Shown here one piece after another: positions 1 to 43,102 of a DNA stretch of 43,102 nt (position 1 is the stretch's first letter; the number at the start of each line of letters is the position of its first letter). The stretch is taken from IMG/VR virus record IMGVR_UViG_3300029258_000516, positions 1 through 43,102 of that record, one strand, 5' to 3'. The notes beneath the pieces are model-generated. The model was not told the DNA's origin, did no database searches, and saw nothing but the letters and a program-made list of their open reading frames with translations. The translations under genes and the position numbers were made by a program. The stretch comes from a virus.

Positions 1-275
1 TCAGCCACTACAATATCAACATCAGGTATTTTTTTCTTAAACAGCTTTCGAATATGCTCATGGTATGTATCGTCCATTACCTGACTAAGAGTTGCTTTAG
101 ACGGCAAAGTCCTGTATATCTTATAGTATTCTTTTAGTTCACGTACTAATAGTCTATTGCCATCATATTCAAAGTATCTCGTCTCAATTATTGGTAATAT
201 AGCTGCTGCTGCTCTATATGACTTAAGTATCGTACTAACCACATGATTTTGAAACTTTTTGTTAAACTTATCCAT
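1..275 (-). CDS. Probable DnaB-like replicative helicase, N-terminal part (cut by window edge)
   Basis: An open frame begins with ATG at 275 and runs off the left edge, giving 91 codons. The start follows a good ribosome-binding site (AGGAGTTTTAC) and overlaps the end of the preceding gene by 8 bp. The translated N-terminus (MDKFNKKFQNHVVSTILKSY, then ETRYFEYDGNRLLVRELKEY, then a stretch with Tyr-Arg-Thr-Leu-Pro-Ser-Lys-Ala-Thr-Leu) resembles the helical N-terminal domain of phage DnaB/T4 gp41-type helicases: a first helix, an EYF/RYF motif, then yy..y...Ps...L. The Walker A region would lie outside the window, so the assignment rests on this pattern and on the preceding helicase gene. It could instead be another helical replication protein. 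Confidence 0.5.
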   Translation of the reverse strand, partial: MDKFNKKFQNHVVSTILKSYRAAAAILPIIETRYFEYDGNRLLVRELKEYYKIYRTLPSKATLSQVMDDTYHEHIRKLFKKKIPDVDIVVA

Positions 276-876
276 GTAAAACTCCTAGGTCAATAAGAAA
301 TTGGCGCAAATCTTCCCAATCCCACCCATCTTCAAACGTAATATTACTAACCATAGTGGGGCATACTTTCGTAATAACATCTAGCGCAGTATCTCTGTCT
401 ATTGTCACCTTAAATTTGCTATAAATATTTTGCGCTATCTTAGCAGACTTAACTTTACTATTACCACGTAGTAAAGATAATACATACTCAAACAAAGCTA
501 ACTTCTGGCTATTTTTGTCAGGGTCGTCGTTAACTAAAGATTTCTCAGACTGTGAGTAAGTACCACTTATTTCCAGATTATCGGATAAAAACCGGTTATA
601 TCTCTCGATAGCTTTAGCACTATCATTTATGGTATTAACTGGTAGACTCCTGACACCTTTACTTTTGAAAAAATCAGTAAGACAATAAAACTGAGCTTCA
701 ACAAATAGAGCTACATCAATTAAGTTCTCGATGCAATATTCCGAAACATCTGAGAAATATTTAATCTTAACAGAATCATCGCGCATATTGCGCACTCCAT
801 GCCCAAAATACTTATCTGAGCATTCACAATACGCAAAAGCAGCACTACGTATAGTACTCAGCAACTTCCTATCCAT
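268..876 (-). CDS. Hypothetical protein, 202 aa, in the replication block
   Basis: I do not recognise this protein. ATG at 876 follows AGAGGATTAACAG and overlaps the helicase stop by 8 bp; its own stop overlaps the next gene by 8 bp, so the three are translationally coupled. The sequence is mostly predicted helix and has no membrane segment or signal peptide. It has scattered cysteines (CEC near residue 18, later Cys48, Cys64, Cys171) without a regular zinc-binding spacing. The C-terminus is acidic and Trp-containing (FEDGWDWEDLRQFLIDLG). Lying between a UvsW-like helicase and a probable DnaB-like helicase, it is a candidate replication accessory protein, for instance a loader, but that is inference from position only. 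Confidence 0.75.
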   Translation of the reverse strand: MDRKLLSTIRSAAFAYCECSDKYFGHGVRNMRDDSVKIKYFSDVSEYCIENLIDVALFVEAQFYCLTDFFKSKGVRSLPVNTINDSAKAIERYNRFLSDNLEISGTYSQSEKSLVNDDPDKNSQKLALFEYVLSLLRGNSKVKSAKIAQNIYSKFKVTIDRDTALDVITKVCPTMVSNITFEDGWDWEDLRQFLIDLGVLHG

Positions 877-2401
877 CTGTTAATCCTCTAATATCATCCA
901 GCATTTCTTCGAAGTTATCTTCAGGAATAATCGTAAACTTCTCTGCCTCATATATCTCCCAACGCTGTAGAGAATGTTTTGCCAACAATGTGTGTGATAC
1001 ATTCATAAAATCGTAAATATGTACTACATTCTCACCTGGTTTCGCTCTTAACCCCCTACCTATTCTCTGTCTTGTGGATATCTCAGCCCTTCCACCAGCT
1101 GTAAGTATTACCGAATTTAATGCAGGAATATCCACGCCTATATCGAATATCTTAGTAGCTAGAATTACACCATGTCCGTCGCGCTCAACAACCTCAACAG
1201 CCTCAGCACGTACACCTAACGGTGTATCGCCACTTAACATAAAAAACTCAATATCGCGCTCACTTAGTAACTGAGACAATAAACTTAATTGCTTTTTACG
1301 ATTTGTGAGTATCAACACAGCCTGACCATAAGTATACAAAACCTCGATTAAATCAACAATTTTAGTGTTATACTGTACATTCTCGACTGTAGACAAATTG
1401 TATAATTTATGGTAGAAAGCTCCACCATCTAGGTCTACTGTAAAATCAGGGATATTGTACCCACTATAAACTTCTTGGTCAATCACAGCGTGGATATACG
1501 GCTTAGCCAAATGACCTGAATTTATAAGACTATCAGCAGTTATTTCAGTTATAATATCACCGGTAGCTGCTCTTAACCTGAACATTCTTTCCTCATTTGT
1601 ACTATCCACAGTACCAGTTAAACCTATCCTAAACCAGCCATTACAAAGCATACACGCATTATACCACGCTGGTGCAGTAGATAAGTGAACCTCATCTACC
1701 ATAATAGCGTCACAGCTAGCTACATATTTTCCTAAGGCGTCATCTCGAGCAAGCGATACTTTAGCTTCGAATATAGGAAGATTTGATTTATAATGGCTAC
1801 CCCTGAGATAAGCATCAAGAGATTGGTTTGTTATTACCGTAACATCCTTAATATCGTGAAATTTATCGCCGTACATACCCACATCTATATCAAGCTTATC
1901 TCTAATATTTTGGGCTGTATTAAGCAATATATTCGTCGTTGGGACTATGATAAGAGTTTTCAGTTTATGGAATGACAACTCAGCCAGAATAGCCATCATT
2001 ATTACAGTCTTACCAGAACCAGTAGCAGCAATAATTGTACCCCTTTGACATTCTAGAGCTTTATTAGCTGTAGCTACCTGATAATCATAAAGAGTTATTC
2101 CAGGAAGGATATCTTTGTCAATAGAACCCAATTCTGGCTTTACGACAGTATCATTAATGGTTATAGACACATTATCGACATGTTTCTTAAGAAACTCCGT
2201 AACATAAAGAAGTAAACCCGTCGGAAAACTCTTCTTCTCTATATTGAAAAAACTAACGTATGAGAGACCTCCGCCTCCAAATTTTCTATCATACTTATCA
2301 TCTTTCAAAACCCGTAAACACCGATTAACTACACGATGGTCACCACGCGTAAGCTTAGTCGTAGCCGCTCCGACACTAAATTTGTACTTATTCTTCTGCA
2401 T
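869..2401 (-). CDS. Superfamily 2 DNA helicase, UvsW/RadD-like
   Basis: A 510-residue ATP-dependent helicase. Motif I is AATGSGKT (near residue 125) and motif II is DEVH (near 237), followed by motif III GLTGT (near 260). The C-terminal RecA-like domain has ATKIFDIGVDIP and the motif VI region RQRIGRGLRAKPG. DEVH instead of DEAD/DEAH, the Gln-less Walker context and the short C-terminal domain fit T4 UvsW-type or RadD/XPB-like helicases that remodel branched DNA in recombination, repair and origin control. The first ~110 residues, before the ATPase core, form a separate domain, as in UvsW. ATG at 2401 has only a weak ribosome-binding site (AAGTAAC) and lies 6 bp after the upstream stop, so coupling is likely. 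Transcription probably starts at the sigma70 promoter at 2848-2876. Confidence 0.9.
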   Translation of the reverse strand: MQKNKYKFSVGAATTKLTRGDHRVVNRCLRVLKDDKYDRKFGGGGLSYVSFFNIEKKSFPTGLLLYVTEFLKKHVDNVSITINDTVVKPELGSIDKDILPGITLYDYQVATANKALECQRGTIIAATGSGKTVIMMAILAELSFHKLKTLIIVPTTNILLNTAQNIRDKLDIDVGMYGDKFHDIKDVTVITNQSLDAYLRGSHYKSNLPIFEAKVSLARDDALGKYVASCDAIMVDEVHLSTAPAWYNACMLCNGWFRIGLTGTVDSTNEERMFRLRAATGDIITEITADSLINSGHLAKPYIHAVIDQEVYSGYNIPDFTVDLDGGAFYHKLYNLSTVENVQYNTKIVDLIEVLYTYGQAVLILTNRKKQLSLLSQLLSERDIEFFMLSGDTPLGVRAEAVEVVERDGHGVILATKIFDIGVDIPALNSVILTAGGRAEISTRQRIGRGLRAKPGENVVHIYDFMNVSHTLLAKHSLQRWEIYEAEKFTIIPEDNFEEMLDDIRGLTDG

Positions 2402-2407
2402 TGTTAG

Positions 2408-2821
2408 TTACTTTTTGTAAATTACATTATGACGTACGTAGACAAGACCCTTCTCTTCGATAAGCTCGTCGAGTTGCGTCTTAATTTGATGGACACGTTG
2501 CCTTGATATATTATATTTTCTACCTATAGCCGCGAGAACCTCACCAGTGTAGATATAAGCTAACATACCAGGGTATGTTTCGTTAACACCTTGTAAATTT
2601 CTCTCAATACGGTTAATACGCCGCTTCTTATCCAACTCTCTCAAATGCTCTACACTCTTAACTGTTCCCACGATAAAACGAACTTTACTTCTTATTCGAG
2701 ACATATCCTTGTATGAAACTCCGTATAATACGGCAGACTCATGCGTAGACCGAACAAGAACATCCTCGTCTTTTTTAGCTTTTTCTACCAATTTGTTAAA
2801 TTTCCTAGCAGTTAACGACAT
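2408..2821 (-). CDS. Small helix-turn-helix protein, sigma region 4-like
   Basis: A 137-residue basic protein. Residues about 93-120 contain EVLAAIGRKYNISRQRVHQI, a textbook helix-turn-helix of the sigma-70 region 4 kind (compare E.IG..f.vSrqRVhQI). The N-terminal half is rich in Lys/Arg and predicted helical, and may add DNA contacts. It is the first gene behind a near-consensus promoter and carries a good ribosome-binding site (AGAGGATTTTAT before ATG 2821). It heads a replication/recombination block, so a transcriptional regulator or a switch between expression phases is a reasonable inference. There is no core-binding region 2, so it is not a full sigma factor. Confidence 0.8.
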   Translation of the reverse strand: MSLTARKFNKLVEKAKKDEDVLVRSTHESAVLYGVSYKDMSRIRSKVRFIVGTVKSVEHLRELDKKRRINRIERNLQGVNETYPGMLAYIYTGEVLAAIGRKYNISRQRVHQIKTQLDELIEEKGLVYVRHNVIYKK

Positions 2822-2847
2822 ATAAAATCCTCTTATGTTTTACATAG

Positions 2848-2876
2848 AGTATAATCCGTTAACAGGGTGTTGTCAA
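2848..2876 (-). promoter_or_regulatory. Near-consensus sigma70 promoter of the replication block
   Basis: On the minus strand TTGACA (2876-2871), an exact 17-bp spacer and TATACT (2853-2848) precede the helix-turn-helix gene, with about 26 bp left to its ATG. The spacer contains the palindrome GTTAAC. Just upstream lies TTTTTGCAAAAAGTGC. The combination TTGCAA...CTTGACA matches one arm of the repeat elements at 10250, 23214 and 42912. It implies recognition by host RNA polymerase, independent of the upstream virion genes. Confidence 0.85.
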
Positions 2877-2916
2877 GCACTTTTTGCAAAAATTATGTAA
2901 AATTTTTACTTTACAA

Positions 2917-5739
2917 TTATGGGAAGACATACAAATTCATGAGGTAAGCCTTGTTAGTTGAGCCAGTCTCGTCTTCAGCATAAAGAGGAGCACCTAACCC
3001 CGCTACATCATACCCAGAAAAGTATCTTTTCTTTGCCGCAGCAGCTGTATTAACAGCAAAAGCAAACGTTCCTATATTATACGTAGTGGAGCCGTACTTA
3101 CGCTGAACGTGACATTCTCTCATAAACCATAAAGACTCTGGAGCAGCCGCACCAACAGTCCTGTCATGACTTACAAGACATGTTTCTATACCTGTCCAAT
3201 CATCTCGAATCATTACATGTATGTCATTTATCGAAATATTAGTTAACACCGCATCGGAATTAATATGCCGCATCAAAAACGCGTGATTCGTAATTGTAGC
3301 GTCTCCCAGCATCGCAATAACTTTTATATCAGAAATGTCCAGATTAACATTGACAACATTTGCAAAATTCAAATTAATAGGACTCTGACTATCAGTAATA
3401 TCAAATGTACCTGATATATCTGAAAAGTCTCCAGTTAAGTAACTTTGTTCAAATACATCAGTTACGTCAGCTTTGAAGAAATACGTAAGATTATCCAAAT
3501 ACCTACACGAGCTCATTATAATGTTAGCCATAGCCAGATGATTTCCAGAATGTGCAGGAACTCCCGCAAAATCCACGTAGTAAGCGCAATTAAAACACCC
3601 ATCAACGTTATGCTGAGATAACACTCTAGGCTGCACTACACCACTGTAGTAAGTACTTACACTAATATGCGAGTTAAGACCGCTACAATTCAGAATATGA
3701 TAATTATAGAGTTCAACTACCTCGTTAAGGTCAATAATGTGCGCACTAGCCGCTGGAGCACCATTATGTGTAGTGTTAGTAATGTAGATATCACTCCATG
3801 TTGTGTACAGATTAGCTACAGAGCTAATTATTATACGACACGCTCCTGTAACACTAGTGTTAAGGCTAACTGCATCAATATTTATCGAGCTAATATCCGC
3901 TACATTAGCCAACACAATACCTTCGTTAACATTTGGATTCGTTATAACACAATTCCTAACAGTAAACAAACTTATAGTCTCTCCAGTGACAGCATCTCCT
4001 AGAAAATACACACCTAGGAGGTCAAATATATCGTGAATAATCACATTTGTAGCGCTATCGACCCATCCCAACCCCGAAACTCCGATGTATTTGTCATTAA
4101 GCTTATTGTCACCAATAGACAGACTGTCAATTGAACTTCCAGACTTTACAAACTTAATACCCTCAGCAAAGTCATTCCCATTTAGTACTATATTCGATAG
4201 GTCACAATCAAATAAAAAGTCAGAAGCAAAATCATTGCCGGAAAAATCTACATCTGATATCCAGTCAGTACACTCGAAATCATTGTTAAATGCATTACCA
4301 GACACTGACCCATTGAGTAATCTAACTATAGAAACAACTGCGTTAAACGTGTTCGTATCGAACCTAAAGTAGTTTATTGACATTAACGCCGCATTCGACA
4401 CAGTATCGTTAAATACGTTATTATCCAAAATCAATGCAGTAACATCACCAGCAAACGATACAGTTGCATCAACGTCGCAATTACTCATTATCACGTTCGT
4501 TATAGCCGTAACAAAAGTCAAACTAGTTATTATATTACACGTAAGAAATGAAAAGAAGTCAGACTTACCCGCTAACATTACCTCTATATAACATTTGTCA
4601 AACTTAAAATACGCGGTAGCTAACGCCAAATCAGAACTATAGACATAAATAGCTGTGTCTACAAAATTAACAAAATTAGCAGTTCCAAAAAAGGTGATGT
4701 CACCTATCCCACAATTCGTAAATACAGTTGTATCAATATTAGTGGCTACCACAGTAAATAACGATGATGCCGTAATAGTACAATTACTTGAACTATTAAG
4801 AGATAATTTACGTACCTCAGAGTCGTTTATTTCACACCTGCCAGATGCAACCGACAACACGGTATTCGCATCTCCAACTGATGAATACATTTTTAAGTCA
4901 TTAGCTCCTGTAATAGAAACAGTAGCTGTTCCACTTATAGCCTGAATTTTTATATTCTCCAGAATCACTGAGCCGTTATCGAATTGGGTAGTACCATTAG
5001 GTAACTTTACGACTACTGCCCCTTCCTCGATTCCATACAAATACAAATCCCTACTCCCTAGGTCGTAAACACCAGTTAAAGTAGACTCAACAAATGTACC
5101 CTCTAATGCTAGTATTCTTCTCGCTCCAGCATCAAGAGCAGTTTCCAGAGAAGTGTAATAAGTTATCCCTTCAACAAAAGGAATCGACTCGTGATAAGTA
5201 AAAGGTGCTGGGGGTAATACTCCTGGTGAATTAACACGAGATTGTGAGCCAGAAGGAGCTATTACAGCATCAAAGTAAGCAAATCTCGCGTCGGTAGAAT
5301 ATGCCACTTTATTGTTACCTATGCCAGCTTCCAATTTTATTTTCTGAGAACCAACAAAAATTTTCAAAGCTGAGCTATTTCCAGCTGCTTCGGTAACAGG
5401 AGGGTGAATATCACCAATAGCAGATTTCTTTATAGAACCATCTGCATTATGCGATACAGCCAAAAATTTCTCAAGTGTATCTACACTATCGGTTACATCA
5501 GACGTACCAGGGTCGCTACTACCGCGTATTTCAGAACCATTTAAGGCGTTATCTATAAAGTCGATAAGAGAGTCAACCCGATTAGCGATTAACGTAGTTC
5601 TAGCGGTTAATGTACGTATAGGATGGTTGTCAGAATTCTCATCATACGGAGTATTTGAACCGTAATAATCAACCCCATTATTTATGCAGAACTCACCACC
5701 AGCTGCTGTTAAATCAAGTCTAGCAATGGGAAAAGTCAT
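2917..5739 (-). CDS. Tailspike / tail fibre with right-handed beta-helix
   Basis: A 940-residue protein, probably the receptor-binding or polysaccharide-binding spike. The start is ATG 5739, 7 nt after AAGGGGATTG; a TTG two codons upstream would sit inside that site. Residues 1-75 resemble the N-terminal attachment segment of phage tail proteins (MTFPIARLDLTAAGGEF, then an Ile/Leu-rich helix). From about 200 to 830 runs a long series of ~22-residue strands rich in Asn, Asp, Val, Ile and Ser with repeated SxxxNxF and LDxNxFN patterns (for example LILDNNVFND, FRFDTNTFNA, LNGNDFAEG), the signature of a parallel beta-helix. No catalytic motif is evident and no C-terminal autoproteolytic chaperone domain was recognised. 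It is the last gene of the adsorption block and has no strong terminator behind it. Confidence 0.8.
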   Translation of the reverse strand: MTFPIARLDLTAAGGEFCINNGVDYYGSNTPYDENSDNHPIRTLTARTTLIANRVDSLIDFIDNALNGSEIRGSSDPGTSDVTDSVDTLEKFLAVSHNADGSIKKSAIGDIHPPVTEAAGNSSALKIFVGSQKIKLEAGIGNNKVAYSTDARFAYFDAVIAPSGSQSRVNSPGVLPPAPFTYHESIPFVEGITYYTSLETALDAGARRILALEGTFVESTLTGVYDLGSRDLYLYGIEEGAVVVKLPNGTTQFDNGSVILENIKIQAISGTATVSITGANDLKMYSSVGDANTVLSVASGRCEINDSEVRKLSLNSSSNCTITASSLFTVVATNIDTTVFTNCGIGDITFFGTANFVNFVDTAIYVYSSDLALATAYFKFDKCYIEVMLAGKSDFFSFLTCNIITSLTFVTAITNVIMSNCDVDATVSFAGDVTALILDNNVFNDTVSNAALMSINYFRFDTNTFNAVVSIVRLLNGSVSGNAFNNDFECTDWISDVDFSGNDFASDFLFDCDLSNIVLNGNDFAEGIKFVKSGSSIDSLSIGDNKLNDKYIGVSGLGWVDSATNVIIHDIFDLLGVYFLGDAVTGETISLFTVRNCVITNPNVNEGIVLANVADISSINIDAVSLNTSVTGACRIIISSVANLYTTWSDIYITNTTHNGAPAASAHIIDLNEVVELYNYHILNCSGLNSHISVSTYYSGVVQPRVLSQHNVDGCFNCAYYVDFAGVPAHSGNHLAMANIIMSSCRYLDNLTYFFKADVTDVFEQSYLTGDFSDISGTFDITDSQSPINLNFANVVNVNLDISDIKVIAMLGDATITNHAFLMRHINSDAVLTNISINDIHVMIRDDWTGIETCLVSHDRTVGAAAPESLWFMRECHVQRKYGSTTYNIGTFAFAVNTAAAAKKRYFSGYDVAGLGAPLYAEDETGSTNKAYLMNLYVFP

Positions 5740-5750
5740 AATCAATCCCC

Positions 5751-6896
5751 TTAAAACAGAATAGAATGTCTAAACACAGTTATCTCACCAACACCCTTTT
5801 CAAAGGGCGTAAAAGCTTTTCTAGCTAGCATTAAGTCTAGCGTAGAATCCGTAAAAATACCTTCTTCCGCAAATCTATAGCCAGCAAAGTCCGCAGCCCC
5901 TAATGTGACTTCAAACCTTACGGTATATGGACTAGGAAAGTAAGTCGATACAGAATGAGACCAGTCAACACGGTATCCAAATGCGAAATTAACACCTGGC
6001 GGTAACGGAACAGAAAAGTTAAGAACCAACGAACCAGTTGTGTACTCTATAGTTCCAGTAACATTAACTAGTGTCACACCGCCTATTAAAAACGTTCCCT
6101 GGATAATACCTGACCCTACGTCAGATGCGAATCCTACAGTACCACCGCCACCACCGCCAGAAGCCACAATAGTAAGCGACCTATGACCAATAGGTAAAAC
6201 ACCGAAATTATTACTATAAGAAACACCTCCGGCTGCAAATACGTCAACAGCTGTAACTGCTGTCTCATATGTCACATCGATATTATCACCAGCCCATGGA
6301 GCATGGGAATAAGTTAAGTTTATAAGCTTGGTCGTGTAATCAATAGTTCCTGTTACAGAAGTCGATACCCAACCAGTACCAGTTACAAACACATCTTTGC
6401 TGCCAAAAATATTACCATTGCCGTCATCCACCGCATAAAGATACGTTTTTACTGTAGCAGTTAACCTAACCCAAGTTGATATTACTAAAGTCTTCCGAAC
6501 AGGAGCGCCAACAAGTGCAGCAGGAGCAAACACCGTTGTGGCACCATCACCAGTAGCGAGATTCTCTTTAGCTATATTATCGCCTATAGGTGATATAAGT
6601 TCTTCGTCAACTGGAGACGCAGATATCGAAGACATACCCAGCTTCATACGACTTATGAATAAATCGTTATTAGCCAATGGCTGCATATCTCCCCAGGAGG
6701 TTCCTACAGTAGGAAAATTACTCCATGTAGATGATGATGCCAGCATACCGCGAATAAACTGTCGACCTATATTAACAATTGTGTTAGGGTCACGGTATGG
6801 CTTATGTAGTAACGTCTTACCATCCTCTTTGTACCTAAGAATTTCGAAAATTCCCCTGAATGGAATATAGTCTACTACTTTGTTTACTCTTTGCAT
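5751..6896 (-). CDS. Virion tail protein with two DDG/GTIDY beta modules
   Basis: A 381-residue tail or baseplate-periphery protein. ATG 6896 follows CGGGAGATAAAA. Residues 1-85 are a globular head (PFRGIFEILRY, then a stretch typical of phage wedge or fibre connectors). Residues about 115-220 and 225-315 are two copies of the beta module found elsewhere in this phage: the first has DDGNGNIFG and GTIDYTT, the second has GSGIIQG and GTIEYTTGS. The C-terminus (AEEGIFTDSTLDLMLARKAF, ending in a short beta strand) resembles the conserved ending of many phage proteins that carry an E.GLF....LL.aRk.F motif. A glycine run (six Gly) lies near residue 250. It sits between the gpI-like protein and the spike, so it may connect fibre to baseplate. 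The exact role is inference. Confidence 0.7.
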   Translation of the reverse strand: MQRVNKVVDYIPFRGIFEILRYKEDGKTLLHKPYRDPNTIVNIGRQFIRGMLASSSTWSNFPTVGTSWGDMQPLANNDLFISRMKLGMSSISASPVDEELISPIGDNIAKENLATGDGATTVFAPAALVGAPVRKTLVISTWVRLTATVKTYLYAVDDGNGNIFGSKDVFVTGTGWVSTSVTGTIDYTTKLINLTYSHAPWAGDNIDVTYETAVTAVDVFAAGGVSYSNNFGVLPIGHRSLTIVASGGGGGGTVGFASDVGSGIIQGTFLIGGVTLVNVTGTIEYTTGSLVLNFSVPLPPGVNFAFGYRVDWSHSVSTYFPSPYTVRFEVTLGAADFAGYRFAEEGIFTDSTLDLMLARKAFTPFEKGVGEITVFRHSILF

Positions 6897-6914
6897 TTTT
6901 ATCTCCCGTATATA

Positions 6915-9900
6915 CTACCCATTATAGAATAAAACTGAATTACGTAAAATGGATAATCTACTTCCTTTTTTCTTCCAGTGATTCCACCCTATTTCCTGAA
7001 GTGCTCCGTCAACCTGTGTCGAGTAATGTACCACGACATTAGCTCCAGAAATTGGTACGCACATATTACCAAAACTAAAATTAACAGTGATAGCACCCGT
7101 CAAATAGTTTATTGTACCCCATACAGGCGCTAGGTCATCGTCCATTCCAATAATATTATTCGCGCCATCATCATAGGCTAAAACTTGTACTGGAATAAGT
7201 GACTGATGAGGTAACATTTGTTTGTTCTCACACCAAACTAATACAGTCACAGAATTCGGCAAAACAGGTGTATTCGGTAATGTTCCGGTAAACAAAGGAG
7301 TAAAACCATCCCCAATTCCTATATTATGAGCGTGACCCTCACGCCCTATAAACGGCTTCGAGTATGAATAATTATAGCTATCGCGAGTGTAATGATGACT
7401 ATTAGCCTGGTCATAATTACTATCAATAGTATTCCACGAATTACGTACTTGTACATTGTACAAACTTTGGTCGAATGGTTGCTCAAACACCAAATTAAGG
7501 TAGTTACTCTCCCATCCCGCTACTATTTCCTCACCGTCAGCTGGGGCTACTGCAAATACTAACTCATAGAATCCTGACGACCACTCGATTGTCCCAGTTA
7601 TACTACCAACTACGTTACCAAAAGGCTGTGTAGTATCACTCCTTCCAGAATTTAGAGCTGATTTAACATAAAATGAACCTGGAAGTATAGGTATTGGAGA
7701 TAATAAACTCCCTAGCGAGACTGGAACTCCATTAGGGTCAAGCGTAGAACGAAATATAGTTGAAACACCATCTCCTGTAGCTATAACACTCTGCATACCC
7801 CGGTTAAGTCTCGATAAACCCTCATCAACACGTAATGGATAAATACGGTATTGGACTCCATAATTCCAATTTAGCACGGATGAAGCAAAACTAAGATTCA
7901 TCGCACCAGTAGCGTAGTTTATTGTACCCGTGATTCCACTGCCTGTTATGTTGCCTACCGTATCATCTGAAGCCAACTCTCCGTCCCGAGAAAATATTCT
8001 CACCGTTCCTGGCTCTATATTTGTGAAATCTGTGGTGTACAACACCGCAGGCATAGCTCCACCAGTACCTGTAACAAAATATTCGTAAGTTTTGTAATTT
8101 ATATTTATTGGAATGCCGGCAACACCAGGGGCAGGATTAAGCGTAACAGAAATAGCTCCTGTATCATACGTAATAGTACCAGTTAAATCTGTAGGTACAC
8201 CACTTATGTTACCAGAGCCAGATAAGACCCCATTTCCGTCATCATACGCCCATAACTCATCTATAGACATGATTACAGAACTTGGGATAACATTGTTATT
8301 TAAGTTTCCGCCATAAACAGGGACACCACCAACAGTATTCGCTAATAGTAAATAATCGTTTATGTCATTATGGATGACATTCTCGACATTACGTAAATTA
8401 CCGTTATCATATTCACAGACAGTGGCTACTTTACGATTAGAGCTAGTTTGAAATATATCAATCAATACCCCCATTCTACTAGCAGTAGCAGGTAAAAGCG
8501 TTCCTACGCTATCAATAACCCCAACAGTCACGTCAAACGGAGCTACTTGCGTTAACCACGCCCTATCGCGAACAAGTAACGAATTTCCATCTCTAGTGTA
8601 GTAATGATGGGGGGCATCAATCGGATAACTGTAATAAGACGAATCCAACGAATATTTTATAGTAACCTCAGCCCCAATATCTGGAGCAACGCCAAATAGT
8701 ACAAAAATCGACCCAGTGACGTAGTCAATAGTTCCGTTTATTATATACGCCCCATCAATTATACCAAGACCGTCATCAGTACCAATCATTGGCTGATTAC
8801 CAACACCAGTGGCAAACACTTGGAGTGACTCAGGTAAAATTTGTACACCAGCTGGTAATGGTATTATACCAGCGAACGTAGCCAGAATACCATCCCCAAA
8901 CCATGCATCAAATAGCTCTATCTCCAAAGGTGGGTTAATCCACTCGTCTGCTATGTAACTCAATCTATCTACAAGCACGTCTTTTTCGTTATCATCATCA
9001 AACAAGAGTACTTCGCTAAAATCAAATCCCCAGTTATATGTTGTTATAAGGTCATGAATTGGTCTAACTTCCTCAAGAAGCGACATCAATTCTTCTGTTT
9101 CCCATGGCTCTATCCATGCGTCATCATCATACTTTAGAAACGTTAGTCTAAGTCTAGCCGTCTTATACCAATTACTACTTACAAAATCAGTATCACAATC
9201 TTTACCATCCGTAGTTACTTCGTACACATCTATTTTATAACCCAATGTCATGAAAAATGCTTCGAACGCTGATAAAGTACCTTTTTCTTTGTACCATAAT
9301 ACCGCAGACGCTATCTGCCTACGTTTTATATCAGTTGGAGCTTCACCGTCTAGTCTCACCCCCAGAGTATCCCCTAATACATTCAAATACTGTTCAGGGC
9401 ATTTTAGTGGGTCCAAAAGCTCTATTAGTGAGGTGGTTATCTCAGTGTTATGCGCCCGTTCAAAGTCCAATATATTAATGTAGAATTTAAGTACATCATC
9501 AGGGTCAAGAGCAAATAATGTAAATGGTACTTTCTTCTCAAGCCAAGAAGTCGTATTATTTACAAAAAATTCTTCAGATGAGCCAGAATACCCAATCTCG
9601 GATGTACTCGAATTAGAGGGCTCAATTTTAACATATACAGACCCAACAGGAATATCCTCAGCACTATCCCACCCAAATAAATGGGTATCACCATCTACAG
9701 ACGTACTTAAATTTTCAACTCCATCGCCAATACTCACATCTTCCTTAGCTTCCCACCAGTTATAGCCTCCGTCTTTTGAGTAATAACAAACAATATCAGC
9801 GTCATCTCCAGAATAGTTATATACAGTATAGCCAATAGTAAAACTACCTGTCTGTAATTTATCGGGTGTTGCAACCAACACAATAGCGTGTATATTATCA

Positions 9901-10238
9901 ACTTGGAATAAGTCAGTTATAGCCTGATTACTAGGTAAATTAGTAGCTTGAATTCTAATCCTAACAGAGCCGGTACTAGGTATATCAGTCGGAGACTCCC
10001 ATACGAAAAAATGTTTAACACCTGACGGAGACGAGGTTAAATTGGCTGGATTCTCATGCAAAGGATTTAGTAAATTTGGCGTACAAGCATTCCACGTAAG
10101 ACCTGAATTAATGCTATACTCTACAGACAAATCACAAAGACTGTATGAGGCATCGTATAATAAGTACGATAACTCAACATTTTCTCCGAAAACTACGTTA
10201 TTTACTACGTTTGGCGTTGTAACTTCTATCTTTAACAT
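6915..10238 (-). CDS. gpI-like baseplate/tail protein with Ig-like N-terminus and multiple beta modules
   Basis: A 1107-residue mosaic. Residues 1-115 and 116-228 are two related Ig-like domains; both end in W(E/D)S..DIP..GSV...I. Residues about 236-410 match the P2 gpI/tail protein I family (LNVLGDTLGVRLDGEAP, then RRQIASAVLWYKEKGTLSAF), which attaches fibres to the baseplate. From about 450 to the end there are around five copies of the DDGxG/GTIxYxTG module (for example DDGLGIIDG with GTIDYVTGS, DDGNGVLSG with GTITYDTGA, DDGANNIIG with GTINYLTGA) and two HHYTRD-type linkers. P2 gpI is only ~180 residues, so most of this protein is an added adhesive or structural stalk. ATG 10238 follows AAGGATTGCT, which lies against the end of repeat element A. 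Confidence 0.85.
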   Translation of the reverse strand: MLKIEVTTPNVVNNVVFGENVELSYLLYDASYSLCDLSVEYSINSGLTWNACTPNLLNPLHENPANLTSSPSGVKHFFVWESPTDIPSTGSVRIRIQATNLPSNQAITDLFQVDNIHAIVLVATPDKLQTGSFTIGYTVYNYSGDDADIVCYYSKDGGYNWWEAKEDVSIGDGVENLSTSVDGDTHLFGWDSAEDIPVGSVYVKIEPSNSSTSEIGYSGSSEEFFVNNTTSWLEKKVPFTLFALDPDDVLKFYINILDFERAHNTEITTSLIELLDPLKCPEQYLNVLGDTLGVRLDGEAPTDIKRRQIASAVLWYKEKGTLSAFEAFFMTLGYKIDVYEVTTDGKDCDTDFVSSNWYKTARLRLTFLKYDDDAWIEPWETEELMSLLEEVRPIHDLITTYNWGFDFSEVLLFDDDNEKDVLVDRLSYIADEWINPPLEIELFDAWFGDGILATFAGIIPLPAGVQILPESLQVFATGVGNQPMIGTDDGLGIIDGAYIINGTIDYVTGSIFVLFGVAPDIGAEVTIKYSLDSSYYSYPIDAPHHYYTRDGNSLLVRDRAWLTQVAPFDVTVGVIDSVGTLLPATASRMGVLIDIFQTSSNRKVATVCEYDNGNLRNVENVIHNDINDYLLLANTVGGVPVYGGNLNNNVIPSSVIMSIDELWAYDDGNGVLSGSGNISGVPTDLTGTITYDTGAISVTLNPAPGVAGIPININYKTYEYFVTGTGGAMPAVLYTTDFTNIEPGTVRIFSRDGELASDDTVGNITGSGITGTINYATGAMNLSFASSVLNWNYGVQYRIYPLRVDEGLSRLNRGMQSVIATGDGVSTIFRSTLDPNGVPVSLGSLLSPIPILPGSFYVKSALNSGRSDTTQPFGNVVGSITGTIEWSSGFYELVFAVAPADGEEIVAGWESNYLNLVFEQPFDQSLYNVQVRNSWNTIDSNYDQANSHHYTRDSYNYSYSKPFIGREGHAHNIGIGDGFTPLFTGTLPNTPVLPNSVTVLVWCENKQMLPHQSLIPVQVLAYDDGANNIIGMDDDLAPVWGTINYLTGAITVNFSFGNMCVPISGANVVVHYSTQVDGALQEIGWNHWKKKGSRLSILRNSVLFYNG

Positions 10239-10249
10239 AGCAATCCTTG

Positions 10250-10310
10250 ACAGTTGTCGTCAAGGGGTAATTCGTTACTGGTTGCAAATTACCCCTTGAC
10301 AAAATTGACA
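10250..10310 (-). repeat. Intergenic hairpin element, copy A (full length)
   Basis: Read on the minus strand, the element runs TGTCAATTTT, then left arm GTCAAGGGGTAATTTG, a 10-nt loop CAACCAGTAA, right arm CGAATTACCCCTTGAC, then GACAACTGT. The arms pair over 16 bp with one G-U. It fills the gap between the gp6-like and gpI-like genes, and its tail touches the ribosome-binding site of the latter. No U-run follows, so it is not a standard terminator. Related copies are at 23214, 32470 and 42912. Confidence 0.9.
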
Positions 10311-10314
10311 CTTA

Positions 10315-13300
10315 TTAATCTGGACAGTCCCAATCAGGACAATAACCCATCTTGTCAGTCACACTTCCTTTCACCAAAGGCACAAAATTAGCCTTATATG
10401 TATAATTATACGTAGCTAAAAGAGACTCACCGTCAATAGGTGGTGGTATAGATAATGTGTCATTATTAAAATCAAATTTTAGGGCACCAGTATCATAATC
10501 TATCGAACCCGAAACTTGATTTGACACAAGATTACCCGCACCGTCATCTACAATAAGCAAATCTCCAAATTCTAATCTTACAGTACCACCCGTTACAGGA
10601 TAGTACATAAGTTGACTTATTACGACAAAATGCTCAGTCCAATATGTTACCACCACTGCCACATCAGTATCTGGAGGATTTCCACCATTATATGTTACCT
10701 GAATAGCTCCAGTGGATACATTAACATACGAATTAGCAGCTAAGGTATCAACGTAATTACCAACAGTATTTACAAACTCCATAACACCAGGAACAGCCCC
10801 TACTATACTTTTTGCCTGACTGAATTCTATACCAGTAGGAGTTACAACATACGTCTCGACAATAACAGAATTAGCGGTTTCAATGACATTATTAGATGCT
10901 CCAACCCCTGACAAAGTTGATGAAAACACTAAAGTTGGGATACTAGGGTCACCATAACCAATAGTTTGCTCTGACGGAAGACCCTTAACCCCAGTGTCAT
11001 AACGTTCAACTTTACCAAAAGAAGCCATCTCATTCTTCGATAGCGATATATTAGATGTTGGAGACAACATTTTGAACCCCAACACACCCTCAACGTCATA
11101 AATAGCACTATATAATTCAGATACTGTAATTTCCTCACCAGGATACACGGCGTCTGACGTTAACAATTGCCGAATAGCTTCTTGTATGTCAATCCGAATG
11201 TCATTAACCTCATACTGTTTATCGTAATACACAGTTCCTATGTCTATATTAAACGGCTGTAGTAATCCTGACTCTACATTCAATTGCACAGTCGAAATCT
11301 CATAATCAAGTAACCAATCCCTCACCGCATCTATAAGACCTTCAGACGCAAACGCTAAATACCCATCGGTATCCTGTGACCATAGCCACAGGTCAACAAC
11401 GTTAGCAGGAAGAGCGTAATCAAATTCACCCTGTTTTACAAGTAAATTCCACCTATCAGATAACCACTGGTAAACACCAGCGTTATCAAGACCTCCCGTA
11501 GTACTATCTATAGCAGTCACAAAGTTCATAACTCCGTAAGGCAAGTCAGTAACCTCGGCGGCAGTTCTATACGCTAACGAAACTAGCGTAAGATTATCCG
11601 GTGGATGGGACAGTGTGAATGACAAATATCCTGCATCATAATCTATATCAGATGTAACAACAGACACCCCAGTAGCCGCATTTATCACTATTAGAGACCA
11701 CACACCAGCCACTAGATTATCACGGATAAATATATCAGTTGTACCTACAACTAGATGCACTCGCAACGTTCCTGGAACTATGTCCTCACCGACATAACCT
11801 GAAAATGCCACGCTAATACCATCGCCTTCATCCCAATTAAAATTAAACGCTGTGAAGTATATTTTAATTCCCTCATCTAGTTTTACAGGATGCGCGAATG
11901 TTATTGATATAAACCCAGATTCATAATTTATCGTACTAGATATCACATTTGGGTCTGGGGCACCAGTTAAGTCCGTAAATGTACCAACAGGTTGAGTTAC
12001 TGGAACGGTTAAAGAGCCGTCAAAAAGGTCAATCGGAATGTCAGTACCTGCATTGTCCAACACAGTTTTCAACCTTATCCCAAAATCGTTAATAGACGAA
12101 AACAAATAAGCATCTTCATTCGGTACTAATAAACTAGTTGGTATTATAATAGTGTCACTAAACGCCGTAACTATTCCATCACCTATTCCTAGCAAATGGG
12201 AATAGTCGTACCTGTTAACACCTGTTATTGACACTGGAGAAAATTCGTAATATAAGGAAATCCCAGCAGAAGCTACAGGGGCATTACCAGTTCGAAAACT
12301 AACTTGTATAATACCGTTATCGTAGTCCACTGAGCCTCCTATAATATAATCACTCTCAAGTCCACCACGCCCATCATCCCTCACCTCAAACGCAACAGTA
12401 GTTGGCGGAAAACCAAAGGTCAAATAACCCGTAATTCTAACAGTATACGGGACTATAGGTTTTTGTAATGTATTGTAAGTAAAATTAGTAGTGGAGCCAT
12501 CACCAACAGCAAATATCTCAAACGAAGATGACTCCACATACGGCATCAATGCAGATTCTAGGTATATACCACCGATTATGTTACCGAAACCACTAATACG
12601 TAACCGAGCATTAGCACGATATGGAGAACCATAATCAGGGTCTGTAAATTTATTAACTAATGTCATATAGTCTTCAACAGACACAGCCCTATTGTTAGAT
12701 TTAATCCAACCGGGCAACCATTGTTTAATGTGTTCAATAGTTTCAGGGTCTTCGCCGCCTGAAGCACGATTCGGGTTATTTATGCTAATAGAAGCGGAAC
12801 TGCCGTCATCGAAATATCCAGTAATAGTCGTGTTAACTGACCTAGATTCAATATTACCACTTATTCCGCCACCATACCTATATCGTATTTCAACAGATAA
12901 ACCAGAAGCAGGAATAAGACCATGAACGCCATTACCAAACCTAACGGTAATACTACCGTCGTCTTCATACACTACTTCGTAAACACGCTCAGCTTCATAA
13001 AAAAGCAAATTATCCACGAAATCCCACTCGATTCCATCCACAAATACTTTCCATGAATCATTTATCACGTCGTCAACTTCAACAGTATATTCTTGCCATT
13101 GTCTACCATCAGCAATAAAAGTTTCAGCGTCAGACAGACCCGACGTAAAATCCATCTCAACTGGATTAGTGAGTGCAGGAAAATAGTAGTCCTTAATTAA
13201 CTCAAACGTAACCTCATCTACCGTAAAAACAGTACCTGCATAAAACAACAGACCCTGTGTACTAAAAGTAGATGGTATAGAGTCATTATTCGCAACTACG

Positions 13301-13593
13301 CGAACAGTCGACGGAGACGAACCTTGCGGTGAATACGCCACGCCTCTCGCGTATTTTATGAGACTATTACGCCTTTTGGCTGTAACAGGAAACACTTCCT
13401 CTGATATTCTATCAGCAACAAATGACACAATATCGCCCACATACGCATTAAAATCTATGAGTAAAACACCCAAATTACTTTCAAAGAAATCAGTCCACAG
13501 TGTGGGTTCTGTGGCTCTAACATAATTTTCCAACGAGATTTTTATTGAGTCAAAATCTCGAGCCGTGTAATCAAGTGTAGTAGGTAACGTCAT
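10315..13593 (-). CDS. Baseplate wedge protein, T4 gp6 / P2 gpJ-like
   Basis: A 1092-residue baseplate wedge component. Residues 5-90 match the gp6/gpJ-type N-terminus (YTARDFDSIKISLENYV, then ESNLGVLLIDFNAYVGD and RRNSLIKYARG). Residues ~150-330 contain the baseplate_J-type core, with RFGNGVHGLIPASG and later SVEDYMTLVNKF. Residues about 345-640 and 830-1070 hold about five copies of the DDG/GTIDY beta module, some degenerate (DDGRGGLES with GSVDYDNG; DDGAGNLVS with GSIDYDTGA). Typical gp6/gpJ proteins lack these, so they are insertions. The region at about 690-830 (SDRWNLLVKQGEFDY, DIRIDIQEAIRQLL, YDVEGVLGF) continues the wedge fold. ATG 13593 follows GAGGTGTAAAT, 2 bp after the gp25-like stop. 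Confidence 0.9.
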   Translation of the reverse strand: MTLPTTLDYTARDFDSIKISLENYVRATEPTLWTDFFESNLGVLLIDFNAYVGDIVSFVADRISEEVFPVTAKRRNSLIKYARGVAYSPQGSSPSTVRVVANNDSIPSTFSTQGLLFYAGTVFTVDEVTFELIKDYYFPALTNPVEMDFTSGLSDAETFIADGRQWQEYTVEVDDVINDSWKVFVDGIEWDFVDNLLFYEAERVYEVVYEDDGSITVRFGNGVHGLIPASGLSVEIRYRYGGGISGNIESRSVNTTITGYFDDGSSASISINNPNRASGGEDPETIEHIKQWLPGWIKSNNRAVSVEDYMTLVNKFTDPDYGSPYRANARLRISGFGNIIGGIYLESALMPYVESSSFEIFAVGDGSTTNFTYNTLQKPIVPYTVRITGYLTFGFPPTTVAFEVRDDGRGGLESDYIIGGSVDYDNGIIQVSFRTGNAPVASAGISLYYEFSPVSITGVNRYDYSHLLGIGDGIVTAFSDTIIIPTSLLVPNEDAYLFSSINDFGIRLKTVLDNAGTDIPIDLFDGSLTVPVTQPVGTFTDLTGAPDPNVISSTINYESGFISITFAHPVKLDEGIKIYFTAFNFNWDEGDGISVAFSGYVGEDIVPGTLRVHLVVGTTDIFIRDNLVAGVWSLIVINAATGVSVVTSDIDYDAGYLSFTLSHPPDNLTLVSLAYRTAAEVTDLPYGVMNFVTAIDSTTGGLDNAGVYQWLSDRWNLLVKQGEFDYALPANVVDLWLWSQDTDGYLAFASEGLIDAVRDWLLDYEISTVQLNVESGLLQPFNIDIGTVYYDKQYEVNDIRIDIQEAIRQLLTSDAVYPGEEITVSELYSAIYDVEGVLGFKMLSPTSNISLSKNEMASFGKVERYDTGVKGLPSEQTIGYGDPSIPTLVFSSTLSGVGASNNVIETANSVIVETYVVTPTGIEFSQAKSIVGAVPGVMEFVNTVGNYVDTLAANSYVNVSTGAIQVTYNGGNPPDTDVAVVVTYWTEHFVVISQLMYYPVTGGTVRLEFGDLLIVDDGAGNLVSNQVSGSIDYDTGALKFDFNNDTLSIPPPIDGESLLATYNYTYKANFVPLVKGSVTDKMGYCPDWDCPD

Positions 13594-13595
13594 AT

Positions 13596-13967
13596 TTACA
13601 CCTCAAAATCATTAAAAACTAGAATTCTTTCCGTAGTCTGTAGACTTCTTCGAATTCTCAATCTTATTTTAGCATAAACAGAATGCTGTTGTTGATAACA
13701 AACCACACTATCTACAAAAACTCGCGGTTCGTATTTTTCGATAGCGCCTTTAATTTGAGCTTGAAGCTCATAAAGCATTAAGTAATCAACCTGCGCGAAT
13801 ACCATATCTACAATAGACGTACCAAATTTACGTCTACCTGGCGTCGAACCTAATGGCGTAAACAGTATTAACGATATCGAAGACCAAACTAACTCCTCGA
13901 ATCTAGCAGATACAAAATAACCGCCATTTCCTTTAGTTATCGGTGCAGCCAATCCTCTATAATCCAT
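13596..13967 (-). CDS. Baseplate wedge protein, gp25/gpW-like lysozyme-fold family
   Basis: A 123-residue member of the T4 gp25 / P2 gpW family, which joins wedge to sheath and nucleates sheath assembly. Diagnostic features are the N-terminal GLAAPITKGNGGYFVS, the segment SSISLILFTPLGSTPGRRKF (family pattern: I..iL.T..Ger...pefG) and the C-terminal IKGAIEKYEPRV, which contains the conserved (A/I)(L/I)..yEPRv motif. I chose ATG 13967 (AAAGAGGTTAAA upstream). The longer frame beginning at 14036 overlaps the spike gene and adds a non-homologous leucine-rich peptide. Length matches the family (about 120-135). Confidence 0.92.
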   Translation of the reverse strand: MDYRGLAAPITKGNGGYFVSARFEELVWSSISLILFTPLGSTPGRRKFGTSIVDMVFAQVDYLMLYELQAQIKGAIEKYEPRVFVDSVVCYQQQHSVYAKIRLRIRRSLQTTERILVFNDFEV

Positions 13968-13977
13968 TTTAACCTCT

Positions 13978-14961
13978 TTACGGTGTCCGTGGAGGAATAG
14001 TAGTACCACCCTGAGGAGGAGGAATAGTGTGGTCATGCTGACTTAAATTACTTGGCACGCCCATATACGTATCAAACACCTCACCAAGAGTAGATATATT
14101 GTCAGTGGCATCAATCTTACCGTTAACCTCCAAATCACTATCAACGACAACTTTACTTCCACTCAAATGAATTTCATCTGTATTCCTAATATATATCTTA
14201 CCATCTTCTTCGTCGATTACTATCTCTCGACCAGTTTGTGTCTTTACAGTAATACCTTTATTGACAGAACCACCCGAGGCATCTTTATCCCGTAAAGTCA
14301 CAGTATAACCTTCGCGACTTTTTATCTCTAGCTCAAGATTTTCCTCGTCAAATTTAATAGTATAATTTTTAAGAGGAGACACACTCACATCTGGATTACC
14401 CGTAATTAACACACCAACGTTAGTTGGAAAAGTATCGTCAGAATCAGACGCCGTTCCTCGAAGAACTATTTTAGCTCCAGTATTAATGGAACCCTCTAGC
14501 GTAGAATAAAAATCACGCATCCTAATAGAGTTTCCACCAATCGACGACATAAGTATAAATGACCTCATTACATCGTAATCAACAAAATTATCAAAAGCAA
14601 GCAGATGACCCCCACGGCTGACAAACCCCTCACGATGAGGATAATTAGCTGCAAAAAACACGGGTAACTTCCAAGAACCATGCGCCATTCCTGTAATTAT
14701 ACGTCTAGTGGGGTCACCTCCCTCAAACTCGACTATGACACTATCCTTAGGCAACACAGGATAAACCTCGCCCCAACCATCCCCAGCCCTATTATATCTA
14801 ACCACTGCATTAGGCAAGACATTGATATCAGCGTCAATAGCATCGATACCAGGAACTATGACCTTTATTTTCTGAAAAGTACCGTCAGACTTAACACCTT
14901 CTTTAGAAGTAGCTCCGTCAACACTAGCAACAAATCCACTGTATACTCCATCGTACTTCAT
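13978..14961 (-). CDS. Baseplate central spike, gp5/gpV-like
   Basis: A 327-residue tail-tip spike that lies beneath the hub and pierces the envelope. Residues 1-105 form the OB-fold domain (KIKVIVPGID, DSVIVEFEGGDPTRRIITGM). Residues ~150-290 are beta-prism-like strands (NYTIKFDEENLELEI, GITVKTQTGREIVIDEEDG, DEIHLSGSKVVVDSDLEVNG), like other phage spikes. The end carries QHDHTIPPPQGGTTIPP, comparable with the HxH metal-binding apex known from P2 gpV and phi92 gp138. No lysozyme or peptidase domain is inserted between OB fold and prism, unlike T4 gp5. ATG 14961 has a perfect ribosome-binding site (GAGGAGGAGAAATAGGT) right after the hub stop. Confidence 0.88.
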   Translation of the reverse strand: MKYDGVYSGFVASVDGATSKEGVKSDGTFQKIKVIVPGIDAIDADINVLPNAVVRYNRAGDGWGEVYPVLPKDSVIVEFEGGDPTRRIITGMAHGSWKLPVFFAANYPHREGFVSRGGHLLAFDNFVDYDVMRSFILMSSIGGNSIRMRDFYSTLEGSINTGAKIVLRGTASDSDDTFPTNVGVLITGNPDVSVSPLKNYTIKFDEENLELEIKSREGYTVTLRDKDASGGSVNKGITVKTQTGREIVIDEEDGKIYIRNTDEIHLSGSKVVVDSDLEVNGKIDATDNISTLGEVFDTYMGVPSNLSQHDHTIPPPQGGTTIPPRTP

Positions 14962-14963
14962 AC

Positions 14964-17378
14964 CTATTTCTCCTCCTCGAGCTTAAACTTACGCAAGTTA
15001 GCTACATCAATAGCTTTTATTCCCCTAGCGTACGAACCCATCCTCTGAATAGCCAGTTTCGTCGTAAACGACGTTCCTACAGCTACTGAATGTTCAACGT
15101 GTGTAATCAGATAAACACCACTTAGATGATACATAGTGTAATTTTCAGTAACAATACTTATAAATATGTAGTCAAACAAGTCTACGTTGACATCTCCTAT
15201 AATCTCCATATCAGCTTGTATCATACCAACACGTTGAAACGACACCAACGATGCAGTATAAGTAGCTATATCAAAAGGTTCTCGCCGCTTAACCGACGAA
15301 TAAAACGGATACACTAACTTAGATATTACCGCTCTAGCCGTCTCAGTCATAACCTTAGCGTTAATATCCTCAGTCTTCTTCACAAGTTCTTTAATTTTGT
15401 CCAGATTTACATCAGAGTATAGCCTACATACAGTCTCTCCCTCAACAAGAGATGGCTTAAAGTCGGTTGACTTAGTTTTCCTGGTCAAACTTGTCGGAAT
15501 AGAACTAAAGTCATTAACTAAAATACCGCCATAGTACGGTAAAAATACACCGCCATCAGAGACAACTTCAAATGAGGTCACTTTCTCTTTAATACTCTGT
15601 CGTGGGTAAGTAAAGATATGAGTAGGCTTAAAACGCATATCTACCTGTTCGCCCTTTACAATAATTACGCTCTTACCTGTATTTTTACTAGGCGCTATAT
15701 CTACAAACAATCTTAGCAAATCTGGGTCTTCATCCGCCGAATCTGAAAAACCAGTTGGCGAGTAAAATCCACTATACTTGAACATATCCTGTAAGAACCC
15801 AAGAAGCTTGTCTCCTGGGTTACGCGTGTAACTTAAGTCTGAATAAAAATCCTGGCTGAATTTATATCGGTGGAACCCAAGCGACTCATCATATGAATTA
15901 ATAGCGAATTCAGCGTATGACTTAGCTACATCCTCAGACGGGACATTGCCACGCCTAGCGTCCATTACACCCTTAAGCTCATCGTCGCTAAATTCAGCAG
16001 ATTTTCCTTCAGCAAATACCTTTCGGAGAATATAAACAATAGTAACATGTAATCTATCGGCGAAAAATGCCCCACCAATCATTTCAGCGTACTCCTTCTG
16101 GGTATACCCAGAAGGTGGATTTGACAGGACATTAATACCAAAACTTGACGTACGAACTAGTGAGTCAAGTTTATTAGTAGCAAATTCAAACACGTCACGC
16201 ATGTACCCAAAAACATCTGTGTCACGGCAATCCCTATAAGCAGCATAAGGAATAGACATTACCTTCTCATTTAGAAACACAGACAGACTATCCTTAGTCC
16301 CATTTTGGGACGACCTTAATAGCCCTTCACCAATCTCAACGTCCATTCCGTACAAAGCAGCAAATATTAACAGTATATGTACAGGCGTAAAACATCCACT
16401 AAAATCCGGCTTTCCCAACACACAGTCATCAGGGTTATTAAAAACTGATACATGCGCCACACTGTTGTATAAAGTAGCACTATCAGCCATTAACTCTGAA
16501 CCAGTCTCTCCACTACCATGTACATATAGCTTATAATACGCCCTATAGTTCTCAAAACCCCCTATATCTGGAAATATATAATTCCCTGTAAGTAATTTAT
16601 TAATAACTTTAACGCATCTAGCAAGCTCAATTTCTCCATTTTTCACACGACGCATGAGCCCTCTAACATACGCCACATACTCGCTCTTAAACAAAACTAC
16701 AGGAGAACCATTTACATTTACAACTACATCCTTTCGCATAAACCTCTCAAACAACAGTTCCATTAACGAGTACGACAGTAACAGCGACATATCTTCGTAC
16801 ATATCCCATGTGTAATCAGTCGTAAAAGAACGCAATATAACCTTAAAAACATCGCTGTCTGGGTCATCCTGGTATGAGTAAGTATACGGAGTTATAGTAA
16901 AATATCCATCATCGTAAACTCTTGTAATAAAATCCACAAACTCATTATCACTCTTTATAGCGCCATAAACGACCCATGAGTAATAATAATTAAGAGTGTA
17001 CCTTACACCACCAGCAGTTATATCTGGACGTACAGATACCAAGTTACCTTCAAATGTACGCTTGTTCTCGTCAAGACCATCCCCCATCCAACCTAACGTT
17101 ACTTTAATAACATTGTCCGCGAACGGCACACCGTAAATAATTATATCCAACGCCGCCATAGATGGGTCAAACAATACAACTTCTATATCAAAACCACCTT
17201 CACCAAACGCCACTCTTACACTCTCTACTCCTATCTGCGATAAATAAATTGGGTTTAGTCCGTCAATTTTTTTACCATCTACAGTAGTGTAATCAGCATC
17301 TTCTGAAGAAGGGAATATACGCACCTTATTAAGAATAATTTCCAGTAAAACCTGTTGTGTCTCAACACTATCACCCAT
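14964..17378 (-). CDS. Baseplate hub protein, gp27/gpD-like, enlarged
   Basis: An 804-residue hub that would connect tail tube to spike. N-terminal residues 8-135 have the tube-like fold signature (SVRVAFGEGGFDIEVVLFDP, IKVTLGWMGDG, RTFEGNLVSVRPDI). The C-terminal ~110 residues fit the family ending (MIQADMEIIGDVNVDLFDYI, HLSGVYLITHVEH, then TKLAIQRMG). About 350 residues in the middle (~200-550), with helical stretches such as LMRRVKNGEIELARCVKVIN, have no counterpart I recognise; T4 gp27 has about 390 residues in total. No peptidase or lysozyme motif was seen. Its start overlaps the LysM gene by 8 bp and the spike follows at once, which is the standard order for this part of the tail. Confidence 0.8.
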   Translation of the reverse strand: MGDSVETQQVLLEIILNKVRIFPSSEDADYTTVDGKKIDGLNPIYLSQIGVESVRVAFGEGGFDIEVVLFDPSMAALDIIIYGVPFADNVIKVTLGWMGDGLDENKRTFEGNLVSVRPDITAGGVRYTLNYYYSWVVYGAIKSDNEFVDFITRVYDDGYFTITPYTYSYQDDPDSDVFKVILRSFTTDYTWDMYEDMSLLLSYSLMELLFERFMRKDVVVNVNGSPVVLFKSEYVAYVRGLMRRVKNGEIELARCVKVINKLLTGNYIFPDIGGFENYRAYYKLYVHGSGETGSELMADSATLYNSVAHVSVFNNPDDCVLGKPDFSGCFTPVHILLIFAALYGMDVEIGEGLLRSSQNGTKDSLSVFLNEKVMSIPYAAYRDCRDTDVFGYMRDVFEFATNKLDSLVRTSSFGINVLSNPPSGYTQKEYAEMIGGAFFADRLHVTIVYILRKVFAEGKSAEFSDDELKGVMDARRGNVPSEDVAKSYAEFAINSYDESLGFHRYKFSQDFYSDLSYTRNPGDKLLGFLQDMFKYSGFYSPTGFSDSADEDPDLLRLFVDIAPSKNTGKSVIIVKGEQVDMRFKPTHIFTYPRQSIKEKVTSFEVVSDGGVFLPYYGGILVNDFSSIPTSLTRKTKSTDFKPSLVEGETVCRLYSDVNLDKIKELVKKTEDINAKVMTETARAVISKLVYPFYSSVKRREPFDIATYTASLVSFQRVGMIQADMEIIGDVNVDLFDYIFISIVTENYTMYHLSGVYLITHVEHSVAVGTSFTTKLAIQRMGSYARGIKAIDVANLRKFKLEEEK

Positions 17379-17694
17379 TCTGACTTCTCGCTATAAAAGA
17401 TTGAATAAACAGCAAAGACGGTATTTTTAGAGTCTGTCCAGGATACATATCCGCAACAGGGTCGATTATGTTATTAAACGCAGCGATAAACCACCACAGC
17501 CTCTCATTGTTATAATACCTATCAGCGATTAAGTCCAAACACCCAACTTCAGGTGAATTAACTGTATGCTCAAGAAAATTTAATGAATCATCGCTATGTA
17601 AGATTTCAGACACACGCTTCCACAAATCAAAACAGTCCTTAGAGTCATATCTAAGAATTTCAGTATCAATATATCTTGAACTACGTGATAGCAT
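17371..17694 (-). CDS. Baseplate wedge protein with LysM domain, gp53-like
   Basis: A 107-residue protein. Residues about 51-95 form a LysM-like domain: GCLDLIADRYYNNERLWWFI, then ANN-equivalent AFNNIIDP, then MYPGQTLKIPS. In myovirus baseplates this LysM unit (T4 gp53 type) clamps neighbouring wedges; it does not necessarily bind peptidoglycan. The N-terminus (residues 1-45) is a short charged segment. ATG 17694 follows TAGGAGAGAG. The stop overlaps the hub gene by 8 bp, indicating translational coupling. Confidence 0.88.
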   Translation of the reverse strand: MLSRSSRYIDTEILRYDSKDCFDLWKRVSEILHSDDSLNFLEHTVNSPEVGCLDLIADRYYNNERLWWFIAAFNNIIDPVADMYPGQTLKIPSLLFIQSFIARSQNG

Positions 17695-17703
17695 CTCTCT
17701 CTC

Positions 17704-18435
17704 CTATGAATGGTAACCAGGCGGTGTAGCATATGGATACGGCATAGTTGCAAGATTAGGTAACGCCCTGTTATAATTGTCAAACTTAGTATTTGCTGAC
17801 GGAATATCCCTAAAGCTACCATTGTACACTGTGCTACCAACTACCGTGAAAGTAAGTAGCATTTCCGCATAAAAATTAACAACCGCATATTGCCGTTCAC
17901 CGTACTTAGTACTTGGAGTCATATACACTTCCTGTTCGTATCCAACAGGATTAAACCACGTCGTATTCATCGCTGTAATATACCCAGTTCTTCGAATACT
18001 CCAATTAGCAACAAAAATCAACTTTGGAGGAACATATTTATATCCACCTTGGGGGTCAATCCACGGGTATTGTAATGCTAGTAGATACTCATAACTAGCA
18101 TGAACCTCTGCCTTGGCGTTCCATGTAGAAAAAAATCTGACCATAACCTCAAGTTGTACGTTCTGAGAGCCAGAATAGAATTTGTGTCGTTCAGACCGCA
18201 TATAAGGGGCTACATCATCGTAGTTATGTATAACATTATCTTGGATTCCATACTCAAAATCCAGAAACTGCAAGTACAAAGGATATTGTATAGGATAGTT
18301 ACTTAAGTCAGCTATCCTCTTATACTCCTTGTAATTAGCTCCAAGAGGGTCTATCACCAAATACCCAACAGGCAACCCTTTATCTTTAGGAGTCCTATAC
18401 GTTACAGGACTTATTGGTTTTTCAGATACTGTCAT
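17704..18435 (-). CDS. Probable tube/baseplate junction protein
   Basis: A 243-residue protein whose ATG overlaps the tape-measure stop (TAATG). I do not recognise a precise family. The first 25 residues are a Pro-rich arm (EKPISPVTYRTPKDKGLPVG). The body has alternating beta strands (LYLQFLDFEYGIQD, SQNVQLEVMVRFFSTWNAKA, PKLIFVANWSIRRTGYITAM, VVNFYAEMLLTFTVVGS). The pattern of a tube-like fold with GYITAM...W and a final YAE..LTF strand resembles phage baseplate proteins found between tape measure and LysM wedge (T4 gp48/gp54 or Mu gp43-type position). The C-terminal 35 residues are Asn/Pro/Tyr-rich and probably extended. The role as tube initiator is inferred from position. Confidence 0.7.
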   Translation of the reverse strand: MTVSEKPISPVTYRTPKDKGLPVGYLVIDPLGANYKEYKRIADLSNYPIQYPLYLQFLDFEYGIQDNVIHNYDDVAPYMRSERHKFYSGSQNVQLEVMVRFFSTWNAKAEVHASYEYLLALQYPWIDPQGGYKYVPPKLIFVANWSIRRTGYITAMNTTWFNPVGYEQEVYMTPSTKYGERQYAVVNFYAEMLLTFTVVGSTVYNGSFRDIPSANTKFDNYNRALPNLATMPYPYATPPGYHS

Positions 18436-21400
18436 TATACACCTTCTTTACTGTGAAATAAGCTTACATCCCGCGTTTTACGCGTATTCTTCGAAGTTAC
18501 TTCAGTATTATCCTTAATGTCGGTAAGAACAGTAATCATTCTTTGGATTAAAGTAGAAAGTCTATTGTTAGAAACAATAAGTTCATCCGTTAATTCAGAC
18601 TTTGACTCTAACCCGCCATTACCCTGTGTTTGGAGTAATTCTTTTTCTATAATAGGAACTTTTCGTAAAGGTCTAAAGTCTTCCTCCTTTATTTTCCTAA
18701 TTCTATCTCGCTCAACTTCCATCTGAGCATTATCCACCATTTTCATGGTGGATGCTGTTACATCATTTAACTTTCTACTTATACTGCCGACATTATCGTT
18801 AATTTTAGTAAGTACATTAGAATAGTCCGTTTGTTTTCCAAAAATACTAGTCACATCTTGCATACCCGGCGCATTCATTTTACTTACAGGAGCTGCTATA
18901 ACAAGTTCTTTGCCTTTTTCTCCAACCATAGCAGGAGATGAAACAATACCCGCCACACCTTTTTGGTAACCTGGAACAGCACCTTCAAAGCGGTACGTCT
19001 CATTACTCATTCGCCATTCTTGGCGTCTAGTTGCTCCAACACCATATGCTGGTGGCATCATACCCTCATACTTTTTACGTTCTTTATACTGAGCGTTTAT
19101 AGCCTCCATTTCCTCACTCACACGTCTCAAAGATTTTTCATCAGGAGTGACAGATTTCAAAGCACCAAATACAACTGCCCCTACTCCAACAGCTGCTGCA
19201 ATACCGGCTATAGCTGCTACTGGATGTACTAATGACTGAGCTATTGCCGCAACAATACTAAATGTCTTTAGAGCAGCCACAGCAGCTAAAATAGTCGGCA
19301 CTATATACGATAGAGTCTCACCAAATGAAGCCACAACACTTACAACCTTAAATAGACCTTCAGCGATTAATTCAACTACAGGTAGAATTCTTTTAAGAGA
19401 CGGTAGTAGACTTAACATAAATACGTCTGAGACATTTCTAATACGACCTCCAGTTACTTTAACCATCATCTGAAATGTATCCATCTGTTCGTTAAGCATT
19501 TTAATAAACGGCGACTCAGCCATAGACTTAAGTCTAGCTTCCTGCTCTTGCTGAGCCTTTCGCATGTCTTCAGATATGTCAGACCACTTAGTAGAAGCAG
19601 CGTACATTGTCTCCAAAGCGTCTCTAGACAGACCAGTAATTCTCTCCCATATAGTACCAAACCTCAGTACACTCTCAGCTGGTAATTTCGAAAGTCCGGT
19701 CATTAACGCATCTAAAGCTTTTTGCGTGTCACCCCTAAGCAACAAAGTCTGGAACTCCATCACATTCATACCCATCAAACCGAATACGCCAGCAAACTTC
19801 TGGGCATTTGTAATGTCGAACATTCCAGACAATGTTTGAATGGCATCCTGCGCGTCCATACCAACTAGAGTAAGTGTAGCAACCGCATCTTCAATTCCAG
19901 CTATAGCTAAAGTAGCGTCACCACCCATTGTCTCTAATATAGCAAGTCTTCCTCGAAATACGTCTATAGCAGCCGCAGCATCTAAGAACGACATTCTACC
20001 CTTTTGCATAGCCATCGTCATATATTCTTGTACTTTAGTAAAACCAAGCATAGACACACCAGCAAACCGCAAAGTCTTACCCAGCAACACCCCTACGCCC
20101 TCAGCTGTAGCACCAAAAACTTTCCATGCCTGCGTAGATTCAGAAGCTAATTTTGTGTATAACTCCATTTGCTTCACACCACGCTCCCCAGCTTCAAATA
20201 TTTTTTGCATCATAGCCGTACCGAACATTTCAGATATTTCTTCTTCGGTAAGACCCTTTATAGCAGCGCCTCTAAATTGCTGCCACCATGCTTCTTTACC
20301 TGGCTGGTACATACCGCCAGCAGCACCTAATTGCGCCGCTCTATACTCTCGGTCAATTCCTTGAACCATCGTACGTATTAAACTAAAACCACCAAGAAGC
20401 CCAAGACCAGACTTTAATAATTTACCAAAAGCTGAGTCAATTTTCTTTCCAGACCTCTTAACTATGTTAGCTACACTCTTAAAAGTACCAGACACTATAC
20501 CAGACGTAGTACCTAGAGCTTTAAGACTGCCTACCGCATTTTTCATCGACATTATAGTATTTGTCAAAACATCCTGATGTTGTGGGGGCACAGCACCAAC
20601 TGATACAGATGCCCTATTCATTGCATCTATATAGTCGTTAACTGACCCAGAACTGTATTCAAGTTGCTTTAACACTGTATTAATAGACGAGCTTATTTTA
20701 GACAGTCCTTGTAACCCAACAGTCTCTACGCCATCACCTGCATTTTGTAACACCACCGACAGGTAGTCAAGACTCTCCATAAAATCACGAACAGCTGGAG
20801 CATCGACGCCAGTTGGAATAACTATGGACACGTCTCTAAGTTTGTCGCCTATTGATTCCAACTCCAAAGCTATTACTTCTGACAAATCTGCGTCTAATGG
20901 CAAACCTTCCTGGATACTCTCTATATTTTGTACAAACGCCTCAATCGTATTTGCAAGGTTAGTTCCAACCATACCCATCATAATCTGAGCTTTTTCCATC
21001 CGAGATTGAAATTCAGGAATACCTGAGAATTTTTCCTGGATGCCGGAAAACTCATCGATGTTTTTCTGCAACAATAAAAGCGAGTCATACGCCTTACTAA
21101 AATCAGTCATTGGTAATTTAACTATCTCCTTCGACATTAAATCACCAGACTCCTTCATCAAATTAAAGGCATCAGCAAAACCGCTTACAACATCCTCTGG
21201 TTTAGTAAAGAGGCTAGAAGCATCTTTAGCCGCCTCGTTAGCCTTTTTAATACTATTTGAAATACTACTTAACGCCTCTTTAGTATCCCCAAATTCATCA
21301 GAAAGCCCTTTTACAATATTGTCTATCGTATCTGAAACTTCAGACAAATCCTTAATACGTGTCTCGGTGGATAATCCTTTTCGGATAATATCCTTCACCT

Positions 21401-23198
21401 TAGGTGATATAAACACATCTTTTAGAAAATCTCCAACCTTACCTAATCCTCTAGATATAGACTCAGTATGAGCTTTTCCACTCTTTACTATCGCATCCTC
21501 AGAAACACGCATGGCATTGTATAACTTCTCATGCGGTACATCAACAAGTCTATCGACATCAATACCACTAATATTTTTGACAGCTTCGTCTGTAACGTCC
21601 TTCGCTATTTTTAGCGAAGCTTTACTTATGTCCTTACTAGTAGTTCTCACAGAGTTAATGGCGTTAGTAACTGCGTCCTTTATAGTATCAGTGATATCTA
21701 TAGGAGTGAAAGCTCCACCACCAGCCTGAGCTTTCACCGTAGGAATATGACGCTCTTTCTGTAATACAGCATCAATCTCCTTAGACATTAAATCTATACC
21801 TTCAACTACATGGTCGATAAGCTTAAGCTGAAACTTACCTAGTACGTCCAGTAAATCCTGCTCAAGTGACACAGCCACATTAGACATAATAAATTCTAGG
21901 TCATATTCCAAGTTAGACAATACGTCGTCACTTAAGTCAAATTTTATATCCTTAATAGTTGGAGCAAAATCTGGACTATCAGATATATCAGACGTAAGTT
22001 TTTTAATCACTGTCTTAGTCACATCAAACTTTTTAATACTAGCCTTTAGCTCATTCAGGTATTCATCTACCTTTGGAGCCTTAAAGTCAGGACGTAAATC
22101 AATAGTTTTTATACAGGCATGTAATTCTGGAACTTTAGGTAAATCTGACTCCGTCCATTCCTCTACGAAACCTTTAATTAATGGGTATATTGGTAACTTT
22201 TTGGATATCTCGCCAGCAAAATCTTCCCACGTTTTACCAGAGGCAGGGATAAACCCATCCACAACCAACTGAACAGTTAAGCTATCCTGAATACTCTTAA
22301 CAAACGCATCTAAATCATTTACATTAGATAATTTTAAATCCACCGCAGCTTTTACGTCAATATTCAGAGTCTTAGGATTATAACCCTTTATGTTAAGTTT
22401 AGCATCAACAGTTATAGGTGAACCCACTATAGTTACTACTTTAAGTGCCGCTGGGATTTTAATTCTAGCCCCCTCACCAGTGCCAGCGCCTTTAGTTCCA
22501 CTAGGCGTAAAATCACTAGTTGTTGTAACAGATACCACCCGTAAATAAGTGTCTATGGGCTCACGCTGTATTTCGTCCCTTATCGACGCCATCGATGAAG
22601 ATAAATCTAATGTTACACTTAGGTCTTTAGGCAAATTTGACACAGCATCAGTGATAGGCTTAATACTATTAGCTATCTCGCTTCCTATATTAGAAACCGC
22701 TTTGTTTATGACGCTAGGTAACGTAACCAACAACAGAGTAGTTAACTCCTGTGCAGCATTACCTATCCCAATACCACCAATCGGAGCTTTCCGTACTCCT
22801 AATGCGACAGCATCAGCTACTTCACTCACGATAACATCCTCGATATTACCTGATAATGAAGACACCCTAACTTTTAACGGTGTAGTTATATCAGCAGATA
22901 CCGTTTTAACTTTTTGTTGTATTTGGTTTTTTACATTTTTATAGAATGACTCAAGAGCTTTATCAAAACTATCATCGACCTTAATTTCCCCTACTGCGAC
23001 ACTTACGTCAATCTCCTTCGATAAACTGCTTATAGAGTCCGTCATTTCTGATAACTTTTCGTCGATATTTTTACTAGCTTTGTCAATAGCCTTATCCCAT
23101 GATTTAGCTGCATCTTCTATCGTCTTTGTAAAAGACTGTATTGATTTTAGTGCGTCTACTGCGTCTAGCTTTAATGATAGCGATATTATGTCAGCCAT
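18435..23198 (-). CDS. Tail tape measure protein
   Basis: The longest gene: 1587 residues, the expected scaffold that sets tail length (roughly 0.24 micrometre at about 1.5 A per residue, as a rule of thumb). It has long amphipathic helical stretches throughout. A hydrophobic cluster lies around residues 1270-1350 (FKVVSVVASFGETLSYIV, AAIAGIAAAVGVGAVVFGAL), probably the membrane-active part. A typical tape-measure motif follows: PGYQKGVAGIVSSPAMVGEK, then GKELV. The region ~990-1200 (AAQLGAAGGMYQPGKEAW, MTMAMQKGRMSFLDAAAAID) resembles the conserved tape-measure core of phages with alternating Ala/Gly helices. ATG 23198 follows GAGGACGTGTA, 16 bp after repeat element B. It follows the chaperone gene, as usual. 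Confidence 0.92.
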   Translation of the reverse strand: MADIISLSLKLDAVDALKSIQSFTKTIEDAAKSWDKAIDKASKNIDEKLSEMTDSISSLSKEIDVSVAVGEIKVDDSFDKALESFYKNVKNQIQQKVKTVSADITTPLKVRVSSLSGNIEDVIVSEVADAVALGVRKAPIGGIGIGNAAQELTTLLLVTLPSVINKAVSNIGSEIANSIKPITDAVSNLPKDLSVTLDLSSSMASIRDEIQREPIDTYLRVVSVTTTSDFTPSGTKGAGTGEGARIKIPAALKVVTIVGSPITVDAKLNIKGYNPKTLNIDVKAAVDLKLSNVNDLDAFVKSIQDSLTVQLVVDGFIPASGKTWEDFAGEISKKLPIYPLIKGFVEEWTESDLPKVPELHACIKTIDLRPDFKAPKVDEYLNELKASIKKFDVTKTVIKKLTSDISDSPDFAPTIKDIKFDLSDDVLSNLEYDLEFIMSNVAVSLEQDLLDVLGKFQLKLIDHVVEGIDLMSKEIDAVLQKERHIPTVKAQAGGGAFTPIDITDTIKDAVTNAINSVRTTSKDISKASLKIAKDVTDEAVKNISGIDVDRLVDVPHEKLYNAMRVSEDAIVKSGKAHTESISRGLGKVGDFLKDVFISPKVKDIIRKGLSTETRIKDLSEVSDTIDNIVKGLSDEFGDTKEALSSISNSIKKANEAAKDASSLFTKPEDVVSGFADAFNLMKESGDLMSKEIVKLPMTDFSKAYDSLLLLQKNIDEFSGIQEKFSGIPEFQSRMEKAQIMMGMVGTNLANTIEAFVQNIESIQEGLPLDADLSEVIALELESIGDKLRDVSIVIPTGVDAPAVRDFMESLDYLSVVLQNAGDGVETVGLQGLSKISSSINTVLKQLEYSSGSVNDYIDAMNRASVSVGAVPPQHQDVLTNTIMSMKNAVGSLKALGTTSGIVSGTFKSVANIVKRSGKKIDSAFGKLLKSGLGLLGGFSLIRTMVQGIDREYRAAQLGAAGGMYQPGKEAWWQQFRGAAIKGLTEEEISEMFGTAMMQKIFEAGERGVKQMELYTKLASESTQAWKVFGATAEGVGVLLGKTLRFAGVSMLGFTKVQEYMTMAMQKGRMSFLDAAAAIDVFRGRLAILETMGGDATLAIAGIEDAVATLTLVGMDAQDAIQTLSGMFDITNAQKFAGVFGLMGMNVMEFQTLLLRGDTQKALDALMTGLSKLPAESVLRFGTIWERITGLSRDALETMYAASTKWSDISEDMRKAQQEQEARLKSMAESPFIKMLNEQMDTFQMMVKVTGGRIRNVSDVFMLSLLPSLKRILPVVELIAEGLFKVVSVVASFGETLSYIVPTILAAVAALKTFSIVAAIAQSLVHPVAAIAGIAAAVGVGAVVFGALKSVTPDEKSLRRVSEEMEAINAQYKERKKYEGMMPPAYGVGATRRQEWRMSNETYRFEGAVPGYQKGVAGIVSSPAMVGEKGKELVIAAPVSKMNAPGMQDVTSIFGKQTDYSNVLTKINDNVGSISRKLNDVTASTMKMVDNAQMEVERDRIRKIKEEDFRPLRKVPIIEKELLQTQGNGGLESKSELTDELIVSNNRLSTLIQRMITVLTDIKDNTEVTSKNTRKTRDVSLFHSKEGV

Positions 23199-23213
23199 TA
23201 CACGTCCTCAACT

Positions 23214-23264
23214 ACAGTTGTCGTCAAGGGGTAATTCGTTACTGGTTGCAAAAAACCCCTTGAC
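23214..23264 (-). repeat. Intergenic hairpin element, copy B
   Basis: Read on the minus strand: CGTCAAGGGGTTTTTTG, loop CAACCAGTAA, CGAATTACCCCTTGACG, ACAACTGT. The outer 10-11 bp of the arms pair perfectly; two T-T mismatches lie further in compared with copy A. It lacks the TGTCAATTTT left flank of copies A and D. It sits between the chaperone reading frames and the tape-measure gene, with its tail 16 bp before the tape-measure ATG. Confidence 0.88.
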
Positions 23265-23284
23265 GTTTTATCAATACATCTATT

Positions 23285-23506
23285 CTACCTTCTTCTAGGT
23301 CTATTTGCACTATTTCTTTTCGCCTCGCGCATCGCTTCCTCATGAGCTTTTTTCTCTTCCATTAGTTGGTGATGTAATCTTTGTATGTTCCATATGCGCT
23401 CATCAGTTGGCATATCCATAACGGCAGTATAGTCGTAATTCTTTCCATAATACACCAAAAAGAACACTTGGTCGAATAAATCTCCGACATTACTACCTAG
23501 ATGGGC
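23285..23506 (-). CDS. +1-frame extension of the tail assembly chaperone (frameshift product C-terminus)
   Basis: A 73-codon open frame that begins inside the 3' end of the chaperone gene. It is +1 relative to that gene and has no convincing start of its own: the only ATGs upstream, near 23602, lack a ribosome-binding site and would translate the chaperone region out of frame. The residues after the shift read as a real protein: AHLGSNVGDLFDQVFFLVYY, MPTDERIWNIQRLHHQL, then an alternating Glu/Lys helix and a basic tail. MPTDER..W...RL.. resembles the second chaperone (T-type) of many tail gene clusters. A shift at UUU-UUU-C (23513-23507) would give a 487-residue fusion (23285-24749). Programmed shifting is inferred from the layout. 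Confidence 0.7.
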   Translation of the reverse strand, partial: AHLGSNVGDLFDQVFFLVYYGKNYDYTAVMDMPTDERIWNIQRLHHQLMEEKKAHEEAMREAKRNSANRPRRR

Positions 23507-24749
23507 GAAAAAATTCAGCAGTAAATGGCATCTCGAATCTGTTCGCAAAACCACACGCAGGACAATCAATAAACAACGTAGTATCAATTCTACCATCCGC
23601 ATTTTGAATTGCTAGACGCAACGTATTAGCATCACCAGCAATCATGTTCTTAACGTACTCAACTTTTGCGTCGAAGTCAGATACTTCCATACCATTAATA
23701 CCTACAATGGATAACGCCAAACGGTAAATATTTGAAGGGTCACCTTCGTCAGTAGACTGCATCTTGAGTCTTTTGGCGTATTTGGCGATAGTCTCTTCGT
23801 CTCTACCACGCAATAGCCTAAAATGAATGTAATCACCAGAACGTGGTAAATCAACTTCAAACGGCTCTTCAGCATCCTCGTCCATAAAATTCATAGATAA
23901 ATCAGACGATATATCTATAATTGTTTTTGGGTTGTAGTAATTACATGAAGCACACGTAAACGGTATTTCGTATTCAGAGCCATAAGAAAATGTTCGGATA
24001 TAAAGAAGTACAGCAAATCTGTCATTTATTGTTAAGTCAATAGGACTAAGCTTAGCCTTATCGTCATCAACAATGCAACTGTCCAATATTTTATTGATAT
24101 GCGCCAACGAGTCACCAGGAGAATACAATAACGACTCCTCCTTCGTGGTCATAGGGCATATATCTATTCTACCATCAACATAAGCACCTACGCTGCGATA
24201 TGGAATACCTTTTGACGGTAACTGCCCAACAAATCTTCGTATATGTGCTGGTTTCTGCTGCACGTAAGATACAGGTTGTTGAATAGGTGGTTGTTGAATA
24301 GGTGGTTGTTGAATAGGTGGTTGTTGAATAGGTGGTTGTTGAATAGGTGGTTGTTGAATAGGTGGTTGTTGAATAGGTGGTTGCGATTGATAATCGTAAT
24401 TATCATCTTCTGCGCTCTCGTCGTACTCATCCTGTTCAACGTAATCATTTGCGGGAATTTCGTCAGTAATGTTACTAACATTACCAGGAACATCACCTGT
24501 TACATCAGTAACTTTCGAAGACACTTTAACTTTTGGTCTTTTACCCCTAATAGGTGGGATTGGTGACGCAGACGGTGGGACAAAACTTTCTCTGGAAGCA
24601 CCCATGTTTGTTAGATGCTCCATAAGCTCTGGAGGTATATTTTTAGCCTTCTCAGAACCTATTACAGTAGGAAATGATTTAGGAACACTTTGCTCGGGAT
24701 TTCCTTTCGATAAAGGACGTCTTTTCTTAGGTCTACTACCTTTAGTCAT
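23493..24749 (-). CDS. Tail/baseplate assembly chaperone, T4 gp26-like
   Basis: A 418-residue protein. Residues about 165-418 resemble the T4 gp26-type baseplate chaperone family: QLPSKGIPYRSVGAYVDGRI, then CPMTTKEESLLYSPGD, FAVLLYIRTFSYGSEYEI, a CASCNY metal-site half and near the end a CPACGF half (4 Cys, zinc-ribbon-like). The N-terminal 110 residues are disordered, basic then acidic. Residues ~120-155 are seven PPIQQ repeats. ATG 24749 has a good ribosome-binding site (AAGGAGTGTGTT). It sits directly before the tape measure, where tail assembly chaperones are normally coded, and its 3' end overlaps a +1 frame (see the extension at 23285-23506). Confidence 0.8.
   Translation of the reverse strand: MTKGSRPKKRRPLSKGNPEQSVPKSFPTVIGSEKAKNIPPELMEHLTNMGASRESFVPPSASPIPPIRGKRPKVKVSSKVTDVTGDVPGNVSNITDEIPANDYVEQDEYDESAEDDNYDYQSQPPIQQPPIQQPPIQQPPIQQPPIQQPPIQQPPIQQPVSYVQQKPAHIRRFVGQLPSKGIPYRSVGAYVDGRIDICPMTTKEESLLYSPGDSLAHINKILDSCIVDDDKAKLSPIDLTINDRFAVLLYIRTFSYGSEYEIPFTCASCNYYNPKTIIDISSDLSMNFMDEDAEEPFEVDLPRSGDYIHFRLLRGRDEETIAKYAKRLKMQSTDEGDPSNIYRLALSIVGINGMEVSDFDAKVEYVKNMIAGDANTLRLAIQNADGRIDTTLFIDCPACGFANRFEMPFTAEFFRPSR
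24276..24380 (-). repeat. Seven identical 15-bp tandem repeats inside the chaperone gene
   Basis: The 15-bp unit TTGTTGAATAGGTGG (plus strand) is repeated seven times with no base change and encodes PPIQQ seven times on the minus strand. Identity at the DNA level, including third codon positions, points to recent slippage expansion rather than old protein repeats. Length changes by whole units would keep the reading frame. Confidence 0.97.
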
Positions 24750-24898
24750 AACACACTCCTTTCAACTTATTTGACTCTTATGAGCCGTTATAGGATGATT
24801 CTCATGCAAAAATGTATGTTTGTTAAAGATTTACTCTAACTGGGCTGAACCTAAAGCCCTCTATCCCGTCAGCAAATGCGTCCAGGACTATTTTATTA
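24750..24898. other. Gap between chaperone and last tube paralogue, with a short open stretch
   Basis: No gene with a proper start was found in these 149 bp. Just behind the tube-paralogue stop, the +1 frame stays open on the minus strand to TAA at 24823-24825 and reads plausibly (NNKIVLDAFADGIEGFRFSP, then VRVNL). It is richer in G+C than its surroundings. A small 5-bp hairpin (GGGCT...AGCCC) lies within it. It may be a remnant or a frameshift extension. Confidence 0.5.
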
Positions 24899-25522
24899 TT
24901 ACTTAGTTGGGGTTGGTAAACCCCTCTCAACGTCAGCACCAGTACGTTCAAATACTAAAGGAACAACCCTGTCGGCTTTTAACGACACGGTTATCCTAAC
25001 GTAGTCTCCACCAGTATGGTCAATATCCCCTCGCTCAATTCTAGACGGATAGCAACCTTCTAGCCTATACCATCGATTACTATCAATCTCGCCATCCGTT
25101 CCAAACAACATAACATATGCGTATTGTTTGTACTTAGCCGCTTTATGCGCAGCGCCACTTAATGGGTTAAACGTCATAGCCCACCACGCATCTAAAATAT
25201 CAGCCACGTCACTTGTAACAAAGTCTCGAAGTACCCAGTTAGTATCATCAACAATAGCCTTTCCTGGAAACTTAACAGTCTCAAGAAACCACCCCATTGT
25301 TATGACTTCAACGCCGTAGCCTGGGAGATTACATGAATCTATAGACATAGCCAACATAATCTCTGGATTAGATAAACTCGAACGTATAATCTCGCTAAAG
25401 TTCATGACAGATACGTTAAAATTAACGTATATTGTGCCAACACTAGTACGCTGTGGTTCTCGTGTTACTTTACCAGTTGTTGAATACTTGCCGAGAAAAT
25501 CAGCACTTAATGGTATCGTCAT
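24899..25522 (-). CDS. Tail-tube-like protein, paralogue 5
   Basis: A 207-residue protein of the same family as the four preceding genes. N-terminal motif: REPQRTSVGTIYVNF. Middle: LAMSIDSCNLPGYGVEVITM, FPGKAIVDDTNWVLRDFVTS, then FNPLSGAAHKAAKYK. C-terminal: EGCYPSRIERGDIDHTGGDY, then VRITVSLKADRVVPL. This layout (outer strands, a long KDFVD-like strand-loop, W, GA, and a GDIDH...DYvRI..tl..Drv.P ending) fits myovirus tail tube proteins. ATG 25522 follows AGGTGTAGT and lies 7 bp after paralogue 4. It is the member nearest the chaperone. Confidence 0.85.
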   Translation of the reverse strand: MTIPLSADFLGKYSTTGKVTREPQRTSVGTIYVNFNVSVMNFSEIIRSSLSNPEIMLAMSIDSCNLPGYGVEVITMGWFLETVKFPGKAIVDDTNWVLRDFVTSDVADILDAWWAMTFNPLSGAAHKAAKYKQYAYVMLFGTDGEIDSNRWYRLEGCYPSRIERGDIDHTGGDYVRITVSLKADRVVPLVFERTGADVERGLPTPTK

Positions 25523-25529
25523 ACTACAC

Positions 25530-26156
25530 CTATTTAGTTAATTTACTAACTGCGTCAGTTAAATTTAATGGTGATGTTCCACCAGGAAGGTATTTAGCTG
25601 CTCCACTACCAAGTTTACCTTCCATAAACCACGGCACAACCCTATCCACAGAGAAAGTTACTGTAATTCTAACATAGTCAGACGTATTCTGGTCTAAATC
25701 ACCGCGAGCTATATGCGACGGAAAACATCCTTTGAGAAGATAATACCGCATATTCTCACCTGCTGTGTCGTATATAACAGCATATGCATCTTTCTTAATA
25801 GTATACGCCATCTCCATCTCACCATTACCTGGACTATACACTTGGTTGAACCATTTGTCTATGGCAAGCATACCGTCACCATCAACGAAGTCCTTTATAG
25901 TCATGTCAATATCGTCAAACACAGACTTCCCAGCAAAGCTAACAAATTCATTAAAATAACCTACTTGGATATCCTCTGTGCCATAAGACGGAAGACGCAA
26001 CGTATCTATGGCTAGCGCCAACACTTTAGGGTCATTTATCACAATCCCATCTATTAATGGAACATATAAAAACCCACTATTCTGACGCTGTGGCTCAAAC
26101 TCTCTTTCCTTAATAAAGGAGTCTGCGTGAAATTCTATGCTGCTTGGAGTAGTCAT
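25530..26156 (-). CDS. Tail-tube-like protein, paralogue 4
   Basis: A 208-residue paralogue. Shared motifs: EFEPQRQNSGFLYVPL, LALAIDTLRLPSYGTEDIQV, GYFNEFVSFAGKSVFDDIDM, then TIKDFVDGDG, FNQVYSPGNGEMEMAYTIK, and LKGCFPSHIARGDLDQNTSD followed by YVRITVTFSVDRVVP. The start is ATG 26156 (AGGAGGATTTG upstream); the TTG one codon earlier lies within that spacer. It is spaced 9 bp from paralogue 3. The C-terminal ~25 residues (GKLGSGAAKYLPGGTSP) differ from the other copies. Confidence 0.86.
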   Translation of the reverse strand: MTTPSSIEFHADSFIKEREFEPQRQNSGFLYVPLIDGIVINDPKVLALAIDTLRLPSYGTEDIQVGYFNEFVSFAGKSVFDDIDMTIKDFVDGDGMLAIDKWFNQVYSPGNGEMEMAYTIKKDAYAVIYDTAGENMRYYLLKGCFPSHIARGDLDQNTSDYVRITVTFSVDRVVPWFMEGKLGSGAAKYLPGGTSPLNLTDAVSKLTK

Positions 26157-26165
26157 CAAATCCTC

Positions 26166-26882
26166 CTAGTACGCCTGTTTGTTGAAACCAACCTTTAACT
26201 TTTTACCAAGGTCTATAGGCTGGGTAATATTTCGAGAATTAAAATCCCTACTATTGGGATATGTTCCAGCACCAGATAAACCCCAGTCTTTAAGCTCATC
26301 CTCTGGAACCCGATATAGCTTATCTATAGCTAGCGTTACATTAATTTTAACATAATCAGAAGAATTACCATCAATATTTCCAAAATTTACACTTATTGGA
26401 AAACAAATCATACGATAATACCGTGAGAGATTACCTGTAGGGTCTATAAGACAAACAAAGGTATTGACACGGTACGCTATCTTTGGATTAATAGCCCCAT
26501 TATATTCGTTGTAAATAAGATACAACCACTTATCAATTATCCTAGCCGTTGGTATGTCCACAAAATCTCTAAGTGTAAGTTCAAAATCAGGAAACTCAGC
26601 CGACGTAGGGTATTTACGCCGCTCATTATTATAGGATAAAGTAGTCGTATTAATTACAATTTCAGGCAAGCTACTAGATTCGAGTGACATCAATATTATC
26701 TTGTTGTCAGCCTCCTGAAAACCTGATATAAGTGATGTATCAAACCTAAATAATACAAACCCCAAATAAGACATCTGAGGTTGAAAAGTTCCACCATAAG
26801 GCGCACCATCTCGATATCTTAGAGCACTTCCTAAGAATTTAGCTGACATCGTTGGTGTTCTACTTGGAACAGGTAAGGTCAT
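26166..26882 (-). CDS. Tail-tube-like protein, paralogue 3
   Basis: A 238-residue paralogue, the most diverged at the N-terminal motif (TFQPQMSYLGFVLFRF in place of FEPQRQNNGFLFVPL). It keeps ILMSLESSSLPEIVINTTTL, FPDFELTLRDFVDIPTARII, KWLYLIYNEYNGAINPKIAY and ISVNFGNIDGNSSDYVKINV. The start is ATG 26882, chosen over a TTG at 26906 that lies inside the previous gene. Its ribosome-binding site is weak (TAGGCGTATA) and its start lies inside the end region of paralogue 2 (8 bp after that stop), so coupled translation is likely. A C-terminal 40-residue tail is basic and Asn-rich. Confidence 0.85.
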   Translation of the reverse strand: MTLPVPSRTPTMSAKFLGSALRYRDGAPYGGTFQPQMSYLGFVLFRFDTSLISGFQEADNKIILMSLESSSLPEIVINTTTLSYNNERRKYPTSAEFPDFELTLRDFVDIPTARIIDKWLYLIYNEYNGAINPKIAYRVNTFVCLIDPTGNLSRYYRMICFPISVNFGNIDGNSSDYVKINVTLAIDKLYRVPEDELKDWGLSGAGTYPNSRDFNSRNITQPIDLGKKLKVGFNKQAY

Positions 26883-26889
26883 TATACGC

Positions 26890-27618
26890 CTATGTTGGTA
26901 TTTCAAGTTTAATATCTATATCACCAGCTGTCATTGGATTGTAATAAAGTGCTATTTCAGGTATCCATCCATGTGATATCAAAAAAACTTCGTCGTAGTG
27001 GATAGTTAAAGTCATCTCTAATATATCTTCGTCAGCAAAGTCAATATCGCCTCTATCTATAGACGACGGAAAAGCACCTTTGAGCATATAAATCTTAGAA
27101 TAAACCCAATCAGCATTCGGTGATAATGTCATCAAAAAAACATCTTGCTTGTATCCAGCAAGAGATGGAATAATCGCCTTAGGGCTACTAGAAGCCCAAC
27201 CTACAGCACCATTAACAGCATTATAGACTGTCGCTCTCCAAAACTCTAAAGCGTGAGCCACGGGAACATCAACATAGTCAACAAATACCATAGATATTTC
27301 TTGTGTCCTATGTTGCCCAGCATAAAACCTTTTTTGGTTAAAATACCCAAGCTCAATAATCTCATTTTCATCTTTCGGTAATTCTACACTCTTAAGAGCC
27401 ATCGCAAGAGTACCTGGTAAATATGCTGGAAATCCCGATATACCCTTAAGTTCTTGAAGTGGAACAAACAAAAATCCATTATTACGCCTCTGTGGCTCAA
27501 ACCCGTAATAATCTTGTTTGTTAACCGCTGAGCCGCCAATAAAATTAGCCGAAAACAGACTTTCAACTAGAGGAAAATTTGTTTTAGCGCCAACTTTACC
27601 GACTTCTTTCTTTCCCAT
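26890..27618 (-). CDS. Tail-tube-like protein, paralogue 2
   Basis: A 242-residue paralogue. The shared motifs are GFEPQRRNNGFLFVPL, LAMALKSVELPKDENEIIEL, GYFNQKRFYAGQHRTQEISM, VDYVDVPVAHALEFWRATVY, NAVNGAVGWASSSPK and LKGAFPSSIDRGDIDFADED. The final motif is altered (ILEMTLTIHYDEVF instead of DYVRI..TL..DRV.P). I start it at ATG 27618, 8 nt after AGGA. The longer frame from TTG 27657 would translate through a terminator-like hairpin (27635-27666). Being separated from paralogue 1 by that hairpin, it may be made in a different amount. Confidence 0.86.
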   Translation of the reverse strand: MGKKEVGKVGAKTNFPLVESLFSANFIGGSAVNKQDYYGFEPQRRNNGFLFVPLQELKGISGFPAYLPGTLAMALKSVELPKDENEIIELGYFNQKRFYAGQHRTQEISMVFVDYVDVPVAHALEFWRATVYNAVNGAVGWASSSPKAIIPSLAGYKQDVFLMTLSPNADWVYSKIYMLKGAFPSSIDRGDIDFADEDILEMTLTIHYDEVFLISHGWIPEIALYYNPMTAGDIDIKLEIPT

Positions 27619-27634
27619 AAACATTCCTAACAGT

Positions 27635-27666
27635 AAGAATAAGGGGATTGGCGTCAACCAACCCCC
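27635..27666 (-). terminator. Terminator-like hairpin between tube paralogues 1 and 2
   Basis: On the minus strand GGGGGTTGG, loop TTGACG, CCAATCCCC pair over 9 bp with one G-U, followed by UUAUUCUU. It lies in the only sizeable gap (61 bp) within the tube-gene cluster. The U-tract is interrupted, so termination may be partial; it could instead be an RNA-stabilising hairpin at the 3' end of a sheath-tube transcript. Confidence 0.55.
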
Positions 27667-27679
27667 ATTATTAATACAT

Positions 27680-28324
27680 CTATGGAGTCTTAGGCGGAGT
27701 TAGAGTGGAAAAACCACTACCAGCACCGACATTCTCTGGGGAAACGCCAGCATCAAGAGCTAATAGAGGTATAATTCTATCACACGTAAGTGTGGCAATT
27801 ATACGTAAATAGTCGTCAGATGCATGGTCAATATCACCCTGGTCTAGTCTCGAAAGCCATACACCATCAAGCTGGAAATACCTAAAGTAATCAGGTCGTC
27901 CATCAGGTGGGTATAACGCCACAAAGACTCCATTTAACTTATATTCGCGCGCAAATCCAACCGCACCATTAACAGGATTAGAGCAGCACAGTCTCCACTG
28001 ATGTAACAGTTTCGCAGTATCAGAATCTACAAAATCCTTAAGCTGCACGTCCATATCTTCGAACATCATAGAACCCGCAAATTTAACTCGCATGTTATTG
28101 TACGGTACTTCTATTATGTTATTCGAATACTTCGGAGCAGGGAAAGAATCAATACTGAGAGCGATAATACTTTCAGCGTCCTGATTAGCTGCAAAACCAC
28201 CAGCAGATAAAAGAGCTGGCAATCCAGTTAAGAACAACAACGAGTTGTTTTGACGCTGAGGTTCAAATGTCTGCTTTGAGCCATAAGTACCTAAGTGACT
28301 TGCGTCTAGTCTAACTGGCATCAT
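27680..28324 (-). CDS. Tail-tube-like protein, paralogue 1 (next to the sheath)
   Basis: A 214-residue paralogue directly downstream of the sheath, the usual place of the major tube gene. Motifs: TFEPQRQNNSLLFLTGLP, IALSIDSFPAPKYSNNIIEV, VKFAGSMMFEDMDVQLKDFV, SNPVNGAVGFAREYKLNG, then LSRLDQGDIDHASDDYLRII and TCDRIIPL. The first of two consecutive ATG codons, at 28324, follows AGAGGTGATTT. The transcript is followed by a terminator-like hairpin, which would allow high expression with the sheath. By position I regard this as the likeliest main tube subunit, but the sequence alone does not prove it. Confidence 0.87.
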   Translation of the reverse strand: MMPVRLDASHLGTYGSKQTFEPQRQNNSLLFLTGLPALLSAGGFAANQDAESIIALSIDSFPAPKYSNNIIEVPYNNMRVKFAGSMMFEDMDVQLKDFVDSDTAKLLHQWRLCCSNPVNGAVGFAREYKLNGVFVALYPPDGRPDYFRYFQLDGVWLSRLDQGDIDHASDDYLRIIATLTCDRIIPLLALDAGVSPENVGAGSGFSTLTPPKTP

Positions 28325-28338
28325 AAATCACCTCTTTC

Positions 28339-30462
28339 TTAAACTGATGCGCCGGCACCTTCAAGAACAAACTCAATGACTATCTTCTCAGCAGTCTTTA
28401 ACGGCACAAGTATGACCCTTGCGTGCATTTCAAGCTGGTCTCTAACCGCAGGAGGATTAGTAGACTCATCACAAATAATTGTGTAATCTTCTAAACCACC
28501 AGACGATTTGATACTAGAGAATATAGGGTCAACAAGCGCCTTAAATCTAGCCCACAGAAAAGCGTCATTCTGTTCGAAAGTCAAATATTCACACGATGAG
28601 ACCACACTTCTTTGGATGTAACACATCATACGCATAACATTCACGCGGTTTCGCGCAGTATTACGTCTATAAAGTGTTTTTTGTCCCCAAATGACAATTC
28701 CAGTGTTCTGGAAATCCACAATCGAATTAATCGCGTTTGGATGCCCATACAGAATAATACGCTCTGCTCTTGTAGGAGAGTATTCCACTTCCTGAGCGTC
28801 ACGTAACACACCTCTGTTTCTACCAGCTGGAGCATTCCATGGGTAAGAAACTTCATCAGTGTACGCCATCTGTGCAGCGGCAAAACCCGAAGGTGGAAGC
28901 CATACATCCATACGGTTATACGCATCATAACGTTTTATCCACGCCCAATCCAATATACCGTATTCATTGTTAAACGCAGCATGGGAATACCCAATACCAT
29001 TGTGCCAATTCGCAACGTCAGTAGTAGTTAAACCAAACGGTGGGTCTACTATAAACATAGCGTCTTTTCTGTCAGCACACACAGCTAATCCTGCATTTAC
29101 AACCGAGCCGCTCGACACTCCAGGAACTGCCAATAAGTCGATAACTACAGATTCAGGATTAGCCATAACCTGAAGTCCACTTGCAGAACCACCAGCATAC
29201 GTGCCAATGTAATCCGCATCAGCGATACCAGCTGTGCCATCGCCACCACCCGCTAAATCATACAATCCAGACATAGGTTGATACCCAGATGGTACTAACG
29301 GAACAGTAGCTGTCACATAAGCTGACTTAGCTATCTCTCCAGAAATACCGTCGTTTATTACGTCCTCTATATACCTTTCGGAATTAGAGTCCATAACGAC
29401 ATCTTCAAACTTTTCAACTTCAGCAACAGCGCCGTACCTATCAGCTAGTGCTTGAATTGCCACATCAAAATACGGGTCTCTGTAGCATACAACAAGTTGT
29501 GACGCAGCTGCTGGAAATAGTGTTATTGAAATAGCTCCTGTGACGTAATCAATGGTTCCAGCAGCAATGTTAGTTCCAGTTATCGCTCCAGCGCCATTGT
29601 CGACACCTATCGTAGTCATACCACCAGCACCATCACTCCCCATCACGTAAACAGTGTTAGGCTGTATTAAGTTGGTATTTTCATACGATAAGACAGGATT
29701 TCCAGCAAGAGTTTCGTCCCATTGGACTGTAGCACCACCTGTAGCAGTAAACGTCTCGTTGTACTGTACTGAACGATATGTAGCCGTAATGTCAGTGAGG
29801 TTATCAGGTGCACCACTACCACCAAAAACTACCACAAGGTCACCGGTCTCATAATCAACAGTACCTATATCACCAACAGCTGGACCCGCTAAATTACCAA
29901 GACCGTCGTCAGTAAATACCACTACGTTACTACCAACAATAGCATTTATCTGAACTGTGCCTGGAAGAACCGGGAAATTAGTCAATGAGCTAATATTAGC
30001 AACAGGAATAGATTGGAAATTAGTAGTAATACCATCTCCTTGACCAAGAACCTCACTATACTCATCATCTTCTTCAAGCAATATCTGAACTTTTAGGTCA
30101 TCACCCCATGTTCCAGGAGAGATAGCCTCGAAGTCAACAGTGGGAGAAGAATCAGAAGGATAGTCATTTATTGTCACAGATGACTCTACAGCTGGTGTCA
30201 GACCGCTCTCAACCCTTAGAAACGCAACAATCTGACCCCTCTGCAAAAACTGTATGGCTGACTGAACAGCATAATCTGGAAGAGAAGTAAGAGGTAAACC
30301 CACTTTGTTAACTAGGTCTTGCTCCCCGTAACATAGGATAGGTTTATTTATCTCACCTTTTGTGGCAGTACCTACTACACCGAAAATAGTAGCACCACCA
30401 AGATTAGCGTACTCAGACTCATCTCGAGTCTCGGTGTATACGCCTGGGTCTATCTTAGGCAT
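28339..30462 (-). CDS. Tail sheath protein with two inserted beta modules
   Basis: A 707-residue contractile sheath subunit. The N-terminus is classical (MPKIDPGVYTETRDES, then GVVGTATKGEINKPILCYGE), as is the C-terminal domain (RNRVNVMRMMCYIQRSVVSS, FEQNDAFLWARFKALVDPIF, then DESTNPPAVRDQLEMHARVI). Residues ~130-240 and ~240-330 are two DDG/GTIDY modules (DDGLGNLAG with GTVDYETGD; DNGAGAITGTNIAAGTIDY) inserted in the surface-exposed part where many sheaths have extra domains. The start is ATG 30462 with AGGAGGTGATA upstream; a GTG two codons earlier overlaps that site. It precedes the tube-like genes, as in most myoviruses. Confidence 0.95.
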   Translation of the reverse strand: MPKIDPGVYTETRDESEYANLGGATIFGVVGTATKGEINKPILCYGEQDLVNKVGLPLTSLPDYAVQSAIQFLQRGQIVAFLRVESGLTPAVESSVTINDYPSDSSPTVDFEAISPGTWGDDLKVQILLEEDDEYSEVLGQGDGITTNFQSIPVANISSLTNFPVLPGTVQINAIVGSNVVVFTDDGLGNLAGPAVGDIGTVDYETGDLVVVFGGSGAPDNLTDITATYRSVQYNETFTATGGATVQWDETLAGNPVLSYENTNLIQPNTVYVMGSDGAGGMTTIGVDNGAGAITGTNIAAGTIDYVTGAISITLFPAAASQLVVCYRDPYFDVAIQALADRYGAVAEVEKFEDVVMDSNSERYIEDVINDGISGEIAKSAYVTATVPLVPSGYQPMSGLYDLAGGGDGTAGIADADYIGTYAGGSASGLQVMANPESVVIDLLAVPGVSSGSVVNAGLAVCADRKDAMFIVDPPFGLTTTDVANWHNGIGYSHAAFNNEYGILDWAWIKRYDAYNRMDVWLPPSGFAAAQMAYTDEVSYPWNAPAGRNRGVLRDAQEVEYSPTRAERIILYGHPNAINSIVDFQNTGIVIWGQKTLYRRNTARNRVNVMRMMCYIQRSVVSSCEYLTFEQNDAFLWARFKALVDPIFSSIKSSGGLEDYTIICDESTNPPAVRDQLEMHARVILVPLKTAEKIVIEFVLEGAGASV

Positions 30463-30515
30463 TATCACCTCCTATAATTCATTATTAAGAAGCCACTGAA
30501 TAACGCATGTTATTT

Positions 30516-30722
30516 TTAGGTGGTGACAACAATTTTTCTCAAGAATTTCTTTTTGATTTGTGTTTTGGCAATAGGGGTAAGTAACTCCTCTGGAAAGATA
30601 ATGGACGTCTCTTTAGGCGCCAACGCAATCTCCAGTTCAGACTTACCTATCTTACCCGCTTTATATAACTGCGTGCGGATAAGTTGCCGAGTCATATTAA
30701 CTAGTTTAATCTGGTTCGTCAT
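30516..30722 (-). CDS. Small basic protein, 68 aa, before the sheath
   Basis: I do not recognise it. ATG 30722 follows AGAGGCATATT, the length is 68 residues, and it lies 53 bp before the sheath start and 57 bp after the preceding gene. The sequence has a basic N-terminal helix (QIKLVNMTRQLIRTQLYKAG), a middle strand pair (ELEIALAPKETSIIFPEELL) and a basic tail (KTQIKKKFLRKIVVTT). No cysteine and no membrane segment. The context suggests a small virion or assembly protein. The spacing and ribosome-binding site support translation, but nothing shows its function. Confidence 0.7.
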   Translation of the reverse strand: MTNQIKLVNMTRQLIRTQLYKAGKIGKSELEIALAPKETSIIFPEELLTPIAKTQIKKKFLRKIVVTT

Positions 30723-30779
30723 AATATGCCTCTTCAGCCGTAAAACTTTGTTAGATACACCTTAGACCACATATGACAA

Positions 30780-32429
30780 CTATATCTGAAGAAGAGGCGC
30801 TCCCTTAAAGGAGCGTATACTTATTTCGTTAATTATGATGTGACCACTCGAGCCAACTTGCTCTATTTTAACATTAAAGTTACTGCTCGTAAATAATACC
30901 AAACAAACAGACTTATCTACAAGTGGTTTTATTAAAATTGTATCACTTTCTGAACCATTAGTAAAGGTTAATTGGTAATCAGAAGTCGCCTCAACAACTT
31001 CTATCTCAAGAAAGTAAATACCCATACGGTCAACTACAGTATCTTGTGACACACCGTCAAGAACATTTGTTGTGTCAACTCTAAGAGAATTACCAGACGG
31101 TGTAACAACTTTACTTAGTCCAGCTAAACCTAACGCTGTCCAAGCTGCTACACCAGGGTCGTTCATATCCGCATCATTTATAAATTCGTTGCTTCCACGG
31201 TAAGGTTCTCTGATAAATGCAGAAAGTCCGTCAACCAGAATATCCCCACTATCCGCGTGCCAATTAAGGAAGAATCCGTTTGAAACTCGAACAAAAATTT
31301 CTTGCATACGGCTCCAATCACTCGCAACGGGTAAATTAATCCTACGTATGATATTAAAATCTTTGTCCATTACATCGAAAAACGCAGCGGGGTGAGTGAT
31401 TCTTTTGCTTGTAAATCTTATAGCGACTATAGAGTCATAATTATGAAGTAACATCCGTTTTGTTCTAACGTATGAACTTATACTGCTAAATGAGAATTTA
31501 TAAGCTGGGGGTGTCCCGTTAATATACGGCGCAAGATAGTTATACCTATTATCTGAATTATCACTGCTAATCTCAACAGTGGAATCTTTCGTATCAAACA
31601 TCGCCTCAACATTGTAAACTGGAGACAGATACTCCATTAAATTTCTAGTCGATACTCCCGTCGACATTTTATGTATTACCGCAGGAGTAACCGTTTTGTC
31701 AACTTCATAATATTGGTGAGTTTGGCTAACAAATACACTACCTCGGTCATTATCGTAATCTGGACGCTTAAACAACCATCCTTTCAGTGTCCAACTCATT
31801 GTATACGTATAATCCCTAAAGCCAAATAACAAACCAGTATGGTTAGAAGTTTCATACATACTGTCTAGCCTAAACCCATGAATTTGCGTCCCCCACAATC
31901 CTAGGTCAACATGTAAAAATAACTCTTGTGGGGCAGAACCTCGATATCCAACGAGACCATTCACCCACTCTTCGAAATAATTCGCAGTATATCTTTTTTT
32001 ACACCATAGAACCATCTCGTACACTATATCATAAGGTACAGGATGTGGGTGATTTATAGTAGAGCCGTCAGGCATACGTTCAAATTTATTAAAGATAAAA
32101 GGGGCGTTAGAACGCGAAAAGTCTAGTGTAGACTCACGCCTAGCAAAAGATACAAATGGTAACGGAACAGTCTTATACAACTGTGCTTCAGATAGGGTCT
32201 GTTCCTTAGTAGCCTCTTTAATCCATCCTTTTCTAATGAGGACAGAATACATCCGCGCAAACGCTCTTTCAGGTGTAGACATAATTGTAAGTATAGGATA
32301 ATTCTTTTTCGTACCACCAGATATGTCACCATAATCCACAAGAAACTCACTAAGAAAGTCCCTCACAGCAACATCATAAATTCTATACTGGTCTAATAAA
32401 GAATAAGGCATTCCCATAGTGTACCACAT
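30780..32429 (-). CDS. Virion protein before the sheath, with jelly-roll-like C-terminus
   Basis: A 549-residue structural protein of uncertain identity. Residues 1-330 form a domain with Trp/Tyr-rich beta stretches (PVPYDIVYEMVLWCKKRY, FRDYTYTMSWTLKGWLFKRP) that by position might be a tail terminator or sheath cap. Residues ~405-549 look like a carbohydrate-binding-type jelly roll of the kind common in virion adhesins: DADMNDPGVAAWTALG, then SLRVDTTNVLDGVSQDTVVD, a GIYFLEIEV strand and a closing GHIIINEISI. ATG 32429 has no clear ribosome-binding site; ATGs at 32417 and 32411 are alternatives. A partial hairpin element (copy C) lies just upstream, and the gene opens the tail block. Confidence 0.7.
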   Translation of the reverse strand: MWYTMGMPYSLLDQYRIYDVAVRDFLSEFLVDYGDISGGTKKNYPILTIMSTPERAFARMYSVLIRKGWIKEATKEQTLSEAQLYKTVPLPFVSFARRESTLDFSRSNAPFIFNKFERMPDGSTINHPHPVPYDIVYEMVLWCKKRYTANYFEEWVNGLVGYRGSAPQELFLHVDLGLWGTQIHGFRLDSMYETSNHTGLLFGFRDYTYTMSWTLKGWLFKRPDYDNDRGSVFVSQTHQYYEVDKTVTPAVIHKMSTGVSTRNLMEYLSPVYNVEAMFDTKDSTVEISSDNSDNRYNYLAPYINGTPPAYKFSFSSISSYVRTKRMLLHNYDSIVAIRFTSKRITHPAAFFDVMDKDFNIIRRINLPVASDWSRMQEIFVRVSNGFFLNWHADSGDILVDGLSAFIREPYRGSNEFINDADMNDPGVAAWTALGLAGLSKVVTPSGNSLRVDTTNVLDGVSQDTVVDRMGIYFLEIEVVEATSDYQLTFTNGSESDTILIKPLVDKSVCLVLFTSSNFNVKIEQVGSSGHIIINEISIRSFKGAPLLQI

Positions 32430-32469
32430 CTAGTACGTTAGTTAATAAAACACAACACTACGATGACCG

Positions 32470-32502
32470 CAGTAACGAATTACCACTTGACGACAACTGT
32501 CA
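32470..32502 (+). repeat. Partial hairpin element, copy C, inverted
   Basis: CAGTAACGAATTACCACTTG followed by ACGACAACTGTCA matches the right half of the element, with one change (CCCC to CCAC) and the left arm missing. It points opposite to the direction of transcription, unlike copies A and B, and supplies the TGA stop of the neighbouring SNase-like gene (32500-32502). It lies upstream of the gene that opens the tail block. Confidence 0.8.
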
Positions 32503-32889
32503 TTCAGAATTATCAATTTTCAAGATATTATTCACAAGGTAATCAGGACTAAAGTCATGCTTGTACAACTCTCGCATAACCTGCGTCACATCCACCGCGC
32601 TCTCAACATCGATATCAACAACATATTCACTACTACCACACTTCCGCATAGCATACACAGCAGCCGCCTGCTCATCGGCGGTAACTTCCAAAAGAACTTT
32701 CTTACCCCCGAATAGTATAACTATACACCTTTTAGCTTTAGCTTTTAGAAATTCCTTAACTTTAGGAATTCCAAGCTGTAACCTAATACATTTCGTAATC
32801 TTAACACCAAACCCTAGCTTAATTTCAAAGTCAACACTGTCATACGTACGTATGACTCCGGTCTTTGCATAATACAGTTTACAACTCAT
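32500..32889 (-). CDS. SNase-like fold protein, apparently without catalytic residues
   Basis: A 129-residue protein. I start it at ATG 32889, 10 bp after the upstream stop with GGTGG 5 nt ahead; the longer frame from 32955 overlaps the previous gene and adds an unrelated peptide. The sequence MSCKLYYAKTGVIRTYDSVD, then FEIKLGFGVKITKCIRLQLG, lines up with phage staphylococcal-nuclease-like proteins (V...DGDT.d..IDLGFGv.....RL.GI.TPE). The calcium-binding DGDT is reduced to DS, and the Asp/Glu of the TPE segment (IPKV here) are absent, while the Arg of RL remains. It is probably a structural derivative rather than a nuclease. The C-terminus (EYVVDIDVESAVDVTQVMRE) is alpha/beta. The family link is by eye. 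Confidence 0.65.
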   Translation of the reverse strand: MSCKLYYAKTGVIRTYDSVDFEIKLGFGVKITKCIRLQLGIPKVKEFLKAKAKRCIVILFGGKKVLLEVTADEQAAAVYAMRKCGSSEYVVDIDVESAVDVTQVMRELYKHDFSPDYLVNNILKIDNSE

Positions 32890-32899
32890 AAAACCACCA

Positions 32900-33790
32900 T
32901 TAATCAAGTTCTGACGACAAATATATATCAGATTGAGGAAATACCATGTTGTCACTTACGTGTGAACCACTAGCCTTTCCTATTCTATCCATTATACTTT
33001 TTGGGAACAGACCTTCCTTAACTTTTTTATTGAATTTACGAACTATATTCTTCCAAGCTTTCTGAGTCATATCGGATTTATGTCTAAGAGCTATGTCAAC
33101 AATATCGTTAGGAGTACCAAAGCTCGGGTATTCTGTAGATATTAATCCCTTTATCGTAGTTTTCTCCATCTTCAATATTCTAAAAGGGTCAGATTTTCTA
33201 CCACGCGTGCGTAAGTCGTCTTTAATAACCGCCGCCATATCCTTATAGTACGCATTAAATTCGTCTAACCACTCGGAGTCTTCTAAGTACGAAAAACCTT
33301 TCGCATCCATAATACGCTTTATGAAAATACCGTATCTCTCCCAAAGTGGTCTAGCTGGGACATTATATGTCTTGCCATTCACAGTAGTCATAAACCCTTC
33401 CTCAAGTTTAATAGCTAGGTCATGACTATCACTACTCACACCAATAACAGCTGAGACAGCCCTGGTCTTTACATTCTCTACCCTAGACGCATAGTTAATA
33501 ATTTGTATATTTTTAATGTACTTTCCAGAATACATAAATAATTTGTCATGCCCCGCCTTTTCCCATTTTAGGTCAAGAAGGTAACATATACTATTCGGAG
33601 TAAGCTGAAACATATCCTCAACTTGACCGTTTACTATTCTGTAAATAAAGTCATAATGAACAGCAGAAGTTAGAAAAAACAACAACTCCATAGACCTACG
33701 CGCAATAGCATCCTCAGCCCTTTTTAGTTTATATAAAACCTCATTAACACCACTGACGTGCTTTAATTTTAATCTCGATGCTCTAGCCAT
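32900..33790 (-). CDS. Neck or tail-completion protein, HK97 gp10-like motif
   Basis: A 296-residue protein between the connector genes and the tail block. The N-terminal 35 residues are a basic helix (RLKLKHVSGVNEVLYKLKRA). Near residue 130 a segment with KLEEGFMTTVNGKTYNVPAR (followed by PLWERYG) matches the typical E.G........iPaRPf pattern of HK97 gp10-like tail completion proteins. The C-terminal half is Lys-rich and helical (SDMTQKAWKNIVRKFNKKVK) and may contact DNA or portal. ATG 33790 has a weak ribosome-binding site and lies 2 bp after the preceding stop, so coupling is likely. The role is inferred from motif and position. Confidence 0.65.
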   Translation of the reverse strand: MARASRLKLKHVSGVNEVLYKLKRAEDAIARRSMELLFFLTSAVHYDFIYRIVNGQVEDMFQLTPNSICYLLDLKWEKAGHDKLFMYSGKYIKNIQIINYASRVENVKTRAVSAVIGVSSDSHDLAIKLEEGFMTTVNGKTYNVPARPLWERYGIFIKRIMDAKGFSYLEDSEWLDEFNAYYKDMAAVIKDDLRTRGRKSDPFRILKMEKTTIKGLISTEYPSFGTPNDIVDIALRHKSDMTQKAWKNIVRKFNKKVKEGLFPKSIMDRIGKASGSHVSDNMVFPQSDIYLSSELD

Positions 33791-33792
33791 AT

Positions 33793-34386
33793 CTAAGACC
33801 CAATCTCTTGTCTCTTAGCATAAAATCTTATAAACAAATAATAATTCGTGTTTTTCCATCTCTGCTCAAAATTATGTGCTACAACTTCGTAGTTATCCCC
33901 ATCCCACTCAAAAACATCGCCTGCCGATATAGTTATACCAACTAAATCAAGAAGTGACGTAGGTATGTACAGCACCAAATCACGCTCGTCGTTAATCGTA
34001 GATACAGTTCCAATAACTTTCTCATCGGATACGACTTCAACACGAATATTGACATCAATAGCGTCTTCGTATTTAGTATGCTGAGTAGCATCTAATTCTT
34101 CCCCCTCAGGGTCTTGAGCATGTGGCTGGTGCCAATCATTACTCAAAATTGATGAATCAGGGACACTCTCTCCGTATAAATCATCTACCTTAGTATACGG
34201 AACACGTCCCACAGCATCATTGACAGCTTCCTGCAAGTCAACCTTTATCATCTTATACTTAATTACTGGATAAAATCTTCTCCACTGCTCAACAAGCAAA
34301 CTACAGGTAACTTTTAAGTCTTTGTATGGATTATTAGCCGTAGGTAATAAAGTGTCATTAATAACCCTCGGCGGTAAATACGACAT
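33793..34386 (-). CDS. Neck/connector protein
   Basis: A 197-residue protein. The start chosen is ATG 34386 (TTGGAGCGTAGT upstream), one base after the preceding stop; an earlier in-frame start at 34446 would overlap that gene by 59 bp. N-terminal SYLPPRVINDTLLPTANNPY is followed by two amphipathic segments, an acidic linker (DPEGEELDATQ) and a C-terminal beta domain with GDVFEWDGDNYEVVAHNFEQ and a final YYLFIRFYAKRQE. The GD.F.wdgd.Ye....... ..... k.tnYyl ending is like head-closure or connector proteins of several phages. I infer a neck role from position between adaptor and tail-completion genes. Confidence 0.65.
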   Translation of the reverse strand: MSYLPPRVINDTLLPTANNPYKDLKVTCSLLVEQWRRFYPVIKYKMIKVDLQEAVNDAVGRVPYTKVDDLYGESVPDSSILSNDWHQPHAQDPEGEELDATQHTKYEDAIDVNIRVEVVSDEKVIGTVSTINDERDLVLYIPTSLLDLVGITISAGDVFEWDGDNYEVVAHNFEQRWKNTNYYLFIRFYAKRQEIGS

Positions 34387-34387
34387 A

Positions 34388-35179
34388 CTACGCTCCAAAT
34401 GATTTATCTGAGAAATATCTATGCACTGAGAATAAAGTTCCTTCACGAACTAACTTTATAGCCGCGTCTTTATCTATAGCGTATAAACAGTGAAAAAAGT
34501 CAGTCGTAGTCTCCATCTGGGGAGACCACAAAGCATGGAAACCAGTGGGGTCTTCCAGGCACTTTATGTCATCAAATTCATCCTCACTTAACTGGAATAC
34601 CCTGTTGGAACCTTCGTTACCTGGTATCTTAAAAGATTCGATAATCTTATCCTTAACTTTACTCCGTACTTCTTCGTATTTCTCATCGTACTTAGCGTAG
34701 TTACCTGCAAAAGCATCTTTTGGTAACTTACTCATTATCTTGCGCGTAACATCAGAAATACAACCCGATATTGAACGAAAATCGTCGTAAACGGAATATA
34801 GGTTACCAAAAGCGTAGTCCTCATCAATCTCTACTGCCTTTGATGTCTTAAATAAAAGAAATCTTTCTGACACGCCTTCCATTGGAAGTTCAATTATAAT
34901 AAGACCCCGCCCGTCTTTACTTCTAGCCATAGCAATAACGTCGTCTTCGTCCAAATCACGTAATGGTACGACATTTACAACTACAGATTCAGTAGCAGGA
35001 GTATAGCCAGAACTCTTAACAAACGCGCCCATAATTATCGCGTATTTCTTATCTTTAGCGTACCCCTTATACTTTGGGTTCTTGTTCACACTAGATTCTA
35101 TTTTCTTCCACATGCTCTCGAGTTTTTTCACACTACGACCCGTTTGCTCTGACGCCTTTTTAATTATCGCTGTTGGCAT
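34388..35179 (-). CDS. Hypothetical virion-region protein with N-terminal helical module
   Basis: A 263-residue protein. The N-terminal ~55 residues (AIIKKASEQTGRSVKKLESM, WKKIESSVNKN, KKYAIIMGAFVK) form a small helical module that I have seen in large-phage structural proteins (pattern A..tGkS...lE..W.ka........y..imG..K), also partly echoed by the small protein at 40488-40784. The rest is alpha/beta with a KDGRGLIIIELPMEGVSERF strand pair and a C-terminal HALWSPQMETTTDFFHCLYA segment. Function unknown. ATG 35179 follows GGGAGGTAGTA. Confidence 0.65.
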   Translation of the reverse strand: MPTAIIKKASEQTGRSVKKLESMWKKIESSVNKNPKYKGYAKDKKYAIIMGAFVKSSGYTPATESVVVNVVPLRDLDEDDVIAMARSKDGRGLIIIELPMEGVSERFLLFKTSKAVEIDEDYAFGNLYSVYDDFRSISGCISDVTRKIMSKLPKDAFAGNYAKYDEKYEEVRSKVKDKIIESFKIPGNEGSNRVFQLSEDEFDDIKCLEDPTGFHALWSPQMETTTDFFHCLYAIDKDAAIKLVREGTLFSVHRYFSDKSFGA

Positions 35180-35191
35180 TACTACCTCCCA

Positions 35192-35914
35192 CTAAAGACC
35201 AGCCCCTTTTATACCGAACTTATAAGGAGTATTCCTAAAGTCCGTACTTACTATCGACAACATAACTGAACGATTTCCGACAACTTTTGGTGTAAACATT
35301 ACGTTAAAATTAGTAAATCCTTGCGACGCTACTCTGCTATCCATGCCCACGACATCTATAGAAAAGTCACCTGTATCACCACTTTCGAATGTCATTGATG
35401 TTATATCTAGGTATCCAACGCCGTCATTTTTAATCTTAAATGTTACAGCAATACTAGAGCCAACAGCGTGAGCACCAAAATCGTATCCAACAGGAGCTCC
35501 GTTAGGTATAACTATAGACCCTTGCTCTACGACTATTTCTGGAACTACTATGTATGGTTTAAGAACATGCAATGAGTCCAAAAAGAAATACTTTAGAACT
35601 TCACCACATGTAAACGCAAGAGAAACTTGAATACTATATGCTCCTGGTGGGACAAACTTTGTGTCGAGTGGTACAAACTCCACAATGGTAATACTATTAG
35701 AAGAATCGAAATCAAACACTAAAGGGAAATCTCTCGAGTCCTTGCTGACTATAACAGAATTGTTACTATCTAACACATTAAACTCAGCGTAATCAATTTC
35801 TGAAAAGTCAACATCTATTGCAGAGTCTATAGGCGTATACATACGAAAAGTAATATTCGTACCAGCGTACTCCATGAATAAATGCTTAGTAGAATGTACG
35901 TATTCTTCTGTCAT
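35192..35914 (-). CDS. Virion protein with C-terminal HYDIN/ASPM-like beta domain
   Basis: A 240-residue all-beta protein. Residues 10-120 form an N-terminal beta sandwich (NITFRMYTPIDSAIDVDFSE, PPGAYSIQVSLAF). Residues 128-240 match the HYDIN/ASPM/choice-of-anchor-D pattern: GYDFGAHAVGSSIAVTFKIK, then ND.G.GYLDITSMTFESGDTG, DF, FNVMFTPKVVGNRSVMLSI, then STDFRNTPYKFGIKGAG. These domains usually bind or decorate filaments and surfaces in bacteria and eukaryotes; in a phage neck a decoration or whisker-like role is an inference. ATG 35914 follows TAGGATAAATT. It lies between two neck-type proteins. Confidence 0.7.
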   Translation of the reverse strand: MTEEYVHSTKHLFMEYAGTNITFRMYTPIDSAIDVDFSEIDYAEFNVLDSNNSVIVSKDSRDFPLVFDFDSSNSITIVEFVPLDTKFVPPGAYSIQVSLAFTCGEVLKYFFLDSLHVLKPYIVVPEIVVEQGSIVIPNGAPVGYDFGAHAVGSSIAVTFKIKNDGVGYLDITSMTFESGDTGDFSIDVVGMDSRVASQGFTNFNVMFTPKVVGNRSVMLSIVSTDFRNTPYKFGIKGAGL

Positions 35915-35917
35915 AAT

Positions 35918-36643
35918 TTATCCTATAATTGGAGGTGGCTGTCTCTTACGGGATATTAAATCTCTTTTCAGAGTCTCCATTTCCTGTAAGGCTTCATTTC
36001 GTAAATCAGCCCCATCTAGTCCAAAACCACCTGGGGATGGAATACCCTTAAACTTATCTAACACACGCCCCAAAATATACTTTGCTGCTGATAACGTGTA
36101 ATCTTCAACCCATGTAGCTTGATTCTCTGGTATAGAGGGTAAACCATAAGCTAAATCATCCGAAGTATCCCTATACCAGGCGTACAAGTAAGAGCAATAA
36201 TACGCTGTATTTTCAGGAACGTCTATGTATAAAACTAGTTCCCTCTCGCCAGTTAATGAATTAACCTCCCACTGACTTTCCCACACGGGATTAAAAGATA
36301 AAATCCGTCCAGCGTCATTACGCCGTTGAAACCACTGCTCTATCTCACCTAGATTAACAAAAAAGTCTGGAATAACATCCAGACCGTAATCAAAAGTAGT
36401 GTACTCCCGAATAAACTTTACATCCATTACGTCAATAACGTTTCTCTGGCTAATTGGGTACTTATTCACAGCACCACTAATCGCCATATTATCCCAATTC
36501 TGACCAGGAGAGTATTGATTAAATAAGCGTAAAGCATCTTGAATCGCAATAGCTAAATCCTGCGCCGATAACTCTACGTTAAGAGATGATATACCAAGGC
36601 GCAACAACGTGTCATCAATTAAACCTCTCATAGTTAACGGCAT
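35918..36643 (-). CDS. Probable head-tail adaptor / neck protein
   Basis: A 241-residue protein. The N-terminus is a helical pair (MRGLIDDTLLRLGISSLN, VELSAQDLAIAIQDALRLFN) like head-tail adaptors; a middle section contains two short beta pairs (ISQRNVIDVMDVKFI, GERELVLYIDVPENTAYY) and then a long helix (WVEDYTLSAAKYILGRVLDK) and a basic, Pro-rich end (ISRKRQPPPIIG). Such helical-bundle proteins with a beta-hairpin insert sit directly under the portal. The GQ.W(D) and FVNLGEIEQWFQRR segments resemble T4 neck gp13/gp14-type proteins only loosely. ATG 36643 has a fair ribosome-binding site (GGTGATGCC). It follows the low-complexity protein and precedes the HYDIN-like protein. Confidence 0.65.
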   Translation of the reverse strand: MPLTMRGLIDDTLLRLGISSLNVELSAQDLAIAIQDALRLFNQYSPGQNWDNMAISGAVNKYPISQRNVIDVMDVKFIREYTTFDYGLDVIPDFFVNLGEIEQWFQRRNDAGRILSFNPVWESQWEVNSLTGERELVLYIDVPENTAYYCSYLYAWYRDTSDDLAYGLPSIPENQATWVEDYTLSAAKYILGRVLDKFKGIPSPGGFGLDGADLRNEALQEMETLKRDLISRKRQPPPIIG

Positions 36644-36656
36644 TAGGCATCACCAT

Positions 36657-37262
36657 TTAAGTCTTTGTTTTTTTCTTTTTTGCGTTTTTCTTTTTAGATA
36701 AGTTACTCGACTGAGAACGCTTTTTCTTCTTACCAGGAACTATTTTCTTTTGAGGTACTTTCTTTGGAGAAGATTCCTTAGCGTTAGGTTCTTCACCGTC
36801 GTCTTCGTCTTCTTCACCTTCGTCTTCATCATCAACATCGTCAGCGCCTTCATCCTCGTCCTCATCGTCCACACCATCAGCGTCAACTTCTTCATCAGTT
36901 CCATCCAACTCGACTTCTTCTTCTTCCTCTTTTACAGCAACATCTTTCTTTCGCGTTTTAACTTTTTTCGGAACAGGTGCATTACCGCTATCTGCTCCTA
37001 CTTCGTAAAACACGTCTCTTTCGACTGAATACACAGGTAAAGGCTTGTTGCCCTTATAGGAACTAACAAGAAACTTATCAAGCATCTGCATTTTGACGTA
37101 TTCCTTAAACCTCGCGTTATTGTCAGGCACATCCACGATAAATATACCGACGTTAATAGCGCCTGTGGCAGTGTCAAACATCTTTGCGATTGGTTCGACA
37201 CGCAGAGATTTAAGACCCTCATGAAAATTAACCGCATGTGGTGTAGGGTTGTAAAGAAGCAT
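36657..37262 (-). CDS. Head-region protein with acidic then basic low-complexity tail
   Basis: A 201-residue protein in two parts. Residues 1-100 are an ordered beta domain (NPTPHAVNFHEGLKSLRVEP, VGIFIVDVPDNN). Residues 105-160 are nearly all Glu/Asp with short Lys patches, and 165-201 are strongly basic (PQKKIVPGKKKKRS, LSKKKNAKKKKTKT). A charge-segregated tail like this could bind DNA, ions or other virion proteins, or be removed by the prohead protease. It is the first gene after the capsid terminator-like hairpin. ATG 37262 follows CAGGAGGTCTTAGT. I do not recognise a family for the ordered part. Confidence 0.75.
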   Translation of the reverse strand: MLLYNPTPHAVNFHEGLKSLRVEPIAKMFDTATGAINVGIFIVDVPDNNARFKEYVKMQMLDKFLVSSYKGNKPLPVYSVERDVFYEVGADSGNAPVPKKVKTRKKDVAVKEEEEEVELDGTDEEVDADGVDDEDEDEGADDVDDEDEGEEDEDDGEEPNAKESSPKKVPQKKIVPGKKKKRSQSSNLSKKKNAKKKKTKT

Positions 37263-37301
37263 ACTAAGACCTCCTGTTTCAACAAGTTAAATATTTAGGT
37301 A

Positions 37302-37334
37302 AAAGGGGTTGAAAACCATAATCCCAACCCCTTT
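37302..37334 (-). terminator. Terminator-like hairpin after the major capsid gene
   Basis: On the minus strand AAAGGGGTTG, a 13-nt loop, and CAACCCCTTTT give a 10-bp perfect stem within the 86-bp gap after the capsid stop. The U-tract is only four bases. Such hairpins behind capsid genes commonly limit read-through or protect an abundant messenger. Confidence 0.7.
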
Positions 37335-37348
37335 ATACCATAATTTTA

Positions 37349-38779
37349 CTACGGAGTAATGTTAATTCGCTTAAACATTCTTCCGTTTACTAACTTCATT
37401 CCAAACTTCGACGCCATAGCACGTCTAGTCAAGAAATCCTCAAACGTATATTCTGGTGTAAAGTAGAACATACGGTAAGGAGCATAAATCAAGCCAGCTT
37501 CGATAAAATCTCCGCCTTTATACCCAACAAGGATATTACCATTTGCAGAAGCACCTGGCAGAGCAGCTAAGTAACGTTCCTTGTAAATCGGCACGCCGTT
37601 AAGTGTACCCATTTGATAAGCACCGACGGCTCCCCTAGGCATAGCCATTTTTTCGAAACCTTTGATAGACTCAATAATAGCAGCTGCTTGAGAGTCGACA
37701 ATTGCCCACGATACCTCACCGCGATGTGTATCCTCGTAAATCTGTTCTGCCGCTTCGTTAATAGGAACTTTTACGTCTCCGTAATGTTCAACCCTACTAA
37801 TAGCACCAGGAACAGTTTTAGAGAATGTAGCTACAGCAGCACCAGCCGCCGTCCACATTTTCTCGATTAAGCGTCTGTCAATTTCCGCAGCAACTATAGC
37901 CGCCATTCCAGAACGCAAGATACCAGAAATATCGCCGCCAAACTGAGCACGATACTCGTAACCAGCGTCCATAGAGTAACGGAATCGAATCGCATGACGT
38001 TGTGCATGGATAGATGATGACGTAATACTGACATCGATAAGAGGAGAAGTAGGTGATACTTCTGACTCATATTCGTACGATACCAATATGTTAGTCAAGT
38101 TATCTGGAGCAACAGTGAAATTAAGAACAATAGCCCCTGTTTCATAATTGATGGTTGAACCAGCAGCAATATTAGTTCCAGAAATAACACCGTTACCATT
38201 ATCACGACCGTCAGTTACAACAACAGCACCAACTGTGTGTGTAACCCTAATTTTGGAACGACGGAGCGGATAGAAAATCAGCGTGTTGGTGAATGCAAGA
38301 AGAATACCATTACCAGAACCGACGAGCTCATTGTTAATAAGCTCACTTGAATACGTACCAGCAGAGTTTGGATAACCAGTCATGGTGTCAAACATACGTT
38401 GACCCTTGACAAAATCAGAGCCTTTCGTCGAGCCGTACACGAAATTCAGGTACAATACCTGCCCATTTTCCTGACGTAACGGCTGAACAGAGCACAACCT
38501 GTGAGCTATAAGATTGGGGAATATCGCGCGAATCATCGGGTAAATGTAGTCAATAAATCCACCTACTCTAGCAAGTCTGGTAGACTCGTCAAGAGCCTCA
38601 ATAAAATTACGTTGGTTTTCCAACATAATTGCTGTCAAAGCTCTTACGCGCTCGTTAGGAATGTGGATTTTCTTCTGGACATCTTTGTTTTCGCTTACAA
38701 AGTATTCTCGCCAACCACCCTCACTTACTGGAAGTTCAATTAGCTCTAGCCCTTCTTCTACAATGTCTTTAGGCTTCAT
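37349..38779 (-). CDS. Major capsid protein, gp23-like, with inserted beta module
   Basis: A 476-residue HK97-fold capsid protein. Start is ATG 38779 with a strong site (CGGAGGAAGT); a longer frame to 38809 has none. N-terminal ~70 residues form a helical arm (PNERVRALTAIMLENQRNFI); a T4-like motif follows (FIDYIYPMIRAIFPNLIAHR, LCSVQPLRQENGQVLYLNFV). Residues about 152-240 are one DDG/GTIDY module (GNGVISGTNIAAGSTINYE, then TGAIVLNF), placed in the surface-insertion region. The remainder carries RFRYSMDAGYEYRAQFGGDI, the GEVSWAIVDSQAAAII segment and a C-terminal KMA-like end (FYFTPEYTFEDFLTRRAMAS). It follows the protease-scaffold gene directly. Confidence 0.93.
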   Translation of the reverse strand: MKPKDIVEEGLELIELPVSEGGWREYFVSENKDVQKKIHIPNERVRALTAIMLENQRNFIEALDESTRLARVGGFIDYIYPMIRAIFPNLIAHRLCSVQPLRQENGQVLYLNFVYGSTKGSDFVKGQRMFDTMTGYPNSAGTYSSELINNELVGSGNGILLAFTNTLIFYPLRRSKIRVTHTVGAVVVTDGRDNGNGVISGTNIAAGSTINYETGAIVLNFTVAPDNLTNILVSYEYESEVSPTSPLIDVSITSSSIHAQRHAIRFRYSMDAGYEYRAQFGGDISGILRSGMAAIVAAEIDRRLIEKMWTAAGAAVATFSKTVPGAISRVEHYGDVKVPINEAAEQIYEDTHRGEVSWAIVDSQAAAIIESIKGFEKMAMPRGAVGAYQMGTLNGVPIYKERYLAALPGASANGNILVGYKGGDFIEAGLIYAPYRMFYFTPEYTFEDFLTRRAMASKFGMKLVNGRMFKRINITP

Positions 38780-38790
38780 ACTTCCTCCGA

Positions 38791-38847
38791 AATTAATCGT
38801 AAGAATCATTTTAATTAAGTAAATCAGAAGATAAACTGCGATTAATT
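38791..38847 (-). promoter_or_regulatory. Inverted repeat in the leader of the capsid gene
   Basis: CGATTAATT (38839-38847) and AATTAATCG (38791-38799) form a perfect 9-bp inverted repeat with 39 bp between the arms. One arm overlaps the stop of the protease-scaffold gene; the other ends 6 bp before the capsid GGAGG. In the mRNA it would make a long-range hairpin ending next to the ribosome-binding site. The A+T-rich stem is weak, so its effect is uncertain. Confidence 0.5.
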
Positions 38848-39708
38848 ATCTTTTGGTTTGGTGCTTTCATCAAGAGCCACAAAAAAGTCGGCGTAATCAA
38901 GCACTGAATCACCATCAGTTCCTTCTGAATCCACATTCTCGACAACATTTGTATCCTCAGTTACTGAGGTTTTAGAGCCTGGAAGCGGTTCACTGTTTGG
39001 CTTAGGTTTCTGAGTATTTTCATCAGGTTTGTTAGTGCTAGCCAATTTAATAAACCGCTCAACGAGCTTATTGACTTCCTCAATGGAACTAGATTCGCCA
39101 AGCAAATCTTTGTATTCGTCAAGGAAAGGATTATCTTTAACAGCTTTTTCGACCGCTTCGTCAACATCTGACTTAGCGCTTCGATTCTTGAACTCCTCGA
39201 GAGCCCACACGGAATCCTGGTACTTCTTTTCAAGAGACTTATTAGCTTCTTCAAGCTCTTCGCAATAAGCGACAAGGCTGTCATGCTCCATCTCTGAAAG
39301 CTTCGTGTCACCACCAGTAGTATCACTGTTAGCAGCAGTTGAGTCATCCTCGCTTGTCGTTTTAGCACCGTCAGGTTTCTTAAGAGATGCTAAATCAACA
39401 TGCGGCACGTCACCTTCAGCTACAGTAGCATCTCCAGTGGTTTTGTCTTTAGTCGCTTTTGGTTTGGGTCCTCTTTTGAGAATAGAACGAGCTTCGGTAA
39501 TTCGGTTATAAAGATTGACGACAAGAGGCGATACCAGCGAATTCTTATCGTCTTCAGAAAGCAAACCACCAAGCTCCTTCAATGTCCCCTCAAGTAATTG
39601 GGATAGCGGGTTAACAGTTTCCTGTGTAAACTCCCCACTCTCAATCAGAAAAAGGGTCGCATCGATGCTACTCTCAATTCGGAGAAGTGTCTCGTAAGCT
39701 CCGGACAT
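38842..39708 (-). CDS. Nested scaffold protein from an internal start
   Basis: The codon for Met181 of the protease-scaffold fusion (ATG 39708) is preceded by a perfect AGGAGG (39720-39715) with 6 nt spacing, much stronger than the site of the full-length gene. The product would be 288 residues: all of the scaffold (MSGAYETLLRIESSIDATLF onward) without the protease. In phage lambda the scaffold Nu3 is made the same way inside the protease gene C, giving far more scaffold than protease. The strong Shine-Dalgarno sequence falls precisely at the domain border, which argues against chance. Confidence 0.8.
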   Translation of the reverse strand: MSGAYETLLRIESSIDATLFLIESGEFTQETVNPLSQLLEGTLKELGGLLSEDDKNSLVSPLVVNLYNRITEARSILKRGPKPKATKDKTTGDATVAEGDVPHVDLASLKKPDGAKTTSEDDSTAANSDTTGGDTKLSEMEHDSLVAYCEELEEANKSLEKKYQDSVWALEEFKNRSAKSDVDEAVEKAVKDNPFLDEYKDLLGESSSIEEVNKLVERFIKLASTNKPDENTQKPKPNSEPLPGSKTSVTEDTNVVENVDSEGTDGDSVLDYADFFVALDESTKPKDN

Positions 39709-40248
39709 TGGTTTCCTCCTATGAGTATTATCGTTATTTACTTTAGTTGATTCAGAAACCGCTGGGATAGCGTCAGGAACAGCTGGGTTATCGACGACAT
39801 CAAATGCAACTAATACGTAGTCTTCGTTGACATTACCGTTATCGTCAACAGTTCCCCTGCCTCTTGATGATACTCCAACTTTAGTACCAGAACGCAATAA
39901 TCCTTCGAGCAAAGCGCCACCTGGAGTCGGTAGTATGACAGCTTCACCGACCACATAGTCATCTGCGTCTATATCCAACTTAAAGGTTGAAATAGCAGAC
40001 CTAAATAAATCAGTTTCACCATCAGATGGATGGTTTATAACACCAACCATACCACCAGAGAGCCTACTCTGCACATTTTCGCTTTTAACTATGTTCTCCC
40101 ATAGCTTACGACTATAGACACGTCCATTCTTTGTAGGCTCTCCAGCCTTCGCAAATTTACCGCGCCATTTTTTTGGTGAGTTTTCACCTTCTGTAAGTAT
40201 AGGCTCGAACGTAGTTGGAAACGTATCACATAATGTTGTTTTTGCCAT
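38842..40248 (-). CDS. Prohead protease (S80/gp21-like) fused to scaffold
   Basis: A 468-residue fusion. Residues 1-170 are the S80 peptidase of T4 gp21 type: NGRVYSRKLWENIVK, then GVINHPSDGE with the candidate catalytic His73, GTKVGVSSRGRGT with Ser127/128, and AFDVVDNPAVPDA with the family's third acid/Asp region. Residues 181-468 are Lys/Glu-rich helices (coiled coil at ~315-400: LEEANKSLEKKYQDSVWALE), the scaffold or core. This resembles phages in which protease and scaffold share one frame. Start ATG 40248 has a weak site (AGAAAATAACT) and overlaps the previous gene by 23 bp. An internal start produces scaffold alone (see 38842-39708). Confidence 0.93.
   Translation of the reverse strand: MAKTTLCDTFPTTFEPILTEGENSPKKWRGKFAKAGEPTKNGRVYSRKLWENIVKSENVQSRLSGGMVGVINHPSDGETDLFRSAISTFKLDIDADDYVVGEAVILPTPGGALLEGLLRSGTKVGVSSRGRGTVDDNGNVNEDYVLVAFDVVDNPAVPDAIPAVSESTKVNNDNTHRRKPMSGAYETLLRIESSIDATLFLIESGEFTQETVNPLSQLLEGTLKELGGLLSEDDKNSLVSPLVVNLYNRITEARSILKRGPKPKATKDKTTGDATVAEGDVPHVDLASLKKPDGAKTTSEDDSTAANSDTTGGDTKLSEMEHDSLVAYCEELEEANKSLEKKYQDSVWALEEFKNRSAKSDVDEAVEKAVKDNPFLDEYKDLLGESSSIEEVNKLVERFIKLASTNKPDENTQKPKPNSEPLPGSKTSVTEDTNVVENVDSEGTDGDSVLDYADFFVALDESTKPKDN
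39715..39720 (-). promoter_or_regulatory. Internal Shine-Dalgarno sequence for the scaffold
   Basis: AGGAGG on the minus strand, followed by AAACCA and ATG. It lies in the middle of the protease-scaffold frame, in the His/Arg/Lys-rich linker just after the protease domain. Confidence 0.85.
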
Positions 40249-40519
40249 AGTTATTTTCTGGTATATGTATGAACCACTTTTTTGTTGGGAAGAGTTGTAC
40301 TCTTCTAAAGTTTGCTACCCCAGCCAGTAAGTGATTTACGAATTCTTCGTCATCGTCAAACTGCGCTAGTAGATAGTCAAACATGACCACACTGTCTTCA
40401 ACATATGTATCGACTTCTTTCAGCATTTTAGGGATAATGATACGCACATCCTCAAAATCACCTTCAAGTATTACATACAAGAATTTTTTAAGATTCGCTG
40501 GTAGTCTTAAGGTGCGCAT
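40226..40519 (-). CDS. Small protein, 97 aa, before the protease
   Basis: I do not recognise it. ATG 40519 follows GGAGAAGTATATAG; the start overlaps the preceding gene by 32 bp and the end overlaps the protease by 23 bp, so it is likely translated by coupling. N-terminal half: LPANLKKFLYVILEGDFEDV, then RIIIPKMLKEVDTYVEDSVV, mostly helical with an acidic patch (DDDEEF near residue 55). C-terminus has RRVQLFPTKKWFIHIPENNY. It may regulate or assist the downstream protease-scaffold, but only position suggests this. Confidence 0.7.
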   Translation of the reverse strand: MRTLRLPANLKKFLYVILEGDFEDVRIIIPKMLKEVDTYVEDSVVMFDYLLAQFDDDEEFVNHLLAGVANFRRVQLFPTKKWFIHIPENNYGKNNIM

Positions 40520-40784
40520 CTATATACTTCTCCACAGCTCTTGCGCTAACAAGATTGTTTGTAATAAGTAATTCCCTAAACGCCTTACAAGTCTTAATAT
40601 AGACTGTTAAATGAGAAACGGACTGCTCTTCCTGAGCTGCATCTACCTCCCTTGAAACAGTTTCCCATAAAGGCATTAATCTATATGGCGGAACTTTCAT
40701 AATTTCAGCCATTTTATTAACATAAGCTGGGTACTGTTTATTGCGTAATTGTTGTAGTCTAGCGTCAGTCTGTCCGTTAGACAT
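40488..40784 (-). CDS. Small helical protein, 98 aa
   Basis: A helical, hydrophilic protein of unknown function. ATG 40784 follows a strong GTAGGAGGAAACGTAA. The middle segment YVNKMAEIMKVPPYRLMPLW followed by ETVSREVDAAQEEQ has the helical pattern seen at the N-terminus of the 263-residue protein (lysine, E..W..... ). Its 3' end overlaps the next gene by 32 bp. Together with the 97-residue protein it lies between the small beta protein and the protease, in the head block. Confidence 0.75.
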   Translation of the reverse strand: MSNGQTDARLQQLRNKQYPAYVNKMAEIMKVPPYRLMPLWETVSREVDAAQEEQSVSHLTVYIKTCKAFRELLITNNLVSARAVEKYIDAHLKTTSES

Positions 40785-40799
40785 TTACGTTTCCTCCTA

Positions 40800-41177
40800 C
40801 TAAATTTTAACCAAGTCCAGAGTTTCGTCAATACCAACTTCCATCTCACCTTCGGCATTACCGTAGGCAAGAACACGCCAGTATTGTCTAACATTACCAA
40901 AGAAGTTAACCTCTCCCTTTGGCTTAACCTGGAAGTTTACAGTGCCGTTCAAAGTCACATCAGCCCATGCTACGCCATCTGCACTGTCCTGAATCTTGAA
41001 GAACAAGTCATTACCAGTAACAGGTGTAGGGTAATAATTCTCACGTCCGTAGTTTATTACCTTACCGCTGAGTAAACCAGTATCGTTCATCTTAAACGAA
41101 AGTGAGGGCACTACAGGATAGGCTGAACCAGCACCGTTAAACGCGTATGTGTCTTTTTTTGTGAAGTTCGTTGACAT
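40800..41177 (-). CDS. Small beta-rich head protein
   Basis: A 125-residue protein. Pattern: SLSFKMNDTGLLSGKVINYG (two strands), DLFFKIQDSADGVAWADVTL, then VNFFGNVRQYWRVLAYGNAE and GEMEVGIDETLDLVKI. The segments i.iq.S.DG..W......vp...........rqYwRv.a.g..egemev fit a small beta sandwich often found near capsid genes, such as a decoration or capsid-binding protein, or a tail-tip accessory. I cannot name the family with certainty. ATG 41177 follows AGAGGTTACAAT. The gene is next to the DUF3175-like protein in the head block. Confidence 0.75.
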   Translation of the reverse strand: MSTNFTKKDTYAFNGAGSAYPVVPSLSFKMNDTGLLSGKVINYGRENYYPTPVTGNDLFFKIQDSADGVAWADVTLNGTVNFQVKPKGEVNFFGNVRQYWRVLAYGNAEGEMEVGIDETLDLVKI

Positions 41178-41275
41178 ATTGTAACCTCTACATGCTCATA
41201 TTTTTCGTCAGAGTAAGCCTCACAATTAGGCGTATACTCCTCGGCTACCAAGCCACAAAACCAACAATCAATCAA
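41111..41275 (-). CDS. Doubtful small open frame with four-cysteine pattern
   Basis: A 54-residue frame from a TTG (41275) that overlaps the 5' end of the 125-residue gene by 67 bp in another frame. It reads LIDCWFCGLVAEEYTPNCEA, then a stretch ending EVTICQ, giving CxxC - x10 - C - x15 - C, as in a small zinc-binding protein. There is no ATG and only a weak ribosome-binding site (GGCGAATAAG), so it may be a remnant. It fills most of the 157-bp gap between two head genes, in which nothing else is evident. Confidence 0.25.
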   Translation of the reverse strand: MIDCWFCGLVAEEYTPNCEAYSDEKYEHVEVTICQRTSQKKTHTRLTVLVQPIL

Positions 41276-41334
41276 CTTATTCGCCAGAGCTACAATCTAG
41301 CTTAAACATTCATCTTCTTCAGATATTTGGAAAT

Positions 41335-42771
41335 TTAATCTTTCTTAAAAAGTTTCCTCAACTTACTTTTAGCGTCATTCCAAACAGAATCCCTAGATTC
41401 TTTGGGGTCTGCTCTATTAACCATAAAGTTGAGCCGCGACATAGCCTGTTTTAGGTTCTTGCTAGCCTTCTTCAACACCGAAGCTATTTTATCAGAAGAA
41501 CCTTTCGCAAACAACCCCGCAGGTGGATGCCATTTAGCTTTGTCGGTAACAGCAGCACTCCAGTACTTTTCGTCAACAACAAGCTCGACATCCTCAAGAC
41601 CAGTAACCTCACTTACGTCCAAGTCTAAAATACCCTCGTCAACGAAGTCATCTGGTACACTTTCCTCAATCGTCTTTAATCCGTTCTGTTCTATTTTATC
41701 ATCAATATCTTCGTCGTACAAGCATTCATCCAAAGCTTTTTCGAGAACAAGTAACATAGAGTAGTCATCTGTGTTAGCGTCTCTCTCAGCTTCTTCAACA
41801 TACTCTTCCTCCGAGCCAACTATATCTTCGATAACAGAACCAGTAACATCCTCAGACGGAACAATTGAGAACACATTAAAATCAGAAACTGTAACGTCAT
41901 CCATCTTGTCGCCATGCTTAACTAGTAAGTCATAGTCACCGATGTTCTTCAGAACTTCTTCTGTAGTTTCTAACTCAGATTCTGACATCTCGTCAAAATA
42001 CAGATAGATAGAATCGTCGATAATATCAGCATCAAAGAATTTATCCTGACAGTCCGACTCTTCAATCATGCTAGCTACAGTAAATGCTATTGGAAACAGT
42101 GGATTCTCAACAGTCTCAGATTCAATCGTAACAAACGTTAGCATATCCTCTTTGCTGACATCACCCCTTGAAGAATCAGAAATAAATGCCTCTGACACGA
42201 TTGGCGATATGCCGTAAAAGTGACTAGCAGCGAGTCGTTTCTTTTTCTTCTTAGGACGATAAGATGCAATACTTATTTTCCTAATTGGGGCAGTTGGAGT
42301 TTTAGGCGTTTTAGGTGTGGCAGCAACTACTTTCTTACGGCGAATTCTAGCTCTACCCGTGAACTTTTCGATACCGCCCATCTTCTGAAAGCGTTTTATA
42401 ATAGAGCCAGCTCTGCGCATAGTCCACCGCCTGTGACGTACAGCTTTTATACGTGCTGACGCACGCATAGCCTTACGCAAATTACGAATTAGCTTTGGAC
42501 GCATACGTAAAAAGAAACCACGCCTACCAGTTCTTCCTCTATAACGCCTTCGCTGCTTCATAATTTGGGCACGCAACAGTCTAGTGGTTAAACCACCTTT
42601 TCGACGCTGCTTAGCAATTTTAGTCCAGGATACTACAAACGCTTTTCTTTTTTTTCTAGCTTCTTCTAAATTTTTTGCAGATTCAGCGATAGACTCAGAT
42701 ATAGTCTTGGATATGGACTCGCTAAAATCGACAAAATCACTTTGAAGCTCTTTCAATAGTAGTGCAGTCAT
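41335..42771 (-). CDS. Arg-rich, then acidic head-region protein with DUF3175-like C-terminus
   Basis: A 478-residue protein in three parts. Residues 30-180 are extremely basic (for example RRKGGLTTRLLRAQIMKQRR, MRPKLIRNLRKAMRASARIK), residues 195-410 are acidic (Asp/Glu-rich), and the last ~70 residues have VTDKAKWHPPAGLFAKGSSD, then KQAMSRLNFMVNRAD. The last part fits the DUF3175-type pattern W...VT...  ..L..G.F......IA..L..........AMS.LnFyiNRAG ... AK..LR..F. The strong charge separation suggests binding of DNA or a charged partner during packaging. ATG 42771 follows AAGGAATGCTGAG. It is the first gene of the visible head block; upstream lies a 331-bp non-coding region. Confidence 0.75.
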   Translation of the reverse strand: MTALLLKELQSDFVDFSESISKTISESIAESAKNLEEARKKRKAFVVSWTKIAKQRRKGGLTTRLLRAQIMKQRRRYRGRTGRRGFFLRMRPKLIRNLRKAMRASARIKAVRHRRWTMRRAGSIIKRFQKMGGIEKFTGRARIRRKKVVAATPKTPKTPTAPIRKISIASYRPKKKKKRLAASHFYGISPIVSEAFISDSSRGDVSKEDMLTFVTIESETVENPLFPIAFTVASMIEESDCQDKFFDADIIDDSIYLYFDEMSESELETTEEVLKNIGDYDLLVKHGDKMDDVTVSDFNVFSIVPSEDVTGSVIEDIVGSEEEYVEEAERDANTDDYSMLLVLEKALDECLYDEDIDDKIEQNGLKTIEESVPDDFVDEGILDLDVSEVTGLEDVELVVDEKYWSAAVTDKAKWHPPAGLFAKGSSDKIASVLKKASKNLKQAMSRLNFMVNRADPKESRDSVWNDAKSKLRKLFKKD

Positions 42772-42897
42772 CTCAGCATTCCTTTTGTTCTAGTAAAATA
42801 AATCCACGATACGACCACCCTACTTTCAATTCATAGTCGCACAAATCTTGTAACAAGTCAATAGATTTAATTCAAAAAATTATTTTTATGGTATTAT

Positions 42898-42926
42898 AGT
42901 AAATTTATTATTGTCAATTTTGTCAA
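42898..42926 (-). promoter_or_regulatory. Candidate sigma70-type promoter of the head block
   Basis: On the minus strand TTGACA (42926-42921, inside element D), 17 bp and TTTACT (42903-42898). A second TTGACA (42917-42912) and a perfect TATAAT (42898-42893) are present too, but at spacings of 13 or 22 bp, which are poor. Leader to the first gene would be about 120 nt. Only a candidate. Confidence 0.35.
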
Positions 42927-42972
42927 GGGGTATTTTGCAACCGGTAACGAATTACCCCTTGACGACAACTGT
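42912..42972 (+). repeat. Intergenic hairpin element, copy D (full length, inverted)
   Basis: On the plus strand TGTCAATTTT, GTCAAGGGGTATTTTG, loop CAACCGGTAA, CGAATTACCCCTTGAC, GACAACTGT. It matches copy A over 61 bp except for two bases (TAA to TAT, CAG to CGG). It points away from the genes, opposite to copies A and B, and lies 140 bp upstream of the first head gene. Confidence 0.9.
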
Positions 42973-42985
42973 AAATTATTACAGT
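42968..42985. repeat. Short palindrome next to element D
   Basis: ACTGTAA ATTA TTACAGT, a perfect 7-bp inverted repeat, shares its first bases with the tail of element D and is followed by TATAAT. It has the form of an operator. Confidence 0.5.
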
Positions 42986-43051
42986 ATAATATAGCATTCG
43001 TACTGGTACTATGCAAAAGACAATGTGACGAAGACGATAGTCGAGGAACTA

Positions 43052-43080
43052 ATAAAGATTTAATAAAATTAAATCTTTAT
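43052..43080. repeat. 12-bp perfect inverted repeat near the right edge
   Basis: ATAAAGATTTAA, loop TAAAA, TTAAATCTTTAT. Its stem is almost all A-T. It could be a weak terminator for a minus-strand gene beyond the edge, or a protein-binding site. Confidence 0.5.
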
Positions 43081-43102
43081 ACTTTTACAAACTTTAATAA
43101 AA

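Follow-up and report, generated by a model that had tools for sequence, protein, structure and literature searches.

Five tandem tail-tube paralogues behind a single sheath gene suggest a phage tail tube of more than one subunit type

Introduction

Tail tubes are commonly regarded as stacks of a single protein. The extracellular injection systems AFP and PVC encode at least two tube proteins each (Afp1 and Afp5). In the T4 tail, gp19 is present in 138 copies and gp48, gp54, and gp3 in 6 copies each, with masses of 39.7 kDa for gp48 and 35.0 kDa for gp54 (PMC3004832). Bacteroidales BIS gene clusters are reported to have a Tube1 and a Tube2 (PMC7394362).

Tandem tube genes have also been described in phages. 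In Vandenendeviridae (such as the Pseudomonas phages Adele and JG004), three such genes, TPP1-3, were reported and an ancestral duplication was proposed (PMC12846349). According to the same 2025 report, the Adele proteins are 24-29% identical to each other, TPP1-3 form separate groups in the family tree, and they may be specialised, differently placed subunits (PMC12846349). Among jumbo phages, tandem tube genes number three in RaK2, 121Q, and CBB, four in SCTP-2, and two in PA5oct, Atu_ph07, and RAS14. Escherichia phage Sharanji, for which the record gives K-12 MG1655 as host, has a three-gene array 98.3% identical to the 121Q one. All three tandem products of phAPEC6 were detected in purified virions by mass spectrometry (PMC7247149), and the masses in its Table 1 (25.07, 28.76, and 40.42 kDa) are those computed from the 121Q genes. 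The peptides reported for T1-T3 number 2, 3, and 7, although such counts do not reflect copy number (PMC7247149). Virions contain both PA5oct products, according to a record note, and two of the three CBB products, as reported; the text of the CBB paper does not mention the second copy, CBB_206. For RaK2, the published account proposes other genes (ORF106w/107w) as tube candidates.

Results

The window analyzed here, the whole 43,102-nucleotide stretch of IMG/VR record IMGVR_UViG_3300029258_000516, carries five tube paralogues on its minus strand. These are t1 (214 aa, 27680..28324), t2 (242 aa from its ATG, 26890..27618, the open frame beginning at a TTG 13 codons upstream), t3 (238 aa, 26166..26882), t4 (208 aa, 25530..26156), and t5 (207 aa, 24899..25522). 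A first-pass annotation had called these five genes tube-like, and all five indeed match phrog_4542 ('tail tube protein'), with E-values of 2.8e-8, 2.2e-10, 1.1e-15, 1.5e-16, and 2.9e-11 for t1 to t5, far exceeding chance. In a Pfam search with PF06841 (gp19), t4 (E 1.2e-4) and t5 (E 0.041) were each found below the curated cut-off, and t1, t2, and t3 gave no match. The paralogues are 25-38% identical in a joint alignment and 30-41% identical pairwise, with computed masses of 23.1-27.1 kDa.

The array is flanked by a tail sheath gene (707 aa from ATG, 28339..30462; PF04984, PF17482; phrog_23, E 7.8e-74) and a baseplate-hub gene with a proline-rich repeat N-terminus (418 aa, 23493..24749; PF12322, E 2.4e-10; phrog_150), all on the minus strand. 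The sheath gene is single-copy, as had been claimed: a sheath search of the record returned one full-length match and two short ones at other places. On the same strand lie a tape-measure-like gene (1587 aa, 18435..23198), which has no PHROG match and is assigned from its length and location, both of which agree with SP-15 and LIS04, and a gene for a 243-aa protein (17704..18435) in the place of the CIS_tube (PF19266) gene of these two phages. The latter has no direct Pfam match, and its pairwise match to SP15_048 is weak (E 5e-5, 20% identity). A LysM/gp53-like baseplate wedge protein follows (107 aa, 17371..17694, minus strand; phrog_7145, E 1.6e-12; LysM E 0.013, below cut-off). The position of the array, after the sheath and before the hub and tape measure, is that expected for the tube of a contractile tail.

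To place the array among its relatives, we compared it with other records. The same virus is represented by a second IMG/VR record, a 155-kb contig whose reads are possibly shared and in which all five genes are identical to those of the window (100% at the DNA level). L013, a fragment of a diverged virus from another IMG/VR dataset, contains a sheath, six tube genes (c1-c6), and a hub; its tube genes correspond to those of the window in unchanged order, with one extra. Identity is 58% between t1 and c1, 54% between t2 and c2 (partly extending into the C-terminal tail), 28-30% between t3 and c3, and 46% between t4 and c4, while t5 is co-orthologous to c5 (46%) and c6 (40%). With the sheath 54% identical to the partial L013 sheath, t1 and t2 are about as conserved as the sheath, and t3, the fastest-evolving copy, far less so.

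In a 46-protein tree, the 11 array tubes of the two viruses form one clade (96/98). Every position pairs with its L013 counterpart, t1/c1 at 100/98, t2/c2 at 100/100, t3/c3 at 95/88, t4/c4 at 97/84, and t5 with c5 and c6 at 99/94. This tree was built without Mel-JY01, which was dropped from the later trees because of its very long branch (4.09), without the near-duplicates L015, L017, L020, L024, and L037, and without three 121Q proteins. The sequences thus indicate a single origin of the array in the window and L013, and because each position pairs with its counterpart, the set predates the split of the two viruses. Relaxed selection on the extra copies, which the first-pass annotation had named as speaking against a tube of more than one subunit type, was looked for by codon positions and found in none of the five. 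In every window/L013 tube pair, conservation is higher at positions 1 and 2 than at position 3; for t3/c3 it is 0.43, 0.57, and 0.33, against 0.28, 0.26, and 0.29 when shuffled. All five copies are under purifying selection.

These observations make it extremely unlikely that the copies are roleless redundant duplicates or an assembly artefact. The rapid evolution of t3 would suit redundancy, but the orthologues, that of t3 included, are intact and show the codon pattern described above, and the recurrence of the array in a separate record and in a diverged virus of another dataset argues against an artefact. Interchangeable or alternative tubes, used depending on conditions or kept as diversity against tube-sensing defences such as DSR2, are also very unlikely. 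A bacterial defence recognising a phage tail-tube protein has been published (PMC10981675). However, copy order and identity are preserved in two diverged lineages, no inverted repeats able to switch genes were found in the array, and an unchanging set of five would increase rather than reduce the number of targets.

The five proteins had been described as sharing a common motif order. The tube-family core is present in all of them, with P, D, W, and G positions invariant across 30 aligned tubes, but the motifs are looser than listed: t3 deviates with FQPQMSYLGF and FGNIDG, t2 is without DYVRI, and NGA reads NGE in t4 and SGA in t5. AlphaFold models of t1 (mean pLDDT 78.9) and t3 (mean pLDDT 71.7) predict a tube fold for both. 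The best PDB matches of the two models in Foldseek were T4 gp19 and the KP1 tube, T4 gp19 being the best for t1, and similarity to AFP/PVC chains was seen at the fold level only. For t3, the predicted fold contradicts the alternative that the extra copies are unrelated baseplate proteins.

Each paralogue has its own C-terminal tail, as initially described, and t3 is basic (computed pI 8.4). Both features, together with the partial conservation of the tail between t2 and c2, would be compatible with tube-fold proteins recruited elsewhere, as tube-sheath anchors, whisker or fibre attachment sites, or neck parts; fibres occur at three tail levels in phAPEC6, a phage with tandem tube products in its virions (PMC7247149). 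The tube core is nevertheless intact in all five proteins, and we consider such recruitment distinctly unlikely.

Ribosome-binding sites, said to precede each gene, proved uneven. Shine-Dalgarno duplex energies are -7.1, -4.2, -2.4, -10.2, and -3.7 kcal/mol for t1 to t5, so that t1 and t4 have strong sites and t4 the strongest. In L013, c5 has a slightly stronger site than c1 (-9.3 vs -8.9). This pattern is at odds with t2-t5 all being rare.

A terminator scan of the region detected 11 hairpins against 5.3 expected (sd 2.4). One of them, GGGGGTTGGTTGACGCCAATCCCC, with a T-rich tail, lies between t1 and t2 (27643..27666, minus strand) and is a proposed attenuator. In its extended form, the hairpin in this gap reaches -20.7 kcal/mol (z -3.2), and its T run is imperfect (TTATTCTT). 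At the same place, between c1 and c2, L013 has a terminator of 13 pairs and a T run (z -2.1). Hairpins after c3, c6, and t5 were not above shuffled sequence (z 0.8, -0.2, and -0.2), and those following the L013 sheath (z -5.2) and c5 (z -2.0) fall inside the coding region downstream and were disregarded. Elsewhere in the window, hairpins follow the capsid gene and precede the tape measure and 10238.

A hairpin behind copy 1 was present in 8 of the 11 arrays examined, or 6 of 9 besides the window and L013: RaK2, 121Q, CBB (z only -1.6), PA5oct, RAS14, and JG004 (z -3.2) have one, and SCTP-2, Atu_ph07, and L107 do not. RaK2, 121Q, and CBB also have a hairpin upstream of the first tube gene. The PAK_P4 stretch, with no annotated tail gene, was left out of the comparison. 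An annotated terminator directly follows the one tube gene of SP-15. Of 22 single-tube loci, 7 show a hairpin at z -2 or lower, so the hairpin does not consistently mark the main tube gene.

These signals bear on a shaft in which all paralogues are major subunits, as alternating rings or as rings of several paralogues. The five intact copies in conserved order under purifying selection agree with it, as do the strong Shine-Dalgarno sites of t1 and t4 and of c1 and c5. Moreover, 4 of 5 products in the window and 6 of 6 in L013 are acidic and similar in size. On the other side, both array viruses and most other arrays have the hairpin after copy 1, and the copies evolve at unequal rates, t1 and t2 being conserved like the sheath and t3 far less. 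We regard such a mixed shaft as unlikely. Shaft rings that are hetero-hexamers, each paralogue at a set position and the six L013 genes filling six positions, are very improbable; if true, they would mean a contractile tube without six-fold identity. In the window, t5 would fill both positions split between c5 and c6 in L013.

We also surveyed loci with single tube genes. All 24 other loci with sheath, tube, and hub in a first survey had one tube only, as did 30 of 30 loci with all three in a second survey of 80 loci with matches. The remainder of the second survey comprised 19 loci with one tube but without both neighbours, 25 tube-free stretches, two loci of the window's virus, and four second-tube pairs (L107, L108, L109, and L111). 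An 18-bit second tube match had suggested these four as further such arrays; in L107, the one examined, both tube genes group with jumbo-phage copies in the tree. Mean identity to 22 single-copy tubes is highest for t1 (32.9%), with t2-t5 at 25.2-29.6%.

Named phages gave no nucleotide match to the region, single-protein scans of the viral collection found nothing beyond the same virus, and t1 retrieved no relative from the genome collection. Alignments of the five copies together, of t1, t2, and t5 singly, and of the sheath, for which the best 80 of 220 confirmed stretches were kept, were also used as scan queries; they recovered L013 and no third virus with such an array.

Discussion

On balance, our data favor, as somewhat probable, a tube in which t1 is the main shaft subunit and t2-t5 form specialised rings at lower copy number, probably close to the baseplate. 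That more than one subunit type is present in the virion, as the first-pass annotation suggested, is likely, since tube-family proteins are kept intact, position by position, in a second virus; tandem products in the virions of other phages are in line with it, and the subunits proposed for Vandenendeviridae (PMC12846349) are a reading of this kind. That L013 keeps the same ordered copies and adds a sixth likewise suggests a tube built of one main and several specialised parts. The lower amounts of t2-t5, their homomeric rings, and their location are inferred.

Under this model, the array would have arisen by tandem expansion of the gp19-type tube gene of an SP-15-like contractile tail. t1 would be the ancestral main subunit, forming most of the shaft, with the hairpin behind it acting as an attenuator. 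The diverged subunits t2-t5 would be less abundant, and each would make up a ring of its own, or a small number of such rings, at a set position. Most likely these rings would link the shaft with the hub of the baseplate, like those of T4 gp48 and gp54, and one of them may sit at the head end. Junction rings of the gp48/gp54 sort are the leading reading for some copies. The CIS_tube-like gene behind the tape measure, itself a weak match, means that at least one junction ring may come from elsewhere.

T4 shares with the window the gp19 fold, and its tube line of one major and three minor ring proteins resembles the one proposed here. T4 gp48 and gp54 are larger than any of the window copies, gp3 sits at the neck, and our tube profile barely recognises gp54 from its sequence (E 0.0074). 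Bacillus phage SP-15, Listeria phage LIS04, and Streptococcus phage GXN1 have the same order of sheath, tube, hub, and tape measure, and in SP-15 and LIS04 a CIS_tube-type gene comes next; SP-15 also has a phrog_7145 gene, as the window does. Unlike the window, these three phages have one tube gene each, and GXN1 is sparsely annotated, with other small ORFs between its tail genes. The AFP/PVC and BIS systems differ in having fewer tube genes and no phage genome.

The first-pass annotation implied that tube arrays are rare, but arrays of two to four exist in named phages. Tandem tube arrays are already known, and the five or six described here, in a different lineage, are the largest set seen in this study; no published set of five or six was found in the open-licence literature. 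Vandenendeviridae likewise have tandem tube paralogues, and JG004 also has the hairpin behind copy 1. They differ from the window in having three copies and in the next gene, which encodes a chaperone, not PF12322. The tubes of JG004, the one phage of this family tested, belong to phrog_280, a profile family unrelated to that of the window, and were not matched by our tube profile (E 0.085-0.14).

The jumbo phages, like the window, have neighbouring phrog_4542 or phrog_13438 tube genes, often with a copy-1 hairpin, and in RaK2, 121Q, and CBB these stand directly behind the sheath. They have fewer copies and occupy a separate part of the tree, where no shared origin of the extra copies of the RaK2 type with those of the window and L013 was found, the 11 array tubes forming their own clade. 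In RAS14, another gene stands between the two tube genes, and in RaK2, 121Q, CBB, and Atu_ph07 a head-closure or head-completion gene comes next, where the window has the baseplate hub. In phAPEC6, the first copy is not the richest in the peptides reported, an observation that runs against reading the first copy as the main subunit. Taken together, the array of the window and L013 and the separate expansions in jumbo phages and Vandenendeviridae point to a recurring way of building tail tubes from specialised subunits.

Tube-family genes and their surroundings

The window is a virus record of 43,102 bases whose structural genes are encoded by the minus strand, in an order resembling that of T4 and SP-15. 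The genes for head protease and capsid come first, followed by a head-tail adaptor, the sheath, five tail-tube-family genes (t1 to t5, with t1 nearest the sheath), the PF12322 hub gene and a tape-measure-like gene of 1587 aa. After these come one CIS_tube-like and one LysM/gp53-like gene, then other baseplate genes, gp25 included. The first-pass annotation had described the five as tube-like; all five match the PHROG tail-tube family phrog_4542, and the sizes given there agree with the open reading frames if the ATG at 27618 is taken as the t2 start. The predicted t1 model (mean pLDDT 78.9) best matches T4 gp19 among solved structures (E 6.1e-10, TM 0.77 by target length), and the t3 model (mean pLDDT 71.7) best matches the KP1 tube (E 3.1e-8) and gp19 (9.0e-8). 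Both were built from 30 rows (window plus viral contigs) and have low confidence in their N- and C-terminal stretches. Family membership identifies t1 to t5 as tube proteins, in agreement with the predicted folds of t1 and t3.

The N-terminus of the hub gene carries a 15-base tandem repeat (24259-24398) encoding PPIQQ-type units. In contig IMGVR_UViG_3300017987_000265 there is a 15-base gap relative to the window; its hub frame is shorter by five codons, and it probably has one repeat unit fewer. Matches in a search of the window record, together with phrog_6128 and phrog_1014 matches, mark a repeat-like stretch that the sheath shares with the major capsid protein and with two genes of the tail region (5751-6896, 6915-10238, 28339-30468, 37349-38809). 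Additionally, a near-perfect palindrome of 40-51 bases (TCAAGGGG...CCCCTTGA) occurs at 10250-10300, 23214-23264 and 42913-42963, each copy lying upstream of a minus-strand gene start, at distances of 12, 16 and 142 bases. In the 155-kb contig of this virus the pattern is present at six places, against none for a reversed control pattern.

Conservation of the array

The window's virus is also represented by a second record, of 155,386 bases, which holds the same five tube genes; a tube profile search of that record found no sixth. An apparent stop in one profile match there reflects an alignment running into the t2 leader; the t2 gene is open. L013, a 6.5 kb fragment of a diverged second virus from another IMG/VR dataset, carries a sheath, six tube genes (c1 to c6) and a hub, both outer genes being cut by the contig ends. 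Identity between window and L013 is 58, 54, 28-30, 44-46 and 46% by position; window paralogues share 25-38%. In a 46-protein tree, the 11 proteins of the two arrays fall into a single clade in which each position is a supported group, and c5 and c6 stem from a t5-type gene that duplicated later; the last bootstrap of this tree stopped slightly short of convergence (correlation 0.983). Smaller trees gave the t3, t4 and t5 groups lower support or left them unresolved. Because the array proteins form one clade with position-wise supported groups, the five-fold set most likely predates the split of the two viruses. A phylogeny of the copies in relatives had been suggested as a check, and the set is indeed kept position by position in one relative, L013, the only such array found by alignment scans of the viral collection (one of which kept the best 80 of 220 stretches).

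In every orthologous pair, codon positions 1 and 2 are more alike than position 3, indicating that all tube copies are under selection. The comparison was made by codon position and not as a formal dN/dS because third positions are nearly at chance. Taken together, the comparisons describe a five-member tube family that is real, old and selected.

A candidate main tube and the layout of expression

Outside the two array viruses, every locus surveyed that had a sheath, a tube and a hub carried a single tube gene (24/24 in a first survey, 30/30 in a second); the surveys have one contig in common, some loci are near-duplicates, and the second drew mostly on a scan that kept the best 80 of 220 stretches. 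By sequence comparison t1 is the nearest of the five to these single-copy tubes, and it occupies the same place behind the sheath. We propose that t1 is the old main tube.

The t1-t2 gap contains a hairpin with a T-rich tail and the c1-c2 gap a clear terminator; in the hairpin scan, the other junctions of both arrays were too short or gave nothing above shuffled sequence. The SP-15 depositors annotated a terminator directly behind its single tube gene. A hairpin follows copy 1 in eight of 11 arrays (window, L013, RaK2, 121Q, CBB, PA5oct, RAS14 and JG004; of these, RaK2, 121Q and CBB are mutually related) and is absent there in SCTP-2, Atu_ph07 and L107. RaK2, 121Q and CBB also have hairpins before copy 1, the copy-1 hairpin of CBB is weak (z-score -1.6), and 7/22 single-tube loci have one at z -2 or lower. 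Strong Shine-Dalgarno sites on t4 and c5 are not simply compatible with a high-copy-first layout. The hairpin layout is consistent with, and is not proof of, a first subunit made in many copies and later ones made in fewer.

Comparison with known tandem tube systems

For the three tandem tube genes of Vandenendeviridae, a 2025 paper (PMC12846349) proposes specialised subunits with different placements in the tail. Phage JG004 (Vandenendeviridae) has three tube genes, which match phrog_280 and have no detectable relation to the window tubes by the profile used. PHROGs labels these genes (10291-11869) 'head and packaging, virion structural protein'. A hairpin (z -3.2) lies behind the first; the subsequent junctions are not long enough to hold one.

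Among jumbo phages, tandem tube genes number two in PA5oct, Atu_ph07 and RAS14, three in RaK2, 121Q and CBB, and four in SCTP-2. Their products occupy a separate part of the tree from the window and L013 tubes, which argues that the extra copies arose separately. The PA5oct record notes that both tube products were detected by mass spectrometry. CBB_205 and CBB_207 are among the virion proteins in the CBB report (PMC5259590), where CBB_206 does not appear. In the phAPEC6 report (PMC7247149) the virion proteins include gp273c, gp274c and gp275c, each under the label hypothetical; their masses equal those computed for the three 121Q tube genes. The detection of these products in PA5oct, CBB and phAPEC6 shows that extra tube paralogues enter virions in this group.

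Viral contig L107 (7116-8885; like matches in L108, L109 and L111) carries a sheath gene, one phrog_4542 tube and a further tube of 381 aa; this second tube groups with the copies that come last in the jumbo-phage arrays. Two tandem sheath genes occur in contigs L036, L037 and L039 and in some of L043-L106; phages with two sheath copies have already been described (PMC9230969).

For the window, we lean towards a putative division into one shaft subunit, t1, and several low-copy ring subunits, a reading that JG004 and the published parallel make slightly more probable. The idea of specialised tandem tube subunits is already in print. Compared with the tandem layout known from other phages, the array is a larger and ordered version and belongs to a separate lineage.
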